A stretch of DNA of 46,351 bases from Helicobacter sp. 16-1353. Lineage in GTDB: Bacteria > Campylobacterota > Campylobacteria > Campylobacterales > Helicobacteraceae. Positions 1 to 46,351 of this stretch are shown here, piece by piece. Where the stretch lies: contig NZ_NHYM01000014.1 in assembly GCF_003288815.1 (NCBI RefSeq), forward strand, positions 1 to 46,351, read 5' to 3'. Below the pieces are notes generated by a model, which saw only the letters and a program-made list of their open reading frames with translations, had not been told where the DNA came from and searched no databases. The position numbers were made by a program, and so were the translations under genes. How positions within the stretch are numbered: position 1 is the stretch's first letter; each line of letters starts with the position of its first letter.

Positions 1-377
1 GAATCTTATATATAGCTTTGAATATATTTATATTATCGCTAAAAACAAAGATTTTCATCATATTCCTAAATTTAATTATGAAAATAGATAATTTTCAAAA
101 CTTCTATTTTCTTATAAACTCGATATTTTTTAGCGTATTATACTTAAAAAATATAATTTTTAAATTATTTTTATACCTTATTAAATATTCATAGATATTT
201 CTATTTTGCGTTATTTTTACGAATTTGCCTATTTTGTAAAAAATTTGAAAATTATCTATTTTCAAACTTTTATAAAAGATAGATTGATTATGGGACAATA
301 TAAATATTTTTCATTAGTAGATTTAAGGCTTAAGATGGGAATTTTAAATAAATGGATAAGAATATATAGGGTTTATT
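1..377. other. AT-rich leader region without a convincing gene
   Basis: No reading frame here has a good start, ribosome site and protein-like composition. The two short open frames overlap on opposite strands and are lysine/isoleucine/tyrosine-rich, as expected of AT-rich noncoding DNA. The region precedes the acyl/aldehyde operon and should contain its promoter. Several TATA-like words occur near 295-305 and 360-366, but none stands out as the -10. A 21-bp inverted repeat is listed separately. Confidence 0.6.
79..264. repeat. 21-bp perfect inverted repeat flanking a 144-bp segment
   Basis: Bases 79-99 are the exact reverse complement of bases 244-264. The arms have a core of the form GAAAATAGATAATTTTCAAA on the left and its complement on the right. 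They enclose 144 bases just upstream of the first gene of the acyl operon. The arms could form a cruciform or RNA hairpin, or mark an invertible segment. No recombinase gene is visible in the window. Confidence 0.75.
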
Positions 378-1451
378 ATGTTTGCTAGTTTTGAAAAAAG
401 TAACATCTCTTGTATGTCTATAGTTTTACCACAAAAGGAAATTAATATATATGATGAGATGGAATATTATGGGAATTCTATTAAAAAAATCGATAGAATG
501 AGAAAAATCGTAGGATTCCACAAAAGAAAAGTAGCAGATAGTAATACTACAGCAAGTGATTTGGCTATTGTGGCTGCGGAGTGCTTAATAAGAGATAATA
601 ATATTAATCGAGCAAATATTGATTGTTTGATTAATGTTACACAAGAAGCAGATTATAAAAGTCCATCTAGTGCATATTATGTTCATCATAAACTTGGATT
701 ATCTAAAAAATGTATCGCCACAGATATTAATCAAGGTTGTGCTGGGTGGGTTTTTGGATTATACATAGCTTTTGGAATGATTGAAGGTGGAGCGAGTAGA
801 AATGTTTTATTATTATGTGCGGATACTCCATCTATTTTAAAAAATATAAATGATAGAGCACAAGCCCCATTATTTGGCGATGGCGGAGTGGCTACATTTA
901 TAGAGCAGGGGAGCAGAAAATCGTATTTTAATATAGATACGATAAGTGATAATTTTGAAGATTTAATACTTCCATTTAGCGGAACTAGGTTTTTAAGTAA
1001 GGATAAAAGCCTAATAGAATCCCTATATCAACATTCCTATAAACAAGAAAATGGAGAATCTATCCCTTTTGATATAGGAACATCTTATATGGATAGTATG
1101 GGAGTGTTTAATTTTGCTATTGATATTATCCCAAAAAATATAGAATCCCTTTTAAAGTATGCTAAAAAACAAGTAGATTCTATAGATTATCTCTGCCTAC
1201 ATCAAGCAAATAAACAGATTGTAAAAGAAATAGGGGCGTTATGTGGTTTTGATGATAGCAAAGTCCCATATTATGCCTTTGAACATTTTGGCAATAATAC
1301 AATGTGCTCTATCCCCACTACAATCGCAACACTCCCCATAGAAAGTAAAAAAGATACATTGCTTTGCTGTGGTTTTGGAAATGGATTAGTGTGTGCAAGC
1401 TCAATTTTAGATATGAGTGATTCCCCCCCCCCCATCTCTTTATTGCTATGA
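378..1451 (+). CDS. KAS III-type 3-oxoacyl-ACP synthase, phase-variable C-terminus
   Basis: FabH-like ketosynthase, expected to condense a starter acyl-CoA with malonyl-ACP in the cytoplasm. The Cys-His-Asn triad is visible: Cys121 in QGCAGW, His275 in CLHQAN and Asn306/307 in FGNN. As written the protein is 357 residues and ends in a proline run and ISLLL, because a C11 tract at 1423-1433 puts it out of its natural frame. With ten Cs the frame continues to 1545, giving 388 residues. The restored tail (beginning SLYCYEEM) resembles the tail of the second ketosynthase at 3925-5064, and its TAA overlaps the ATG of the next gene by one base. The active-site residues all lie before the tract, so the present form may still work. 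The starter substrate is unknown. A weak AGGG lies about eight bases before the ATG. Confidence 0.88.
   Translation: MFASFEKSNISCMSIVLPQKEINIYDEMEYYGNSIKKIDRMRKIVGFHKRKVADSNTTASDLAIVAAECLIRDNNINRANIDCLINVTQEADYKSPSSAYYVHHKLGLSKKCIATDINQGCAGWVFGLYIAFGMIEGGASRNVLLLCADTPSILKNINDRAQAPLFGDGGVATFIEQGSRKSYFNIDTISDNFEDLILPFSGTRFLSKDKSLIESLYQHSYKQENGESIPFDIGTSYMDSMGVFNFAIDIIPKNIESLLKYAKKQVDSIDYLCLHQANKQIVKEIGALCGFDDSKVPYYAFEHFGNNTMCSIPTTIATLPIESKKDTLLCCGFGNGLVCASSILDMSDSPPPISLLL
1423..1433. repeat. C11 tract in the first ketosynthase gene
   Basis: Eleven Cs near the 3' end of the gene. Ten (or 13) Cs give the 388-residue form; eleven, as here, give the 357-residue form. This is a probable slipped-strand contingency site. 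Confidence 0.9.
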
Positions 1452-1544
1452 AGAAATGCGGGATAGATATTATGAGCGACCATCACATTTTATGAGTAAA
1501 GAGGTTTATATGAAATATTGGCTAAATAAATTTAATAAGGAGTA

Positions 1545-1775
1545 ATGATGACAAAGAAAGAATTTTTAAATGAATTAAGTGAGTTGCTACAAAGGGAAGA
1601 GCCTTGTAATGAAAATGATATTTTAGAATCTTATGAAGAGTGGGATTCACTATCCAAAATGTCTTTAATGGCGTTTTTTGCTAAACATTTTTCTATTCAA
1701 TTGACATTAAAACAGCTTAATGAAGCAAAAAGCATATTAGATTTAATCGCATTGGCTAGTGGAAATATTAAATAG
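1545..1775 (+). CDS. Acyl carrier protein (first copy)
   Basis: Small acidic helical protein of 76 residues with the phosphopantetheine attachment motif EEWDSLSKM; the carrier serine is Ser35. It should carry the growing acyl chain for the ketosynthases and SDR reductases around it. Its ATG overlaps the stop of the full-length form of the upstream ketosynthase (TAATG), and AAGGAG lies just before it. An adjacent in-frame ATG at 1548 is an alternative start. It is dedicated to this operon and is not the housekeeping AcpP, because it sits among glycan genes and diverges from the usual DSLD-type motif. Confidence 0.88.
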   Translation: MMTKKEFLNELSELLQREEPCNENDILESYEEWDSLSKMSLMAFFAKHFSIQLTLKQLNEAKSILDLIALASGNIK

Positions 1776-1787
1776 GAAAATAGGGAA

Positions 1788-2534
1788 ATGATAGCTTTTA
1801 ATAAAGAGCAGATTTATATAGTTACGGGTGCTAGTTCTGGGATAGGTAGAGCCACAGCTTTACTTTTAAATAATCTTGGAGCTAGTGTTATTGCTATAGC
1901 TAGAAATAAACAACGATTAGAATCCTTAAAAACAGATTGCAAGAATCCAAATAATATATATATTGAGATAAAAGACTTATGCGAGAATATTAATGATTTG
2001 CCTAACTATGTCAAATCATTAAAAGAAAAATATGGAAAATTCTTTGGAATGGTATATTGTGCGGGAGTTAGCGAACTCAAGCCAATTGCTATTACTGAAT
2101 ATGAAGATATGGAACGCGATTTTAATATTAATTATTATGCTCCTATCTTTATGACAAAAGGTTTGATTGATAAGCGAAATAATGTAGGGTATGGGACATC
2201 TATTGTTGCGATTTCATCTATTGCTGCTATTTGTTCGGATAAAGGACATAGTATTTATAGTGGAGCAAAAGCAGCTTTATGTGCTTCTATGAAGGTTATT
2301 GCAAATGAAAGCGTAAAAAATAAAATACGCGTAAATTGCATTCTACCCTCTATTATAGATACACCAATGACAAATGCTAGTGAGGAGGAGTATTTACGCT
2401 CTCAATTACATTTATATCCATTTGGCTTTGGTAATCCAAATGATGTGGCACATATGGCAATATTTTTATTATCTAATAAATCAGCATTTATTTCAGGGCA
2501 GAACTATATACTAGATAGTGGGGGTGTGAGATGA
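1788..2534 (+). CDS. SDR-family oxidoreductase, FabG-like (intact copy)
   Basis: Classical short-chain dehydrogenase of 248 residues. The NADP(H)-binding motif TGASSGIG is at residues 13-20, the active-site Ser is at 143/144 and the YSGAK motif gives Tyr157 and Lys161. In this setting it most likely reduces a 3-oxoacyl-ACP to the 3-hydroxyacyl-ACP. It lies 12 bases after the acyl carrier protein gene, with GGAAAATAGGGAA as ribosome site, and its stop overlaps the start of a tandem second copy. The two copies share near-identical ends and a divergent middle. The exact acyl substrate cannot be read from sequence. Confidence 0.87.
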   Translation: MIAFNKEQIYIVTGASSGIGRATALLLNNLGASVIAIARNKQRLESLKTDCKNPNNIYIEIKDLCENINDLPNYVKSLKEKYGKFFGMVYCAGVSELKPIAITEYEDMERDFNINYYAPIFMTKGLIDKRNNVGYGTSIVAISSIAAICSDKGHSIYSGAKAALCASMKVIANESVKNKIRVNCILPSIIDTPMTNASEEEYLRSQLHLYPFGFGNPNDVAHMAIFLLSNKSAFISGQNYILDSGGVR

Positions 2535-2709
2535 TAGCTTTTAATAAAGAGCAGATTTATATAGTTACGGGTGCTAGTTCTGGGATAGGTAGAGCCACAG
2601 CTTTACTTTTAAATAATCTTGGAGCTAGTGTTATTGCTATAGCTAGAAATAAACAACGATTAGAATCCTTAAAAGCAGATTGCAAGAATCCAAATAATAT
2701 ATATATTGA
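1788..2709 (+). repeat. 179-bp direct repeat at the 5' ends of the two SDR genes
   Basis: Bases 1788-1966 and 2531-2709 are identical except at 1932/2675 (A versus G). They cover the cofactor-binding halves of the tandem SDR genes. The near-identity beside a diverged middle suggests recent duplication or gene conversion. Confidence 0.9.
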
Positions 2710-3256
2710 AATTATGGATTTATGCACTCTGTATGGGGGGGGGGAATATGAAAAATTACATTCAAACCCTTAAGGAAAAATATGGAAAATTCTTTGGAAT
2801 GGTGTATTGTGCGGGAGTTGCAAATATTATGCCTACAAAATCACTAGATTATAAATCTATGAGAGCGGATTTTGATATTAATTATTTTATCCCTATATTA
2901 ATGATAAAAGAGATTGCTAAGAGAGCAAATAATGCAAATAAAGATACTTCTATAGTTATAATCTCGGCATTATCTAGCATTATGCCATTAAATGGAATGC
3001 TTGCTTATAGTGGAGCAAAAGCGGCTTTAAATGCATCTTGTAAAGCTATTAGTAAGGAATACTCTAATGTTGGAGTAAGGATTAATACCATATTACCATC
3101 GGATATAAACACTCCAATGAGCGAGAATATGGCATTTTTTGTAAAAAATCGCACACATTTATATCCATTTGGCTTTGGTAATCCAAATGATGTGGCACAT
3201 ATGGCAATATTTTTATTATCTAATAAATCAGCATTTATTTCAGGGCAGAACTATAT
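2408..3256 (+). repeat. 102-bp perfect direct repeat at the 3' ends of the two SDR genes
   Basis: Bases 2408-2509 and 3155-3256 are identical and encode the shared C-terminal region around HLYPFGFGNPNDVAHMAIF. Together with the 5' repeat they bracket the variable substrate-binding middle. Recombination between copies could delete one gene or swap the middles. Confidence 0.9.
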
Positions 3257-3281
3257 TGTAGATTCTGGAGAAATGAGTTGA
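2531..3281 (+). pseudogene. Second SDR-family reductase, phase-off by a G10 tract
   Basis: Tandem paralogue of the preceding SDR gene. The 5' part encodes the TGASSGIG motif and runs out of frame at 2735-2744, stopping at 2773. The downstream frame resumes with NMKNYIQTLKEKYGKF and contains the YSGAK catalytic motif. With nine Gs instead of ten, one 249-residue protein results, one residue longer than copy one. The substrate-pocket region differs from copy one, so it probably reduces a different acyl intermediate. The start overlaps the previous stop, and the stop overlaps the TTG of the acyltransferase gene. I treat it as a reversible contingency gene, not a dead one. Confidence 0.85.
2735..2744. 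repeat. G10 tract in the second SDR gene (off)
   Basis: Ten Gs between the Rossmann part and the catalytic part. Nine or twelve Gs join the frames; ten, as here, leads to a stop at 2773. Confidence 0.92.
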
Positions 3282-3925
3282 AAAATATATTTATTGTTGG
3301 TGGAGATGGTTTTGCTAGGGAAGTGTATTTTCATTTACAAAATTTAGCTGAATGTAATAAAGAAATTAGATTTGGTGGATTTTTGGGACATAATGGATAT
3401 GGTTGCAAGGTGGATTATAAAGATGTCCAACATTTATACATAGGTGAGGTAAGTGAATATACATTTAGGGATAATGATTATTGCATTATTGGAGCAGGAG
3501 ATTCCATCTTAAGAAAAAAGATTTATGATGATATTAAATCATTAGGTGGGAAGTTTTGGACATTGATTGCTAAAGGGATATATCTTGCTGATAGCTTTAT
3601 ATATGGCGAAGCAAATATATTTATCCCACCTTTTTATTCTACTGTAAATATAGATATTGGAGATGGAAATTTATGTAATGGAAATGTGAGTATAGGGCAT
3701 GATTGCAAGATTGGCAATTTTAATACATTTCTGCCTTCATCTTGTATTTTGGGTAATGTTAGAGTAGGGGACTATAACTCAATCGGCACTAATGCCATTA
3801 TCTTACCAAAGGCAAAAATTGGGAATCACAATATTATATGCCCACTATCTGTGATATATAAAGGCTGTGGAAATAATCTATATATGTTTGGCAATCCTGC
3901 AATAAAAATTGGCGAGGTGAAGTAA
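3278..3925 (+). CDS. PglD/NeuD-like hexapeptide-repeat sugar acyltransferase
   Basis: Protein of 215 residues with two parts: an N-terminal Rossmann-like sugar-nucleotide domain beginning KNIFIVGGDGFAREVY, and a C-terminal left-handed beta-helix of hexapeptide repeats containing the catalytic His in SIGHDCKIG. Family members N- or O-acylate nucleotide-linked amino sugars, usually from acetyl-CoA. Beside dedicated ketosynthases and carrier proteins, this one may instead transfer the acyl chain built by the operon, for example to the 4-amino sugar made by the minus-strand RmlA/RmlB/DegT genes. That transfer is an inference. The start is TTG, overlapping the upstream TGA as TTGA, which suggests translational coupling. 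Confidence 0.82.
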   Translation: MKNIFIVGGDGFAREVYFHLQNLAECNKEIRFGGFLGHNGYGCKVDYKDVQHLYIGEVSEYTFRDNDYCIIGAGDSILRKKIYDDIKSLGGKFWTLIAKGIYLADSFIYGEANIFIPPFYSTVNIDIGDGNLCNGNVSIGHDCKIGNFNTFLPSSCILGNVRVGDYNSIGTNAIILPKAKIGNHNIICPLSVIYKGCGNNLYMFGNPAIKIGEVK

Positions 3926-5064
3926 TGTCATTATCTTATTTTACAAATGTAAAAATTAAAGCCATTGTAGGCGTTGTTCCTGAGAATTTTATAGATATTG
4001 ATGATGAGAAAGAATATTATTATAGTCAAAAACATTTTGAAAGAAATAAAAAAATACTAGGATTAAAAAAACGACATATAGCTCCTTTAGGTGTTAGCAC
4101 ATTAGACCTTTGTGAAAGGGCAGCTAGAATCTTAATCCAAGAAAAAAATATTGATATTAGTAGTATAGATACGCTTATAGTGGCTTCTATTAATCACGAT
4201 TATAATGGAAGTTGTTCTGCTTGTATTATCCAAGGACATTTGAATCTATCTAATGAATGTGCGTGTTTTGATATGAGTGGATTGGGTTGCACAGATTTGA
4301 CTTATGCACTTTGGGTTGCTCACTCTATTATCCAATCAGGGGCTTCTAAAAAATGTTTATTATTAGAAGGCTCACTAAGTAGTGCAATATCTAATGTTGA
4401 AAATAGAAATTCTTCTATGTTGTTTGGTGATGGAGCTGCAGCAATATTATTAGAATACTCACCAAAAGAAACCAAATCATTTTTTCATTTGCAAAGCTAT
4501 GGTTGTGGTTGGAAGCATATCGTAACTCCTGCTGGTGGATTTAGGTTTCCTATTAGAAAAGATATTATTGATATGGAGATTAAAGATAATAACGACAATC
4601 CCATACATTTATGGGATTCTATAATGAATGGCATAGAAGTTTTTAAGTTTGCTATTTCCTCAGCTCCCGCTTCTATTGCAAAGATTTTAGAGTATGCAAA
4701 TATGGATTTTTCTCATATTGATTTTTTTGCAATACATCAAGCAAATGCACAAATAGTAAAAACAATCATAAAACACGCAGGTATTCCACCAGAAAAAGCA
4801 TCTAGTCAAACTTTTAGTAAATATGGCAATTGTGGTGGCACATCTGTGTTAATAAACTTTTGTGATGAAATGAAAGGTAAGGAATTTGAGCGGATTCTAT
4901 TCTCATCTTTTGGTGTTGGGCTTTCGGTTGGCAGTTGTATTTTAGAGATTAAATCAAGTGAGAATCTAGGGCTTTTCTACTATGAAACTCCTAGCGATGT
5001 TCAAAGTAGAGAGCAAATGATAAAAGAATGGGTTGATTTTATAAAAGGAGAAAATAATGATTAA
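3925..5064 (+). CDS. KAS III-type 3-oxoacyl-ACP synthase (second copy)
   Basis: Full-length FabH-like ketosynthase of 379 residues with an intact triad: Cys122 in GLGCTD, His271 in AIHQAN and Asn302 in YGNCGG. It is a diverged paralogue of the gene at 378 and has no homopolymer tract. Its C-terminal tail resembles the phase-restored tail of that gene. Two ketosynthases suggest either two chain types or sequential condensations. Its ATG shares a base with the upstream TAA, and the downstream carrier protein gene overlaps its end by eight bases. Starter and extender units are unknown. Confidence 0.88.
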   Translation: MSLSYFTNVKIKAIVGVVPENFIDIDDEKEYYYSQKHFERNKKILGLKKRHIAPLGVSTLDLCERAARILIQEKNIDISSIDTLIVASINHDYNGSCSACIIQGHLNLSNECACFDMSGLGCTDLTYALWVAHSIIQSGASKKCLLLEGSLSSAISNVENRNSSMLFGDGAAAILLEYSPKETKSFFHLQSYGCGWKHIVTPAGGFRFPIRKDIIDMEIKDNNDNPIHLWDSIMNGIEVFKFAISSAPASIAKILEYANMDFSHIDFFAIHQANAQIVKTIIKHAGIPPEKASSQTFSKYGNCGGTSVLINFCDEMKGKEFERILFSSFGVGLSVGSCILEIKSSENLGLFYYETPSDVQSREQMIKEWVDFIKGENND

Positions 5065-5290
5065 GAAATATCAAAAAGTATTTTGTGAAACCTTAGGTGT
5101 TAAACAAGAAGATTTAAAAACACTTAAATACCAAAGTGTAGAATCTTGGGATAGTGTAGGGCATATGGGATTAATAGCGGCATTAGAAGATGAGTTTGGC
5201 ATTATGTTTGAAACAGATGATATTATAGATTTTAGCTCGTTTGAAAAAGGCAAGGAGATTCTTGCAAAATATAATATCAATGTTAGGTAA
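5057..5290 (+). CDS. Acyl carrier protein (second copy)
   Basis: Acidic carrier protein of 77 residues with the attachment motif ESWDSVGHMG; Ser33 carries the phosphopantetheine. It overlaps the end of the second ketosynthase by eight bases and has AAGGAGAAAATA upstream. It presumably pairs with that ketosynthase, mirroring the ketosynthase/carrier pair at the start of the operon. Confidence 0.87.
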   Translation: MIKKYQKVFCETLGVKQEDLKTLKYQSVESWDSVGHMGLIAALEDEFGIMFETDDIIDFSSFEKGKEILAKYNINVR

Positions 5291-5294
5291 GATA

Positions 5295-5756
5295 ATGATA
5301 TTAAGAAATTTATATCCTTTAGAGATACAAAAATATCAGGCAAATCGCTATCCTTGGTTCTTTTTGGATATTGTAGAAGAAGTAATGCCCGGCAAATATG
5401 CCAATGGCTATAAAAATTTTACTTATAATGAATGGTTTTTCCCGCCACATTTTGAAGATAATCCTATAGTGCCGGGCTTTATCCTTACAGAATCGCTAGT
5501 GCAAATGTTTATAATGACATTTTTAACATTAGAAAATAAAGGCTCAATTAGCACGAATCTAATTAGTAGTAATAATAAATTTATTATAGAAATTAAGCCG
5601 GGCGATAGATTGGATATTAAAGCGAAGCTGGATTCTTATAAAAGGGGACTTGCTAAGGGTAGTAGTATAGGATATATAAAAGATAAAGTTGCTATAAAAT
5701 GTGAATTTATGGTAAGTGTCCCATCTATTATGAATCAATTTAGACCAAAAATATAG
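5295..5756 (+). CDS. FabZ-like hotdog-fold dehydratase or thioesterase
   Basis: Protein of about 153 residues, close to FabZ size. The hallmark HFEDNPIVPGFILTE matches the FabZ/FabA pattern HFxxxPxxPGxxxxE, with the histidine and glutamate expected at the active site. In this operon it should dehydrate a 3-hydroxyacyl-ACP to the enoyl form. No enoyl reductase is visible, so the product may stay unsaturated or be rehydrated. I chose the ATG at 5295, preceded by AGGTAAG, because the longer frame from 5241 runs far into the carrier protein gene. Confidence 0.8.
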   Translation: MILRNLYPLEIQKYQANRYPWFFLDIVEEVMPGKYANGYKNFTYNEWFFPPHFEDNPIVPGFILTESLVQMFIMTFLTLENKGSISTNLISSNNKFIIEIKPGDRLDIKAKLDSYKRGLAKGSSIGYIKDKVAIKCEFMVSVPSIMNQFRPKI

Positions 5757-5764
5757 GTAGTTTT

Positions 5765-7552
5765 ATGCGTGTGGCTGACTATATTATGCAAAGATTAGTT
5801 GATATTGATATATCTACTATATTTTTAGTAAATGGTAGGGGGAATCTTTTCTTATGCGATGCCTTAGCTAGAAATAAGAATCTAGATTATGTTTGCACTC
5901 ATCACGAGCAAGCTGCAGGATTCGGAGCGTTTGGATATGCAGTTGCAAATAAGAATATAGGCGTTTGTATGGTATCTAGTGGTTGTGCTAGCACGAATGC
6001 CATAACCCCATTATTATGTGCTTATCAAGATGAAGTGCCAATGATATTTATCTCAGGGCAAAATCACTTGAGAGAAACAATTCGTTTTTCTAAGATACCA
6101 ATAAGGACATTTGGGCAACAAGAATCTGATATTATAAGCATAGTATCGTCCATTACAAAATATGCCATTATGGTAGAAAATCCACAAGATATTGCCTATC
6201 ATTTAGATAGAGCTATTTTTGAAAGCTTAAGTGGGAGAAAAGGTCCTGTGTGGATAGATATTCCGCTTGATATTCAAAGTGCAATGATAGATTCTAGTGA
6301 ATTAAGAAGATTTATTCCAAATCAAGTCAAATCTATAGAATCTATAGAATCTAATATTAATATTTTATTTCAACTTTTAGAAAATTCTTCTCGCCCTATA
6401 TTGCTTATAGGAAATAGTTGTAGGGGTTTGGATAGTATTTATAAACTAGTAGAGAATCTAAAAATCCCAATAGTATATGAAAAATCAAGTGTGGATATTT
6501 ATGGTAGAAAAGAAATCCTATCTATAGGAGCGATAGGAACATTAGCAGCCAATAGAGCCGCTAATATGGCAATACAAAATGCAGATTTAGTTATTGCTAT
6601 AGGAGCTAGGCTTGATAGTTTTAGTATTGGTGATTCAAAGAAATTTGCAAGAGAAGCAAAAAAAGTTATTATAGATATTGATTGCAATGAATTAGCAAAG
6701 CTATCTTTTGATATTTCTTGTAAGATTATAGGAGATATTGGACATATTATAGATACTATTTTGATAAAAAATATCTATAAAGCTCCGCAAGAATGGATTG
6801 ATAAATGTTTGCATTATAAGAATATCTTTCCATTATATGAAAATTTTCATAAGCATAATAAAGAAAATGATAAATCTCCAAGAATTGATTTATATGAATT
6901 AGCTAATTGTATTAGTGGTATTTTGCCAAGTAATGCTATTGTAGTTTGTGATGCGGGATTAGAAGAGCTAATTATCCCAACAAGTATTGAATTTGGAAAA
7001 AACCAAATATGTTTAGAGCCTTTTTCACAAGGTTGTATGGGTGCAGCACTAAGCCTTGCTTATGGAGCATATGTAGCTAGTAATAGACCTGTAGTGGCGA
7101 TTATTGGTGATGGTTCTATAATGATGAATTTACAAGAATTACAAACAATAAAATATCATAATTTTCCCATTAAAATCATTATTTCTAATAATAATTGTTA
7201 TGCTGTTATAAGGAAGCGACAAAAAGAATTATTTCGTAATCGCACAATAGGAAATGACCCAAGCGATGGAATCTCTTGTCCAGATTTTGCTAAGGTCGCA
7301 GAATGTTTTGGAATAAAATATATGCATATCTTAGATTCTACGACATTAAAAGAAGATTTAAAAAAGCTTATATTGTCAAATGAAGCTGTGATTTGCGAGA
7401 TTGATACATTAGAGAATCAACACTATATTCATAATTCTTTTACTAAAGATTTGAATGGAAAAATAGTCCAAAGGGGATTAGAAGACCAATCCCCATTTTT
7501 AGATAGAGAATTATTTCTAAAAGAAATGATAATAAAACCAATAGACCAATAG
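5765..7552 (+). CDS. ThDP-dependent enzyme, acetolactate synthase/decarboxylase family
   Basis: Protein of 595 residues with the three-domain plan of this family: an N-terminal pyrimidine-binding domain with catalytic Glu48 in THHEQAAGFGAFGYA, a central domain, and a C-terminal diphosphate-binding domain with GDGS near residue 445 followed by NNNCY. Such enzymes decarboxylate 2-oxo acids or join them to aldehydes. No IlvN-like regulatory subunit or isoleucine/valine gene is near. The gene sits between a hotdog protein and a NeuB-like synthase, arguing for a biosynthetic carboligase or decarboxylase in glycan or lipid precursor synthesis. The substrate is not deducible. Confidence 0.82.
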   Translation: MRVADYIMQRLVDIDISTIFLVNGRGNLFLCDALARNKNLDYVCTHHEQAAGFGAFGYAVANKNIGVCMVSSGCASTNAITPLLCAYQDEVPMIFISGQNHLRETIRFSKIPIRTFGQQESDIISIVSSITKYAIMVENPQDIAYHLDRAIFESLSGRKGPVWIDIPLDIQSAMIDSSELRRFIPNQVKSIESIESNINILFQLLENSSRPILLIGNSCRGLDSIYKLVENLKIPIVYEKSSVDIYGRKEILSIGAIGTLAANRAANMAIQNADLVIAIGARLDSFSIGDSKKFAREAKKVIIDIDCNELAKLSFDISCKIIGDIGHIIDTILIKNIYKAPQEWIDKCLHYKNIFPLYENFHKHNKENDKSPRIDLYELANCISGILPSNAIVVCDAGLEELIIPTSIEFGKNQICLEPFSQGCMGAALSLAYGAYVASNRPVVAIIGDGSIMMNLQELQTIKYHNFPIKIIISNNNCYAVIRKRQKELFRNRTIGNDPSDGISCPDFAKVAECFGIKYMHILDSTTLKEDLKKLILSNEAVICEIDTLENQHYIHNSFTKDLNGKIVQRGLEDQSPFLDRELFLKEMIIKPIDQ

Positions 7553-7560
7553 GAGAAAAA

Positions 7561-8607
7561 ATGGCAGAAGTAATGTTAGATAATAATATATTAATAGGGG
7601 ATTATGCTAAGCCTTATATAGTAGCAGAGATTAATTCTAGTCATAATGGTAGTGTAGATAAAGCAAAGGAAATGATAGACAAAGCAAAGGAGATAAATAT
7701 CTCTTGCGTAAAGTTTCAATCTTGGAGTGCAAATAGCCTTTATTCAAATGATTATTACGATAAGAATCCTATACAAAAGCGTATTGTAGATAAATTTGCC
7801 CTTAGGGAAAATGAGTTACTGCAATTAGCCAAATATGCTAAATCCATAGGCATAGATTTTTCTTCAACGCCTTATTCTAATGATGAGGTTGATTTTCTAG
7901 TAGATGAATGCAAAGTGCCATATATCAAGGTTGCTTCGCAAGATATAAATACTCTCCCTTTTTTGGAATATATAGCAACAAAGAATAAACCCATTGTTTT
8001 ATCTACTGGAATGTCATCAATAGAAGAAATAAAACAAGCAGTAAATCTCATAGAATCCACTAGGAATTATAAAATTATTATATTGCATTGTGTATCGATT
8101 TATCCAACTAAGATAGAAAATGTGAATCTAAATAATATTGTAGGTTTGAGGGAATTATTTCCTAAATATCCTATTGGTTTTTCAGATCACACTATTGGGG
8201 TTGATATTGCCATTGCTTCAGTGGCTTTGGGCTGTGGATTGATAGAAAAACATTTTACACTTGATAATAAAAAAATGGGTATGGATAATAATATGGCGAC
8301 AGAGCCAAAAGATTTTTTAAGACTTATTAATGGTTGTAATGAAGTCTATCAAGCTATGGGAGATAAACATCGAATAATAACTAAGGAAGAATATGCATCT
8401 AGATTAAAAATGCGTAGAAGCATAGTGGCAAAAAGAGATTTGAAAAGAGGCGAGATTCTATCGTTGTGTGATTTGGATTTTAAGCGACCCGCAGAAGGTA
8501 TATCGCCTGATAAAATAGATGAGATTGTAGGATTTAGAATAAAGTCTAATATAAAAGCGGGTTATCTTATAAATAAAAAGGATATAGATATTGATAAGCA
8601 TATATAA
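7561..8607 (+). CDS. NeuB-family PEP-condensing synthase with SAF domain
   Basis: Protein of 348 residues resembling sialic, legionaminic and pseudaminic acid synthases. The TIM barrel carries IVAEINSSHNG near the N-terminus, followed by KFQSW, PYIKVASQD and GFSDHT; an antifreeze-like SAF domain occupies about residues 285-345. Family members condense PEP with the aldehyde group of an N-acyl hexosamine. No NeuC-, NeuA-, PseI- or LegF-like gene is in the window, so the acceptor is uncertain. The neighbouring LuxC-like reductase opens the possibility of a non-sugar aldehyde acceptor. A good AGGAGA precedes the ATG, and the end overlaps the next gene. Confidence 0.85.
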   Translation: MAEVMLDNNILIGDYAKPYIVAEINSSHNGSVDKAKEMIDKAKEINISCVKFQSWSANSLYSNDYYDKNPIQKRIVDKFALRENELLQLAKYAKSIGIDFSSTPYSNDEVDFLVDECKVPYIKVASQDINTLPFLEYIATKNKPIVLSTGMSSIEEIKQAVNLIESTRNYKIIILHCVSIYPTKIENVNLNNIVGLRELFPKYPIGFSDHTIGVDIAIASVALGCGLIEKHFTLDNKKMGMDNNMATEPKDFLRLINGCNEVYQAMGDKHRIITKEEYASRLKMRRSIVAKRDLKRGEILSLCDLDFKRPAEGISPDKIDEIVGFRIKSNIKAGYLINKKDIDIDKHI

Positions 8608-9298
8608 TATTGAAAATTTATCTATATATCGCTTTGTTTTTCGCTATATAGATTCCAATATGTATGTGATTATAGAGAATAATGAAGCATTGATTATAGA
8701 CCCACATTTTTCGAAATCTATGCAAAAATTATTATATGAAAATCAAATCAAAAATATCTTGGTTTTATTGACCCACGAGCATTATGACCATATTTGTGGC
8801 ATTGACTGGCTATCTAAGCATTTTAATATTACTCTTATATGTCAAAAAGCTTGTGCTAAATCCATCTTAAAAAACACTAGACCATTATTAATAAGCTTTA
8901 TTTTAGAGGAAAGAGATAGATTAAATGGAACAAATAATCTAGAGCATTTTAATAAAGAATATAAGGCATTTTCATATAACGCAGATATTATTTTTGATGA
9001 TAAATTTTTTTATAAATGGCAAAATCATCATTTAGCTTTTTATGCCACTCCGGGACACTCTTTTGGTAGTTGTTGTATTGTATTTGATGATAAGATAATC
9101 TTTAGCGGGGATTCTTTGTTTAAGGATATTCCTATTATTACTAGATTCCCGGGAGGAAATACTAAAGATTATAAAAATATTACTATTCCATTTTTAGAAT
9201 CCCTAGATAGGAATCTTATTGTATTGTCCGGACATAAAGAATCTTTTAGATTAATAGATGTATTTCTTGGGGAGAAAATCAATGTGGCTATTAGATAA
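8591..9298 (+). CDS. Metallo-beta-lactamase-fold hydrolase, glyoxalase II-like
   Basis: Protein of about 235 residues with the full di-metal site: THEHYDH (His62, His64, Asp66, His67), then GHSFGS, GDSLF and SGHKE. Glyoxalase II relatives hydrolyse thioesters, so in an acyl carrier protein operon it could release the finished acyl chain, the role LuxD plays in lux operons. That is an inference. The likely start is TTG at 8591 inside the NeuB-like gene, with AAAGGAT upstream; ATG at 8660 would cut off conserved N-terminal sequence. It overlaps the acyl ligase gene at its 3' end. Confidence 0.82.
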   Translation: MISIYNIENLSIYRFVFRYIDSNMYVIIENNEALIIDPHFSKSMQKLLYENQIKNILVLLTHEHYDHICGIDWLSKHFNITLICQKACAKSILKNTRPLLISFILEERDRLNGTNNLEHFNKEYKAFSYNADIIFDDKFFYKWQNHHLAFYATPGHSFGSCCIVFDDKIIFSGDSLFKDIPIITRFPGGNTKDYKNITIPFLESLDRNLIVLSGHKESFRLIDVFLGEKINVAIR

Positions 9299-10691
9299 AT
9301 ACGGAGATAAAATCGCTATTATAGAAAATGATTATCATATCACTTACTATATGTTACATATAATGTGTAATAACCTAACTAATAATATCAATAAAAGATG
9401 TTTAGTATTTTGTTTAAGCACTAATACATTAGGCTCACTTGTTGGGTATGTTGGATTTTTAAATGCCAATATTGTGCCACTAATGCTTAGAGCTGATATA
9501 GACCAAGAGAGTTTGGAAAGCTATATATCGCTATATAAGCCTGATTATATATATTTGCCAGATAATTTAGCATATAGCTTTATCAAAGATAATTATCAAA
9601 TCTGTTTTAATGCCCTAAATTACAATCTAGTAAAAACCCCATTTAATAATGCATATCAATTATATAATAACCTAAGCCTTTTACTCACCACTTCTGGCTC
9701 TACAGGTAGCTCTAAACTTGTTAGACAAAGCTATGAAAATATAGCCATAAACACTAATCAAATTATAGAATATCTAAAAATAGATTCTAAAGAATGTGCA
9801 ATTAGCACATTGCCTATGAATTATACTTTTGGATTATCTATTATCAATTCTCACTTACAAGCTGGTGCAAGTATAGTTTTAACCCAATATTCTATAATGC
9901 AAAAAGAGTTTTGGGAGATTATGAAAAAATATCATATTACTTCTTTTTCTGGTATTCCATATACTTTTGAGATATTAGATAAATTAAATTTTTTTAATTT
10001 TCAACTACCAAGTTTAAAAACGATTACACAAGCTGGTGGAAAGATTACAGAAAAACTACATAAAAAATTTGCTAAATGGGCGTTAGAAAATAATAAGGAT
10101 TTTATTGTGATGTATGGACAAACAGAAGCAAGTCCTAGAATGGGCTATTTACCCGCAAAAGATTCTATAAATAAAATAGGTGCAATGGGTATTGCCATCC
10201 CTAATGGAAGATTTGAGATTATAAATGAAAATGGTGATATTATAAAAGATGCAAATACCATAGGCGAATTGGTGTATTATGGGAAAAATGTAGCTTTGGG
10301 ATATGCAGTGAATGGAAATGATTTGAGTAAGAGTGATGAATTTTGCGGTGTATTACATACTAAAGATTTAGCAAAGAGAGATGAAGATGGTTTTTATTAT
10401 ATTGTTGGACGAAAGAATAGATTTTTAAAAATATTTGGCAATAGAGTGAATCTTGATGAGATGGAAAGATTGATTAAAGATAAATTTGCTTGTGAATGTG
10501 CCTGTGTCGGGGTAGATGATAAAATGGATATTTATATCACATCAAATAAAATTAAACAAAAGCTAATTGATTTTATTACCAAAAAGACAGGGTTAAATGC
10601 AATAGCATTTCGCATATTGGAAATTGATATTTTGCCAAAAAATGAATCTGGAAAGATTCTATATGCTAATTTAGGCAAAGAAAATGTTTGA
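9282..10691 (+). CDS. AMP-forming acyl-CoA/acyl-ACP ligase
   Basis: ANL-superfamily enzyme of about 469 residues. The phosphate-binding loop LLTTSGSTGSSK is near residue 135, the adenine motif MYGQTEAS lies mid-protein, HTKDLAKRDEDGF and GRKNRFLKIFGNRVN mark the hinge, and the catalytic lysine is in PKNESGKIL near the end. It should adenylate a carboxylic acid and pass it to a thiol such as CoA or the operon's carrier proteins. I chose ATG 9282, preceded by GGGGAGAA; a longer frame begins at 9258 but overlaps the upstream gene more. The acid may be a fatty, hydroxy or amino acid. Confidence 0.83.
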   Translation: MWLLDKYGDKIAIIENDYHITYYMLHIMCNNLTNNINKRCLVFCLSTNTLGSLVGYVGFLNANIVPLMLRADIDQESLESYISLYKPDYIYLPDNLAYSFIKDNYQICFNALNYNLVKTPFNNAYQLYNNLSLLLTTSGSTGSSKLVRQSYENIAINTNQIIEYLKIDSKECAISTLPMNYTFGLSIINSHLQAGASIVLTQYSIMQKEFWEIMKKYHITSFSGIPYTFEILDKLNFFNFQLPSLKTITQAGGKITEKLHKKFAKWALENNKDFIVMYGQTEASPRMGYLPAKDSINKIGAMGIAIPNGRFEIINENGDIIKDANTIGELVYYGKNVALGYAVNGNDLSKSDEFCGVLHTKDLAKRDEDGFYYIVGRKNRFLKIFGNRVNLDEMERLIKDKFACECACVGVDDKMDIYITSNKIKQKLIDFITKKTGLNAIAFRILEIDILPKNESGKILYANLGKENV

Positions 10692-11754
10692 TGATATATT
10701 TAACATAGAACCTTTTTGCTTAGATAGAGAGCAAAAAATGGCTTTTTTACTAAAGCATCAATTACATCTTACAACATTTCATTATCAACATTGCAAAGAA
10801 TATAGAAAAATCATTAATATCTTAAGGCTAGACTTAAATCGCATAAAATCCATAGAGCATATTCCATTTATTCCTGTGAGATTATTTAAAGAATATGTTT
10901 TATCTAGCATAGATAAAGAGAAGCAATATAAAATATTAACTTCATCTGGCACTAGCTCACAAGTAGTATCTAAGATTGTTTTAGATAGGCAATCAAGTCT
11001 AAATCAACAGAAACTTTTAAGTAAGATTGTTAGCAATTTTATAGGTGATACTAGAATGCCTATGATTATCATAGATAGTAAGAAAGTTATCACAAATAGG
11101 GCATTATTCTCAGCTCGTGGTGCTGGAATCTTAGGATTTTCTATATTTGGCACAGATAAGATATATGCATTAGATGATGATATGAATATTAATATTAATG
11201 AGATAAAAAATTTTTTAGATAAGCATAGAAATGAAAAGATTCTATTATTTGGATTTACTTTTATCATATGGCAATATTTTTATCAAAATCTACTAAAGCA
11301 TAATTATGATATTGATTTATCAAATGCCAATCTCATACACGGCGGTGGCTGGAAAAAGCTTATAACCCAAGCAGTATCAAAAAAAGAATTTAATAATTGT
11401 TTGAGAAATGTATGTGGATTAAGACATATTTATGATTATTATGGAATGGTAGAACAAATTGGTAGTATTTTTATGGAATGTGAATATGGGAATCTACACA
11501 CAAGCATATTTTCGGATATTATTGTAAGGAAAGCTAAGGATTGGTCGTTATGTGATTTTGGAGAAAAGGGCATTATTCAATTACTATCTTTATTGCCTAC
11601 ATCATATCCGGGACATTCTATATTAAGCGAAGATTGTGGTGTGATTTTAGGAGAAGATGATTGTTTATGCAAGAGAAAAGGGAAGTATTTTAGTATCTTA
11701 GGAAGAATACAAAATGCAGAGATTAGAGGTTGTGGGGATACCTATGAAAATTAA
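10684..11754 (+). CDS. LuxE-like acyl-protein synthetase
   Basis: Protein of 356 residues resembling LuxE, the ATP-dependent synthetase that activates a fatty acid and presents it to the LuxC reductase. Visible features are the adenylation-type loop ILTSSGTSSQ near residue 80 and GFTFIIWQYF, HGGGWKK and DYYGMVEQIG further on, in the order expected for the family. It overlaps the acyl ligase by eight bases and the LuxC-like gene by eleven. No luciferase genes are present, so the role is biosynthetic, supplying an acyl group for reduction to an aldehyde. Confidence 0.82.
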   Translation: MFDDIFNIEPFCLDREQKMAFLLKHQLHLTTFHYQHCKEYRKIINILRLDLNRIKSIEHIPFIPVRLFKEYVLSSIDKEKQYKILTSSGTSSQVVSKIVLDRQSSLNQQKLLSKIVSNFIGDTRMPMIIIDSKKVITNRALFSARGAGILGFSIFGTDKIYALDDDMNININEIKNFLDKHRNEKILLFGFTFIIWQYFYQNLLKHNYDIDLSNANLIHGGGWKKLITQAVSKKEFNNCLRNVCGLRHIYDYYGMVEQIGSIFMECEYGNLHTSIFSDIIVRKAKDWSLCDFGEKGIIQLLSLLPTSYPGHSILSEDCGVILGEDDCLCKRKGKYFSILGRIQNAEIRGCGDTYEN

Positions 11755-12910
11755 TTATATATTAGGAAATGAAGAGATTTATAATACTCCTATGGCTGTA
11801 TGTAGTGATGAGGTTTGCTCTTATTTGAGTGAGATTTCTACATTGATTTTCAAAAGTCCTTATACTAGAATTTATAAAGATTTAGCATCTCTTGGGTTTT
11901 GGTGTAGGAGTGCAAATATTCATACCATAAAATCTAATATTTTAAATATTCAAGCAAAATTAGGCAGAGGACTTTGTTTCCACATAGCACCCGCTAATAT
12001 TCCAATCAACTTTGCTTTTTCGTATTTTTTTGGTCTTTTAGCTGGTAATTCCAATATCGTTAGATTGCCTAGTAAGAGATATGAACAAAATATTATATTA
12101 TGCGAGATAATCTCTAATATAATTGATAAATATCCTAATGTAAAAAAAGCAACAACATTTGTAGAATATCCAAGAGAAAGTCAATGGAGTCAAGAATTTT
12201 CCACTATAGCAGATTGTAGAATGATATGGGGCGGAGATGAAACAATAAAATTATTAAAATCATATACAACAAAGCCTAGATGTGTAGATGTGTGTTTTTG
12301 TGATAGATATTCTATTTGTATTATCAATGGGGATTCCATAAAAAAGCTAGATGATACTGCATTAACATATCTTGCAAATAATTTCTATAATGATACATAT
12401 TCTATGGACCAAAATGCATGTTCATCGCCACAGATTGTGTATTGGATAAATGATGATATAGAATCTAGGGAAAGATTTTGGCGATTTATTGCTAAAAATG
12501 CTAATAAATATATTTTAAGTGATATTGTTGCGATAGATAAATTTACTTCTGTTTGCATTAATGCAATAGATTCTTATGAGGCAATAAAATCCTTTAAAAG
12601 AGATGAAAATATACTCTATAGAATAGAAATAAATAATGCCAATGCCATAAACCAAACGATGAGGGGAATTGGTGGATTATTCTATGAATGTGTGCTAAAT
12701 GATATTGATGAATTGTTTTTGTCGATTACTGAAAAATGTCAAACAATTACATATTTTGGTTTAGATTCTAAGGAGATTTTGAAAGGCGTTATTACAAATA
12801 ATATTCGTGGCATAGATAGGATAGTCCCTATTGGAAATGCTCTAGATATAAGCGTTAAATGGGATGGTTATGATATAATCTCTATGTTATGTAGAGAAAT
12901 CATTCTATAA
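11744..12910 (+). CDS. LuxC-like acyl reductase (aldehyde-forming)
   Basis: Protein of about 388 residues of the LuxC acyl-CoA reductase family, distantly related to aldehyde dehydrogenases. It shows GLCFHIAPANIPINFAFS and LLAGNSNIVRLPSK in the cofactor region, and the nucleophilic Cys226 in DQNACSSPQ. LuxC reduces an activated fatty acyl group to an aldehyde with NADPH. Adjacent LuxE and an ACP-based chain-building set point to aldehyde formation as the end of the fatty-acid part. I chose ATG 11744 (after GGGGATACCT), which overlaps the LuxE-like gene; a start 30 bases earlier is less likely. It is the last plus-strand gene and converges on the 13 kb methyltransferase. Confidence 0.83.
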   Translation: MKINYILGNEEIYNTPMAVCSDEVCSYLSEISTLIFKSPYTRIYKDLASLGFWCRSANIHTIKSNILNIQAKLGRGLCFHIAPANIPINFAFSYFFGLLAGNSNIVRLPSKRYEQNIILCEIISNIIDKYPNVKKATTFVEYPRESQWSQEFSTIADCRMIWGGDETIKLLKSYTTKPRCVDVCFCDRYSICIINGDSIKKLDDTALTYLANNFYNDTYSMDQNACSSPQIVYWINDDIESRERFWRFIAKNANKYILSDIVAIDKFTSVCINAIDSYEAIKSFKRDENILYRIEINNANAINQTMRGIGGLFYECVLNDIDELFLSITEKCQTITYFGLDSKEILKGVITNNIRGIDRIVPIGNALDISVKWDGYDIISMLCREIIL

Positions 12911-12946
12911 TAATTATCCCATTTATAAACTAGAATCTAAGATTTA

Positions 12947-13881
12947 TTAATCTCGCCAATAATCCATAAATCCATTCTTATAGAAAAAATATTTTTGTTG
13001 TAATTCCATATTTATAGAATCTGCGAAATCCTTTAGATTCCCATTTATGCAATTTATGTTATTTTCCTTAAATAGAATCCAGCATTTTGAAATAGGGCTA
13101 TAGATTGATTGTGTATATCCCCAATCTTGCATTAGAATCTCCATAGATTTATTAGTATGAAAACTACAATGAATAGGCAGTATGTAGAACCAATTTGGGT
13201 CTTTTGGGATATTTTCACGAATTAGCGTGTGGATTATTAGGATTCCATCATCTTTCACAAGGGAGTTTATATGCTCTAAATGTTCTCTTTTTGTGATATG
13301 CTCAAACATCGCACTATTAAGCACGATAGAATATTTATCTAAATCATTTTTGGCGATATATTTTACTTCATTATCATTTTTATATGAATCCATATAATCT
13401 TCATAAACCAATAATTCTATAGCATAATATTTATACAAGATTCTAGCAAGTGAGCCGATACCACCAGCATAATCTAGCATATCAAAAGTTTTTATATGTT
13501 TGGAGTTAATGTTGGGTTTGGAGGGATTTTTTATTTTACTGCTCCCCCCCCCCCATTTTGCGAAGATTCCACTAAATTATTTTGAATGATATTATTAGTT
13601 GCTAATATATTTATCATACTCGCTTGGGCTAAATATGGCGGTTGATTGCTAAGCCTAGAATCTAAATGCTGACTTTCAAATAGCGTATGGGCTTTGAGAT
13701 TTAGCTCACACCACTTTTCATATGGCATTTCATACAATGTCTTTGAGAATGTAAATCCACAATTTATACATTTATAAAACTCGCTTTTATCAAGTTGGTC
13801 TTTGAATTTGCCTTGATGATGGGTTGTAAAATCAGTAGTAAAATAATATTTTGTCTCTCTATCGCATATAATGCATTTCAT
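12947..13881 (-). pseudogene. SAM-dependent methyltransferase with N-terminal zinc motif, phase-off
   Basis: The N-terminal part (13881-13531) carries two Cys pairs, CIICDR and CINCGF, typical of a zinc-binding head. The C-terminal part (13480-12947) has the SAM-binding motif LDYAGGIGSLARIL and resembles class I methyltransferases with an HEH-type tail. A G11 tract at 13544-13554 separates them and causes a stop at 13531. With 12 or 9 Gs the frame runs on through SSKIKNPSKPNIN and KTFDMLDYAGG to give 310-311 residues. AGGGGAA precedes the ATG. It is the last gene of the RmlA/RmlB/DegT operon, so it likely methylates a deoxysugar; target atom unknown. Confidence 0.82.
13544..13554. repeat. G11 tract (minus strand) in the methyltransferase gene (off)
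   Basis: Eleven Gs on the coding strand between the zinc head and the SAM domain. Nine or twelve Gs restore the frame. Confidence 0.92.
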
Positions 13882-13908
13882 AAATTCCCCTTTTTAAAAA
13901 CTCATTTT

Positions 13909-15042
13909 TTAAGATATTAAACATTTGATAATTTTATCTTGAGATTCTTGCTCCAAGCCCACATATATCGGTAAACAAAGGATTCTACTTGCTATATCTT
14001 GGCTTATTTTACAAGATTTTGCATTGGATTTATTGTAAAAGCTTAGTGTATCCAAACTAGGGTAAAAATATCTGCGTGGGAAAATATTATTACTATTTAG
14101 AATCCTAATTTTTTCCAATAAAGATTCCTCGCTCTCGCATAAAATAGGGAAATAATGGTAGTTGTTATTTATATTTGGATTTAGGATTTGAAACTCAAAA
14201 ATATCTTTTAAGTGTTTAAAGTAATACTCCCAAACTCTTTTCCTATCCTCTAAAATATAATGCATATCATCAAGCACACATAGTCCCATAGCTGCGTGGA
14301 ATTCGCTATTTTTAGCATTGATTCCCAAAACTTCTGGCATATTATTTTTAAGTCCAAAATTAATAATCGACTTTGCCTCATCTTTTAGGCTTTTATCCCT
14401 AAAGATTATCGCTCCGCCCTCAATGCTATGAAAAATCTTTGTAGCGTGAAAGCTAATCGTAGAAATATCGCCATAGCTAAAAACACTTTTATTTTTATAT
14501 TTCACGCCAAATGCATGGGCAGCGTCATAAATGATTTTTAGATGATGTTTTTTTGCGATTTGCTCTAGCTTTTCTAAATCACAAGTATTGCCAAATGTGT
14601 GAACAGGCAGAATAGCTTTGATATTATGAGTGATTTGGGAATCTATATTTGATTCTATTTTGGATTCTACACTAGATTTAGTAAGCATAGAATCTAGTAG
14701 AATCTCATCTATGCAAAGGCTTTTAGCATTTATATCACAAAATATCGGCTCAATATTCTCCCACATTACCGTATCTGTGGTCGCCACAAATGAAAAAGGC
14801 GTCGTTAGAATCTTATCTTTTGCTTTTAATCCAGCTAGTTTGTATGCCACTTGCAATGCTAAAGTGCCATTAGCTAGAAACAAAATATTATCCACGCCCA
14901 AAAACTCACAAAGCCGATTTTCTAGCTCAAGGCTCAAAGGTCCAAAATTCGTTAGATGATTATTTTCCCAGATTTTATCTAGATATTTAAAATACTTGTT
15001 TTTATCCGGCAAATAGGGCTTATTTACATTAATTCTTTGCAT
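13909..15042 (-). CDS. DegT/DnrJ/EryC1-family PLP sugar aminotransferase
   Basis: Protein of 377 residues with family hallmarks: FLANGTLALQVAYKL near the PLP phosphate site, DAAHAFGVKY with the cofactor-binding Asp, and SFHATKIFHSIEGGAI with the Schiff-base lysine. Such enzymes aminate the keto group of nucleotide-linked sugars. Following RmlA and RmlB in the same operon, the likely substrate is dTDP-4-keto-6-deoxyglucose, giving a viosamine- or Fuc4N-like 4-amino sugar. The amine would be a natural acceptor for the acyl group built by the plus-strand operon. Position of amination and stereochemistry cannot be read from sequence. There is a 76-base gap to the radical SAM gene. Confidence 0.86.
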   Translation of the reverse strand: MQRINVNKPYLPDKNKYFKYLDKIWENNHLTNFGPLSLELENRLCEFLGVDNILFLANGTLALQVAYKLAGLKAKDKILTTPFSFVATTDTVMWENIEPIFCDINAKSLCIDEILLDSMLTKSSVESKIESNIDSQITHNIKAILPVHTFGNTCDLEKLEQIAKKHHLKIIYDAAHAFGVKYKNKSVFSYGDISTISFHATKIFHSIEGGAIIFRDKSLKDEAKSIINFGLKNNMPEVLGINAKNSEFHAAMGLCVLDDMHYILEDRKRVWEYYFKHLKDIFEFQILNPNINNNYHYFPILCESEESLLEKIRILNSNNIFPRRYFYPSLDTLSFYNKSNAKSCKISQDIASRILCLPIYVGLEQESQDKIIKCLIS

Positions 15043-15118
15043 ATTATTTCTCTATACTTTTGATGTGGAATCTTAGCATATTTAATATTTGAGAGATTAT
15101 CTCCATTTTAGATTCTAG

Positions 15119-16138
15119 CTATAAAAATTCGCTATTTACAATATCCAAACTTAGTTTATCTAGGGTTTTATTAAAGCTATCATTTCTACACAAGATAGGG
15201 CATTCGTGGCAGTTGATATTATTATAAACTTCTCTAATCCTAGCTCCCCTCCAAATCGATTCCAAGCTCTGTTCCCTCAAATCGCCTAGAAAATGTCGCT
15301 CACTCTGTCTAAAGTGCAAACACGCCCACACCTTAAAATCCGCACTAATCACAGTGCTAAAAAACATTCCGTGGCATTTAGTATAGCCACGATTTTCTAT
15401 ATTTTGCATTTCTTTGTATTTTTGATAGCTTGCTACAATCTTAAAATTTTCATCTTCATATGTTGATTTTAGGGATTCTAATTTATCGCTAATATCTAAA
15501 GTATCGCCTGTAAATGGGCGGAATTGTGCGAAGTCCGCTCCCCTTTCTTTAACTATTTTTACAAAGTTTTCCATATCGCATTCTGTTAATTTACTTGTTA
15601 GGAATCCCACGCCAAAGCTAATCTTGCTTCCAATTTTTTGTTTTAGTTTGGCAAATTTCTCAATATTATCTAGTGTTTTTTGGAAATGCTGGGGTTTCAT
15701 TCCGTGAATCTTTAGATACATTTCTGGGCTTCCTGCATCAAGCGAGATTCTAAAATATTCTAAATTTGTGGCGATTAGCTCACATTTGGCATCATCAAGA
15801 TTCATTCCGTGCGAATTTAGCCCAATATTCATTCCAGCATTTTTGATAAGCCTAATAGCATATTCAAAATGTGGGCTTATAGTGGGCTCTCCACCACCGG
15901 ATAAAATCACGCCTTTATTATCCATATTTTTTAGATTTTCCACAACTATTTCAACTTGATTTTTGCTTAGCTCTGCGTTATTTTCATTATTACCACAACA
16001 GCCCGGGCATAAGTGATTGCATTTATTTGTTAAATCAAGCTCAGTTACAATTAGTGTTTTATGGGAGTTTAGAAAATAATCAATCTTATTTGTATAGCGG
16101 AGAATCTTTTCATTTGAATTAAAATTATTGATTTTCAT
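15119..16138 (-). CDS. Radical SAM protein with C-terminal extra cysteines (SPASM-like)
   Basis: Protein of 339 residues. CNHLCPGCC (CX3CX2C) binds the SAM-cleaving iron-sulfur cluster, GGGEPT follows, and a C-terminal region carries CHGMFF, ACLHF and CHECPILC, suggesting one or more auxiliary clusters. It lies between RmlB and the 4-aminotransferase, and its ATG overlaps the RmlB stop (ATGA). Radical SAM enzymes such as DesII act on dTDP-4-amino-4,6-dideoxyglucose, so a sugar substrate is plausible; peptide or lipid modification is an alternative. The 339-residue length is shorter than DesII-type enzymes. Confidence 0.83.
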   Translation of the reverse strand: MKINNFNSNEKILRYTNKIDYFLNSHKTLIVTELDLTNKCNHLCPGCCGNNENNAELSKNQVEIVVENLKNMDNKGVILSGGGEPTISPHFEYAIRLIKNAGMNIGLNSHGMNLDDAKCELIATNLEYFRISLDAGSPEMYLKIHGMKPQHFQKTLDNIEKFAKLKQKIGSKISFGVGFLTSKLTECDMENFVKIVKERGADFAQFRPFTGDTLDISDKLESLKSTYEDENFKIVASYQKYKEMQNIENRGYTKCHGMFFSTVISADFKVWACLHFRQSERHFLGDLREQSLESIWRGARIREVYNNINCHECPILCRNDSFNKTLDKLSLDIVNSEFL

Positions 16139-17346
16139 TTTCCACCGCCTATTAAGCGGAGATTTAAGAATGGAAAGTAATCTATAAATAAAAGAAGTGG
16201 ATTTTTAGAATCTAGGCGATTAGAATCTTGTGTGAATGTCGCGAATGATGAGAGAAATGCCACAAATGGTTTAAATAAAGCAAATAAAGCGAATCTAAAA
16301 GTAGGGATTCTATTTTTGCTACTCCCCCCCCCCATATATTTATTTAAAAAATAATTTATTGTTGTATGTAGATTTTCCTTTAGATTCCCATTTATTCTAA
16401 ATCCCATTTCACTAGCGATTTTAGTTGAATCTATCGCATATCGTTTGTCGTGTCCATATCTATCTTGCACGAATTTAATTTGATTTATATAGCTAGATTT
16501 ATCGCTCTTAGGTAGTAATCTATCAAGCATTTTGCAAATCATTTTTGCAATATCTATATTTCTTTTCTCGCACTCTCCGCCAATATTATATGTTTGTCCT
16601 ATTTTTCCATTATGATATGCCAAGTCAATTCCTTTGCAGTGGTCTTTTACATATAGCCAATCTCGCACATTTTTGCCATCGCCATAAATGGGAATGGGCT
16701 GTTTATTTATCGCATTTTTTATGATAGTTGGGATAAGCTTTTCATCGTGCTGTTTTGGACCATAGTTGTTTGAGCAATTTGTAATAATCGTATTTAATCC
16801 AAATGTTTTATTATATGCACGAACCAACATATCGCTTCCAGCCTTACTAGCGGAATATGGCGAGTTTGGCTTATATGGTGAGGTTTCACTAAAGCTACCT
16901 TTTTTGCCTAGTGAGCCATAAACTTCATCAGTTGAAATGTGGTGGAATCTAGCATTTTTATATTTTTCTTTTGTGTAAAATGGGCTTTTAAGCCAGTGAT
17001 TTTTCGCACATTCTAGTAGATTTTGAGTGCCATTTATATTTGTTTTGATAAAAATATTTGGCGATTTGATTGAGTTATCTACATGTGTTTGAGCTGCAAA
17101 ATGTATAACACCCATAATATTATATTCCTTAAATATAAACTCCACTAATTCCCTATTACAAATATCACCTTTGATAAATTTATGCCTTTTATTATCTAAG
17201 ATTCCATTTAGATTCCCCAAATCTCCTGCATATGTGAGTAAATCTAAATTTATTAAATGATAATTTTTATATTTCTCCAAAAAATATTCTATAAAATTTG
17301 AGCCGATGAATCCAGCTCCACCCGTAATTAATATATGCTCTCTCAC
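16135..17346 (-). CDS. rmlB: dTDP-glucose 4,6-dehydratase, phase-variable C-terminal extension
   Basis: NAD-dependent extended SDR converting dTDP-glucose to dTDP-4-keto-6-deoxyglucose. Motifs: GGAGFIGSNF at the N-terminus, STDEVYG with the catalytic Thr-Asp-Glu, and YSASK with Tyr and Lys. The start is GTG, one base after the RmlA stop. The catalytic domain ends near residue 338 at NYFLNKY, usual for the family. A G10 tract at 16324-16333 then leads into about 60 extra hydrophobic residues ending IGGGK. With 11 Gs the protein would end at once as MGGGE. The long form's stop overlaps the radical SAM start, so the tract may modulate translational coupling rather than enzyme activity. Confidence 0.93.
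   Translation of the reverse strand: MREHILITGGAGFIGSNFIEYFLEKYKNYHLINLDLLTYAGDLGNLNGILDNKRHKFIKGDICNRELVEFIFKEYNIMGVIHFAAQTHVDNSIKSPNIFIKTNINGTQNLLECAKNHWLKSPFYTKEKYKNARFHHISTDEVYGSLGKKGSFSETSPYKPNSPYSASKAGSDMLVRAYNKTFGLNTIITNCSNNYGPKQHDEKLIPTIIKNAINKQPIPIYGDGKNVRDWLYVKDHCKGIDLAYHNGKIGQTYNIGGECEKRNIDIAKMICKMLDRLLPKSDKSSYINQIKFVQDRYGHDKRYAIDSTKIASEMGFRINGNLKENLHTTINYFLNKYMGGGSSKNRIPTFRFALFALFKPFVAFLSSFATFTQDSNRLDSKNPLLLFIDYFPFLNLRLIGGGK
16324..16333. repeat. G10 tract (minus strand) at the end of the rmlB catalytic domain
   Basis: Ten Gs give the 403-residue form as written. Eleven end the protein after the tract, and nine give a different tail of about 36 residues. Confidence 0.92.
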
Positions 17347-17347
17347 A

Positions 17348-18223
17348 TTAGCCCTTTATTAAATCCATTAGATATTGTCCGTATTCACTTTTCTTAAGAC
17401 TTTCTATTCGTTTTAATAATATTTTCTCATCAATCCAGCCGTTTATATATGCGATTTCTTCCAAACAAGCGATTTTGTATTTTTGGCGATTTTCAATAGT
17501 GGCAACGAAATTTGACGCCTCCATCATAGATTCTGGTGTGCCTGCATCAAGCCAAGTAAATCCCCGCCCAAGTGCTCTTGCTTTCAATTTATGATTTTTA
17601 AGATACACTAGATTTATATCTGTTATCTCTAACTCGCCTCTTTGGCTTGGGGTGATATTTTTGGCGATTTCAAGGACATTATTATCGTAGAAATAAAGCC
17701 CCGTTAGAGCATAATTACTTTTTGGAGTAGATGGCTTTTCCTCTAGGCTAATTACATTGAAATCATTATCAAATTCCACTACGCCAAATCTATCTGGGTC
17801 TTTCACTGGATATGCAAAGGTAATCGCCCCGCCATCTTTTGGGTTTAAATTTACACATTCCTCTAATATAGGTCTAAATCCCTGCCCATAAAAAATATTA
17901 TCACCTAAAATAAGACTAGCAGAATCTCCCCCAATAAAATCCGCACCTAGTATAAATGCCTCTGCTAAGCCATTTGGTTTTTCTTGAATCTTATAGTCGA
18001 TTTTCATTCCCAAAAAATCGCCATTCCCAAGCAAATATCTAAATCGCTCAATATCGCGTTTAGTGATGATTAGTAGCACCTCTCTAATCCCTGCAATCAT
18101 CAAAACCGACAAAGGATACATAATCATCGGTTTATCATAGATTGGTAAAAGCTGTTTGGTTATGACTTGTGTTGTGGGGTAGAGCCTAGTCCCGCTACCA
18201 CCCGCTAAAATTATGCCTTTCAC
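17348..18223 (-). CDS. rmlA: Glucose-1-phosphate thymidylyltransferase
   Basis: Protein of 291 residues, normal for RmlA. The nucleotide-binding signature GGSGTRLYPTT is at the N-terminus, with KQLLPIYDKPM, LGDNIFYGQG, EEKP and WLDAGTPESM following. It makes dTDP-glucose from dTTP and glucose 1-phosphate, the entry step for the deoxysugar operon. It lies 39 bases after the FkbM gene and two bases before RmlB's GTG. No rmlC or rmlD follows, so rhamnose is not the product of this operon. Confidence 0.95.
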   Translation of the reverse strand: MKGIILAGGSGTRLYPTTQVITKQLLPIYDKPMIMYPLSVLMIAGIREVLLIITKRDIERFRYLLGNGDFLGMKIDYKIQEKPNGLAEAFILGADFIGGDSASLILGDNIFYGQGFRPILEECVNLNPKDGGAITFAYPVKDPDRFGVVEFDNDFNVISLEEKPSTPKSNYALTGLYFYDNNVLEIAKNITPSQRGELEITDINLVYLKNHKLKARALGRGFTWLDAGTPESMMEASNFVATIENRQKYKIACLEEIAYINGWIDEKILLKRIESLKKSEYGQYLMDLIKG

Positions 18224-19221
18224 ATTATGCCTTTTGCTTGTAAATTCGGCATTATAGCAAAATTATTGTTTTACTTTTGCAAATAGCACACTCTCTAATA
18301 ATCCTATTGTAAAATGGTCGAAATAAAACTCATATTCCGGGAGCAAATCTTTTAAAAATAATGGTATTTCCACATAGTCGCTAAAGCTGTGATATAGGCA
18401 AATGGCTAGTTTTGGCTTGAATTTTTGAATAGTATTTTTTGCACCTTTTAATGCACTTAGCTCACTACCCTCAATATCAAATTTAATAAAATCAATTTTT
18501 TCAACCTCATAATCTCTCACAAAATCATCAATGCTAATTGTTTTAATGCCTTGTTTTGCGTCTTTATTCATTCTTGCTCCGCCACCTACGCCACTATATG
18601 AAACGATAGTTTTGGAATCCACATAAAGCGGTCGTTTAACTAGCTCTATATTTTTAATATGCGGATTTAGTGCCATATTTTTATTAAAAATTTCTAGATT
18701 CTCATCTACAAACTCAAATGCAAAAACTCTGCCTTTTTCTCCCACCAAATGCGAGAAATAAAGTGCTGTATCGCCATAGCAAGCCCCGCCATCGATTACA
18801 TAATCGCCACTCTCTGCCCTAATCAAATCCCTATAAGCATATTGTTCTAAGATAAAATTAATAAAGATTCCATATTGGGAATAGTAGATTTTAAGCGGAT
18901 TCTTGGAATCTAGATTCGTTATATTATGCGGGTTTTTTGAATCTAACATATATATTATAGGAAGTTTTGATAAATCATATAGATATAATTCATAATTATT
19001 TGCGATGATTTTTTCGCTAGATTTAGCGATATTTACACTCTTATAATATTTCCAAATATGGTCGTAATAAAGCGTGATAAAAAGTCCTTTATTAGGCGAA
19101 ACCCAGTTTAATATCGCACTTAGATAAAGATTCTTGCTGTATTCATCATTTAGGATATTTTCTACGATAAATTGAAGTTTTTGTAAGTTGAAATTAGCTA
19201 CAAGTTTATTTTTAGCTATTA

Positions 19222-19230
19222 CCCCCCCCC
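19222..19230. repeat. G9 tract (minus strand) in the FkbM gene (off)
   Basis: Nine Gs on the coding strand. Eight or eleven join the upstream frame to the methyltransferase domain. Confidence 0.88.
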
Positions 19231-19413
19231 ATTGAGCCATTTTTTGCCATCAATAAATCTACTTTAAGATTCGGCACTACATAATATTCGTCCCCTAAAT
19301 CGTAATTATAAAGCCTAGAAAATTGAATGATTTTATTTAAACGAATTCTAAAGCTAGTTTTTAATACCAAAAATCTAAAAAATACAATTGGCGTAATTGC
19401 TAGATGATAGGTA

Positions 19414-19420
19414 TTTTTTT
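19414..19420. repeat. T7 run causing the first FkbM frameshift
   Basis: Seven Ts, read as seven As on the coding strand. Six would keep the frame open from ATG 19503 to the G tract. It may be a real inactivating mutation, a second contingency site or a sequencing error. Confidence 0.6.
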
Positions 19421-19633
19421 AGGCTAGTTTTTATAAGCTTTTGGGCTTTTTTACTTGGTATTTTTGCAATCATTGTTTTAATGATTTGTTTTAGATATTG
19501 CATTTTGTCTCCTTAAATTTGTCCTTAAAGTTGGCATTATATAGTAAAAATACTTATTGGATTCCACTAATAACTTAACATAATCTAAATAATTATTATT
19601 TACCATTTCGCTATTAATTAAATAGGAGTTAAT

Positions 19634-19999
19634 ATGAAAAAAGTAATGTTAGGATTATCTAGTATGCTCTTAGCAAGTGGGATAGCATTAGCGACTGATT
19701 ATTCAAAATTGAGTAACGAAGATATGATAAAATCATTACAAGAAGATAATATAGCAAAAAATGAAGAAGAAAATTTCAAAAAAGCAAGAGAAACATACCA
19801 TAAAGAAAGAAAATTATTTTTCGATGAATTTAAACATCGTATAGATACTGCATCAAAAGATGAAAAAGAGGCATTAGAGAAAGCATTTTATGAATATAGA
19901 ACAAATATACACAAGGAAACACAAGCGATGCATAAAATGCCACATAAAAAATTACAAGACAAGAATACAAGCAACGCCACTTGCCTTGATATAGATTAA
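19634..19999 (+). CDS. Small periplasmic DUF1104-like protein
   Basis: Protein of 121 residues with a signal peptide (MKKVMLGLSSMLLASGIALA, cleavage probably before TDYS) and a charged, mostly helical body starting DYSKLSNEDMIKSLQ. The body resembles the DUF1104 proteins common in Helicobacter and Campylobacter, whose function I do not know. AGGAG lies close before the ATG. It stands alone, divergent from the FkbM gene, with a hairpin terminator downstream. A histidine/methionine-rich stretch (HKETQAMHKMPHKK) might bind metal; that is speculative. Confidence 0.75.
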   Translation: MKKVMLGLSSMLLASGIALATDYSKLSNEDMIKSLQEDNIAKNEEENFKKARETYHKERKLFFDEFKHRIDTASKDEKEALEKAFYEYRTNIHKETQAMHKMPHKKLQDKNTSNATCLDID

Positions 20000-20025
20000 A
20001 AGCGGATTAGTTTAAATAAAAGTGG

Positions 20026-20054
20026 AGAATCTAAGAGGTTTCCCCTTAGATTCT
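20026..20054 (+). terminator. Hairpin terminator after the DUF1104-like gene
   Basis: A perfect 10-bp stem, AGAATCTAAG at 20026-20035 with CTTAGATTCT at 20045-20054, and a nine-base loop. It begins 27 bases after the stop codon. The following sequence is AT-rich but lacks a long T run, so efficiency is uncertain. Confidence 0.6.
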
Positions 20055-20058
20055 ATAA

Positions 20059-20367
20059 AATTTAGATTCTTTAAATAAAAATCTAGATTCCAAACTAAAA
20101 GAATCTAATGAAAATGTTTTAAAAATTGTAAATGACCCATTTGATGGGCTTTCAAAAGAACTACTAGAGAAACTAAAAGATTCCACTTCAAGCGTGGAAT
20201 CTCTAGAATCTCAAATCACCCAAGATTCGCAGAATCTAGAATCCAAAATCGCCCAAAATATGCAGAATTTAGATTCTATAAGATTAGATTTGCTCTTTAT
20301 GTATGTCATTCATATAAAATTTAACAGAACCCATACCTTCTTTAATCGCCCATTCATAAGCAATTGA
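20059..20367 (+). pseudogene. Possible gene remnant without a start codon
   Basis: An uninterrupted frame follows a TAA at 20056-20058 and reads as a plausible charged helical segment (for example ENVLKIVNDPFDGLSKELL). It has no usable start codon or ribosome site, and its last quarter overlaps the 3' end of sodB on the other strand. It may be the tail of a decayed gene or simply repetitive GAATCTAGA-type sequence. Nothing else is seen between 20055 and 20283. Confidence 0.25.
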
Positions 20368-20925
20368 AACAAATAGCCAATTGATATGATTAAAAAATTC
20401 TTCTAAATATTTCGCTCTTAAATTTTTATAATCAATATAATATGCGTGCTCCCATACATCTACAACAAGTATTGGAACATTGTTTTTCGTAGGTGGTGTA
20501 TCTGCATTTGTTGTTTGCACTATCTCTAATTTGTTATCCGCATTTAGGACGACCCAGCACCAGCCAGAGCCAAAAAGTGAAGTCGCCTGTGATAAAAATG
20601 CTTCTTTAAACTTATCAAAGCTCCCAAAATCCCTATCTATAGCAGATTTTAGCTCATTTGATATATCAGTTTTTTTAGGACTAATGCAATCCCAATAAAA
20701 ATCGTGATTATATATTTGTGCGGCATTATTAAAGATTCCACCTTTTGCATTCATCACTATTTCATATAATGATTTATTTTCAAATTCGCCACCTTTTATT
20801 AGATTATTAAGATTATTCACATAGGTTTGGTGATGTTTTGAGTAATGATAATCAATAGTTCTATCGCTTATAAATTCGCCATTAAAGGCATTTTTATCAT
20901 ATGGTAATTGTCTTAAGTTAAACAT
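20284..20925 (-). CDS. sodB: Iron superoxide dismutase
   Basis: Protein of 213 residues, normal for the family. Metal ligands are visible as His27 (in DYHYSKHHQTY), His74 (in YNHDFYW), Asp156 and His160 (in DVWEHAYY). GSGWCWVVL and the overall pattern favour the iron form. It converts superoxide to hydrogen peroxide and oxygen in the cytoplasm. It is monocistronic by layout, with AAGGAG before the ATG and a good -10 element upstream. Confidence 0.96.
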   Translation of the reverse strand: MFNLRQLPYDKNAFNGEFISDRTIDYHYSKHHQTYVNNLNNLIKGGEFENKSLYEIVMNAKGGIFNNAAQIYNHDFYWDCISPKKTDISNELKSAIDRDFGSFDKFKEAFLSQATSLFGSGWCWVVLNADNKLEIVQTTNADTPPTKNNVPILVVDVWEHAYYIDYKNLRAKYLEEFFNHINWLFVSIAYEWAIKEGMGSVKFYMNDIHKEQI

Positions 20926-20961
20926 AAATACTCCTTATTCTAAAATATGGTAAGAGATTAC

Positions 20962-20967
20962 ATTATA
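20962..20967 (-). promoter_or_regulatory. Sigma70-type -10 element of sodB
   Basis: TATAAT on the minus strand, 36 bases upstream of the sodB ATG, preceded by TTG and AT-rich DNA as in Campylobacterota promoters, which often lack a clear -35 box. Confidence 0.6.
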
Positions 20968-20994
20968 CAAGATTTTATTTATAATTTATATTTT

Positions 20995-21495
20995 TTATTC
21001 AAATATCACATCAGCATCTTCAGGTATGTTTAAATTAAACACCTTTTTATCAATATTTTGATTTATTTCTACATTTTCAAGCATTATTTCGATTTTATTA
21101 TCTAACTCATCATTGTATTTAATCTTATAAGGCTTATTATCTTTTAAAAATATTTGAAATACTTGCCCATTAACCTCGCTTATTAGCCCATCTTTGCTCT
21201 CTTTCATAGAGTTTATAATTTTTATAAAATCGATATTATTTTGTTTGCTAATTATCGCTTGATTTAGATTTGGCTCAAAAATGGTAATTTGATTTTTATT
21301 AATTAATATGTATTTTTCAAGTGGTTTTTTATATTTCCACAACGCCATAGATTCCGCCGTTACGATAAGATTCCCACTATAAGTTATTTTGCTATCTTCC
21401 CCGCTTATAGTTTGCGTAAAATCCGCTTTTATATTTTGTAAATCTAGTGCAAATAAGCCATTAAATAGCAATAACATAGTAATTATATATTTCAT
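20995..21495 (-). CDS. lolA: Outer-membrane lipoprotein carrier protein
   Basis: Protein of 166 residues with a signal peptide ending near LLLFNGLFA. The mature part matches the LolA plan: an early IKADFTQTI strand, SGNLIVTAESMALWKYKKP and a hydrophobic beta cavity. LolA ferries lipoproteins across the periplasm from the Lol ABC complex to the outer membrane. It is divergent from secA with 91 bases between the starts. A Lol permease gene lies 5 kb away at 26366. Confidence 0.85.
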   Translation of the reverse strand: MKYIITMLLLFNGLFALDLQNIKADFTQTISGEDSKITYSGNLIVTAESMALWKYKKPLEKYILINKNQITIFEPNLNQAIISKQNNIDFIKIINSMKESKDGLISEVNGQVFQIFLKDNKPYKIKYNDELDNKIEIMLENVEINQNIDKKVFNLNIPEDADVIFE

Positions 21496-21524
21496 AATCT
21501 ACCTTTAAAGAAATTAAGATTAAG

Positions 21525-21549
21525 ATTCTATCTTAAAAAATGCTAGAAT
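21525..21549. promoter_or_regulatory. Divergent -10 elements for lolA and secA
   Basis: TAGAAT occurs on the minus strand at 21530-21525, 30 bases before lolA. On the plus strand TGCTAGAAT at 21541-21549, an extended -10, lies 38 bases before secA. Confidence 0.5.
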
Positions 21550-21586
21550 CCCTTAAATTCTTAAACTTAAAATTATAAGGTTTTAA

Positions 21587-24184
21587 ATGATACAGAAAAT
21601 ATTAGGTAAAGTGCTAGGCACTCGCAATCAGCGAATGTTGAATGGCTACACAAAAAAACTCTACGAGATAAACGCCCTAGAATCCAAAATGCAAAATTTA
21701 AGCGACGATGAGCTAAAACAAGCTTTTTTAGATTTAAAGGCAAAAACCAACAGCGAATTTGAAACACTCGGCTTAAAAGCCCTTGATAACGCATTAGTAG
21801 AATCTTTTGCGATAACTCGCGAGGCGTCGAAACGCACACTTGGAATGCGGCACTTTGATGTGCAGATAATCGGCGGTATGGTCTTGCACGAGGGCAAAAT
21901 CGCCGAGATGAAAACAGGCGAGGGAAAGACGCTTGTGGCAACTCTAGCTGTTAGCCTAAATGCAATGCTTGGAAAAAGCGTGCATATCGTAACGGTGAAT
22001 GATTATCTAGCAAAAAGGGACGCAAGTGAGATGAGTCCGCTGTATAATTTCTTGGGCTATGAAGTAGGCATTATAACTGGCGAGGAGAGGGACGAGGAGA
22101 GCAAGGTCGCACAATATAATTGCGATGTGATTTATGGCACGAATAATGAATTTGGCTTTGATTATTTGCGTGATAATATGAAGTTCTCGCACTCCACGCA
22201 GTTTCAAAAGCACCACTTTTTTGCTATCGTAGATGAGGTGGATTCTATCCTAATCGATGAGGCTAGGACGCCCCTAATCATCTCTGGTCCAGCAAATCGA
22301 AAGCTAGAAAATTACGGCTTGGCAAACGCTGTGGCTCAAAAGATGATAAAAGACACGGATTTTAGCTTAGATGAGAAAAATCGAGCGATTATGATTACTG
22401 AAAGCGGGATAAAAAAGGCGGAGGAATTATTTAAAGTTGATAATCTCTATAATATCGAAAATGCCGCATTAGCCCACCACCTAGACCAAGCCTTAAAGGC
22501 GAATTTCTTATTCCAAAAAGATAAGGATTATGTGCTAAAAGATGGCGAGGTGGTGATTGTAGATGAATTTACTGGGCGACTTAGCGAGGGGAGACGATTT
22601 AGCGAGGGGCTTCACCAAGCCTTAGAGGCAAAGGAAATGGTAGATATAAAAGAGGAATCCCAGACTTTAGCAGACATCACATTCCAAAATTATTTTAGAA
22701 TGTATGACAAGCTATCTGGCATGACCGGCACGGCACAAACGGAGGCGACGGAGTTCTTGCAAATCTATAATTTAGATGTGGTTAGTATCCCCACAAATGT
22801 CCCAAATATCCGCAAAGACCATAATGACTTGATTTTCAAAAGCGAGGCTGAGAAGTTCGATGCGGTGTGTAATAAAATCGTGGAGCTACATAAAAAGGGT
22901 GTGCCGATTTTGATAGGCACGGCGAGTATTGAAAAAAGCGAGAAACTCCACGAGCTACTTAAAAAGAGCAGGATTCCACACTCCGTGCTAAATGCCAAGC
23001 AGCATGAAAAGGAAGCTGAGATTATCAAGGACGCTGGGAAGCTTGGGGCAGTAACGATTGCTACAAATATGGCTGGTAGGGGCGTGGATATAAAAATCGA
23101 TGAGGAAGTGCGGAATCTTGGAGGCTTATTTATAATCGGCACTGAGCGCCACGAATCTAGGCGGATTGATAATCAGCTTCGAGGGCGAAGCGGTAGGCAG
23201 GGCGACCCGGGTGCGTCGCAGTTTTTCCTAAGCTTGGAAGATTCCTTGCTTAGAATCTTTGGCAGTGATAAGCTAAAAAACCTAATGGGGAAACTTGGTA
23301 TGAAAGATGGGGAATCTATAGATTCCGGCTTTGTAACGCGTTCGATTGAAAACGCACAAAAAAAGGTCGAAACAATGCATTTTGAGGCACGAAAGCATAT
23401 CCTAGAGTATGATGATGTCGCAAACGAGCAGCGAAAAATCATCTATAAATTTAGAAATAAATTGCTTGATGAGGAATACGACTTGAGCGTGAAAATCAAG
23501 GAGGACAGGGAGTTTGGCGTGGATAATGCCTTTGCGTTCCTAAATATTATGGAAGGCGAATCTTGGGATAAAGATGGTTTGAGGGCAAAAATAAAAGAGG
23601 ATTTTGGCAGCGAGGTAAATATAGAGAGTGTCGCAAATGTGGGCGAACTAAGGGAATCTATAATTAGTCAAATTGAAAGCGATTACGAAGCCAAAATGGG
23701 GCGATTAAACCCAGAGCAGAGGAAAGAGATAGAAAAAATCATTTATCTCCAAGTGCTAGATTCCACTTGGCGGGAGCATTTGTATATTATGGATAACTTG
23801 AAAACGGGCATTGGACTTCGTGGCTATAACCAAAAAGACCCGCTAATCGAGTATAAAAAGGAGAGCTACAATCTATTCTTGGAGCTAAAAGATAATCTAA
23901 AAATTGAAAGTAGCAAAATGATACATATCATTCGCCTAAGAGAGCAGAGCAAGGAGGATGAGGAGAGGGCAAAGGCGATGTTGGCGGATTTGGAGAGCGA
24001 AAATAGCGATATTTCGTTCAATAAAGATTCTGCCTTAAATGGAGTGTCTGGCGGTGTTTCCGGTGGCGGTGCAAAAAGCAGTAAAATCGCTAGAAACGAC
24101 CCATGTCCATGCGGAAGTGGCAAGAAATATAAGCAATGCCACGGCAAAAGCGGACCCAAAAAAGGCGTCTTAGCGAATGGCTAG
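21587..24184 (+). CDS. secA: Preprotein translocase ATPase subunit
   Basis: Protein of 865 residues, full length. It shows the Walker A stretch [11 protein letters not shown] near residues 108-118, [17 protein letters not shown], the preprotein cross-linking domain, [14 protein letters not shown] and [14 protein letters not shown] of the second nucleotide-binding fold, and a C-terminal zinc motif with [16 protein letters not shown] that binds SecB and lipid. It drives export through SecYEG. Its base composition is less AT-rich than the glycan operons, as expected for a core gene. A terminator follows. Confidence 0.98.
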
Positions 24185-24208
24185 AAGTGCGGAATCTGTA
24201 GATTCTGT

Positions 24209-24252
24209 AGATTCTGCTCCAAATTGGAGCGGAATCTAACAAATATTTTTTA
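24209..24252 (+). terminator. Rho-independent terminator of secA
   Basis: A 12-bp stem with one wobble pair (AGATTCTGCTCC with GGAGCGGAATCT), loop AAATT, followed by a T-rich stretch ending in TTTTTT. Confidence 0.78.
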
Positions 24253-24271
24253 ATGCTAGGAATTAATGTAA

Positions 24272-25258
24272 ATGTTTAAAGAATTAAATACAATTAAGCT
24301 AATCAGTGAATTTTTGATAGAAAAAAATGCAATATCTAAAAATATCAATAGCATTGATAAAATTTATGATTTTTTTAGCTATTTGGAACAGCACAAAAAT
24401 AAATTTTACACATTGTATATTTATAATTATCTCTATAATTTTATTAGCTCAGATGAAGTTTCAAAGCGAAAAACCAGTGCTAGAGTTTTTGAAGACCTTT
24501 TGGCGATTATTTTTAATGGAGTGGTCGCAGACACACAGCAAAGGAAGAATCTAAACTATCAAGTTAGCGATTATTTCACTAATGTTAAAGACAAAATCGC
24601 TTCAAATCGTAGAGAAAAGGCGGATATTATTTTTAAAAATTCCTATTGCTTTTCAGTAAAAACGCTTATTGATAAAAATACAGAAATCAATATGGGCAGT
24701 TTTGAGAAAAAAGTCTTATTTGATTCTTTAAAAGTGGATAATTATCTAAGTGAAAGAAAGTCAATAGATGGGGCTGGTGTAGGTAGCAAACCGCAGTTTT
24801 TAAAGCTTTTGCAATTAGTAGATACGCTTTCTAGCTATGAGAATTTTCGCGAGAAATTTAATCAAATGGTAGAGTTTATTTATAGTGATGATTTATTGCT
24901 TGTGATTAAAAAAGATAATCAAATGAATCTTTATTTTTTTAATGGATATGAAATTGTAGATATTTTTAAAGAACATAGCAAAAATAAAAATGACCTTTTG
25001 GAGATTGTGAATCGCTATGAGGGCAATTCTATTAGAATCGACAGAAATGCGTTGATTTCAAAATGCACTAAAAAAATCTTTTTAGATTTTTCGTATTTAA
25101 AAGATAGCGTTGTTGGGCTAATTAACGAGTTTGATTATAAGCTACACCAAAGTTATATCAATTTTCTCACAAAAGATAAAAAATATAAAGATTTGATATT
25201 GAAAGATTTAAACCATATTTTTAACGAATTTGACAAAAATTATGAGAGTTTGATTTGA
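24272..25258 (+). CDS. Type II restriction endonuclease (HaeIII-like candidate)
   Basis: Protein of 328 residues next to a DNA cytosine methyltransferase. A PD-(D/E)XK-like active site is suggested by KADIIFKN followed by FSVKTL. The early region SDEVSKRKTSARVFEDLLA resembles the start of several type II endonucleases, possibly the HaeIII family, but I am not certain. It overlaps the methyltransferase gene by four bases, so both are made together. Recognition site not deducible. Confidence 0.72.
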   Translation: MFKELNTIKLISEFLIEKNAISKNINSIDKIYDFFSYLEQHKNKFYTLYIYNYLYNFISSDEVSKRKTSARVFEDLLAIIFNGVVADTQQRKNLNYQVSDYFTNVKDKIASNRREKADIIFKNSYCFSVKTLIDKNTEINMGSFEKKVLFDSLKVDNYLSERKSIDGAGVGSKPQFLKLLQLVDTLSSYENFREKFNQMVEFIYSDDLLLVIKKDNQMNLYFFNGYEIVDIFKEHSKNKNDLLEIVNRYEGNSIRIDRNALISKCTKKIFLDFSYLKDSVVGLINEFDYKLHQSYINFLTKDKKYKDLILKDLNHIFNEFDKNYESLI

Positions 25259-26229
25259 AACCGAGCGTAATAAGTTTATTTTCAGGCTGTGGTGGGCTTG
25301 ATTTGGGATTCTTGCAAGCTGGATTTGATGTAGTTTTTGCAAATGATATTGATAAAGAGGCGTGTGAAACTTATACTAAAAATATCGGCAATCACATTGT
25401 TTGTAAAGATATTTATACGCTAGATTCTAGCGAAGTGCCAAATGCCGATGTTTTAATAGGCGGATTCCCTTGTCTTGGCTTTACAATCGCAAATGGCAAA
25501 AATAGGAATCTAGATTCAAGCTACAACAAGCTTTATTTGGAATATGCAAGAATCTTAAAAGCAAAACAGCCAAAGTATTTTCTAGTGGAAAATGTAGCTG
25601 GGATTCAAAGTGGCAAGGGATTTAGAGAACATTTTTACGAAAAGATATTGCCGAGCTTTGAATCTTGCGGATACCGAGTAAAACATAAGATTTTAAATGC
25701 GAGCGATTATTTTGTCCCACAGAATCGCAAGAGGGTTATTATTATTGGAGTGCGTAACGATATTCCAAACGATATAGATTTCCCCACTCCACAGAGTAAA
25801 ACGCCAAAAACACTAAAAGATGCTATCGGCAATTTACCGCTAGATTATGATTCTGCTATCCCAAATCATATAGGCTCTAATCACAAAATAAAAATCAATG
25901 GATACATAGGAAATAGGGCGTTAGACTGGGATAAGCCATCTCCCACAATAACTGGGCGAGGTAGCAGAGGTGGCGGAGCGGTCATTCACCCACACCCAAA
26001 TTTACATAGGAGATTGAGCGTTAGGGAATGTGCTAGATTGCAAAGCTTCCCAGATAATTTTATTTTTTATGGTAGCAATGGGGCTAATTACGCACATATC
26101 GGTAATGCAGTCCCGCCGCTTATGAGCTTTTATATCGCGCAAGAGTTTATGAAAGCGTTTTATAACCCCATAGAATCTGCGAAATCTATGAAAATCCACA
26201 AAAAAAATAGGGCGAAATTAAATTTATAG
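25255..26229 (+). CDS. DNA (cytosine-5) methyltransferase
   Basis: Protein of 324 residues with the ordered C5 motifs: FSGCGGLDLGF (motif I), GGFPCLGF with nucleophile Cys73 (IV), ENVAG (VI), QNRKRVIIIG (VIII), RRLSVRECARLQSFPD (IX) and HIGNAVPP (X). It protects host DNA from the upstream endonuclease. The start is TTG overlapping the endonuclease TGA (TTGA). Unusually, motif IV has PCL where PCQ is the rule, although the catalytic Cys is present; this may lower activity or reflect a variant subfamily. Target sequence unknown. Confidence 0.92.
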   Translation: MKPSVISLFSGCGGLDLGFLQAGFDVVFANDIDKEACETYTKNIGNHIVCKDIYTLDSSEVPNADVLIGGFPCLGFTIANGKNRNLDSSYNKLYLEYARILKAKQPKYFLVENVAGIQSGKGFREHFYEKILPSFESCGYRVKHKILNASDYFVPQNRKRVIIIGVRNDIPNDIDFPTPQSKTPKTLKDAIGNLPLDYDSAIPNHIGSNHKIKINGYIGNRALDWDKPSPTITGRGSRGGGAVIHPHPNLHRRLSVRECARLQSFPDNFIFYGSNGANYAHIGNAVPPLMSFYIAQEFMKAFYNPIESAKSMKIHKKNRAKLNL

Positions 26230-26365
26230 GATTTGAGATAGAAAAAAGTGTTGCGATATCGCCAAAAACTGCATTGAAAAATTATCAAAAGAGGCTATAT
26301 AGTAGCACTTATAAAATCACAAAAAAAAGATATAATCCAATTTGTAAAAAACACAAAGGCGTAAC

Positions 26366-27754
26366 TTGTTATTTAAGTTTCTAATTTATCGGTATTTGCG
26401 ATTTGATAGGACGCAGCCGTTTATTTCGATTACTGCGATTTTGGCGTTTCTCGGTGTGGGCGTTGGGATTATGGTTTTAATCGTGGCAATGGCGATAATG
26501 GAGGGCATGATAAAGCATTTTGAAGATAGGCTCTCTGTGATGAATTACCCAATTACTATCTTTGCAAAGGGCTATGGAGCGGTAGATTCAAGGCTATTGC
26601 ACAATTTGGAATCTAAATTTAGCGATTTGAAGTTCAGCCCATATGTCCGCTCTCAAGGGGCGATTAAGGTTGGCGGGAATCTCAATGCTGGGGTGATTTA
26701 TGGCATTGATTTTAGGCGTGAGATGAGTGTAAATCGTGTTTTAAATAGTAGCGTGAAAAGTCTAAATTTAAGCCAAGCTGTGGGCGGAAATGGCGGAAAT
26801 GTTGTGAATTTAAGCCAAAATAGCGAGAATCTAGGGGCAAATAGCGGAAGTCAGTCGACAAATGGCAAGAATGTAAGCGAGAGTCCAGCGATAAATGGCG
26901 AAGATTCCCAAGCCGCCCAAATCGCCCAAAAATCAAGCCAAAACACCGAGAATTCAAGCGAAACCACCGCAAACGCCATAATTCTAGGCGAACGACTAGT
27001 TAGGGATTCCGCACTAAATTTAGATTCTAAAGTTACCGTGATTTTCACCCAGCTCCAAGCAGGGGGCATGAGCCTAATCCCAACGATGAAGCGATTTAAT
27101 TTAGAGGGCATTTTTAACTCCGGGCTTAGCTCCTATGATACGAGCTATATGTATGTGGATATCGCCACATTGCAGAAGATTCGAGGCTTTGAGAGCGATA
27201 TTTATGATGGAATCCATGTGTTTTCTAAGAATCCAATGAGCGATATTGAGGCACTTAAAAACTATCTCGCACGAGATGTTGGCGTAGTGGGCTGGTGGGA
27301 GCAGAATGGGAACTTTTTTAGTGCGATTGCGTTAGAGAAACGCGCACTTTTCATCGTGCTAATGCTAATAATTATTATGGCGTCGCTAAATATCATAAGC
27401 TCTCTTATGATGGTAATTATGACGAGGCGGAGGGAGATTGCCCTATTGCTTTCGCTTGGGGCAAGTAAGAGAGATATTAAAAAGACCTTTTTTTGGCTGG
27501 GGAATGCAATCGGCTTTGGCGGGATAATCTTTGGGCTAATCTTGGCGTCTATCGCACTTTGGGCGTTAGGCACATTCCCTATTATCTCGCTTCCAGCTGA
27601 TGTCTATGGTAGCTCGAAGCTCCCGCTTCATATCTCGTTTATCGATATTATTTCTACTATTTTTGGGGCGATTTTGGTGGTGCTGGCGTCGTCATATTAC
27701 CCCTCACTTAGGGCATCAGAGATAAATCCACTTAGCACATTACGAAGCGAATAA
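26366..27754 (+). CDS. lolC: LolC/E-type lipoprotein-releasing ABC permease
   Basis: Protein of 462 residues with one N-terminal membrane helix (about 20-45), a large periplasmic domain and three C-terminal helices (about 325-350, 370-400, 425-450): the FtsX/MacB fold. LMMVIMTRRREIALLLSLGAS before the last helices is characteristic. It extracts lipoproteins from the inner membrane for LolA. The best start is TTG with AAAGGCG upstream. Residues about 128-203 are a low-complexity Asn/Ser/Gln-rich insertion not expected in the family. The ATPase LolD is not in the window. LolC versus LolE or a single LolF cannot be decided. Confidence 0.85.
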   Translation: MLFKFLIYRYLRFDRTQPFISITAILAFLGVGVGIMVLIVAMAIMEGMIKHFEDRLSVMNYPITIFAKGYGAVDSRLLHNLESKFSDLKFSPYVRSQGAIKVGGNLNAGVIYGIDFRREMSVNRVLNSSVKSLNLSQAVGGNGGNVVNLSQNSENLGANSGSQSTNGKNVSESPAINGEDSQAAQIAQKSSQNTENSSETTANAIILGERLVRDSALNLDSKVTVIFTQLQAGGMSLIPTMKRFNLEGIFNSGLSSYDTSYMYVDIATLQKIRGFESDIYDGIHVFSKNPMSDIEALKNYLARDVGVVGWWEQNGNFFSAIALEKRALFIVLMLIIIMASLNIISSLMMVIMTRRREIALLLSLGASKRDIKKTFFWLGNAIGFGGIIFGLILASIALWALGTFPIISLPADVYGSSKLPLHISFIDIISTIFGAILVVLASSYYPSLRASEINPLSTLRSE

Positions 27755-27808
27755 AATATTTATAAGCTTTAAATTTTTAGAATATATTGTAATTTGGTTT
27801 TTTTTAGT

Positions 27809-27814
27809 TATAAT
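27809..27814 (+). promoter_or_regulatory. -10 element of the tRNA cluster
   Basis: A perfect TATAAT 25 bases upstream of the first tRNA, preceded by a T-rich stretch typical of Campylobacterota sigma70 promoters. Confidence 0.7.
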
Positions 27815-27838
27815 TCTAATTTTATTTTAATGATTTTT

Positions 27839-27913
27839 GCGGGAATAGCTCAGTGGTAGAGCACAACCTTGCCAAGGTTGGGGTCGCGAGTTCGAACCTC
27901 GTTTCCCGCTCCA
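27839..27913 (+). tRNA. tRNA-Gly (anticodon GCC)
   Basis: Cloverleaf with acceptor GCGGGAA/TTCCCGC, anticodon loop TTGCCAA, T-loop GTTCGAA and an encoded CCA. Confidence 0.96.
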
Positions 27914-27940
27914 TTATAAATATTATAAATTTGGATTATT

Positions 27941-28028
27941 GCCCGGGTGGTGGAATTGGTAGACACAAGGGACTTAAAATCCCTCGGATATTGCTTCCGT
28001 GCCGGTTCAAGTCCGGCTTCGGGCACCA
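27941..28028 (+). tRNA. tRNA-Leu (anticodon TAA)
   Basis: Class II tRNA with a long variable arm, acceptor GCCCGGG/TTCGGGC (two wobble pairs), anticodon loop CTTAAAA and an encoded CCA. Confidence 0.96.
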
Positions 28029-28037
28029 TTCTATTTA

Positions 28038-28112
28038 GGCGACATAGCCAAGTGGTAAGGCATGGGCCTGCAAAGCCTTGATTCCCCAGTTCGAATCTGG
28101 GTGTCGCCTCCA
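28038..28112 (+). tRNA. tRNA-Cys (anticodon GCA)
   Basis: Acceptor GGCGACA/TGTCGCC, anticodon loop CTGCAAA, T-loop GTTCGAA and an encoded CCA. Confidence 0.96.
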
Positions 28113-28162
28113 TAATCAAAATTTTACTCTTAATTTCGATTTTTAATATTGTTACAAAGTCT

Positions 28163-28250
28163 CGGGAGATGGCTGAGTGGTTGAAAGCGGCGGTCTTGAA
28201 AACCGTTGAGGGTAACACCTCCGGGGGTTCGAATCCCTCTCTCCCGGCCA
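28163..28250 (+). tRNA. tRNA-Ser (anticodon TGA)
   Basis: Class II tRNA with acceptor CGGGAGA/TCTCCCG, anticodon loop CTTGAAA, a long variable arm and an encoded CCA. Last of the four-gene cluster; it converges on the MeOPN operon. Confidence 0.95.
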
Positions 28251-28296
28251 CTTTATAAAACTCGCTAAATATTTATAGAACATAAACTTTATAAAT

Positions 28297-29112
28297 CTAT
28301 TTATCACTAGAATCTGTGTTAGCTTCCATAAAATCTTTATATATTTTTTGATTAATCTGCGTTTTGCCAAATGCGATAAAGTGATTATTTTTAATATTTT
28401 CTTTATTGTATAGCAATTGCTTTTTTGTTAATTTATCGATTATGATTCCACCACTCTCCCTTAGGATAATATCACCAGCAGCGGTATCCCACTCCTTAGT
28501 GCCATTAAACCTTGGATAAATACTTGCTTTGGCATTAGCAATCGCACATAATTTTAGAGAAGAGCCAAGTTTTACTACTTTTAAATGATATTTATTAAAA
28601 AATTCCTGTGTTTCCTTAGTGCTATGAAAATTACTATCAAGTGCGATTAAATTTTTAGAATCTTTATTTAATTTTTTGGCTTTTTTAAAATCCTTTGTTT
28701 TGGATAAATCTATAAAATAAGCACCATTATCTTTATATGCAAAATACATTTCATTTATAGCAGGTGCATATACAACGCCTAATATGGGGATATTATTTTT
28801 TAAAAGTGCAATATTTATCGTCCATTGATTATTTTTTGCTAGAAAATCTTTTGTGCCATCTAGTGGGTCTACTAACCATAAATATTCTAGATTCTTTCTA
28901 ATACTATAATCTAGCGGAGATTCCTCAGAATTGATTTGAAAACTGCTAATATCTTTTAATCCGCCAATAATTATATTATTAGATTCTATATCTGCTTTTG
29001 TTAGTGGAGAATTATCATCTTTTAGTATAAAATCTATTTCTCCATAATGTTTTAGAGTAACTTCTCCTGCTCTTAATATAGTATTTATTACTTTTAGTAG
29101 AATCTCATTCAT
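28297..29112 (-). CDS. CysQ-like 3'(2'),5'-bisphosphate nucleotidase
   Basis: Inositol-monophosphatase-fold protein of 271 residues. The metal-binding motif DPLDGTKDF is near residue 82 and WDTAAGDII near 208. CysQ removes the 3'-phosphate from PAP. It overlaps the cytidylyltransferase gene by four bases (ATGA), and no sulfate-assimilation genes are present. In the C. jejuni MeOPN pathway a CysC-like kinase adds a 3'-phosphate to the CDP-linked phosphoramidate, so transfer should release a 3',5'-bisphosphonucleoside. This enzyme may recycle that product; that is my inference. Confidence 0.86.
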   Translation of the reverse strand: MNEILLKVINTILRAGEVTLKHYGEIDFILKDDNSPLTKADIESNNIIIGGLKDISSFQINSEESPLDYSIRKNLEYLWLVDPLDGTKDFLAKNNQWTINIALLKNNIPILGVVYAPAINEMYFAYKDNGAYFIDLSKTKDFKKAKKLNKDSKNLIALDSNFHSTKETQEFFNKYHLKVVKLGSSLKLCAIANAKASIYPRFNGTKEWDTAAGDIILRESGGIIIDKLTKKQLLYNKENIKNNHFIAFGKTQINQKIYKDFMEANTDSSDK

Positions 29113-29861
29113 AATCTCATCTCTAAATCTTTGGGGCTATCAATTTCCACCCAACCTCTATTTATAAATACAGGCTCAATATTATTAAATCTATCTATCA
29201 ATTTTTGTATGAAGCTTGTCATATACATATTATCAAAGTCCTTACCATCATATACTGCATTTTTATCTAAGCTATCATAAAATGCAATCATTGTTTCTAA
29301 AAAGCTATATGATATTTTAAAAAGACCGATGTATTGCCCTTGTATTTCATCTATATGTGTTGGTTTTTTGCCAATTTCTATAATTTTATTATCTTTTAAT
29401 TTTAATGTTTCTGCATCAATTAGTGGATTTTCAAATCTATTTGACCAAAGTTTATGCCAATCTTTATCGATAATGACGCCAAATTCACCATTATAATTTT
29501 TTAGTTTTTCAACCACTATATCATTATAGATAATATCAGCATACGAGATGATTAAATCTTCTTTTTGTTCTATGCATAATTTCATAAAATCTTTTGCACA
29601 AAACATTGTGGATACCATATTTGTATTATGAAAATTATCATTTATAAAAAAATATTCTATTTTCGTATTAACATATTTTTTTAATACATCGTTTAAATAT
29701 CCACCAACAACAGCTATTGATGAAATGCCATTATTTTTTAATACTTCTAGCTCATAATCTATTATTGGTTTGTTATTATATAAAACCATACATTTTGGTA
29801 TGGAATCTGTCAATGGAGCAAGCCTAGTTCCTCTTCCAGCAGCAAGTATTAATGCTTTCAT
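29109..29861 (-). CDS. Nucleotidyltransferase, CTP:phosphoglutamine cytidylyltransferase-like (Cj1416 type)
   Basis: Protein of about 250 residues with the NTP-transferase signature LILAAGRGTRLAPLTDSIPK at the N-terminus, ISYADIIYND and WVEIDSPKDL. The C. jejuni counterpart in the same gene order couples CTP to glutamine phosphate to form the CDP-amidate precursor. I chose ATG 29861, overlapping the upstream stop as ATGA and preceded by AAAGGAAAT. A start at 29891 would add ten residues and overlap the upstream gene more. Choline- or sugar-phosphate cytidylyltransferase is the alternative if context is ignored. Confidence 0.86.
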   Translation of the reverse strand: MKALILAAGRGTRLAPLTDSIPKCMVLYNNKPIIDYELEVLKNNGISSIAVVGGYLNDVLKKYVNTKIEYFFINDNFHNTNMVSTMFCAKDFMKLCIEQKEDLIISYADIIYNDIVVEKLKNYNGEFGVIIDKDWHKLWSNRFENPLIDAETLKLKDNKIIEIGKKPTHIDEIQGQYIGLFKISYSFLETMIAFYDSLDKNAVYDGKDFDNMYMTSFIQKLIDRFNNIEPVFINRGWVEIDSPKDLEMRL

Positions 29862-30463
29862 ATTTTTATTTCCTTTAAAAAATTTTCCCATATAATCTTA
29901 CTTGGTAATGTTTGTATTTTCTCTCTCTCAATATGCCACATTATCCCAAATATTGGTAATTTTGAGTGCTTAAATGCCTCTATTGAGCCATCTTTTGCAA
30001 TTGCTAGTGGTAATAAATCACTTCCTAATCTAGTAATACAAAAATTATGGTATGAATTTACACTATAAATCCTAGATTCTAATACTATGTCGTGATTTAT
30101 GGCTATATGATTTGGCAGCGGGTTTAGTGTAGAATTAAAATAATCGCTAAGTATTTGTGCACCTCTACATATACCCAATAAGGGCGTATTAGTATTAATA
30201 CAATATTTAATTATTTCTTTTTCATAATTATCTCTTATGTGGCTTAGCTCATTATTATTTAATTTATATAAATCATTGCCCCCACTAAAAATAACTGCTT
30301 GAATCCTATGTTGGTATTTTTTAAAAGGTATAGAATAGCTTAAAGGGATAAAATCAATATCTCTTAAAAATTTTCCCCACTCCAAGCTTAAACATTCTCT
30401 TATCTCATAATAACTTGAGTTTTTTTCTAATCGCTGTGTTATTCCTATAGTAATATTTTTCAT
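29858..30463 (-). CDS. Class I glutamine-amidotransferase-like hydrolase (Cj1417 type)
   Basis: Protein of 201 residues of the gamma-glutamyl hydrolase/PuuD-like family. The catalytic triad is Cys99 in LGICRGAQ with His177 and Glu179 in WHIERE, and FSGGND is the oxyanion-side motif. The C. jejuni counterpart cleaves gamma-glutamyl-CDP-amidate to glutamate and cytidine diphosphoramidate. It overlaps its neighbours on both sides by four bases. There is no synthetase domain, fitting a hydrolase rather than an amidotransferase. Confidence 0.87.
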   Translation of the reverse strand: MKNITIGITQRLEKNSSYYEIRECLSLEWGKFLRDIDFIPLSYSIPFKKYQHRIQAVIFSGGNDLYKLNNNELSHIRDNYEKEIIKYCINTNTPLLGICRGAQILSDYFNSTLNPLPNHIAINHDIVLESRIYSVNSYHNFCITRLGSDLLPLAIAKDGSIEAFKHSKLPIFGIMWHIEREKIQTLPSKIIWENFLKEIKI

Positions 30464-32778
30464 AATATAAATACTTGATTATTTAGTGCATCTATTTTTA
30501 ACTTTTTTGCTTTTTTATAGATGGCAAATTTTTCTTCGCCTACGCCAATTACTGCGGGCAAAGAAAGTTCGGAGCATCTAATTGCCATATGTGAATTTGC
30601 ACCGCCATAGCAAGTAATAAGCCCAGCTATATTTTTAGTAAATAGATAGTCATATCCCGGGTCAGCAGAATCTATAAGCACTATTTTATTTTCTAAGATA
30701 TTGTCATTTTCATTTGCACTCATAGCTGTTATTGTTTTTTGTGTTATAAAATTAGGCTCTACCTTTAAATGTTGAAAATAAAATATATCACTTCCTTTTA
30801 ATATCACAGGAGGTAATTTAATGGCTTGAGTCGTTAGATACTCTTCTTTATGTCTTGTAATCTCATTTATAAATCTATCTTTTGCGTCATTTTTATATAA
30901 AATAGATTGTAAGGATAAGATATTTTTTATATCAAGATGTGCTAAATCATATTTATCTATACCTAAATCATTACCTAAGATTACTATTAAATCAAGAATT
31001 TTTGATAAAAATTTAGTAAATCTAAATTTAGCCAACTCCCTCCCCTCAATAACAATCTTAAAAAATGCAAATAATTCATCAGCATCTAAATACAATCCAT
31101 TTTGTGTTAATAATATATTTAATTCTTTTTTTGCACTAGAATCTAACTTGAATTTTTCTTCTAAATTATCTACCATTTGTGTATTATGTGAAAAATACTC
31201 ATCAAAAGCTTTCTCATAAGTAGGCGATAGTATATTATAGCTACCAGCTCTTAGATGCCCATATTTGCGTAAAAATTCTTTTTTGGATAATTTATTTTCT
31301 TGCATTCTATAAACATCATATCCCAGCTCTTTATTAATAGTTTTTAGCGATAATAAAAATTTATTTTTTTCTCGTATGCTAAAAAATCCAATATCTACTA
31401 ATGAATTTAACATCTGCATTGCTACAAATGCAGCCCTAGCAATCCCTGCAAACGGCAATGTTCCAAATCGCTTACAATCCTCAACCAACCAATATATTTT
31501 ATCTATTAAGCTTAGATTAGATTCCATAATGGCATTAAATCTATTTTCTAAATATCCAATCTTATTTAGGTCTTTAAGATAAAGTCCATTTTTGACATCT
31601 AATATATTGTTTGTTAGGGTAAGAAGGGAGAATTCTATTCTTTTTAATTCATTTTGATTAAATGAAAAATCTTTTAGTTTGGATAATTTTTTAGGAAGAT
31701 TCAAATCATAGCAAGAAAATACTATCTCAAATTCAATTTTATCGTGCAAATAAGGCTTGTTAGCCAATGAATCTATATAATAATTTACTAATTTATTTGC
31801 GATATTTTCATCTAAAGTTTTAGGTATAAATGAATTAAAAGATAATCTTACATCGATATAAGGAACTCCTAAAAATGAATACATTAGCGGGTGAGAGCGT
31901 AAATTTCTATATCCGTAATTATCCCTTTGATATGCCCAAATATTATCTGTTATTAATTCTTTATATAGAGAAGTCGCAAGTCGCTTTGGCTTGAGTCCTA
32001 TTATTTCTGCAGGATTCCAATCAGGCATAACACCAAATATGGTTTTATCCCCAAGTATATGAGGGTGTTTTTGTGATAATACATCAATTCTATCTTCAAG
32101 TCTTTTTAGTGATTTATATGGAACGCAAGAAAAAAGATTTTCTTTATTTTGCATAACCAAAGGGCGAACTTGTAAGATATATAGGGTTTTATTATTATCA
32201 AAAGCGAATTCTACATCAAGTGTATGATTATCAAATATCTCTTCTAATTCAAATATCGCATCTATGAGATTTGATAGTATCTTATCTTGTGGTTTATGTG
32301 TCCTATAAATAACTAAATTAGTTAAATTAGATTTCCTGCCACTTGTAACGGAATCTGTTTGACCGCTTTTATCATAGCTTATACAAAAATATGGAGCATT
32401 ATTATCTTTATCTACGCTAAATGCAACACCACATATATAGATATTTTCTAGCATAGGTTGCACTAATATTAGATTATCCTTACTGCCCCCCCCCATAGAT
32501 TCTTTTACTTGTTTTAATGCTTTATTTATGGCATTTTCATCATTAGTATTAATATTGGGAATGCTTAAAAATGCCCCAGCATTAGAAGTATTTATCGTAT
32601 CTTCATTTTTTGCTGAGCTTCTAATAATAACCTTTTTTCCTAATGATTTGATTTGTTTTATAATATTAGGAGAATGAATATCATAAATATTTAATAATGG
32701 CAAAATTTTTGCTTTTGTAAGTAAAGGGGCTAGATTTGCTAGATTCTCGCCCTTGCTTGCAAATGATATTTTTTTCAA
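30460..32778 (-). CDS. L-glutamine kinase-like ATP-grasp/phosphohistidine protein (Cj1418 type), phase-variable
   Basis: Protein of 772 residues related to PEP synthase. An N-terminal ATP-grasp region shows KKVIIRSSAKNEDT and LDVEFAFDN, a long substrate domain spans about 290-640, and a C-terminal swivelling domain carries the phosphorylated His730 in CYGGANSHMAIRCSEL. The PEP-binding TIM barrel of true PEP synthase is missing, as in glutamine kinase and rifampin phosphotransferase. The neighbours identify it as the first enzyme of phosphoramidate synthesis. A G9 tract at 32486-32494 near residue 96 is in frame (SMGGGSKDN), so the gene is on in this sequence. One base change would stop the pathway at its first step. 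Confidence 0.87.
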   Translation of the reverse strand: MKKISFASKGENLANLAPLLTKAKILPLLNIYDIHSPNIIKQIKSLGKKVIIRSSAKNEDTINTSNAGAFLSIPNINTNDENAINKALKQVKESMGGGSKDNLILVQPMLENIYICGVAFSVDKDNNAPYFCISYDKSGQTDSVTSGRKSNLTNLVIYRTHKPQDKILSNLIDAIFELEEIFDNHTLDVEFAFDNNKTLYILQVRPLVMQNKENLFSCVPYKSLKRLEDRIDVLSQKHPHILGDKTIFGVMPDWNPAEIIGLKPKRLATSLYKELITDNIWAYQRDNYGYRNLRSHPLMYSFLGVPYIDVRLSFNSFIPKTLDENIANKLVNYYIDSLANKPYLHDKIEFEIVFSCYDLNLPKKLSKLKDFSFNQNELKRIEFSLLTLTNNILDVKNGLYLKDLNKIGYLENRFNAIMESNLSLIDKIYWLVEDCKRFGTLPFAGIARAAFVAMQMLNSLVDIGFFSIREKNKFLLSLKTINKELGYDVYRMQENKLSKKEFLRKYGHLRAGSYNILSPTYEKAFDEYFSHNTQMVDNLEEKFKLDSSAKKELNILLTQNGLYLDADELFAFFKIVIEGRELAKFRFTKFLSKILDLIVILGNDLGIDKYDLAHLDIKNILSLQSILYKNDAKDRFINEITRHKEEYLTTQAIKLPPVILKGSDIFYFQHLKVEPNFITQKTITAMSANENDNILENKIVLIDSADPGYDYLFTKNIAGLITCYGGANSHMAIRCSELSLPAVIGVGEEKFAIYKKAKKLKIDALNNQVFIL
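32486..32494. repeat. G9 tract (minus strand) in the glutamine kinase gene (on)
   Basis: Nine Gs encode MGGGS in frame. Eight or ten would frameshift early in the 772-residue protein. Confidence 0.9.
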
Positions 32779-32804
32779 ATCAAATCACTCCTTTTAATGA
32801 TTTA

Positions 32805-33585
32805 TTAATTAACCTTTTTAGCACTCCAACATCTAGTAGTGTATTTAATATCAAATTCACTTGGTAGTCTATGTTTCATTTGATAGGATATTTTATTAAA
32901 TAATTCTAATCCCTCTTTTGTCTCTAAATCCCAATATGGATTTTTAACACTTTTCCAAGCATTTATATAATTTTCAATACTTTGATGAAAATAAAAATCT
33001 TGTTCCAAATAAATAATATTATCAAATAATTCTTTATGGCTTTCAATAATTGGTCGTTGGTCTTCTCTCCTAACGCCTCGTTCATATTTAGGAACTAAAT
33101 CCATTATAATCTCTTCGGCGATTTCCTGAATAGGGTCGCTTAAATCTCTATGATTCCACATACATGAAAAATATCTATCATTTTTTAAAATCCTATGTGT
33201 TTCTTTCAATGCACTATGTCTATCCATAACATTAAAACTACTTCCAAAGGTAACCCAATCAAAGCTGTTAGATTCTAATGTGCTTTCAACCCCAATAGCT
33301 CTAACCCATTTTATATTTTTTCCTTTTGTTCGCTCTATGCCTATTTCTCTCATAGCATCATTTGGCTCAACTGATGTAACACTCAAACCTCGCTCTAATA
33401 ACATTATGCTTAAATTTCCTGTTCCTGCACCAATATCGGCTACGCTAATTTGCTTCGCCCCCCCCCCCATTACGACTAACCAAATATATTAGCATATCAA
33501 TACTCTCTAGTGCATAATTTGGTCTAAATTCATAAAATTTTGCGTGTTTTGTGTAATCCCAATGTTGTTCTACTATTTTTTTCAT
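32805..33585 (-). pseudogene. SAM-dependent methyltransferase (Cj1419/Cj1420 type), phase-off
   Basis: The start at 33585 overlaps the previous stop as ATGA and opens a frame beginning MKKIVEQHWDYTKHAKFY. That frame hits the G11 tract at 33458-33468 and stops about five codons later. The rest of the enzyme follows in another frame: ISVADIGAGTGNLS for SAM binding and MWNHRDLSDPIQE. Ten Gs would give a 259-residue protein, close to its 263-residue neighbour, of which it is a clear paralogue. It probably O-methylates the phosphoramidate group or its precursor. In this state only the N-terminal 48 residues are made. Confidence 0.85.
33458..33468. repeat. G11 tract (minus strand) in the second methyltransferase gene (off)
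   Basis: Ten or thirteen Gs restore the frame across the start of the SAM-binding domain. Confidence 0.92.
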
Positions 33586-34373
33586 TTTTCATTTCCTTTG
33601 TTTTGATTTATTTTTTTGACATTCCAGCTACGAATCTTGTAAGGAATCTCTATAATAGAAAGATGTTTAATCTTAGATTCTATCATATTCATTATTTCTT
33701 TCCATCTCTTTTCTCCTGCTTGAGCCTGTATGTCATTGACGGATTGCCAAGCTCCTATATATCTTTCTTTACTCATCATTTCAATATAATCGCATTCCAT
33801 AAAAAAGCAATCTTCAAAATCACCTGTTGAGATGAGAATCTCCTCCCATTTTTTGGTATTTTGCTTTCCACTGCTTACTCTTTGTAGCTCTGGAATAATT
33901 CTCTTTATTTCTTGTTCTATTTCATAAAATATAGAATCCTCTACTATATTTCTTGGATTCCATATCGCTGTGAAATATCCATCATCTTTTAGTATTCTTC
34001 TAAATTCTGGGAGTGATTTTGTATAATCAGTCCAATGAAAAGAGCTAGCCATAATAACCCAATTAAAGCTATTTGCCGGCATTTGTGTATTTTCACCATC
34101 TCCTTTTTTCCATACTATCGATGTGTTTTTAGTGTATTTTTGTCCCTCTTCTCTCATAGCATCATTTGGCTCAATCGCTGTTACATTAAAACCAAAATTA
34201 GCCAACATTTTAGTTAATTTTCCTGTTCCTGCACCAACTTCTGCAACCTTAAAATCATTTTTACTAATTTGTTTTGGATTCACACATAAATAAAGCTTTT
34301 CTAAAAGCATTGAGCTATAGGCTGGTCTATTTATATAATATTTTGCAACTTCTGTAAAATCACCTTGTTTCAT
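33582..34373 (-). CDS. SAM-dependent methyltransferase (Cj1419/Cj1420 type)
   Basis: Protein of 263 residues, a class I methyltransferase with VAEVGAGTGKLTKML (SAM loop), AIEPNDAMREEG, SSFHWTDY and AIWNPRNI. It sits in the position of the C. jejuni methyltransferases that flank the glutamine kinase. It overlaps the transferase gene before it and the paralogue after it by four bases each. It has no homopolymer tract, so unlike its sister it should be constitutively made. Which of the two provides the O-methyl group is unknown. Confidence 0.86.
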   Translation of the reverse strand: MKQGDFTEVAKYYINRPAYSSMLLEKLYLCVNPKQISKNDFKVAEVGAGTGKLTKMLANFGFNVTAIEPNDAMREEGQKYTKNTSIVWKKGDGENTQMPANSFNWVIMASSFHWTDYTKSLPEFRRILKDDGYFTAIWNPRNIVEDSIFYEIEQEIKRIIPELQRVSSGKQNTKKWEEILISTGDFEDCFFMECDYIEMMSKERYIGAWQSVNDIQAQAGEKRWKEIMNMIESKIKHLSIIEIPYKIRSWNVKKINQNKGNEK

Positions 34374-35554
34374 AAAACTCCTTTATTTGAATTTATATCA
34401 ATACCAAATACATCTAAAAATCTTTTTGTATGAGCGAATTCCTCTAAAGATTCTGGGCTTTCTTGTCTTATATATCGTAGTTGATTGTGGATTTCTATCG
34501 CTAGTTTTTTAGCAAATTCTTTTTTTGTTAATAAAAAATCAATAATTCCATTTTCATCAAAACATAATTCCTTATGCTTATTAATATTTTTTAGTGCAAA
34601 ATCTATATATTGTGTAGCTGTATTTTTGCTTTGCTCTAAGATGTTTTCTGGAATAAGAGTATTATTAAAAGTTGCTAAAACTAATGGATATTCCTCATAT
34701 CCTTTTATAATAATATTATCATCGATAACAAAAAACTTTTTGTTTATTCTCGTTCGTATTTCTGTTATATCGCTATTTATATCCATTTCTTTTCTGCTTC
34801 TTCCGTTTAATCTTGATAATGTTGAGATAATAAATATAAAATCATTAATTTTAAATATATGTGGAAAGCACCTAGGGAAAATAGAGCCTTTTATCACACT
34901 CTCATTCCCCCCCCCCCCATTTAGGCTAGAATAGTTATAATCAAATCTATTTGCAAAAGCTTTTAATGTATTAGGCATATTTTTATCATCTATATCTTTC
35001 ATTTTTATATAGGTTACATCGCAAACTATATGATTTACCAAATCTCGCGTAGAAGCAAAATAAAACATCAAATGTGAAATATTATTGATAACATCTACTA
35101 GCATATTATTTGCATCATTTTTGTTATTAATCCTAGAAATACTATGAAACATTGTTACATTAACATTACTTTTTATTGTAGATATTGGGTCGCGAATGAG
35201 TTGATATAATGGCACTTTTTTAGTGCAAGTTTTAAGAATCTTGGCACTTTGTGAATTTAGCGGGGCTTTATCTAAAACCATACCATCAAATTTTCTATAA
35301 AATACAAATGGTCTAACTATTTCATAACTCCAAATCTCCAATGGTTTTGCACCTAATTTTTCTAAATAATAAAAAAATGCAGTCATTCCTAGTCCATGTC
35401 CGCCTATTAGGATATATTTATAGTTACTTCTATGTGGCAAAAGATTTGTAGAACTAAGTATTTGCTTGATAAAAGGCAACTTATCCCAAAAAGCACCCCA
35501 TCGCTTTCCCCGTATTAGATTTATTACTGTTTTACATTTTTTAATATATTGCAT
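34370..35554 (-). CDS. Putative MeOPN transferase, sulfotransferase-like fold, subgroup B, phase-on
   Basis: Protein of about 394 residues. GGHGLGMTAFFYYL near residue 51 looks like a sulfotransferase 5'-phosphosulfate loop, and IRDPISTIKSNVN like the 3'-phosphate-binding motif. SVIKGSIFPRCFPHIF and a C-terminal FLDVFGIDI are shared with the paralogue at 36748. A G12 tract at 34907-34918 is in frame (NGGGGNES), so the gene is on. It should move methyl phosphoramidate from a 3'-phosphorylated CDP donor to a glycan; the donor logic is inferred. I chose ATG 35554 because the longer frame overlaps the upstream gene. Confidence 0.75.
   Translation of the reverse strand: MQYIKKCKTVINLIRGKRWGAFWDKLPFIKQILSSTNLLPHRSNYKYILIGGHGLGMTAFFYYLEKLGAKPLEIWSYEIVRPFVFYRKFDGMVLDKAPLNSQSAKILKTCTKKVPLYQLIRDPISTIKSNVNVTMFHSISRINNKNDANNMLVDVINNISHLMFYFASTRDLVNHIVCDVTYIKMKDIDDKNMPNTLKAFANRFDYNYSSLNGGGGNESVIKGSIFPRCFPHIFKINDFIFIISTLSRLNGRSRKEMDINSDITEIRTRINKKFFVIDDNIIIKGYEEYPLVLATFNNTLIPENILEQSKNTATQYIDFALKNINKHKELCFDENGIIDFLLTKKEFAKKLAIEIHNQLRYIRQESPESLEEFAHTKRFLDVFGIDINSNKGVL
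34907..34918. repeat. G12 tract (minus strand) in a transferase gene (on)
   Basis: Twelve Gs make four glycine codons and keep the frame. This is the longest tract in the window. Confidence 0.92.
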
Positions 35555-35558
35555 AAAT

Positions 35559-36739
35559 TTATAACTCCAAAAATTCTTGGTAGTATATCCAAGAGTTAAA
35601 TATATGTAAAGCATCATTTTTTATCATACTTGTTTCTTTAGCTAATATAATCTTTAGTTTTTCTAAGACTTTTGGATTCTTAACTAAATATTCAAATAAG
35701 ATATTTTTATTAATCTTATATTTATCATAATATTTTTGCATAGATTCTACCTTATCTAAATATAATTCAATATTCTTATGTATTTTATTTAATAATTCAT
35801 TTGACACAATGATTTCTTTATCACTCGATATATGTAGAATCCTATCTGGGAATCTAGATGGTATATAATCTCTTTGTATATAGAATCTTGTATCTTTCAT
35901 ATTATAATGCGTTTTGTCATAGTCTATTAGTGAGAATTCCCCCTCAAATGGCGATATTAGTATTTCATTATTATCTATATTGATTTTATATGGGAAGCAT
36001 TTGGTGAATGTATCATTTACATTTATTAAAAGTTTTTCATTATTGGGTGGATTTATATTTAATTCTTTTGCTATTTTCTTTATTGTTTGATAAGCATTAT
36101 TTTTCATTAGCATTGTTGTATCAATATATATGATTTTATCTATATGGTGTTTGATTTGATTGATATTACTTGTAAAATAGATTGTATCTTTAAGAAATCG
36201 CTCATCATTTAATAATCCCATATAATCAAATGTGCTATTAAATCTATTTTCTATTATACTTCTACCAATACCATAGTTTATTCCAGATATAATAGTTTCA
36301 ATTGGACATCTTATTAGGCATATAGCGGGAGCTTTATTCTTAATATGTGATTTTATATAATCTTTTTTATTTTCATCATATCCATCTATAGTAATTCCCC
36401 ATTTTGCATATCCATATCCTCTAAATAATTCCCAATATATTCTTAATGTTGTTTTATTATCAAAATATTCTCCGTGCAAAGATAGCATTGTTAAAGGTAG
36501 AATATTATTATACTTTTGTTTTTTATCTATTTGTGATGGGGGGGGGTGGAGCATAATGCTATATAATATAATAATGAGTGAAAACCACTGCCATGTGTGC
36601 TTATTAGAAAAAATGAGTAGTTTTGCGGGATTGGGAGCATTTTATCTAACCAAGCAGGTATGATTCTAAGTGCTATTCCGCGAATAAGTAGCTTAAACTC
36701 TCTATTTTTTAATTTTTTATATACATTGTATATTTTCAT
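35559..36739 (-). pseudogene. Putative MeOPN transferase, subgroup A, phase-off
   Basis: Two frames join at the C9 tract (coding strand) at 36538-36546. The first begins MKIYNVYKKLKNREF at 36739, carries ISTHGSGFHSLLYYI, and stops after about 70 residues. The second carries LIRCPIETIISGINYG and TKCFPYKINID and ends in SWIYYQEFLEL. Ten Cs would give one 393-residue protein like its neighbours. Subgroup A is recognised by the C-terminal HIxxSWxxYxxF pattern. In this state no active enzyme is expected. Confidence 0.76.
36538..36546. repeat. C9 tract (coding, minus strand) in a transferase gene (off)
   Basis: The only tract in this operon that is C rather than G on the coding strand, encoding prolines. 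Ten Cs restore the frame. Confidence 0.9.
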
Positions 36740-36747
36740 ACATCGCC

Positions 36748-37914
36748 TTATATTACATTTGAATATATATCAATATTAAATTTATTTAGAAATTCCCTAG
36801 TATCATTAAAATCATCTAATAACGCAATATTATCATCTCTTAATATCTGCAATTCTCTATGAATTTGTTTTGCTAATGTGATACCAAAAGGATTATTATA
36901 CAAAAATTCTATAATCTCGTCTTTATCCAAGGATAATATTTGATGTTTATATAATATATTATCAAGATATGTAAAATATTTTTCTATTTCCGCATTGATT
37001 GCATTATTAAATCTCTCTATTTGGATTTTCTTATTACCTAGTTTTAATAAAACCAATGGATAGTTTGTGTAATGTTTATAGATTATATTATTTCTTAATA
37101 TATGAAAAGAATCTTTTATTAGATAGGGTTTTCTAAATTGTATTACTGATAAATCGATTTCTTGCGGTCTAGATGCATATATTTTGGATTCTATGGTTAG
37201 AGCGAATCTTACATTATCGATAGTGAAAATATGTGGAAAACATCTAAAAAAAGTAGAGCCTTTAACCACACTTTCTTTATCATTTAATTCGTTCTGCCCC
37301 CCCCAATTCGCATTTATTTCTTTGCTTATTTTTTCTAATGTTGTAGGGAAATTGTCATCATTAATATCATTCATTGTTATATATTGTTTTTGTAGTGTTA
37401 TGTGGCTAATTAGTTTATTTATGCTGGTGAAATGGAATATCATAAAATGATTATTTTCTAGTGTTTTTAATAAAAGATTATAAACATCATCTTTATTATT
37501 TAATATAGAAATATAATTCAATATAAGCACATTTATTACGCTTTTGATAGTCGATATAGGACATCTTACTAGTTGATATACCATAACCTTATATGTCAAC
37601 TTTGATAATATCTTATTTGTATATTTTGTATTTATAGAATCCACTAATATACATTGTAAATCACCCCAAAATATAAATGGCTTATTGGTAATGGAGCTTG
37701 TTTTGATATTAATCTTATTCAAATAATAAACAAAAGAATTTACCCCCAAACCATGTCCTCCTAATAATATCATCTTATATTTATTTGGGTGTGGAATATA
37801 GTTTGTGGCATTTAATGCGAATCTTAATATAGGAATTTTATGCAATAGCACATTCCAATTTTTATATATTACTAATTTACTAAGTGTTTTTATTTTTCTA
37901 GCTATTAAATGCAT
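36748..37914 (-). CDS. Putative MeOPN transferase, subgroup B, phase-on
   Basis: Protein of 388 residues with GGHGLGVNSFVYYL near residue 52, LVRCPISTIKSVIN and SVVKGSTFFRCFPHIF. The C-terminal EFLNKFNIDI pairs it with the transferase at 34370. A short G8 tract at 37297-37304 is in frame (NWGGQNE). Different subgroup members probably recognise different sugar acceptors. It starts 27 bases after the stop of the upstream transferase gene. Confidence 0.75.
   Translation of the reverse strand: MHLIARKIKTLSKLVIYKNWNVLLHKIPILRFALNATNYIPHPNKYKMILLGGHGLGVNSFVYYLNKINIKTSSITNKPFIFWGDLQCILVDSINTKYTNKILSKLTYKVMVYQLVRCPISTIKSVINVLILNYISILNNKDDVYNLLLKTLENNHFMIFHFTSINKLISHITLQKQYITMNDINDDNFPTTLEKISKEINANWGGQNELNDKESVVKGSTFFRCFPHIFTIDNVRFALTIESKIYASRPQEIDLSVIQFRKPYLIKDSFHILRNNIIYKHYTNYPLVLLKLGNKKIQIERFNNAINAEIEKYFTYLDNILYKHQILSLDKDEIIEFLYNNPFGITLAKQIHRELQILRDDNIALLDDFNDTREFLNKFNIDIYSNVI
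37297..37304. repeat. G8 tract (minus strand) in a transferase gene (on)
   Basis: Eight Gs encode WGGQ in frame. It is the shortest tract here and may be less mutable. Confidence 0.8.
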
Positions 37915-37941
37915 TTAATCCCCTAATATAAAATATTTGAT

Positions 37942-39093
37942 TTATGTGATTTCTTCGAATTTTTTATAAAACTCCCAAGATTCTACAATATGCGGGGCAT
38001 TTCGCTTTACGCTAGACATTTCATAATCGAATAATGCTCGAAATTTATTATATAGATTCTTATCATTTTTAAAATAATCCACAATGTCATTTTCATCTAA
38101 TTTTGATGCCTCATATATATCAAATTTTTCTTTTATATTTTTTGTATGGGATTCTACTTTTTTCAATATAATATTTAGAGCTTTTTCATTTTGTTTTAAT
38201 AATCTATATGCTTTTTTCCTATTTTTTCCAATAAGGCAAATACTAATTTTTCTATTAGGGAGATATGTTGAATGTAGGGTTTCTAAGATAATAAAATGTT
38301 TATGTAAAACATTCTCAAATGGTAAAATCTTTATTTTTACTTCTATAGGCATTTCTTCATCTTTTTCAAATATAAAGTTTTTTTCTATATTTAATGCAAG
38401 GGAATCTGCAATTTTTTTAGAAAAAAATTCTTCTCCGCCGGCAGATTCTGCAATATTGTAGATTCCTATTTTTTCACAACATTTTTTCATTGTGTTATAG
38501 GCGTTTTGGCTGGATAAATCATTCATATCTATAAAAACTAATTCTTTAGTTATATGCTCAAATTGTTTTGGCGAAGTAGTGAATATAAAATGATGTGGCA
38601 TTTCATCATAAGATTGCAGATAAGATTCTAATACTTCTTTTATAGAAACATTATTTACGCCATCTATAATATTACTTGCTAAGGTCATATTTACTCCACC
38701 TCTAATAATTGATATGGGGTCTCTAACAAGCACAAATACCGGAACTTTTTTATGTAGTTTATTAATAAAAAGCATACTATCAGGTAAATGAGATAAATCT
38801 CTATCTACAACAATTCCATATATTTTTCTCCAACTAAAAAAGCAGATTCTACTTATACAAGCTATATCAAATTTTCTCATTGGATAGGCTTTGGAAGCAT
38901 TTAAGAAATGCCAAAACGCATTTCTTCCCGTTCCGTGTGAGCCTAGCATAATATATCTATATCGTTGTGGTTTTATGGTGTTTGTAAATAATGATATTTT
39001 TTTACCAAGCAAACCAGCTATTATTTTGTCATATTCTTTATATTCTAAACATTTTTGTAGCGTTGAAAACTTCTTTTTTAGAATATTAATCAT
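37942..39093 (-). CDS. Putative MeOPN transferase, subgroup A, no tract
   Basis: Protein of 383 residues with GSHGTGRNAFWHFLNAS near residue 51, LVRDPISIIRGGVNMTL and the subgroup A tail SVKRNAPHIVESWEFY. It lacks any G/C tract of eight or more, so it is the only member of the array expected to be always on. Its ATG overlaps the upstream transferase stop by four bases. The last 50 bases are closely similar to the end of that neighbour, suggesting duplication. Confidence 0.75.
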   Translation of the reverse strand: MINILKKKFSTLQKCLEYKEYDKIIAGLLGKKISLFTNTIKPQRYRYIMLGSHGTGRNAFWHFLNASKAYPMRKFDIACISRICFFSWRKIYGIVVDRDLSHLPDSMLFINKLHKKVPVFVLVRDPISIIRGGVNMTLASNIIDGVNNVSIKEVLESYLQSYDEMPHHFIFTTSPKQFEHITKELVFIDMNDLSSQNAYNTMKKCCEKIGIYNIAESAGGEEFFSKKIADSLALNIEKNFIFEKDEEMPIEVKIKILPFENVLHKHFIILETLHSTYLPNRKISICLIGKNRKKAYRLLKQNEKALNIILKKVESHTKNIKEKFDIYEASKLDENDIVDYFKNDKNLYNKFRALFDYEMSSVKRNAPHIVESWEFYKKFEEIT

Positions 39094-40353
39094 TGTTTAT
39101 TTTCCTTGAATTTATTATAAAACTCCCAAGATTCTACGATATGGGGAGCATTTTGTTTTATTATTTCTATTTCATAGTCAAATACAGCCATATATTGTTT
39201 TCTTAGATTTGCATCTTTGTTTATAAAATCTATAATGTTATTTTCTGTTATAAGATTCTTATTTAATGATTCAATAATTGTTAAGATTTCTATATAATAA
39301 TTATTCAAATGAGATTTTATAATCATAAATAAGTCTTTATCCATATGGCAAATACTTTTCTCATTATCCACAAATACAGCTAAATCATAAAGTAAAATAT
39401 TATCAAAAAAATATCTGCTAACATCTACATATTTTTCTGTTTTTAAAAATATTTGTTGATTGCTGGAAAATATTAGATTCCCCCCCCCCATTATCGCATT
39501 GATAGTTGATTTCAAGTGGGATTAGAGCATTAATATCACCATATAATTTATGTGAGAAAAAACTTTCATTACAAGGAGGTTGAAAGTGAAATAATCTAGC
39601 CAAAACGCTAATAGTTTTAAATGCTCTATCGCTTGTTAAATCCCTCATATCGATAAATGTTATATCTGTAATCTTATCTTTTAATAATGTGTATAGAGAT
39701 GTAAATAATATAAATGCTTTTACCTCTAGGGTTGATTTATTTTGACTTGTAAGTTTTAATAAATAATGTAGATAATCTAAAGATGGCTTTTTGGATTCTA
39801 TGATTTGTTGTGTTTTTAAATCATAGCCATTATAAACTATTCTATTTTTAATTGCTTCTAGTGCATTATCTACTATTTGCCATTTATTATTTTTATATAT
39901 AATTTTTGTTTGTATATTTTTATTTACATTATTGCTTATCACTCTTAAATTAATATTAGTTTTTAGTATGCTAATAGGGTCTCTAGTCATAATTATTGCT
40001 GGAAGTTTTTGATTGATTTTATTAATAATTTTGTCTTGTTTTTCAACATCTAATTCAGCAAAAGAAATAGCACAAACCTTATCTTTTGGTTTAAAAAGTA
40101 ATAATGTAAGGTATCCATAACATCGTCTATAATATCCCTCAAAAGCATAATCCCAATTCACTCTCACCCCACAATATTGTAAAAATAAGAAAAACGCATT
40201 TCTACCAAGTCCGTGTGATGATATAATTAAAAATGATGCTTTTTTGGGAAATTTAATATTGAATAAATCCATTATTTGGATAATGAATTTGTATAAGAAT
40301 TTATCAATAATTTTTTTCATTGGTTTTAATGCGAATCTAACAATATATCTCAT
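39090..40353 (-). pseudogene. Putative MeOPN transferase, subgroup A, phase-off
   Basis: The first frame begins MRYIVRFALKPMKK at 40353, carries SSHGLGRNAFFLFLQYCG and MTRDPISILKTNIN, and goes wrong at the G10 tract at 39480-39489, stopping at 39418. The second frame continues NLIFSSNQQIF and ends with the subgroup A tail KQNAPHIVESWEFY. Nine Gs would give 420 residues, the longest member. It is the first transferase after the kinase gene, and its stop overlaps the next ATG. Confidence 0.78.
39480..39489. repeat. G10 tract (minus strand) in a transferase gene (off)
   Basis: Nine or twelve Gs join the two parts of the gene; ten, as here, does not. Confidence 0.92.
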
Positions 40354-40368
40354 TTTTGCCTTCTGCTA

Positions 40369-40902
40369 TTATTTTATATATTTAATATTATTTTGATTCA
40401 TATATTCTATTATTTGTCTTGCTTTGGCAATGAGATTATCTTGCTTATTATTATCTATTATCAAATCTGGATTTGGCATATCATAATCAATATCAATTCC
40501 AACTACATCTTTGATTTTTCCACTTAATGCATTAGTATATAGCCCTTTTTGGTCTCTTTTTATAAGTTCTTCCATACTGCATTCAATATAAATTTCTATA
40601 TAATGTTTAAATATTTGTTTATTAAATGCATATACTTCGTTGAATAATGATATAGTTGAAGCTATTACAACAATGCCTTGTTTGGATAATAATTCACATA
40701 GTTTTGCGCGTAGAAATGCCGCTTGTATCCTAGAATCTTTGTCATATTTGGATTGTCCAAATATTTCTCTAAAACTATCTCCATCAAGATAAACAACATT
40801 TGATATATCATTTTTAATTATATTGTATAATGTGCTTCCAATCGTGCTTTTACCGCTACCTGATAATCCATTAATCCAAATTACAAGACCATTATTATTC
40901 AT
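40369..40902 (-). CDS. CysC-like nucleotide 3'-kinase (Cj1415 type, CDP-amidate kinase-like)
   Basis: Protein of 177 residues of the adenylylsulfate kinase family with P-loop GLSGSGKST (12-20), LDGDSFREIFG and a C-terminal PDLIIDN. No ATP sulfurylase or PAPS reductase is present, so sulfate activation is unlikely. The C. jejuni counterpart phosphorylates the 3'-OH of cytidine diphosphoramidate. Here it lies upstream of the transferases, whereas in C. jejuni it follows the cytidylyltransferase, so it has moved within the cluster. It lies nine bases after the flippase gene. Confidence 0.85.
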   Translation of the reverse strand: MNNNGLVIWINGLSGSGKSTIGSTLYNIIKNDISNVVYLDGDSFREIFGQSKYDKDSRIQAAFLRAKLCELLSKQGIVVIASTISLFNEVYAFNKQIFKHYIEIYIECSMEELIKRDQKGLYTNALSGKIKDVVGIDIDYDMPNPDLIIDNNKQDNLIAKARQIIEYMNQNNIKYIK

Positions 40903-40911
40903 TCATACTAC

Positions 40912-42663
40912 CTAATTATTTACTTCAATGATTTTCTCACATCGCTCAATAGTGCTTAATCTATGGGCGATTATTAATAATGTTTTGCCCTCTGCTACAT
41001 CATAGATTTCGTCCATTATTTTAGATTCTGTTTCATTATCTAGGGCACTTGTGGCTTCATCTAGCACTAGAATCTCAGGCTCACTATATAATGCCCTTGC
41101 AATGGCTATTCGCTGCTTTTGTCCGCCACTAAGCTTGATTCCGCCATCGCCTACAATTGTATTTATACCATCGTTTTGTTCTAAAAAATCCCAAATATTT
41201 GCTTTTTTGCAAACCTCAATGATTTTTTGTTTATCTATTTTATCCCCAAGAACAATATTTTCCGCCACATTCCCATCAAATAAAAATACACTTTGTGGAA
41301 TATAACCGATTTTCTTTCGCCACGAGCGGAGATTCGAGTTATCCAGCTTTACCCCATCAATCTCAATAACCCCACTTTTTGGCTTATAAATGCCGATAAT
41401 TAAATCAATTAATGTGCTTTTTCCAGCACCACTTTTGCCTACAAATGCGATTTTATCACCTTTATTGATAGTGAGATTAAAGTCTTTAATTATTGGTTTA
41501 TTTTCCATATATTCAAACTCAATATTTTTAAGCTCAATTTTATTTTTAAAATCTATTGGTTTATTATCCTCGTATTCTGTGTGGTATATCAAATCTTCAT
41601 AAATAATCTCTAAGCTTCGTTTATAATATCGCGACATATTATAATTTTGCAAGATTCTATTTACTGCAGGTAGGATTCTATAAAGTGCCAAAGCATACAT
41701 TGAGATGATGGGGATTACAGCAGCAGCATTATTATATTTGATTAATATATAAGCCACTGCGGCGATAAGTATGCAGAATCCTATTGTTTCAAGGATAAAT
41801 TTTGGTAAAGGAGCTAAAGTTTGGCTTGTGATTTGAGTGCCTACTCTTCTAGAACTCGCTTCATCAAATGCTTTTAGGACATTTTGTTGCTCACCTTTTA
41901 ATTTTATGATTTTAAAATTTCCTAATGTTTTGGTGATGATTTTTAGAAATTGCTCACCTAATTCAGCTTGTAATATACCTTGTTTTTGGATTACTTTTGA
42001 GATGGTTTGGGTTATAAGAAAAACATTTACTGCAAGAATAATGGTTAGCACTATCGTCATTTTCCAGCTTATTATAAGTAGTAAAATATACATCAAAACA
42101 ATGGTAACAACTTCTGCACCCATCATTAAAAGTTGTTGTATAAAATGTGATGCTTGCATTGCTTCAGTTACTATATTTCTTCGTATTATGTCGGCATTTT
42201 TGTTAGTAAAATCAAGATAGCTTAATTCTGTTGCTTTACAAAATAATCGATAAGCAAAAAAGTGATATTTTCTAAAAGCAAATCTATTTAAACAATATGA
42301 ATAAGCTATATTGTAAATAGCCCTAAAAACATAAAATACTAATAAGATTCCACTAAATGCAATCATAAAATCAAGCGTATTTTTAAAGTCAAAAAAATTG
42401 TATATTTTATTTGAGATTTGATTGGCAAAAATCATATCTGGATTGGAAGCAAAAGTGATAAATGGCATAATAATGCTAATAGCAAATGTTTCTAATATAG
42501 ATAGAATAAAGGTTGCAAAAAGCAAGGCTAGTAAAATCACTTTATCTCGCCTAGTCATAAGATAGCGGATTTTATTAAAATCGCTAACTTTGCTATATTG
42601 GGCAGATGATTGTTTTAGAAAATCTTTTATTTTAATTTGTTTTTTATGTGATGTTTTAGCCAA
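40912..42663 (-). CDS. ABC flippase, PglK/Wzk type
   Basis: Protein of 583 residues fusing six membrane helices (within about 40-330) to an ATPase domain with Walker A GKSGAGKST (409-417), signature LSGGQKQR and Walker B ILVLDEAT. The pattern is close to the PglK/WlaB flippase of Campylobacter and Wzk of Helicobacter, which turn lipid-linked glycans to the periplasmic side. It is the first gene of the MeOPN operon, so the flipped glycan may be the one to be decorated. The start appears to be TTG with AAAGAG upstream. General MsbA-like lipid export is the alternative. Confidence 0.83.
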   Translation of the reverse strand: MAKTSHKKQIKIKDFLKQSSAQYSKVSDFNKIRYLMTRRDKVILLALLFATFILSILETFAISIIMPFITFASNPDMIFANQISNKIYNFFDFKNTLDFMIAFSGILLVFYVFRAIYNIAYSYCLNRFAFRKYHFFAYRLFCKATELSYLDFTNKNADIIRRNIVTEAMQASHFIQQLLMMGAEVVTIVLMYILLLIISWKMTIVLTIILAVNVFLITQTISKVIQKQGILQAELGEQFLKIITKTLGNFKIIKLKGEQQNVLKAFDEASSRRVGTQITSQTLAPLPKFILETIGFCILIAAVAYILIKYNNAAAVIPIISMYALALYRILPAVNRILQNYNMSRYYKRSLEIIYEDLIYHTEYEDNKPIDFKNKIELKNIEFEYMENKPIIKDFNLTINKGDKIAFVGKSGAGKSTLIDLIIGIYKPKSGVIEIDGVKLDNSNLRSWRKKIGYIPQSVFLFDGNVAENIVLGDKIDKQKIIEVCKKANIWDFLEQNDGINTIVGDGGIKLSGGQKQRIAIARALYSEPEILVLDEATSALDNETESKIMDEIYDVAEGKTLLIIAHRLSTIERCEKIIEVNN

Positions 42664-42697
42664 TTTTTTCTCTTTAGGATAATTTTAGTAAAACAAA

Positions 42698-42703
42698 ATT
42701 ATA
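42698..42703 (-). promoter_or_regulatory. -10 element of the flippase/MeOPN operon
   Basis: TATAAT on the minus strand, 35 bases before the flippase start, in AT-rich DNA. It probably drives the whole run of minus-strand genes down to 28297, since no larger gap occurs. Confidence 0.5.
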
Positions 42704-42798
42704 TAATATTTATTAGATTTTTAATATGTTGTAATATGCTATAGATAATCTTTGCAAATTTGGTTATATTTCAAATATATTTACTAGAAAGATTAATA

Positions 42799-43476
42799 AT
42801 GAAAGATTTAATATTAATTATTGATGATGAGATTGATTTACTTGATTTATTAGAAATTAGGCTTTCTAATGCTGGTTTTGATGTAATTGGTTGTTTGAAT
42901 ACAAAAAATGCAGAAAAGATTCTAGAAGAAGAATCTGTATCATTAATGATTGTAGATAGGAATTTAGAATATGAAAATGGGATAAGGGAAGAGGGCTCAA
43001 AATTTGTCAAAAAGATTCGTAAAAATGGCGTAAATATCCCCATTATTTTCCTAAGTGCCCTAAACTCAAAAGAAGACCAAATGAAAGGCTTTGAACGCGG
43101 AGGAGATGACTATATAACAAAACCTTTTGATTTTGATTTATTATTAGCAAAGATAAACGCCCTTCTTCGTCGTCAAAAAGGTAGTGAAAACAAAAATTAT
43201 ATTTATAAAAATCTACATCTTGATATAAATACTAGAATCCTAAATATCGATGATAAAAATATATTTCTAACACCATTAGAAGCAAAGATTCTACATATAT
43301 TTTTCCTAAATCCAAGAAAGGTTTTGACAAAGGATTTTTTATTAGAATCTATTTGGGATAATCAAAATCAAATAAAAAGTATTAATGTCGCAATCAAAAG
43401 GTTACGACAAAAGCTAAATGATGATAAAAATAAATACATAAAAAATATTCGCTCTGAAGGGTATATGCTTGTTTAG
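42799..43476 (+). CDS. OmpR/PhoB-type response regulator
   Basis: Protein of about 225 residues. The receiver domain has IIDDEID, the phospho-acceptor Asp53 in MIVDRNLE, and the conserved switch Lys in YITKPFDF. The winged-helix DNA-binding domain carries LTPLEAKILHIFF and INVAIKRLRQKL. ATG 42799 is preferred over the in-frame start at 42760 because the receiver domain begins immediately after it. It overlaps the kinase gene by eight bases and diverges from the flippase operon, which it might control. Confidence 0.9.
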   Translation: MKDLILIIDDEIDLLDLLEIRLSNAGFDVIGCLNTKNAEKILEEESVSLMIVDRNLEYENGIREEGSKFVKKIRKNGVNIPIIFLSALNSKEDQMKGFERGGDDYITKPFDFDLLLAKINALLRRQKGSENKNYIYKNLHLDINTRILNIDDKNIFLTPLEAKILHIFFLNPRKVLTKDFLLESIWDNQNQIKSINVAIKRLRQKLNDDKNKYIKNIRSEGYMLV

Positions 43477-44362
43477 AATCTATATTATATTTATCATTAT
43501 AATACTTGTTATTGCCATATTTATATATATATCACATAGGGAATATAAAAAAAACATATTAGAATTAAACAAACTAATACGAGGAGATTATAGTAAATCT
43601 AGGGATTATTGTTTTATTTCTCCATATAATCGCAACCTAAACAAGCATATAACAACACTAAGATTGACATTACAAGCTAGTAAAATTGCAAGAAATAAGA
43701 ATAATAAAAAGCTAAAATTAAAATATATACAGAATTCACAATTTATTTCATCACTATCTCACGAGTTTAAGAATCCTATTTCTATTATTTTAGGATATTG
43801 CGACTTACTAGATGATGCTAAAACAAAGGATTTGGCAAAGCAGAAAATACAAAATCAAGCTAAGAAAATGGATATGATTTTAAATAGGCTATATCTAGCA
43901 ATACGATTAGAAAACGAGCTAATCAAGCTAGAAATTAGTAGGTTTAATTTGAATGATATTATTTTAGAGATTTGTAATAATCTAGAAAATAAATACAATA
44001 GAACAATCTCTCTAAAACTCGATAGCTTGGAAATAAACGCAGATAAGATATTGCTAGAAACTGCTATATCAAATCTCATAGAAAATGCACTTAAATACTC
44101 TAAAAATAATGTAAAAATAATACTCAAAAAAAATGAATTAAAGATTATCGATGATGGCAGTGGAATCGACGAAAAAGAGCTAAATCATATACTTAAAAAA
44201 TTCTATCGTTTAAATCAAAGCTATAAAGAAAATTCGCTAGGGCTGGGACTATTTATCGTAAAGTATATATTAAAATTACACAATATCGATTTAAGGGTAA
44301 AAAGCAAGATTGCCAAAGGCTCAAGCTTTGGCTTTAAGATTCCAAAACATTTGATAAACTAA
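43469..44362 (+). CDS. Sensor histidine kinase with minimal input region
   Basis: Protein of 297 residues with a single N-terminal membrane helix (about 4-22), a short linker, a dimerisation domain with His98 in SLSHEFKNP, and an ATPase domain with NLIENALKYSKN, DDGSGID and SLGLGLFIVKYI. There is no periplasmic sensor domain between two helices as in usual kinases, so it may sense within the membrane or through a partner. The likely start is TTG overlapping the regulator's end. The signal is unknown. Confidence 0.88.
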   Translation: MFRIYIIFIIIILVIAIFIYISHREYKKNILELNKLIRGDYSKSRDYCFISPYNRNLNKHITTLRLTLQASKIARNKNNKKLKLKYIQNSQFISSLSHEFKNPISIILGYCDLLDDAKTKDLAKQKIQNQAKKMDMILNRLYLAIRLENELIKLEISRFNLNDIILEICNNLENKYNRTISLKLDSLEINADKILLETAISNLIENALKYSKNNVKIILKKNELKIIDDGSGIDEKELNHILKKFYRLNQSYKENSLGLGLFIVKYILKLHNIDLRVKSKIAKGSSFGFKIPKHLIN

Positions 44363-44364
44363 TC

Positions 44365-45957
44365 TTACTCAATTTCTATACTATCAAGCAATTTGAAATC
44401 CTTGTTAAAGACATTTGAAAAATATGTTTTGCTGTTATCGTAGCGGATTTGATAGTGCATTGGGTCGCTAAAGAATCTCAAATTCATAGTTTTATAATCA
44501 AAGCCTTTTAGCGGAACTTCGCTAAATCTAAAATCCCAACCCATCATATAAAACTTGCTATTTTCATCTATCGCAAAGCCGCTAAATTCCTTTTTTGCAT
44601 TTTCGCTAAGGGCGATAAATGCGATATTTTTAGGAGCTGGAATCTTCTTGAAACTTAGCACATTATCATTCATCACAAGATTAAAAATCTCGCCATTTTT
44701 ATCTTGCAAGAGATAGCCTAAATTCGCCACTTTCATATTTGTAGCTTTCCCCCAGATATTTTTAAAAGGCATTTCTGCCCCCGCATTTTGGGCTTTTTGG
44801 AGAATCTCATTTGTTAGATTCTTATCAATTCCGCTTTCAAAATCAAAAATTTTTATGCCATTTTTCACATAAATAAATTTTTCCGGAAATGGAATCTTAG
44901 CGATTTTAGAATCTGGATTAAACAGCGGATAAAGGCGAATCTTAGGCGGTTTTGCCCTAAAATCATAGCTAAAGCCAAGCCTAGAATCCTTAATAATTTC
45001 TTTGGTAAAAATCTTATTATCAATTTTTAGTGGCAATTTCCCTTGCAAGTCCAAATCCGCCCAATATGAAAATGGCAAATAGCCTTCATACGCCTCCCTA
45101 TCGAAGTTTCCCCCACTTTTTGAAGCATAGATAAACTTGTGGTCGCCAAGATTTTTTTGATACACAAAATCCTTTAAAATTGGCGAATAAAAAATATAGA
45201 ATTTCTCCAAATCTTTTTGAAACTTTTGGCTATAAATTTGGGCAGAAGTAAAGATAATAATAACGCCTAAAATTGCGATATTTACGAATAAAATAGGGCT
45301 TTTTAGCCTTTGGGATTTGATACTTTTTAGGCTATCAAATGAAAGTATTAAAAAGCAAAAAATAGCCAAGATAAGGGCGAAAATCGCCGTCCAATCCGCT
45401 AGATTTATAAAGATAAAAATGGCACTTAGGCTTAAAACTAGCTTGTAGATTAGGGCTTTTGGGGAGCTTTCTAGGATAATTGCGGTAGTGGCGATATAGC
45501 TTAAGATTCCAGCAAGGATAAAAATTGCAAAATCTTTTGCAAAAACGCCTAAAATTGGGGCTGGGTAAAACTGCCCTAGAATCAATAAAAGAGCGATAAA
45601 TAGGACTAAAATCATGCATAAAATAAATGCAATGCCGATAGCAAAATGCAAGGAAAGGGCGAGATTCTCCCTAATTGGCAAGTGCAGAATGATTTTAAGA
45701 CGTTTCCCCCTTTCGCCCAAAAACTGGGCTAATGCCACAAGCAAGGAAAATCCAAGAATAAAATATTGAAAATAAAAATACGGCTTGTAATCCAAAAAAA
45801 CGAAGCGATACCACATCATAGTTTCTGGCTCAATATTACTAAACTCGTAGTTTAGGGCATATGCGAAATAGCCTAAAAGTGCGAGGGAAAGCCCAAGCGT
45901 GGCGATAAAAAAGCCCCTTAGTTTTATCCATTCTTTTATAAAAATTGATTTTGTCAT
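44365..45957 (-). CDS. Large membrane protein, ABC-2 permease-like, with soluble C-terminal domain
   Basis: Protein of 530 residues with about seven predicted membrane helices in the first 240 residues, then roughly 290 soluble residues rich in aromatic and charged positions. The start FIKEWIKLRGFF resembles ABC-2 type permeases. I cannot name the family securely; DUF4857-like is possible. It converges on the kinase gene with two bases between stops. No ATPase partner is visible before the window ends, though one could lie beyond it upstream. Confidence 0.6.
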   Translation of the reverse strand: MTKSIFIKEWIKLRGFFIATLGLSLALLGYFAYALNYEFSNIEPETMMWYRFVFLDYKPYFYFQYFILGFSLLVALAQFLGERGKRLKIILHLPIRENLALSLHFAIGIAFILCMILVLFIALLLILGQFYPAPILGVFAKDFAIFILAGILSYIATTAIILESSPKALIYKLVLSLSAIFIFINLADWTAIFALILAIFCFLILSFDSLKSIKSQRLKSPILFVNIAILGVIIIFTSAQIYSQKFQKDLEKFYIFYSPILKDFVYQKNLGDHKFIYASKSGGNFDREAYEGYLPFSYWADLDLQGKLPLKIDNKIFTKEIIKDSRLGFSYDFRAKPPKIRLYPLFNPDSKIAKIPFPEKFIYVKNGIKIFDFESGIDKNLTNEILQKAQNAGAEMPFKNIWGKATNMKVANLGYLLQDKNGEIFNLVMNDNVLSFKKIPAPKNIAFIALSENAKKEFSGFAIDENSKFYMMGWDFRFSEVPLKGFDYKTMNLRFFSDPMHYQIRYDNSKTYFSNVFNKDFKLLDSIEIE

Positions 45958-46351
45958 TTTTGGAATCCTTAAAATTTGTTTGCTTTAAAAATATTTTTAT
46001 TTTGTCCTATTTGTCGCTGTTTTATGCAAATCTCCCGCCTTATGCGAATCTTTTAAAAATCACTTTGGTGATTTTAAGTTAATTTTTAATTCTGTGCTTT
46101 AGCACCCGTAAAAAGGGGCGGTGGGCGATAAAAGATAGATTCGAGGGCGAAGCCCTCCACCAAACAAAAAGATTTTTATATAAACCTAATTTTTAAGGCA
46201 ACGCCTTTATAAAGTCGCTTTTCCAACAGAATCTTTACTTTTCGTTTTAAGCGTATTGTTTAGTAAAGGGGGGACAAGGGGGCTTGAATTGCGAAATCGC
46301 TCCCCTTATCCCCCCTTTGCTTCGCAATCCCCCCAAACCCCCGATGACGCT
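45958..46351. other. Noncoding region rich in hairpins
   Basis: No convincing gene. It contains GAGGGC-GAA-GCCCTC at 46143-46157, AAGGC-AAC-GCCTT at 46195-46207 and a strong G-rich/C-rich hairpin listed separately. Such palindromic units resemble dispersed intergenic repeats. The promoter of the membrane-protein gene should lie at its left end, but I see no clear element. Confidence 0.55.
46265..46318. repeat. 17-bp inverted repeat of G-rich and C-rich arms
   Basis: Arm 46265-46281 (AAAGGGGGGACAAGGGG) pairs with 46302-46318, with one C/A mismatch and a 20-base loop. There is no T run of terminator length. A second, smaller pair (ATTGCGAA with TTCGCAAT) is interleaved. Confidence 0.75.

Follow-up and report, generated by a model that had tools for sequence, protein, structure and literature searches.

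What does a NeuB-family, PEP-dependent synthase do when it is encoded beside LuxC- and LuxE-like proteins? Such an operon opens contig NZ_NHYM01000014.1 of Helicobacter sp. 16-1353: the window, that is the whole stretch of 46,351 nucleotides analysed here, runs from base 1 of the contig, and our view of the operon starts with a gene at 378. The original prediction proposed that the synthase adds PEP to an aldehyde made by the LuxC-like reductase. On comparative grounds we consider it rather probable that a LuxC aldehyde would be joined to PEP by NeuB, and that the pathway as a whole would supply a surface amino sugar with an unusual group derived from an acid.

Open reading frames and Pfam matches place the NeuB-bearing operon on the + strand, where it is tightly packed and several genes overlap. 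The core order is YerE-like ThDP enzyme, NeuB, MBL hydrolase, AMP-ligase, LuxE and LuxC; KASIII, ACP, SDR, NeuD and FabZ genes lie 5' of this core in the same operon. The gene positions predicted earlier (5765-12910) agree with the ORFs and Pfam matches, and so does the presence of a LuxC/LuxE pair and a ThDP enzyme (PF05893, PF04443, PF02775/02776/00205). Two ACP genes (1545-1775; 5057-5290) and a FabZ-like hotdog gene (about 5295-5756) are additions to that earlier list. The relevant features are:

378..1451, +, KASIII-like beta-ketoacyl-ACP synthase a (PF08545/PF08541)
1545..1775, +, acyl carrier protein 1 (small ORF, ACP-like ..EWDSLSKM.. motif)
1788..2534, +, SDR ketoreductase 1, FabG-like (PF13561/PF00106)
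2531..3281, +, second SDR, reading frame broken at a poly-G tract (2735-2744)
3278..3925, +, NeuD/PglD/VioB-type acyltransferase (TIGR03570, 115 bits, below the cut-off of 160.8)
3925..5064, +, KASIII-like beta-ketoacyl-ACP synthase b (PF08541/PF08545)
5057..5290, +, acyl carrier protein 2, the module ACP (PF00550, 21.1 bits)
5295..5756, +, FabZ-like hotdog dehydratase (PF07977; catalytic His52/Glu66)
5765..7552, +, ThDP enzyme, YerE/JanthE-like carboligase-decarboxylase (PF02775/02776/00205)
7561..8607, +, NeuB-family PEP-dependent synthase, Lux-associated subfamily (PF03102, 246 bits; SAF PF08666, 46 bits)
8591..9298, +, MBL-fold hydrolase (PF00753)
9258..10691, +, AMP-forming acyl ligase (PF00501)
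10684..11754, +, LuxE-like acyl-protein synthetase, C-terminal Cys350 (PF04443, 186 bits)
11714..12910, +, LuxC-like acyl reductase, catalytic Cys236 (PF05893, 80.5 bits)
13909..15042, -, DegT/DesI-like sugar 4-aminotransferase (TIGR04427, 241 bits, below the cut-off of 650)
16135..17346, -, RmlB-like dTDP-glucose 4,6-dehydratase (PF16363)
17348..18223, -, RmlA-like glucose-1-phosphate thymidylyltransferase (read from the ORF)

The first ACP has no match in Pfam or NCBIfam, and similar genes adjoin KASIII in six related loci. The RmlA-like protein is 61-62% identical to homologues adjoining RmlB in other genomes. Homopolymeric tracts occur close to the end of KASIII a (poly-C, 1423-1433), at the frame break of the second SDR and in the tail of the RmlB-like gene (poly-G, 16324-16333); the first two are likely phase-variable.

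With an alignment of NeuB sequences alone, its four seeds drawn from such operons, we recruited 80 loci, among which 59 relatives have at least 5 kb on both sides of NeuB and are termed complete. At these 59, AMP-ligase and LuxE are always present, LuxC and ACP in 58 each, ThDP enzyme in 51 and FabZ in 50, the last two being jointly absent from eight; the predicted link between NeuB and LuxE/LuxC is thus kept across phyla. LuxE lies on the same strand as NeuB in 66 of 68 pairs, and the ThDP gene, directly 5' of NeuB, is within 200 bp of it in 69 of 70. An aminotransferase accompanies 47 of the 80 relatives and an acyltransferase 61. The NeuB itself falls, with 99/99 support, in a subfamily that spans about 11 phyla. 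Among 295 Lachnospirales genomes, the two subfamily NeuBs lie <6 kb from LuxE, unlike the other NeuB-family proteins there, which number roughly 100. At most Lux loci without NeuB, an SDR and a split transketolase are found (in 10 of the 17 genomes, and in 3 Campylobacterota besides); as transketolase is another aldehyde-consuming C-C enzyme, Lux appears to be a shared part of which NeuB is one consumer. A scan of viral contigs returned no relatives, and a plasmid search only ordinary NeuB/PseI proteins, at about 33%. In the open-access literature, the scope of our search, we found no report of NeuB and LuxC/LuxE in one module.

The synthase has both the TIM barrel and the SAF domain, and its predicted model superposes on N. 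meningitidis NeuB/SiaC (1XUU) with a TM-score of 0.91 at 33% identity. Residues of the PEP, metal and catalytic sites (E25, K53, Q55, K129, S132, Y186, S213, H215, E234 and H236; roles from PMC6795526 and PMC7371886) are invariant among 83 aligned NeuBs. The enzyme thus shares fold, active site, Arg314 and SAF domain with the meningococcal protein (1XUU/1XUZ), and differs from it on the hexosamine-contacting side: the loop near sugar C4-C6 (76-80) is deleted in 82 of 83 sequences, and N74 is replaced by A/S/Q, F112 by Y, G133 by M/Q and N184 by S. A GPD motif of the meningococcal protein also reads GMDN. The sole loop-bearing exception, L136, adjoins a CMP-transferase and is without Lux. Met133 was dropped as a mark of Lux-type NeuBs, because L136 and L155, both CMP-associated, also have Met at this C2-specificity position. 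Conserved hexosamine-binding residues had been named beforehand as evidence against an unusual acceptor, and here the outcome is divided: the pocket is altered on its sugar-facing side, but Arg314, the contact to the N-acetyl group of ManNAc (PMC6795526, PMC7371886), is kept in 83/83 and in PseI as well.

In alignments the partner proteins keep their key residues, with the LuxC catalytic Cys present in 66/66 sequences, the LuxE C-terminal Cys in 65/65, AMP-ligase Lys466 in all 66, the module ACP attachment Ser33 in 72/72, and the FabZ-like His and Glu in 54/55 and 55/55. LuxC and LuxE score below the bioluminescence equivalog cut-offs (73.9 against 550 and 40.2 against 750). The MBL hydrolase and a type-II thioesterase, present at other loci, never occur together.

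For the ThDP enzyme, the best PDB match is JanthE (8rph, 287 bits, against 184 to AHAS), which with its profile scores makes a housekeeping acetolactate synthase unlikely; E48, GDG and N476 are invariant in 66 sequences. JanthE takes 4-hydroxy-2-oxovalerate as donor (PMC12188165) and, with ErwE, 4-hydroxy-2-oxo acids are preferred to pyruvate (PMC12247030), so that the substrates envisaged by the original prediction are known donors within the YerE-like family to which this protein belongs. It is about 32% identical to the characterized carboligases and forms a separate group. YerE-type loci carry RfbF/G/H and no Lux block; here RfbF/G/H are absent from the operon, with RmlA/RmlB in the window instead. 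RfbF occurs in 14/80 relatives and RfbG in 10/80. A general role of the ThDP enzyme in branching CDP-4-keto-3,6-dideoxyhexose gains no support: RfbH is missing from most loci, and a 4-aminotransferase is present at many. Sister ThDP loci carry 4-hydroxy-2-oxo-acid-type aldolases, and one (L054) has acetaldehyde dehydrogenase, DmpG and ThDP genes in a row, by analogy the same logic as the NeuB operon with other enzymes. DmpF-DmpG likewise form a 4-hydroxy-2-oxo acid by adding a C3 unit to the aldehyde from an acyl reductase, but they belong to other protein families and use acetyl-CoA and pyruvate rather than LuxE-bound acyl and PEP.

From gene content, conservation, intact catalytic residues and pocket changes, all of which are observed, we infer every substrate, the step order and the final linkage as follows. 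The AMP-ligase would activate an acid and, as we propose, load it onto the ACP, which would carry it while KASIII, SDR and FabZ could shape it. The MBL hydrolase, a proposed acyl-ACP thioesterase with a LuxD-like role, would release the acid, to be re-activated by LuxE and reduced to the aldehyde by LuxC. NeuB would then join C3 of PEP to this aldehyde, yielding a 4-hydroxy-2-oxo acid and phosphate. At loci with a YerE-like ThDP enzyme and FabZ, as here, the 2-oxo acid would likely be a decarboxylative donor for further C-C coupling; at ThDP-less loci, its reduction by an SDR encoded next to NeuB may give a 2,4-dihydroxy acid. A NeuD/GNAT acyltransferase, for which the protein at 3278..3925 is the candidate, would place the group on a 4-amino-4,6-dideoxyhexose made by RmlA, RmlB and the DesI-like protein, the candidate source of the acceptor amine. 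The AMP-ligase or LuxE could also act on the NeuB product, as the neighbourhood cannot set the step order. Addition of PEP to the LuxC aldehyde gains strong comparative support, and the pocket is remodelled; the retained Arg314 and the drawing of seeds from such operons count against it. Decarboxylation by the ThDP enzyme fits donor chemistry known in its family, but as an obligatory step it is rejected and must be optional, because ThDP and FabZ are both missing from eight complete loci. The fatty-acid origin once suggested would fit ACP, KASIII and FabZ. Rather than a long polyhydroxylated chain, the product is more likely an acyl group or a branch carried by an amino sugar.

Could the enzyme instead be an ordinary nonulosonic-acid synthase with an N-acyl hexosamine as its substrate, while an acyl decoration is made independently by the Lux/ACP block? 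Arg314, the entire PEP site, the structural match to meningococcal NeuB and the nearby NeuD acyltransferase would suit this, yet we judge it quite unlikely, and a sialic, legionaminic or pseudaminic synthase was rejected as the leading view. The protein misses the curated NeuB/PseI equivalog cut-offs (307 against 399.65 for TIGR03569, 254 against 340.25 for TIGR03586), the C4-C6 loop is gone, Lux genes stand at 59/59 complete loci, and the subfamily lacks the NeuA/NeuC partners of the meningococcal enzyme, a CMP-transferase occurring in 4/80 loci. As predicted, the operon itself has no CMP-transferase or epimerase/hydrolase partner. Genome-wide, CTP_transf_3 proteins are limited to KdsB and to PseF, which is encoded next to PseG/H/I; the single Epimerase_2 protein is the non-hydrolysing WecB, and there is no NeuC. 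A nonulosonate pathway short of its synthase, which would have spoken against the prediction, was therefore not found: PseI adjoins PseF/G/H and scores above its own cut-off.

Two further schemes keep the unusual partners and reorder them. NeuB might act first, making a 2-oxo-3-deoxy acid from another aldehyde that AMP-ligase, ACP, LuxE and LuxC then activate and reduce. The NeuB product is a carboxylic acid, as are the substrates of AMP-ligase and LuxE, and the Lux/AMP-ligase block is constant at subfamily loci; even so this order seems unlikely. Where a subfamily NeuB is missing, the same block is found alongside transketolase, within Pse islands or among acyl-CoA genes. NeuB is thus not required to provide the block's input acid, and NeuB's own aldehyde would be left without a source. 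Alternatively, the ThDP enzyme could consume the LuxC aldehyde in pyruvate-derived acyloin formation, NeuB acting elsewhere in the pathway. YerE-like enzymes do join pyruvate to carbonyl acceptors (PMC12247030), and the ThDP gene directly precedes NeuB, but eight complete loci retain NeuB and Lux without it, and we hold this to be highly improbable.

The window holds the gene set of a tetronate-type N-acyl module: ACP, AMP-ligase and LuxE/LuxC near RmlA, RmlB, DesI-like and NeuD proteins. By description, it resembles tetronate synthesis in V. cholerae O1 with an added chain extension. Morona, in 1995, is said to have described RfbK of that species as an ACP and RfbN as LuxC-like as well. The V. 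cholerae O1 module is not known to include NeuB, a ThDP enzyme or FabZ, or a PEP chain extension. There, the AMP-ligase WbeL and RfbN, which has a LuxE domain, build an acid that is N-acylated onto a 4-amino-4,6-dideoxyhexose (PMC4772473, PMC3441752); ligase, LuxE and the N-acylated sugar, the latter predicted here, are common to both systems. Flagellin glycosylation islands of Aeromonas group II and enterobacteria encode ACP, 3-oxoacyl-ACP reductase, AMP-synthetase, luxE and luxC (PMC7874193, PMC4875605), a core also found in loci L020-L023, but Pse genes replace the NeuB subfamily and ThDP and FabZ are lacking.

Across the roughly 11 phyla, the chances seem even that this is a PEP-dependent chain extension in which NeuB uses LuxC aldehydes and passes the resulting 4-hydroxy-2-oxo acids on, either to a reductase or to a carboligase of the YerE type, building sugar-like groups from acyl-ACP and PEP. 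If true, the NeuB/KDO8P/DAHP synthase superfamily would gain a class of acceptors other than sugars, one pathway would combine fatty-acid-type with sugar-acid chemistry, and the 4-hydroxy-2-oxo acids required by ErwE-type enzymes would have a possible source. Many 'N-acetylneuraminate synthase' annotations would change function (80 loci were examined), and nonulosonate predictions resting on a NeuB match alone would need correcting. The role of luxE and luxC in surface-glycan loci, a question since V. cholerae O1 and Aeromonas, becomes directly testable.

The NeuB-family synthase gene (7561-8607, + strand) lies within an operon at 378-12910; the contig starts at base 1, so that further upstream genes are possible.

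378-12910, + strand: operon, in order KASIII, ACP, SDR, broken second SDR, NeuD-type acyltransferase, KASIII, ACP, FabZ-like hotdog, ThDP enzyme, NeuB, MBL hydrolase, AMP-ligase, LuxE, LuxC
Beyond the operon's next gene boundary, - strand: methyltransferase, DesI-like 4-aminotransferase, radical SAM protein, RmlB, RmlA

Eleven poly-G/poly-C tracts of 8-12 bases (1423-1433, 2735-2744, 13544-13554, 16324-16333, 19222-19230, 32486-32494, 33458-33468, 34907-34918, 36538-36546, 37297-37304 and 39480-39489; 33 overlapping 8-mers observed versus 0.13 expected) all fall within surface-glycan genes, several coinciding with broken reading frames. They are likely phase-variable switches, including those in KASIIIa and the second SDR of the operon. 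Elsewhere in the window, four to five tandem paralogues of about 310-415 aa with a GGHGLGxNxFxxYL-like start (34370-40353), sulfotransferase/glycosyltransferase-like in appearance, adjoin an APS-kinase-like gene (40369-40902). The inositol-monophosphatase-like, nucleotidyltransferase, class-I glutamine-amidotransferase-like, PEP-utilising (PPDK-like) and two methyltransferase genes at 28297-33470 would form a further unusual pathway, of sugar or phosphorus metabolism.

The host is a Helicobacteraceae: Helicobacter labetoulli and H. saguini belong to the same family as the genome of the window. A LuxC resembling that of the window occurs in only 10 of 349 Campylobacterales genomes, one of which (G134) carries a compact GNAT-ACP-FabZ-ThDP-NeuB-AMP-ligase-LuxE-LuxC operon adjoining selD (locus L019). 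A search of 84,980 species genomes with an alignment of four NeuBs from such operons, which contained no Lux sequence, gave 80 loci, spread over Pseudomonadota, Campylobacterota, Bacillota, Bacteroidota, Spirochaetota, Nitrospirota, Melainabacteria, Elusimicrobiota, Bdellovibrionota, Thermodesulfobacteriota and SAR324. NeuB is flanked by 5 kb or more of sequence on each side in 59 loci, all of which have AMP-ligase and LuxE; LuxC and ACP are each present in 58 of them, ThDP in 51 and FabZ in 50. The proposed pairing of NeuB with LuxC/LuxE is borne out and general. Of 70 loci, 69 have the ThDP and NeuB genes within 200 bp of each other; the gene just ahead of ThDP is FabZ in 62. An obligatory ThDP step is not upheld: eight NeuB-Lux loci have neither ThDP nor FabZ, most with an SDR beside NeuB. 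Catalytic residues are kept in LuxC, LuxE, ACP, AMP-ligase, FabZ and ThDP. Local variants include three tandem FabZ-like genes ahead of ThDP in H. labetoulli (L082, 1136-2720), with two or three in several Lachnospiraceae loci; and, in Rhodocyclaceae (L120, 1-4729; L126, 1-4709), an additional YerE-like ThDP gene beside the NeuB module, together with an RfbH gene of full strength (46%), with a weak NeuB-like match (23-25%) in between. Two protein families recurring in 8 and 10 loci (L076, 12804-13820; L067, 3424-4209) have no Pfam or NCBIfam match and are acyltransferase-like by appearance only.

As an unbiased check of the NeuB-Lux link, we surveyed 295 Lachnospirales genomes, 17 with LuxE and 90 with NeuB-family proteins. 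Both NeuBs of the Lux-associated subfamily (58-100% identical to the query) lie less than 6 kb from LuxE; no other NeuB in these genomes lies within 10 kb of it. The 17 LuxE genomes comprise 10 with an SDR and split transketolase beside LuxE/LuxC, 3 with LuxE amid acyl-CoA genes, 2 with NeuB and 2 left unassigned. The transketolase arrangement also occurs in three Campylobacterota (L016-L018). These NeuB-less modules (split transketolase, SDR, ACP, AMP-ligase, LuxE and LuxC; L016 9928-11468, L017, L018, L138-L148, L150) may represent a sister module with its own product; L147 has the arrangement in the same CDP-sugar background where Chromobacterium (L093) carries FabZ-ThDP-NeuB. Transketolases and NeuB alike add carbon to an aldehyde acceptor, and the simplest common reading is therefore that LuxE/LuxC provide this aldehyde. 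Dependence is one-way, in that NeuB needs Lux and Lux can do without NeuB, which favours, without proving, a NeuB step downstream of LuxC.

No nonulosonate pathway elsewhere in the host genome awaits the window NeuB. The one further NeuB-family protein is a true PseI (454 bits, above cut-off) adjoining PseF, PseG and PseH, so that the Pse pathway has its own synthase; PseC also exceeds its cut-off, CMP-transferases are limited to PseF and KdsB, and the sole Epimerase_2 is WecB (444 bits versus 112 for NeuC).

Evidence from the pocket for a hexosamine acceptor is mixed. The predicted structure (pLDDT 94.4) matches 1XUU with TM 0.91, and catalytic, PEP and metal positions, compared using published residue lists (PMC6795526, PMC7371886), show no variation among 83 subfamily members. 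Changes lie in the distal wall of the sugar site: N74 is replaced by A/S/Q, F112 by Y and N184 by S, residues 76-80, in the loop setting C4-C6 specificity, are missing in 82 of 83, and the C2-specificity position is M in 80 and Q in 3, the window NeuB included, instead of G or F. The sole member retaining the loop (L136) adjoins a PseF-like CMP-transferase and lacks Lux, as does a related loop-bearing NeuB (L155). Arg314, however, which is essential and touches the N-acetyl group of ManNAc (PMC6795526, PMC7371886), is kept in all 83, as in PseI. This conservation is what speaks most strongly against a plain alkyl aldehyde, and the acceptor may carry a hydroxyl (at position 2 or 3) or an amide at Arg314.

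The closest solved relative of the window ThDP enzyme is the YerE-like carboligase JanthE (287 bits versus 184 for acetolactate synthase), which accepts 4-hydroxy-2-oxovalerate (PMC12188165); the 4-hydroxy-2-oxo acids that ErwE and JanthE accept are the expected products of PEP and a short aldehyde. In a separate group of 12 loci with related ThDP enzymes, none has the Lux block. One of these (L054) has DmpG and an acetylating acetaldehyde dehydrogenase near ThDP, both above curated cut-offs, and thus repeats the logic of acyl reductase, aldol-type synthase and ThDP enzyme, though with unrelated proteins. Other aldolases of the 4-hydroxy-2-oxo-acid type near sister ThDP genes are HMGL-like (L046, L052) or HpcH/HpaI (L049, L050). 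The chemistry of the original prediction, PEP addition by NeuB to a LuxC-derived aldehyde, is plausible by structural, genomic and literature analogies, and unproven.

Ten loci have a type-II thioesterase in the module and 12 an MBL hydrolase, with no locus having the two; by position, either would take the place that LuxD has in light-producing bacteria. An L-lactate-dehydrogenase-like protein in six loci would fit 2-oxo acid reduction. Aminotransferases near 47 of the 80 loci and acyltransferases near 61 point to an N-acyl amino sugar as the possible end product of the module. The parallel is V. cholerae O1, where a LuxE-domain protein is encoded among the tetronate genes.
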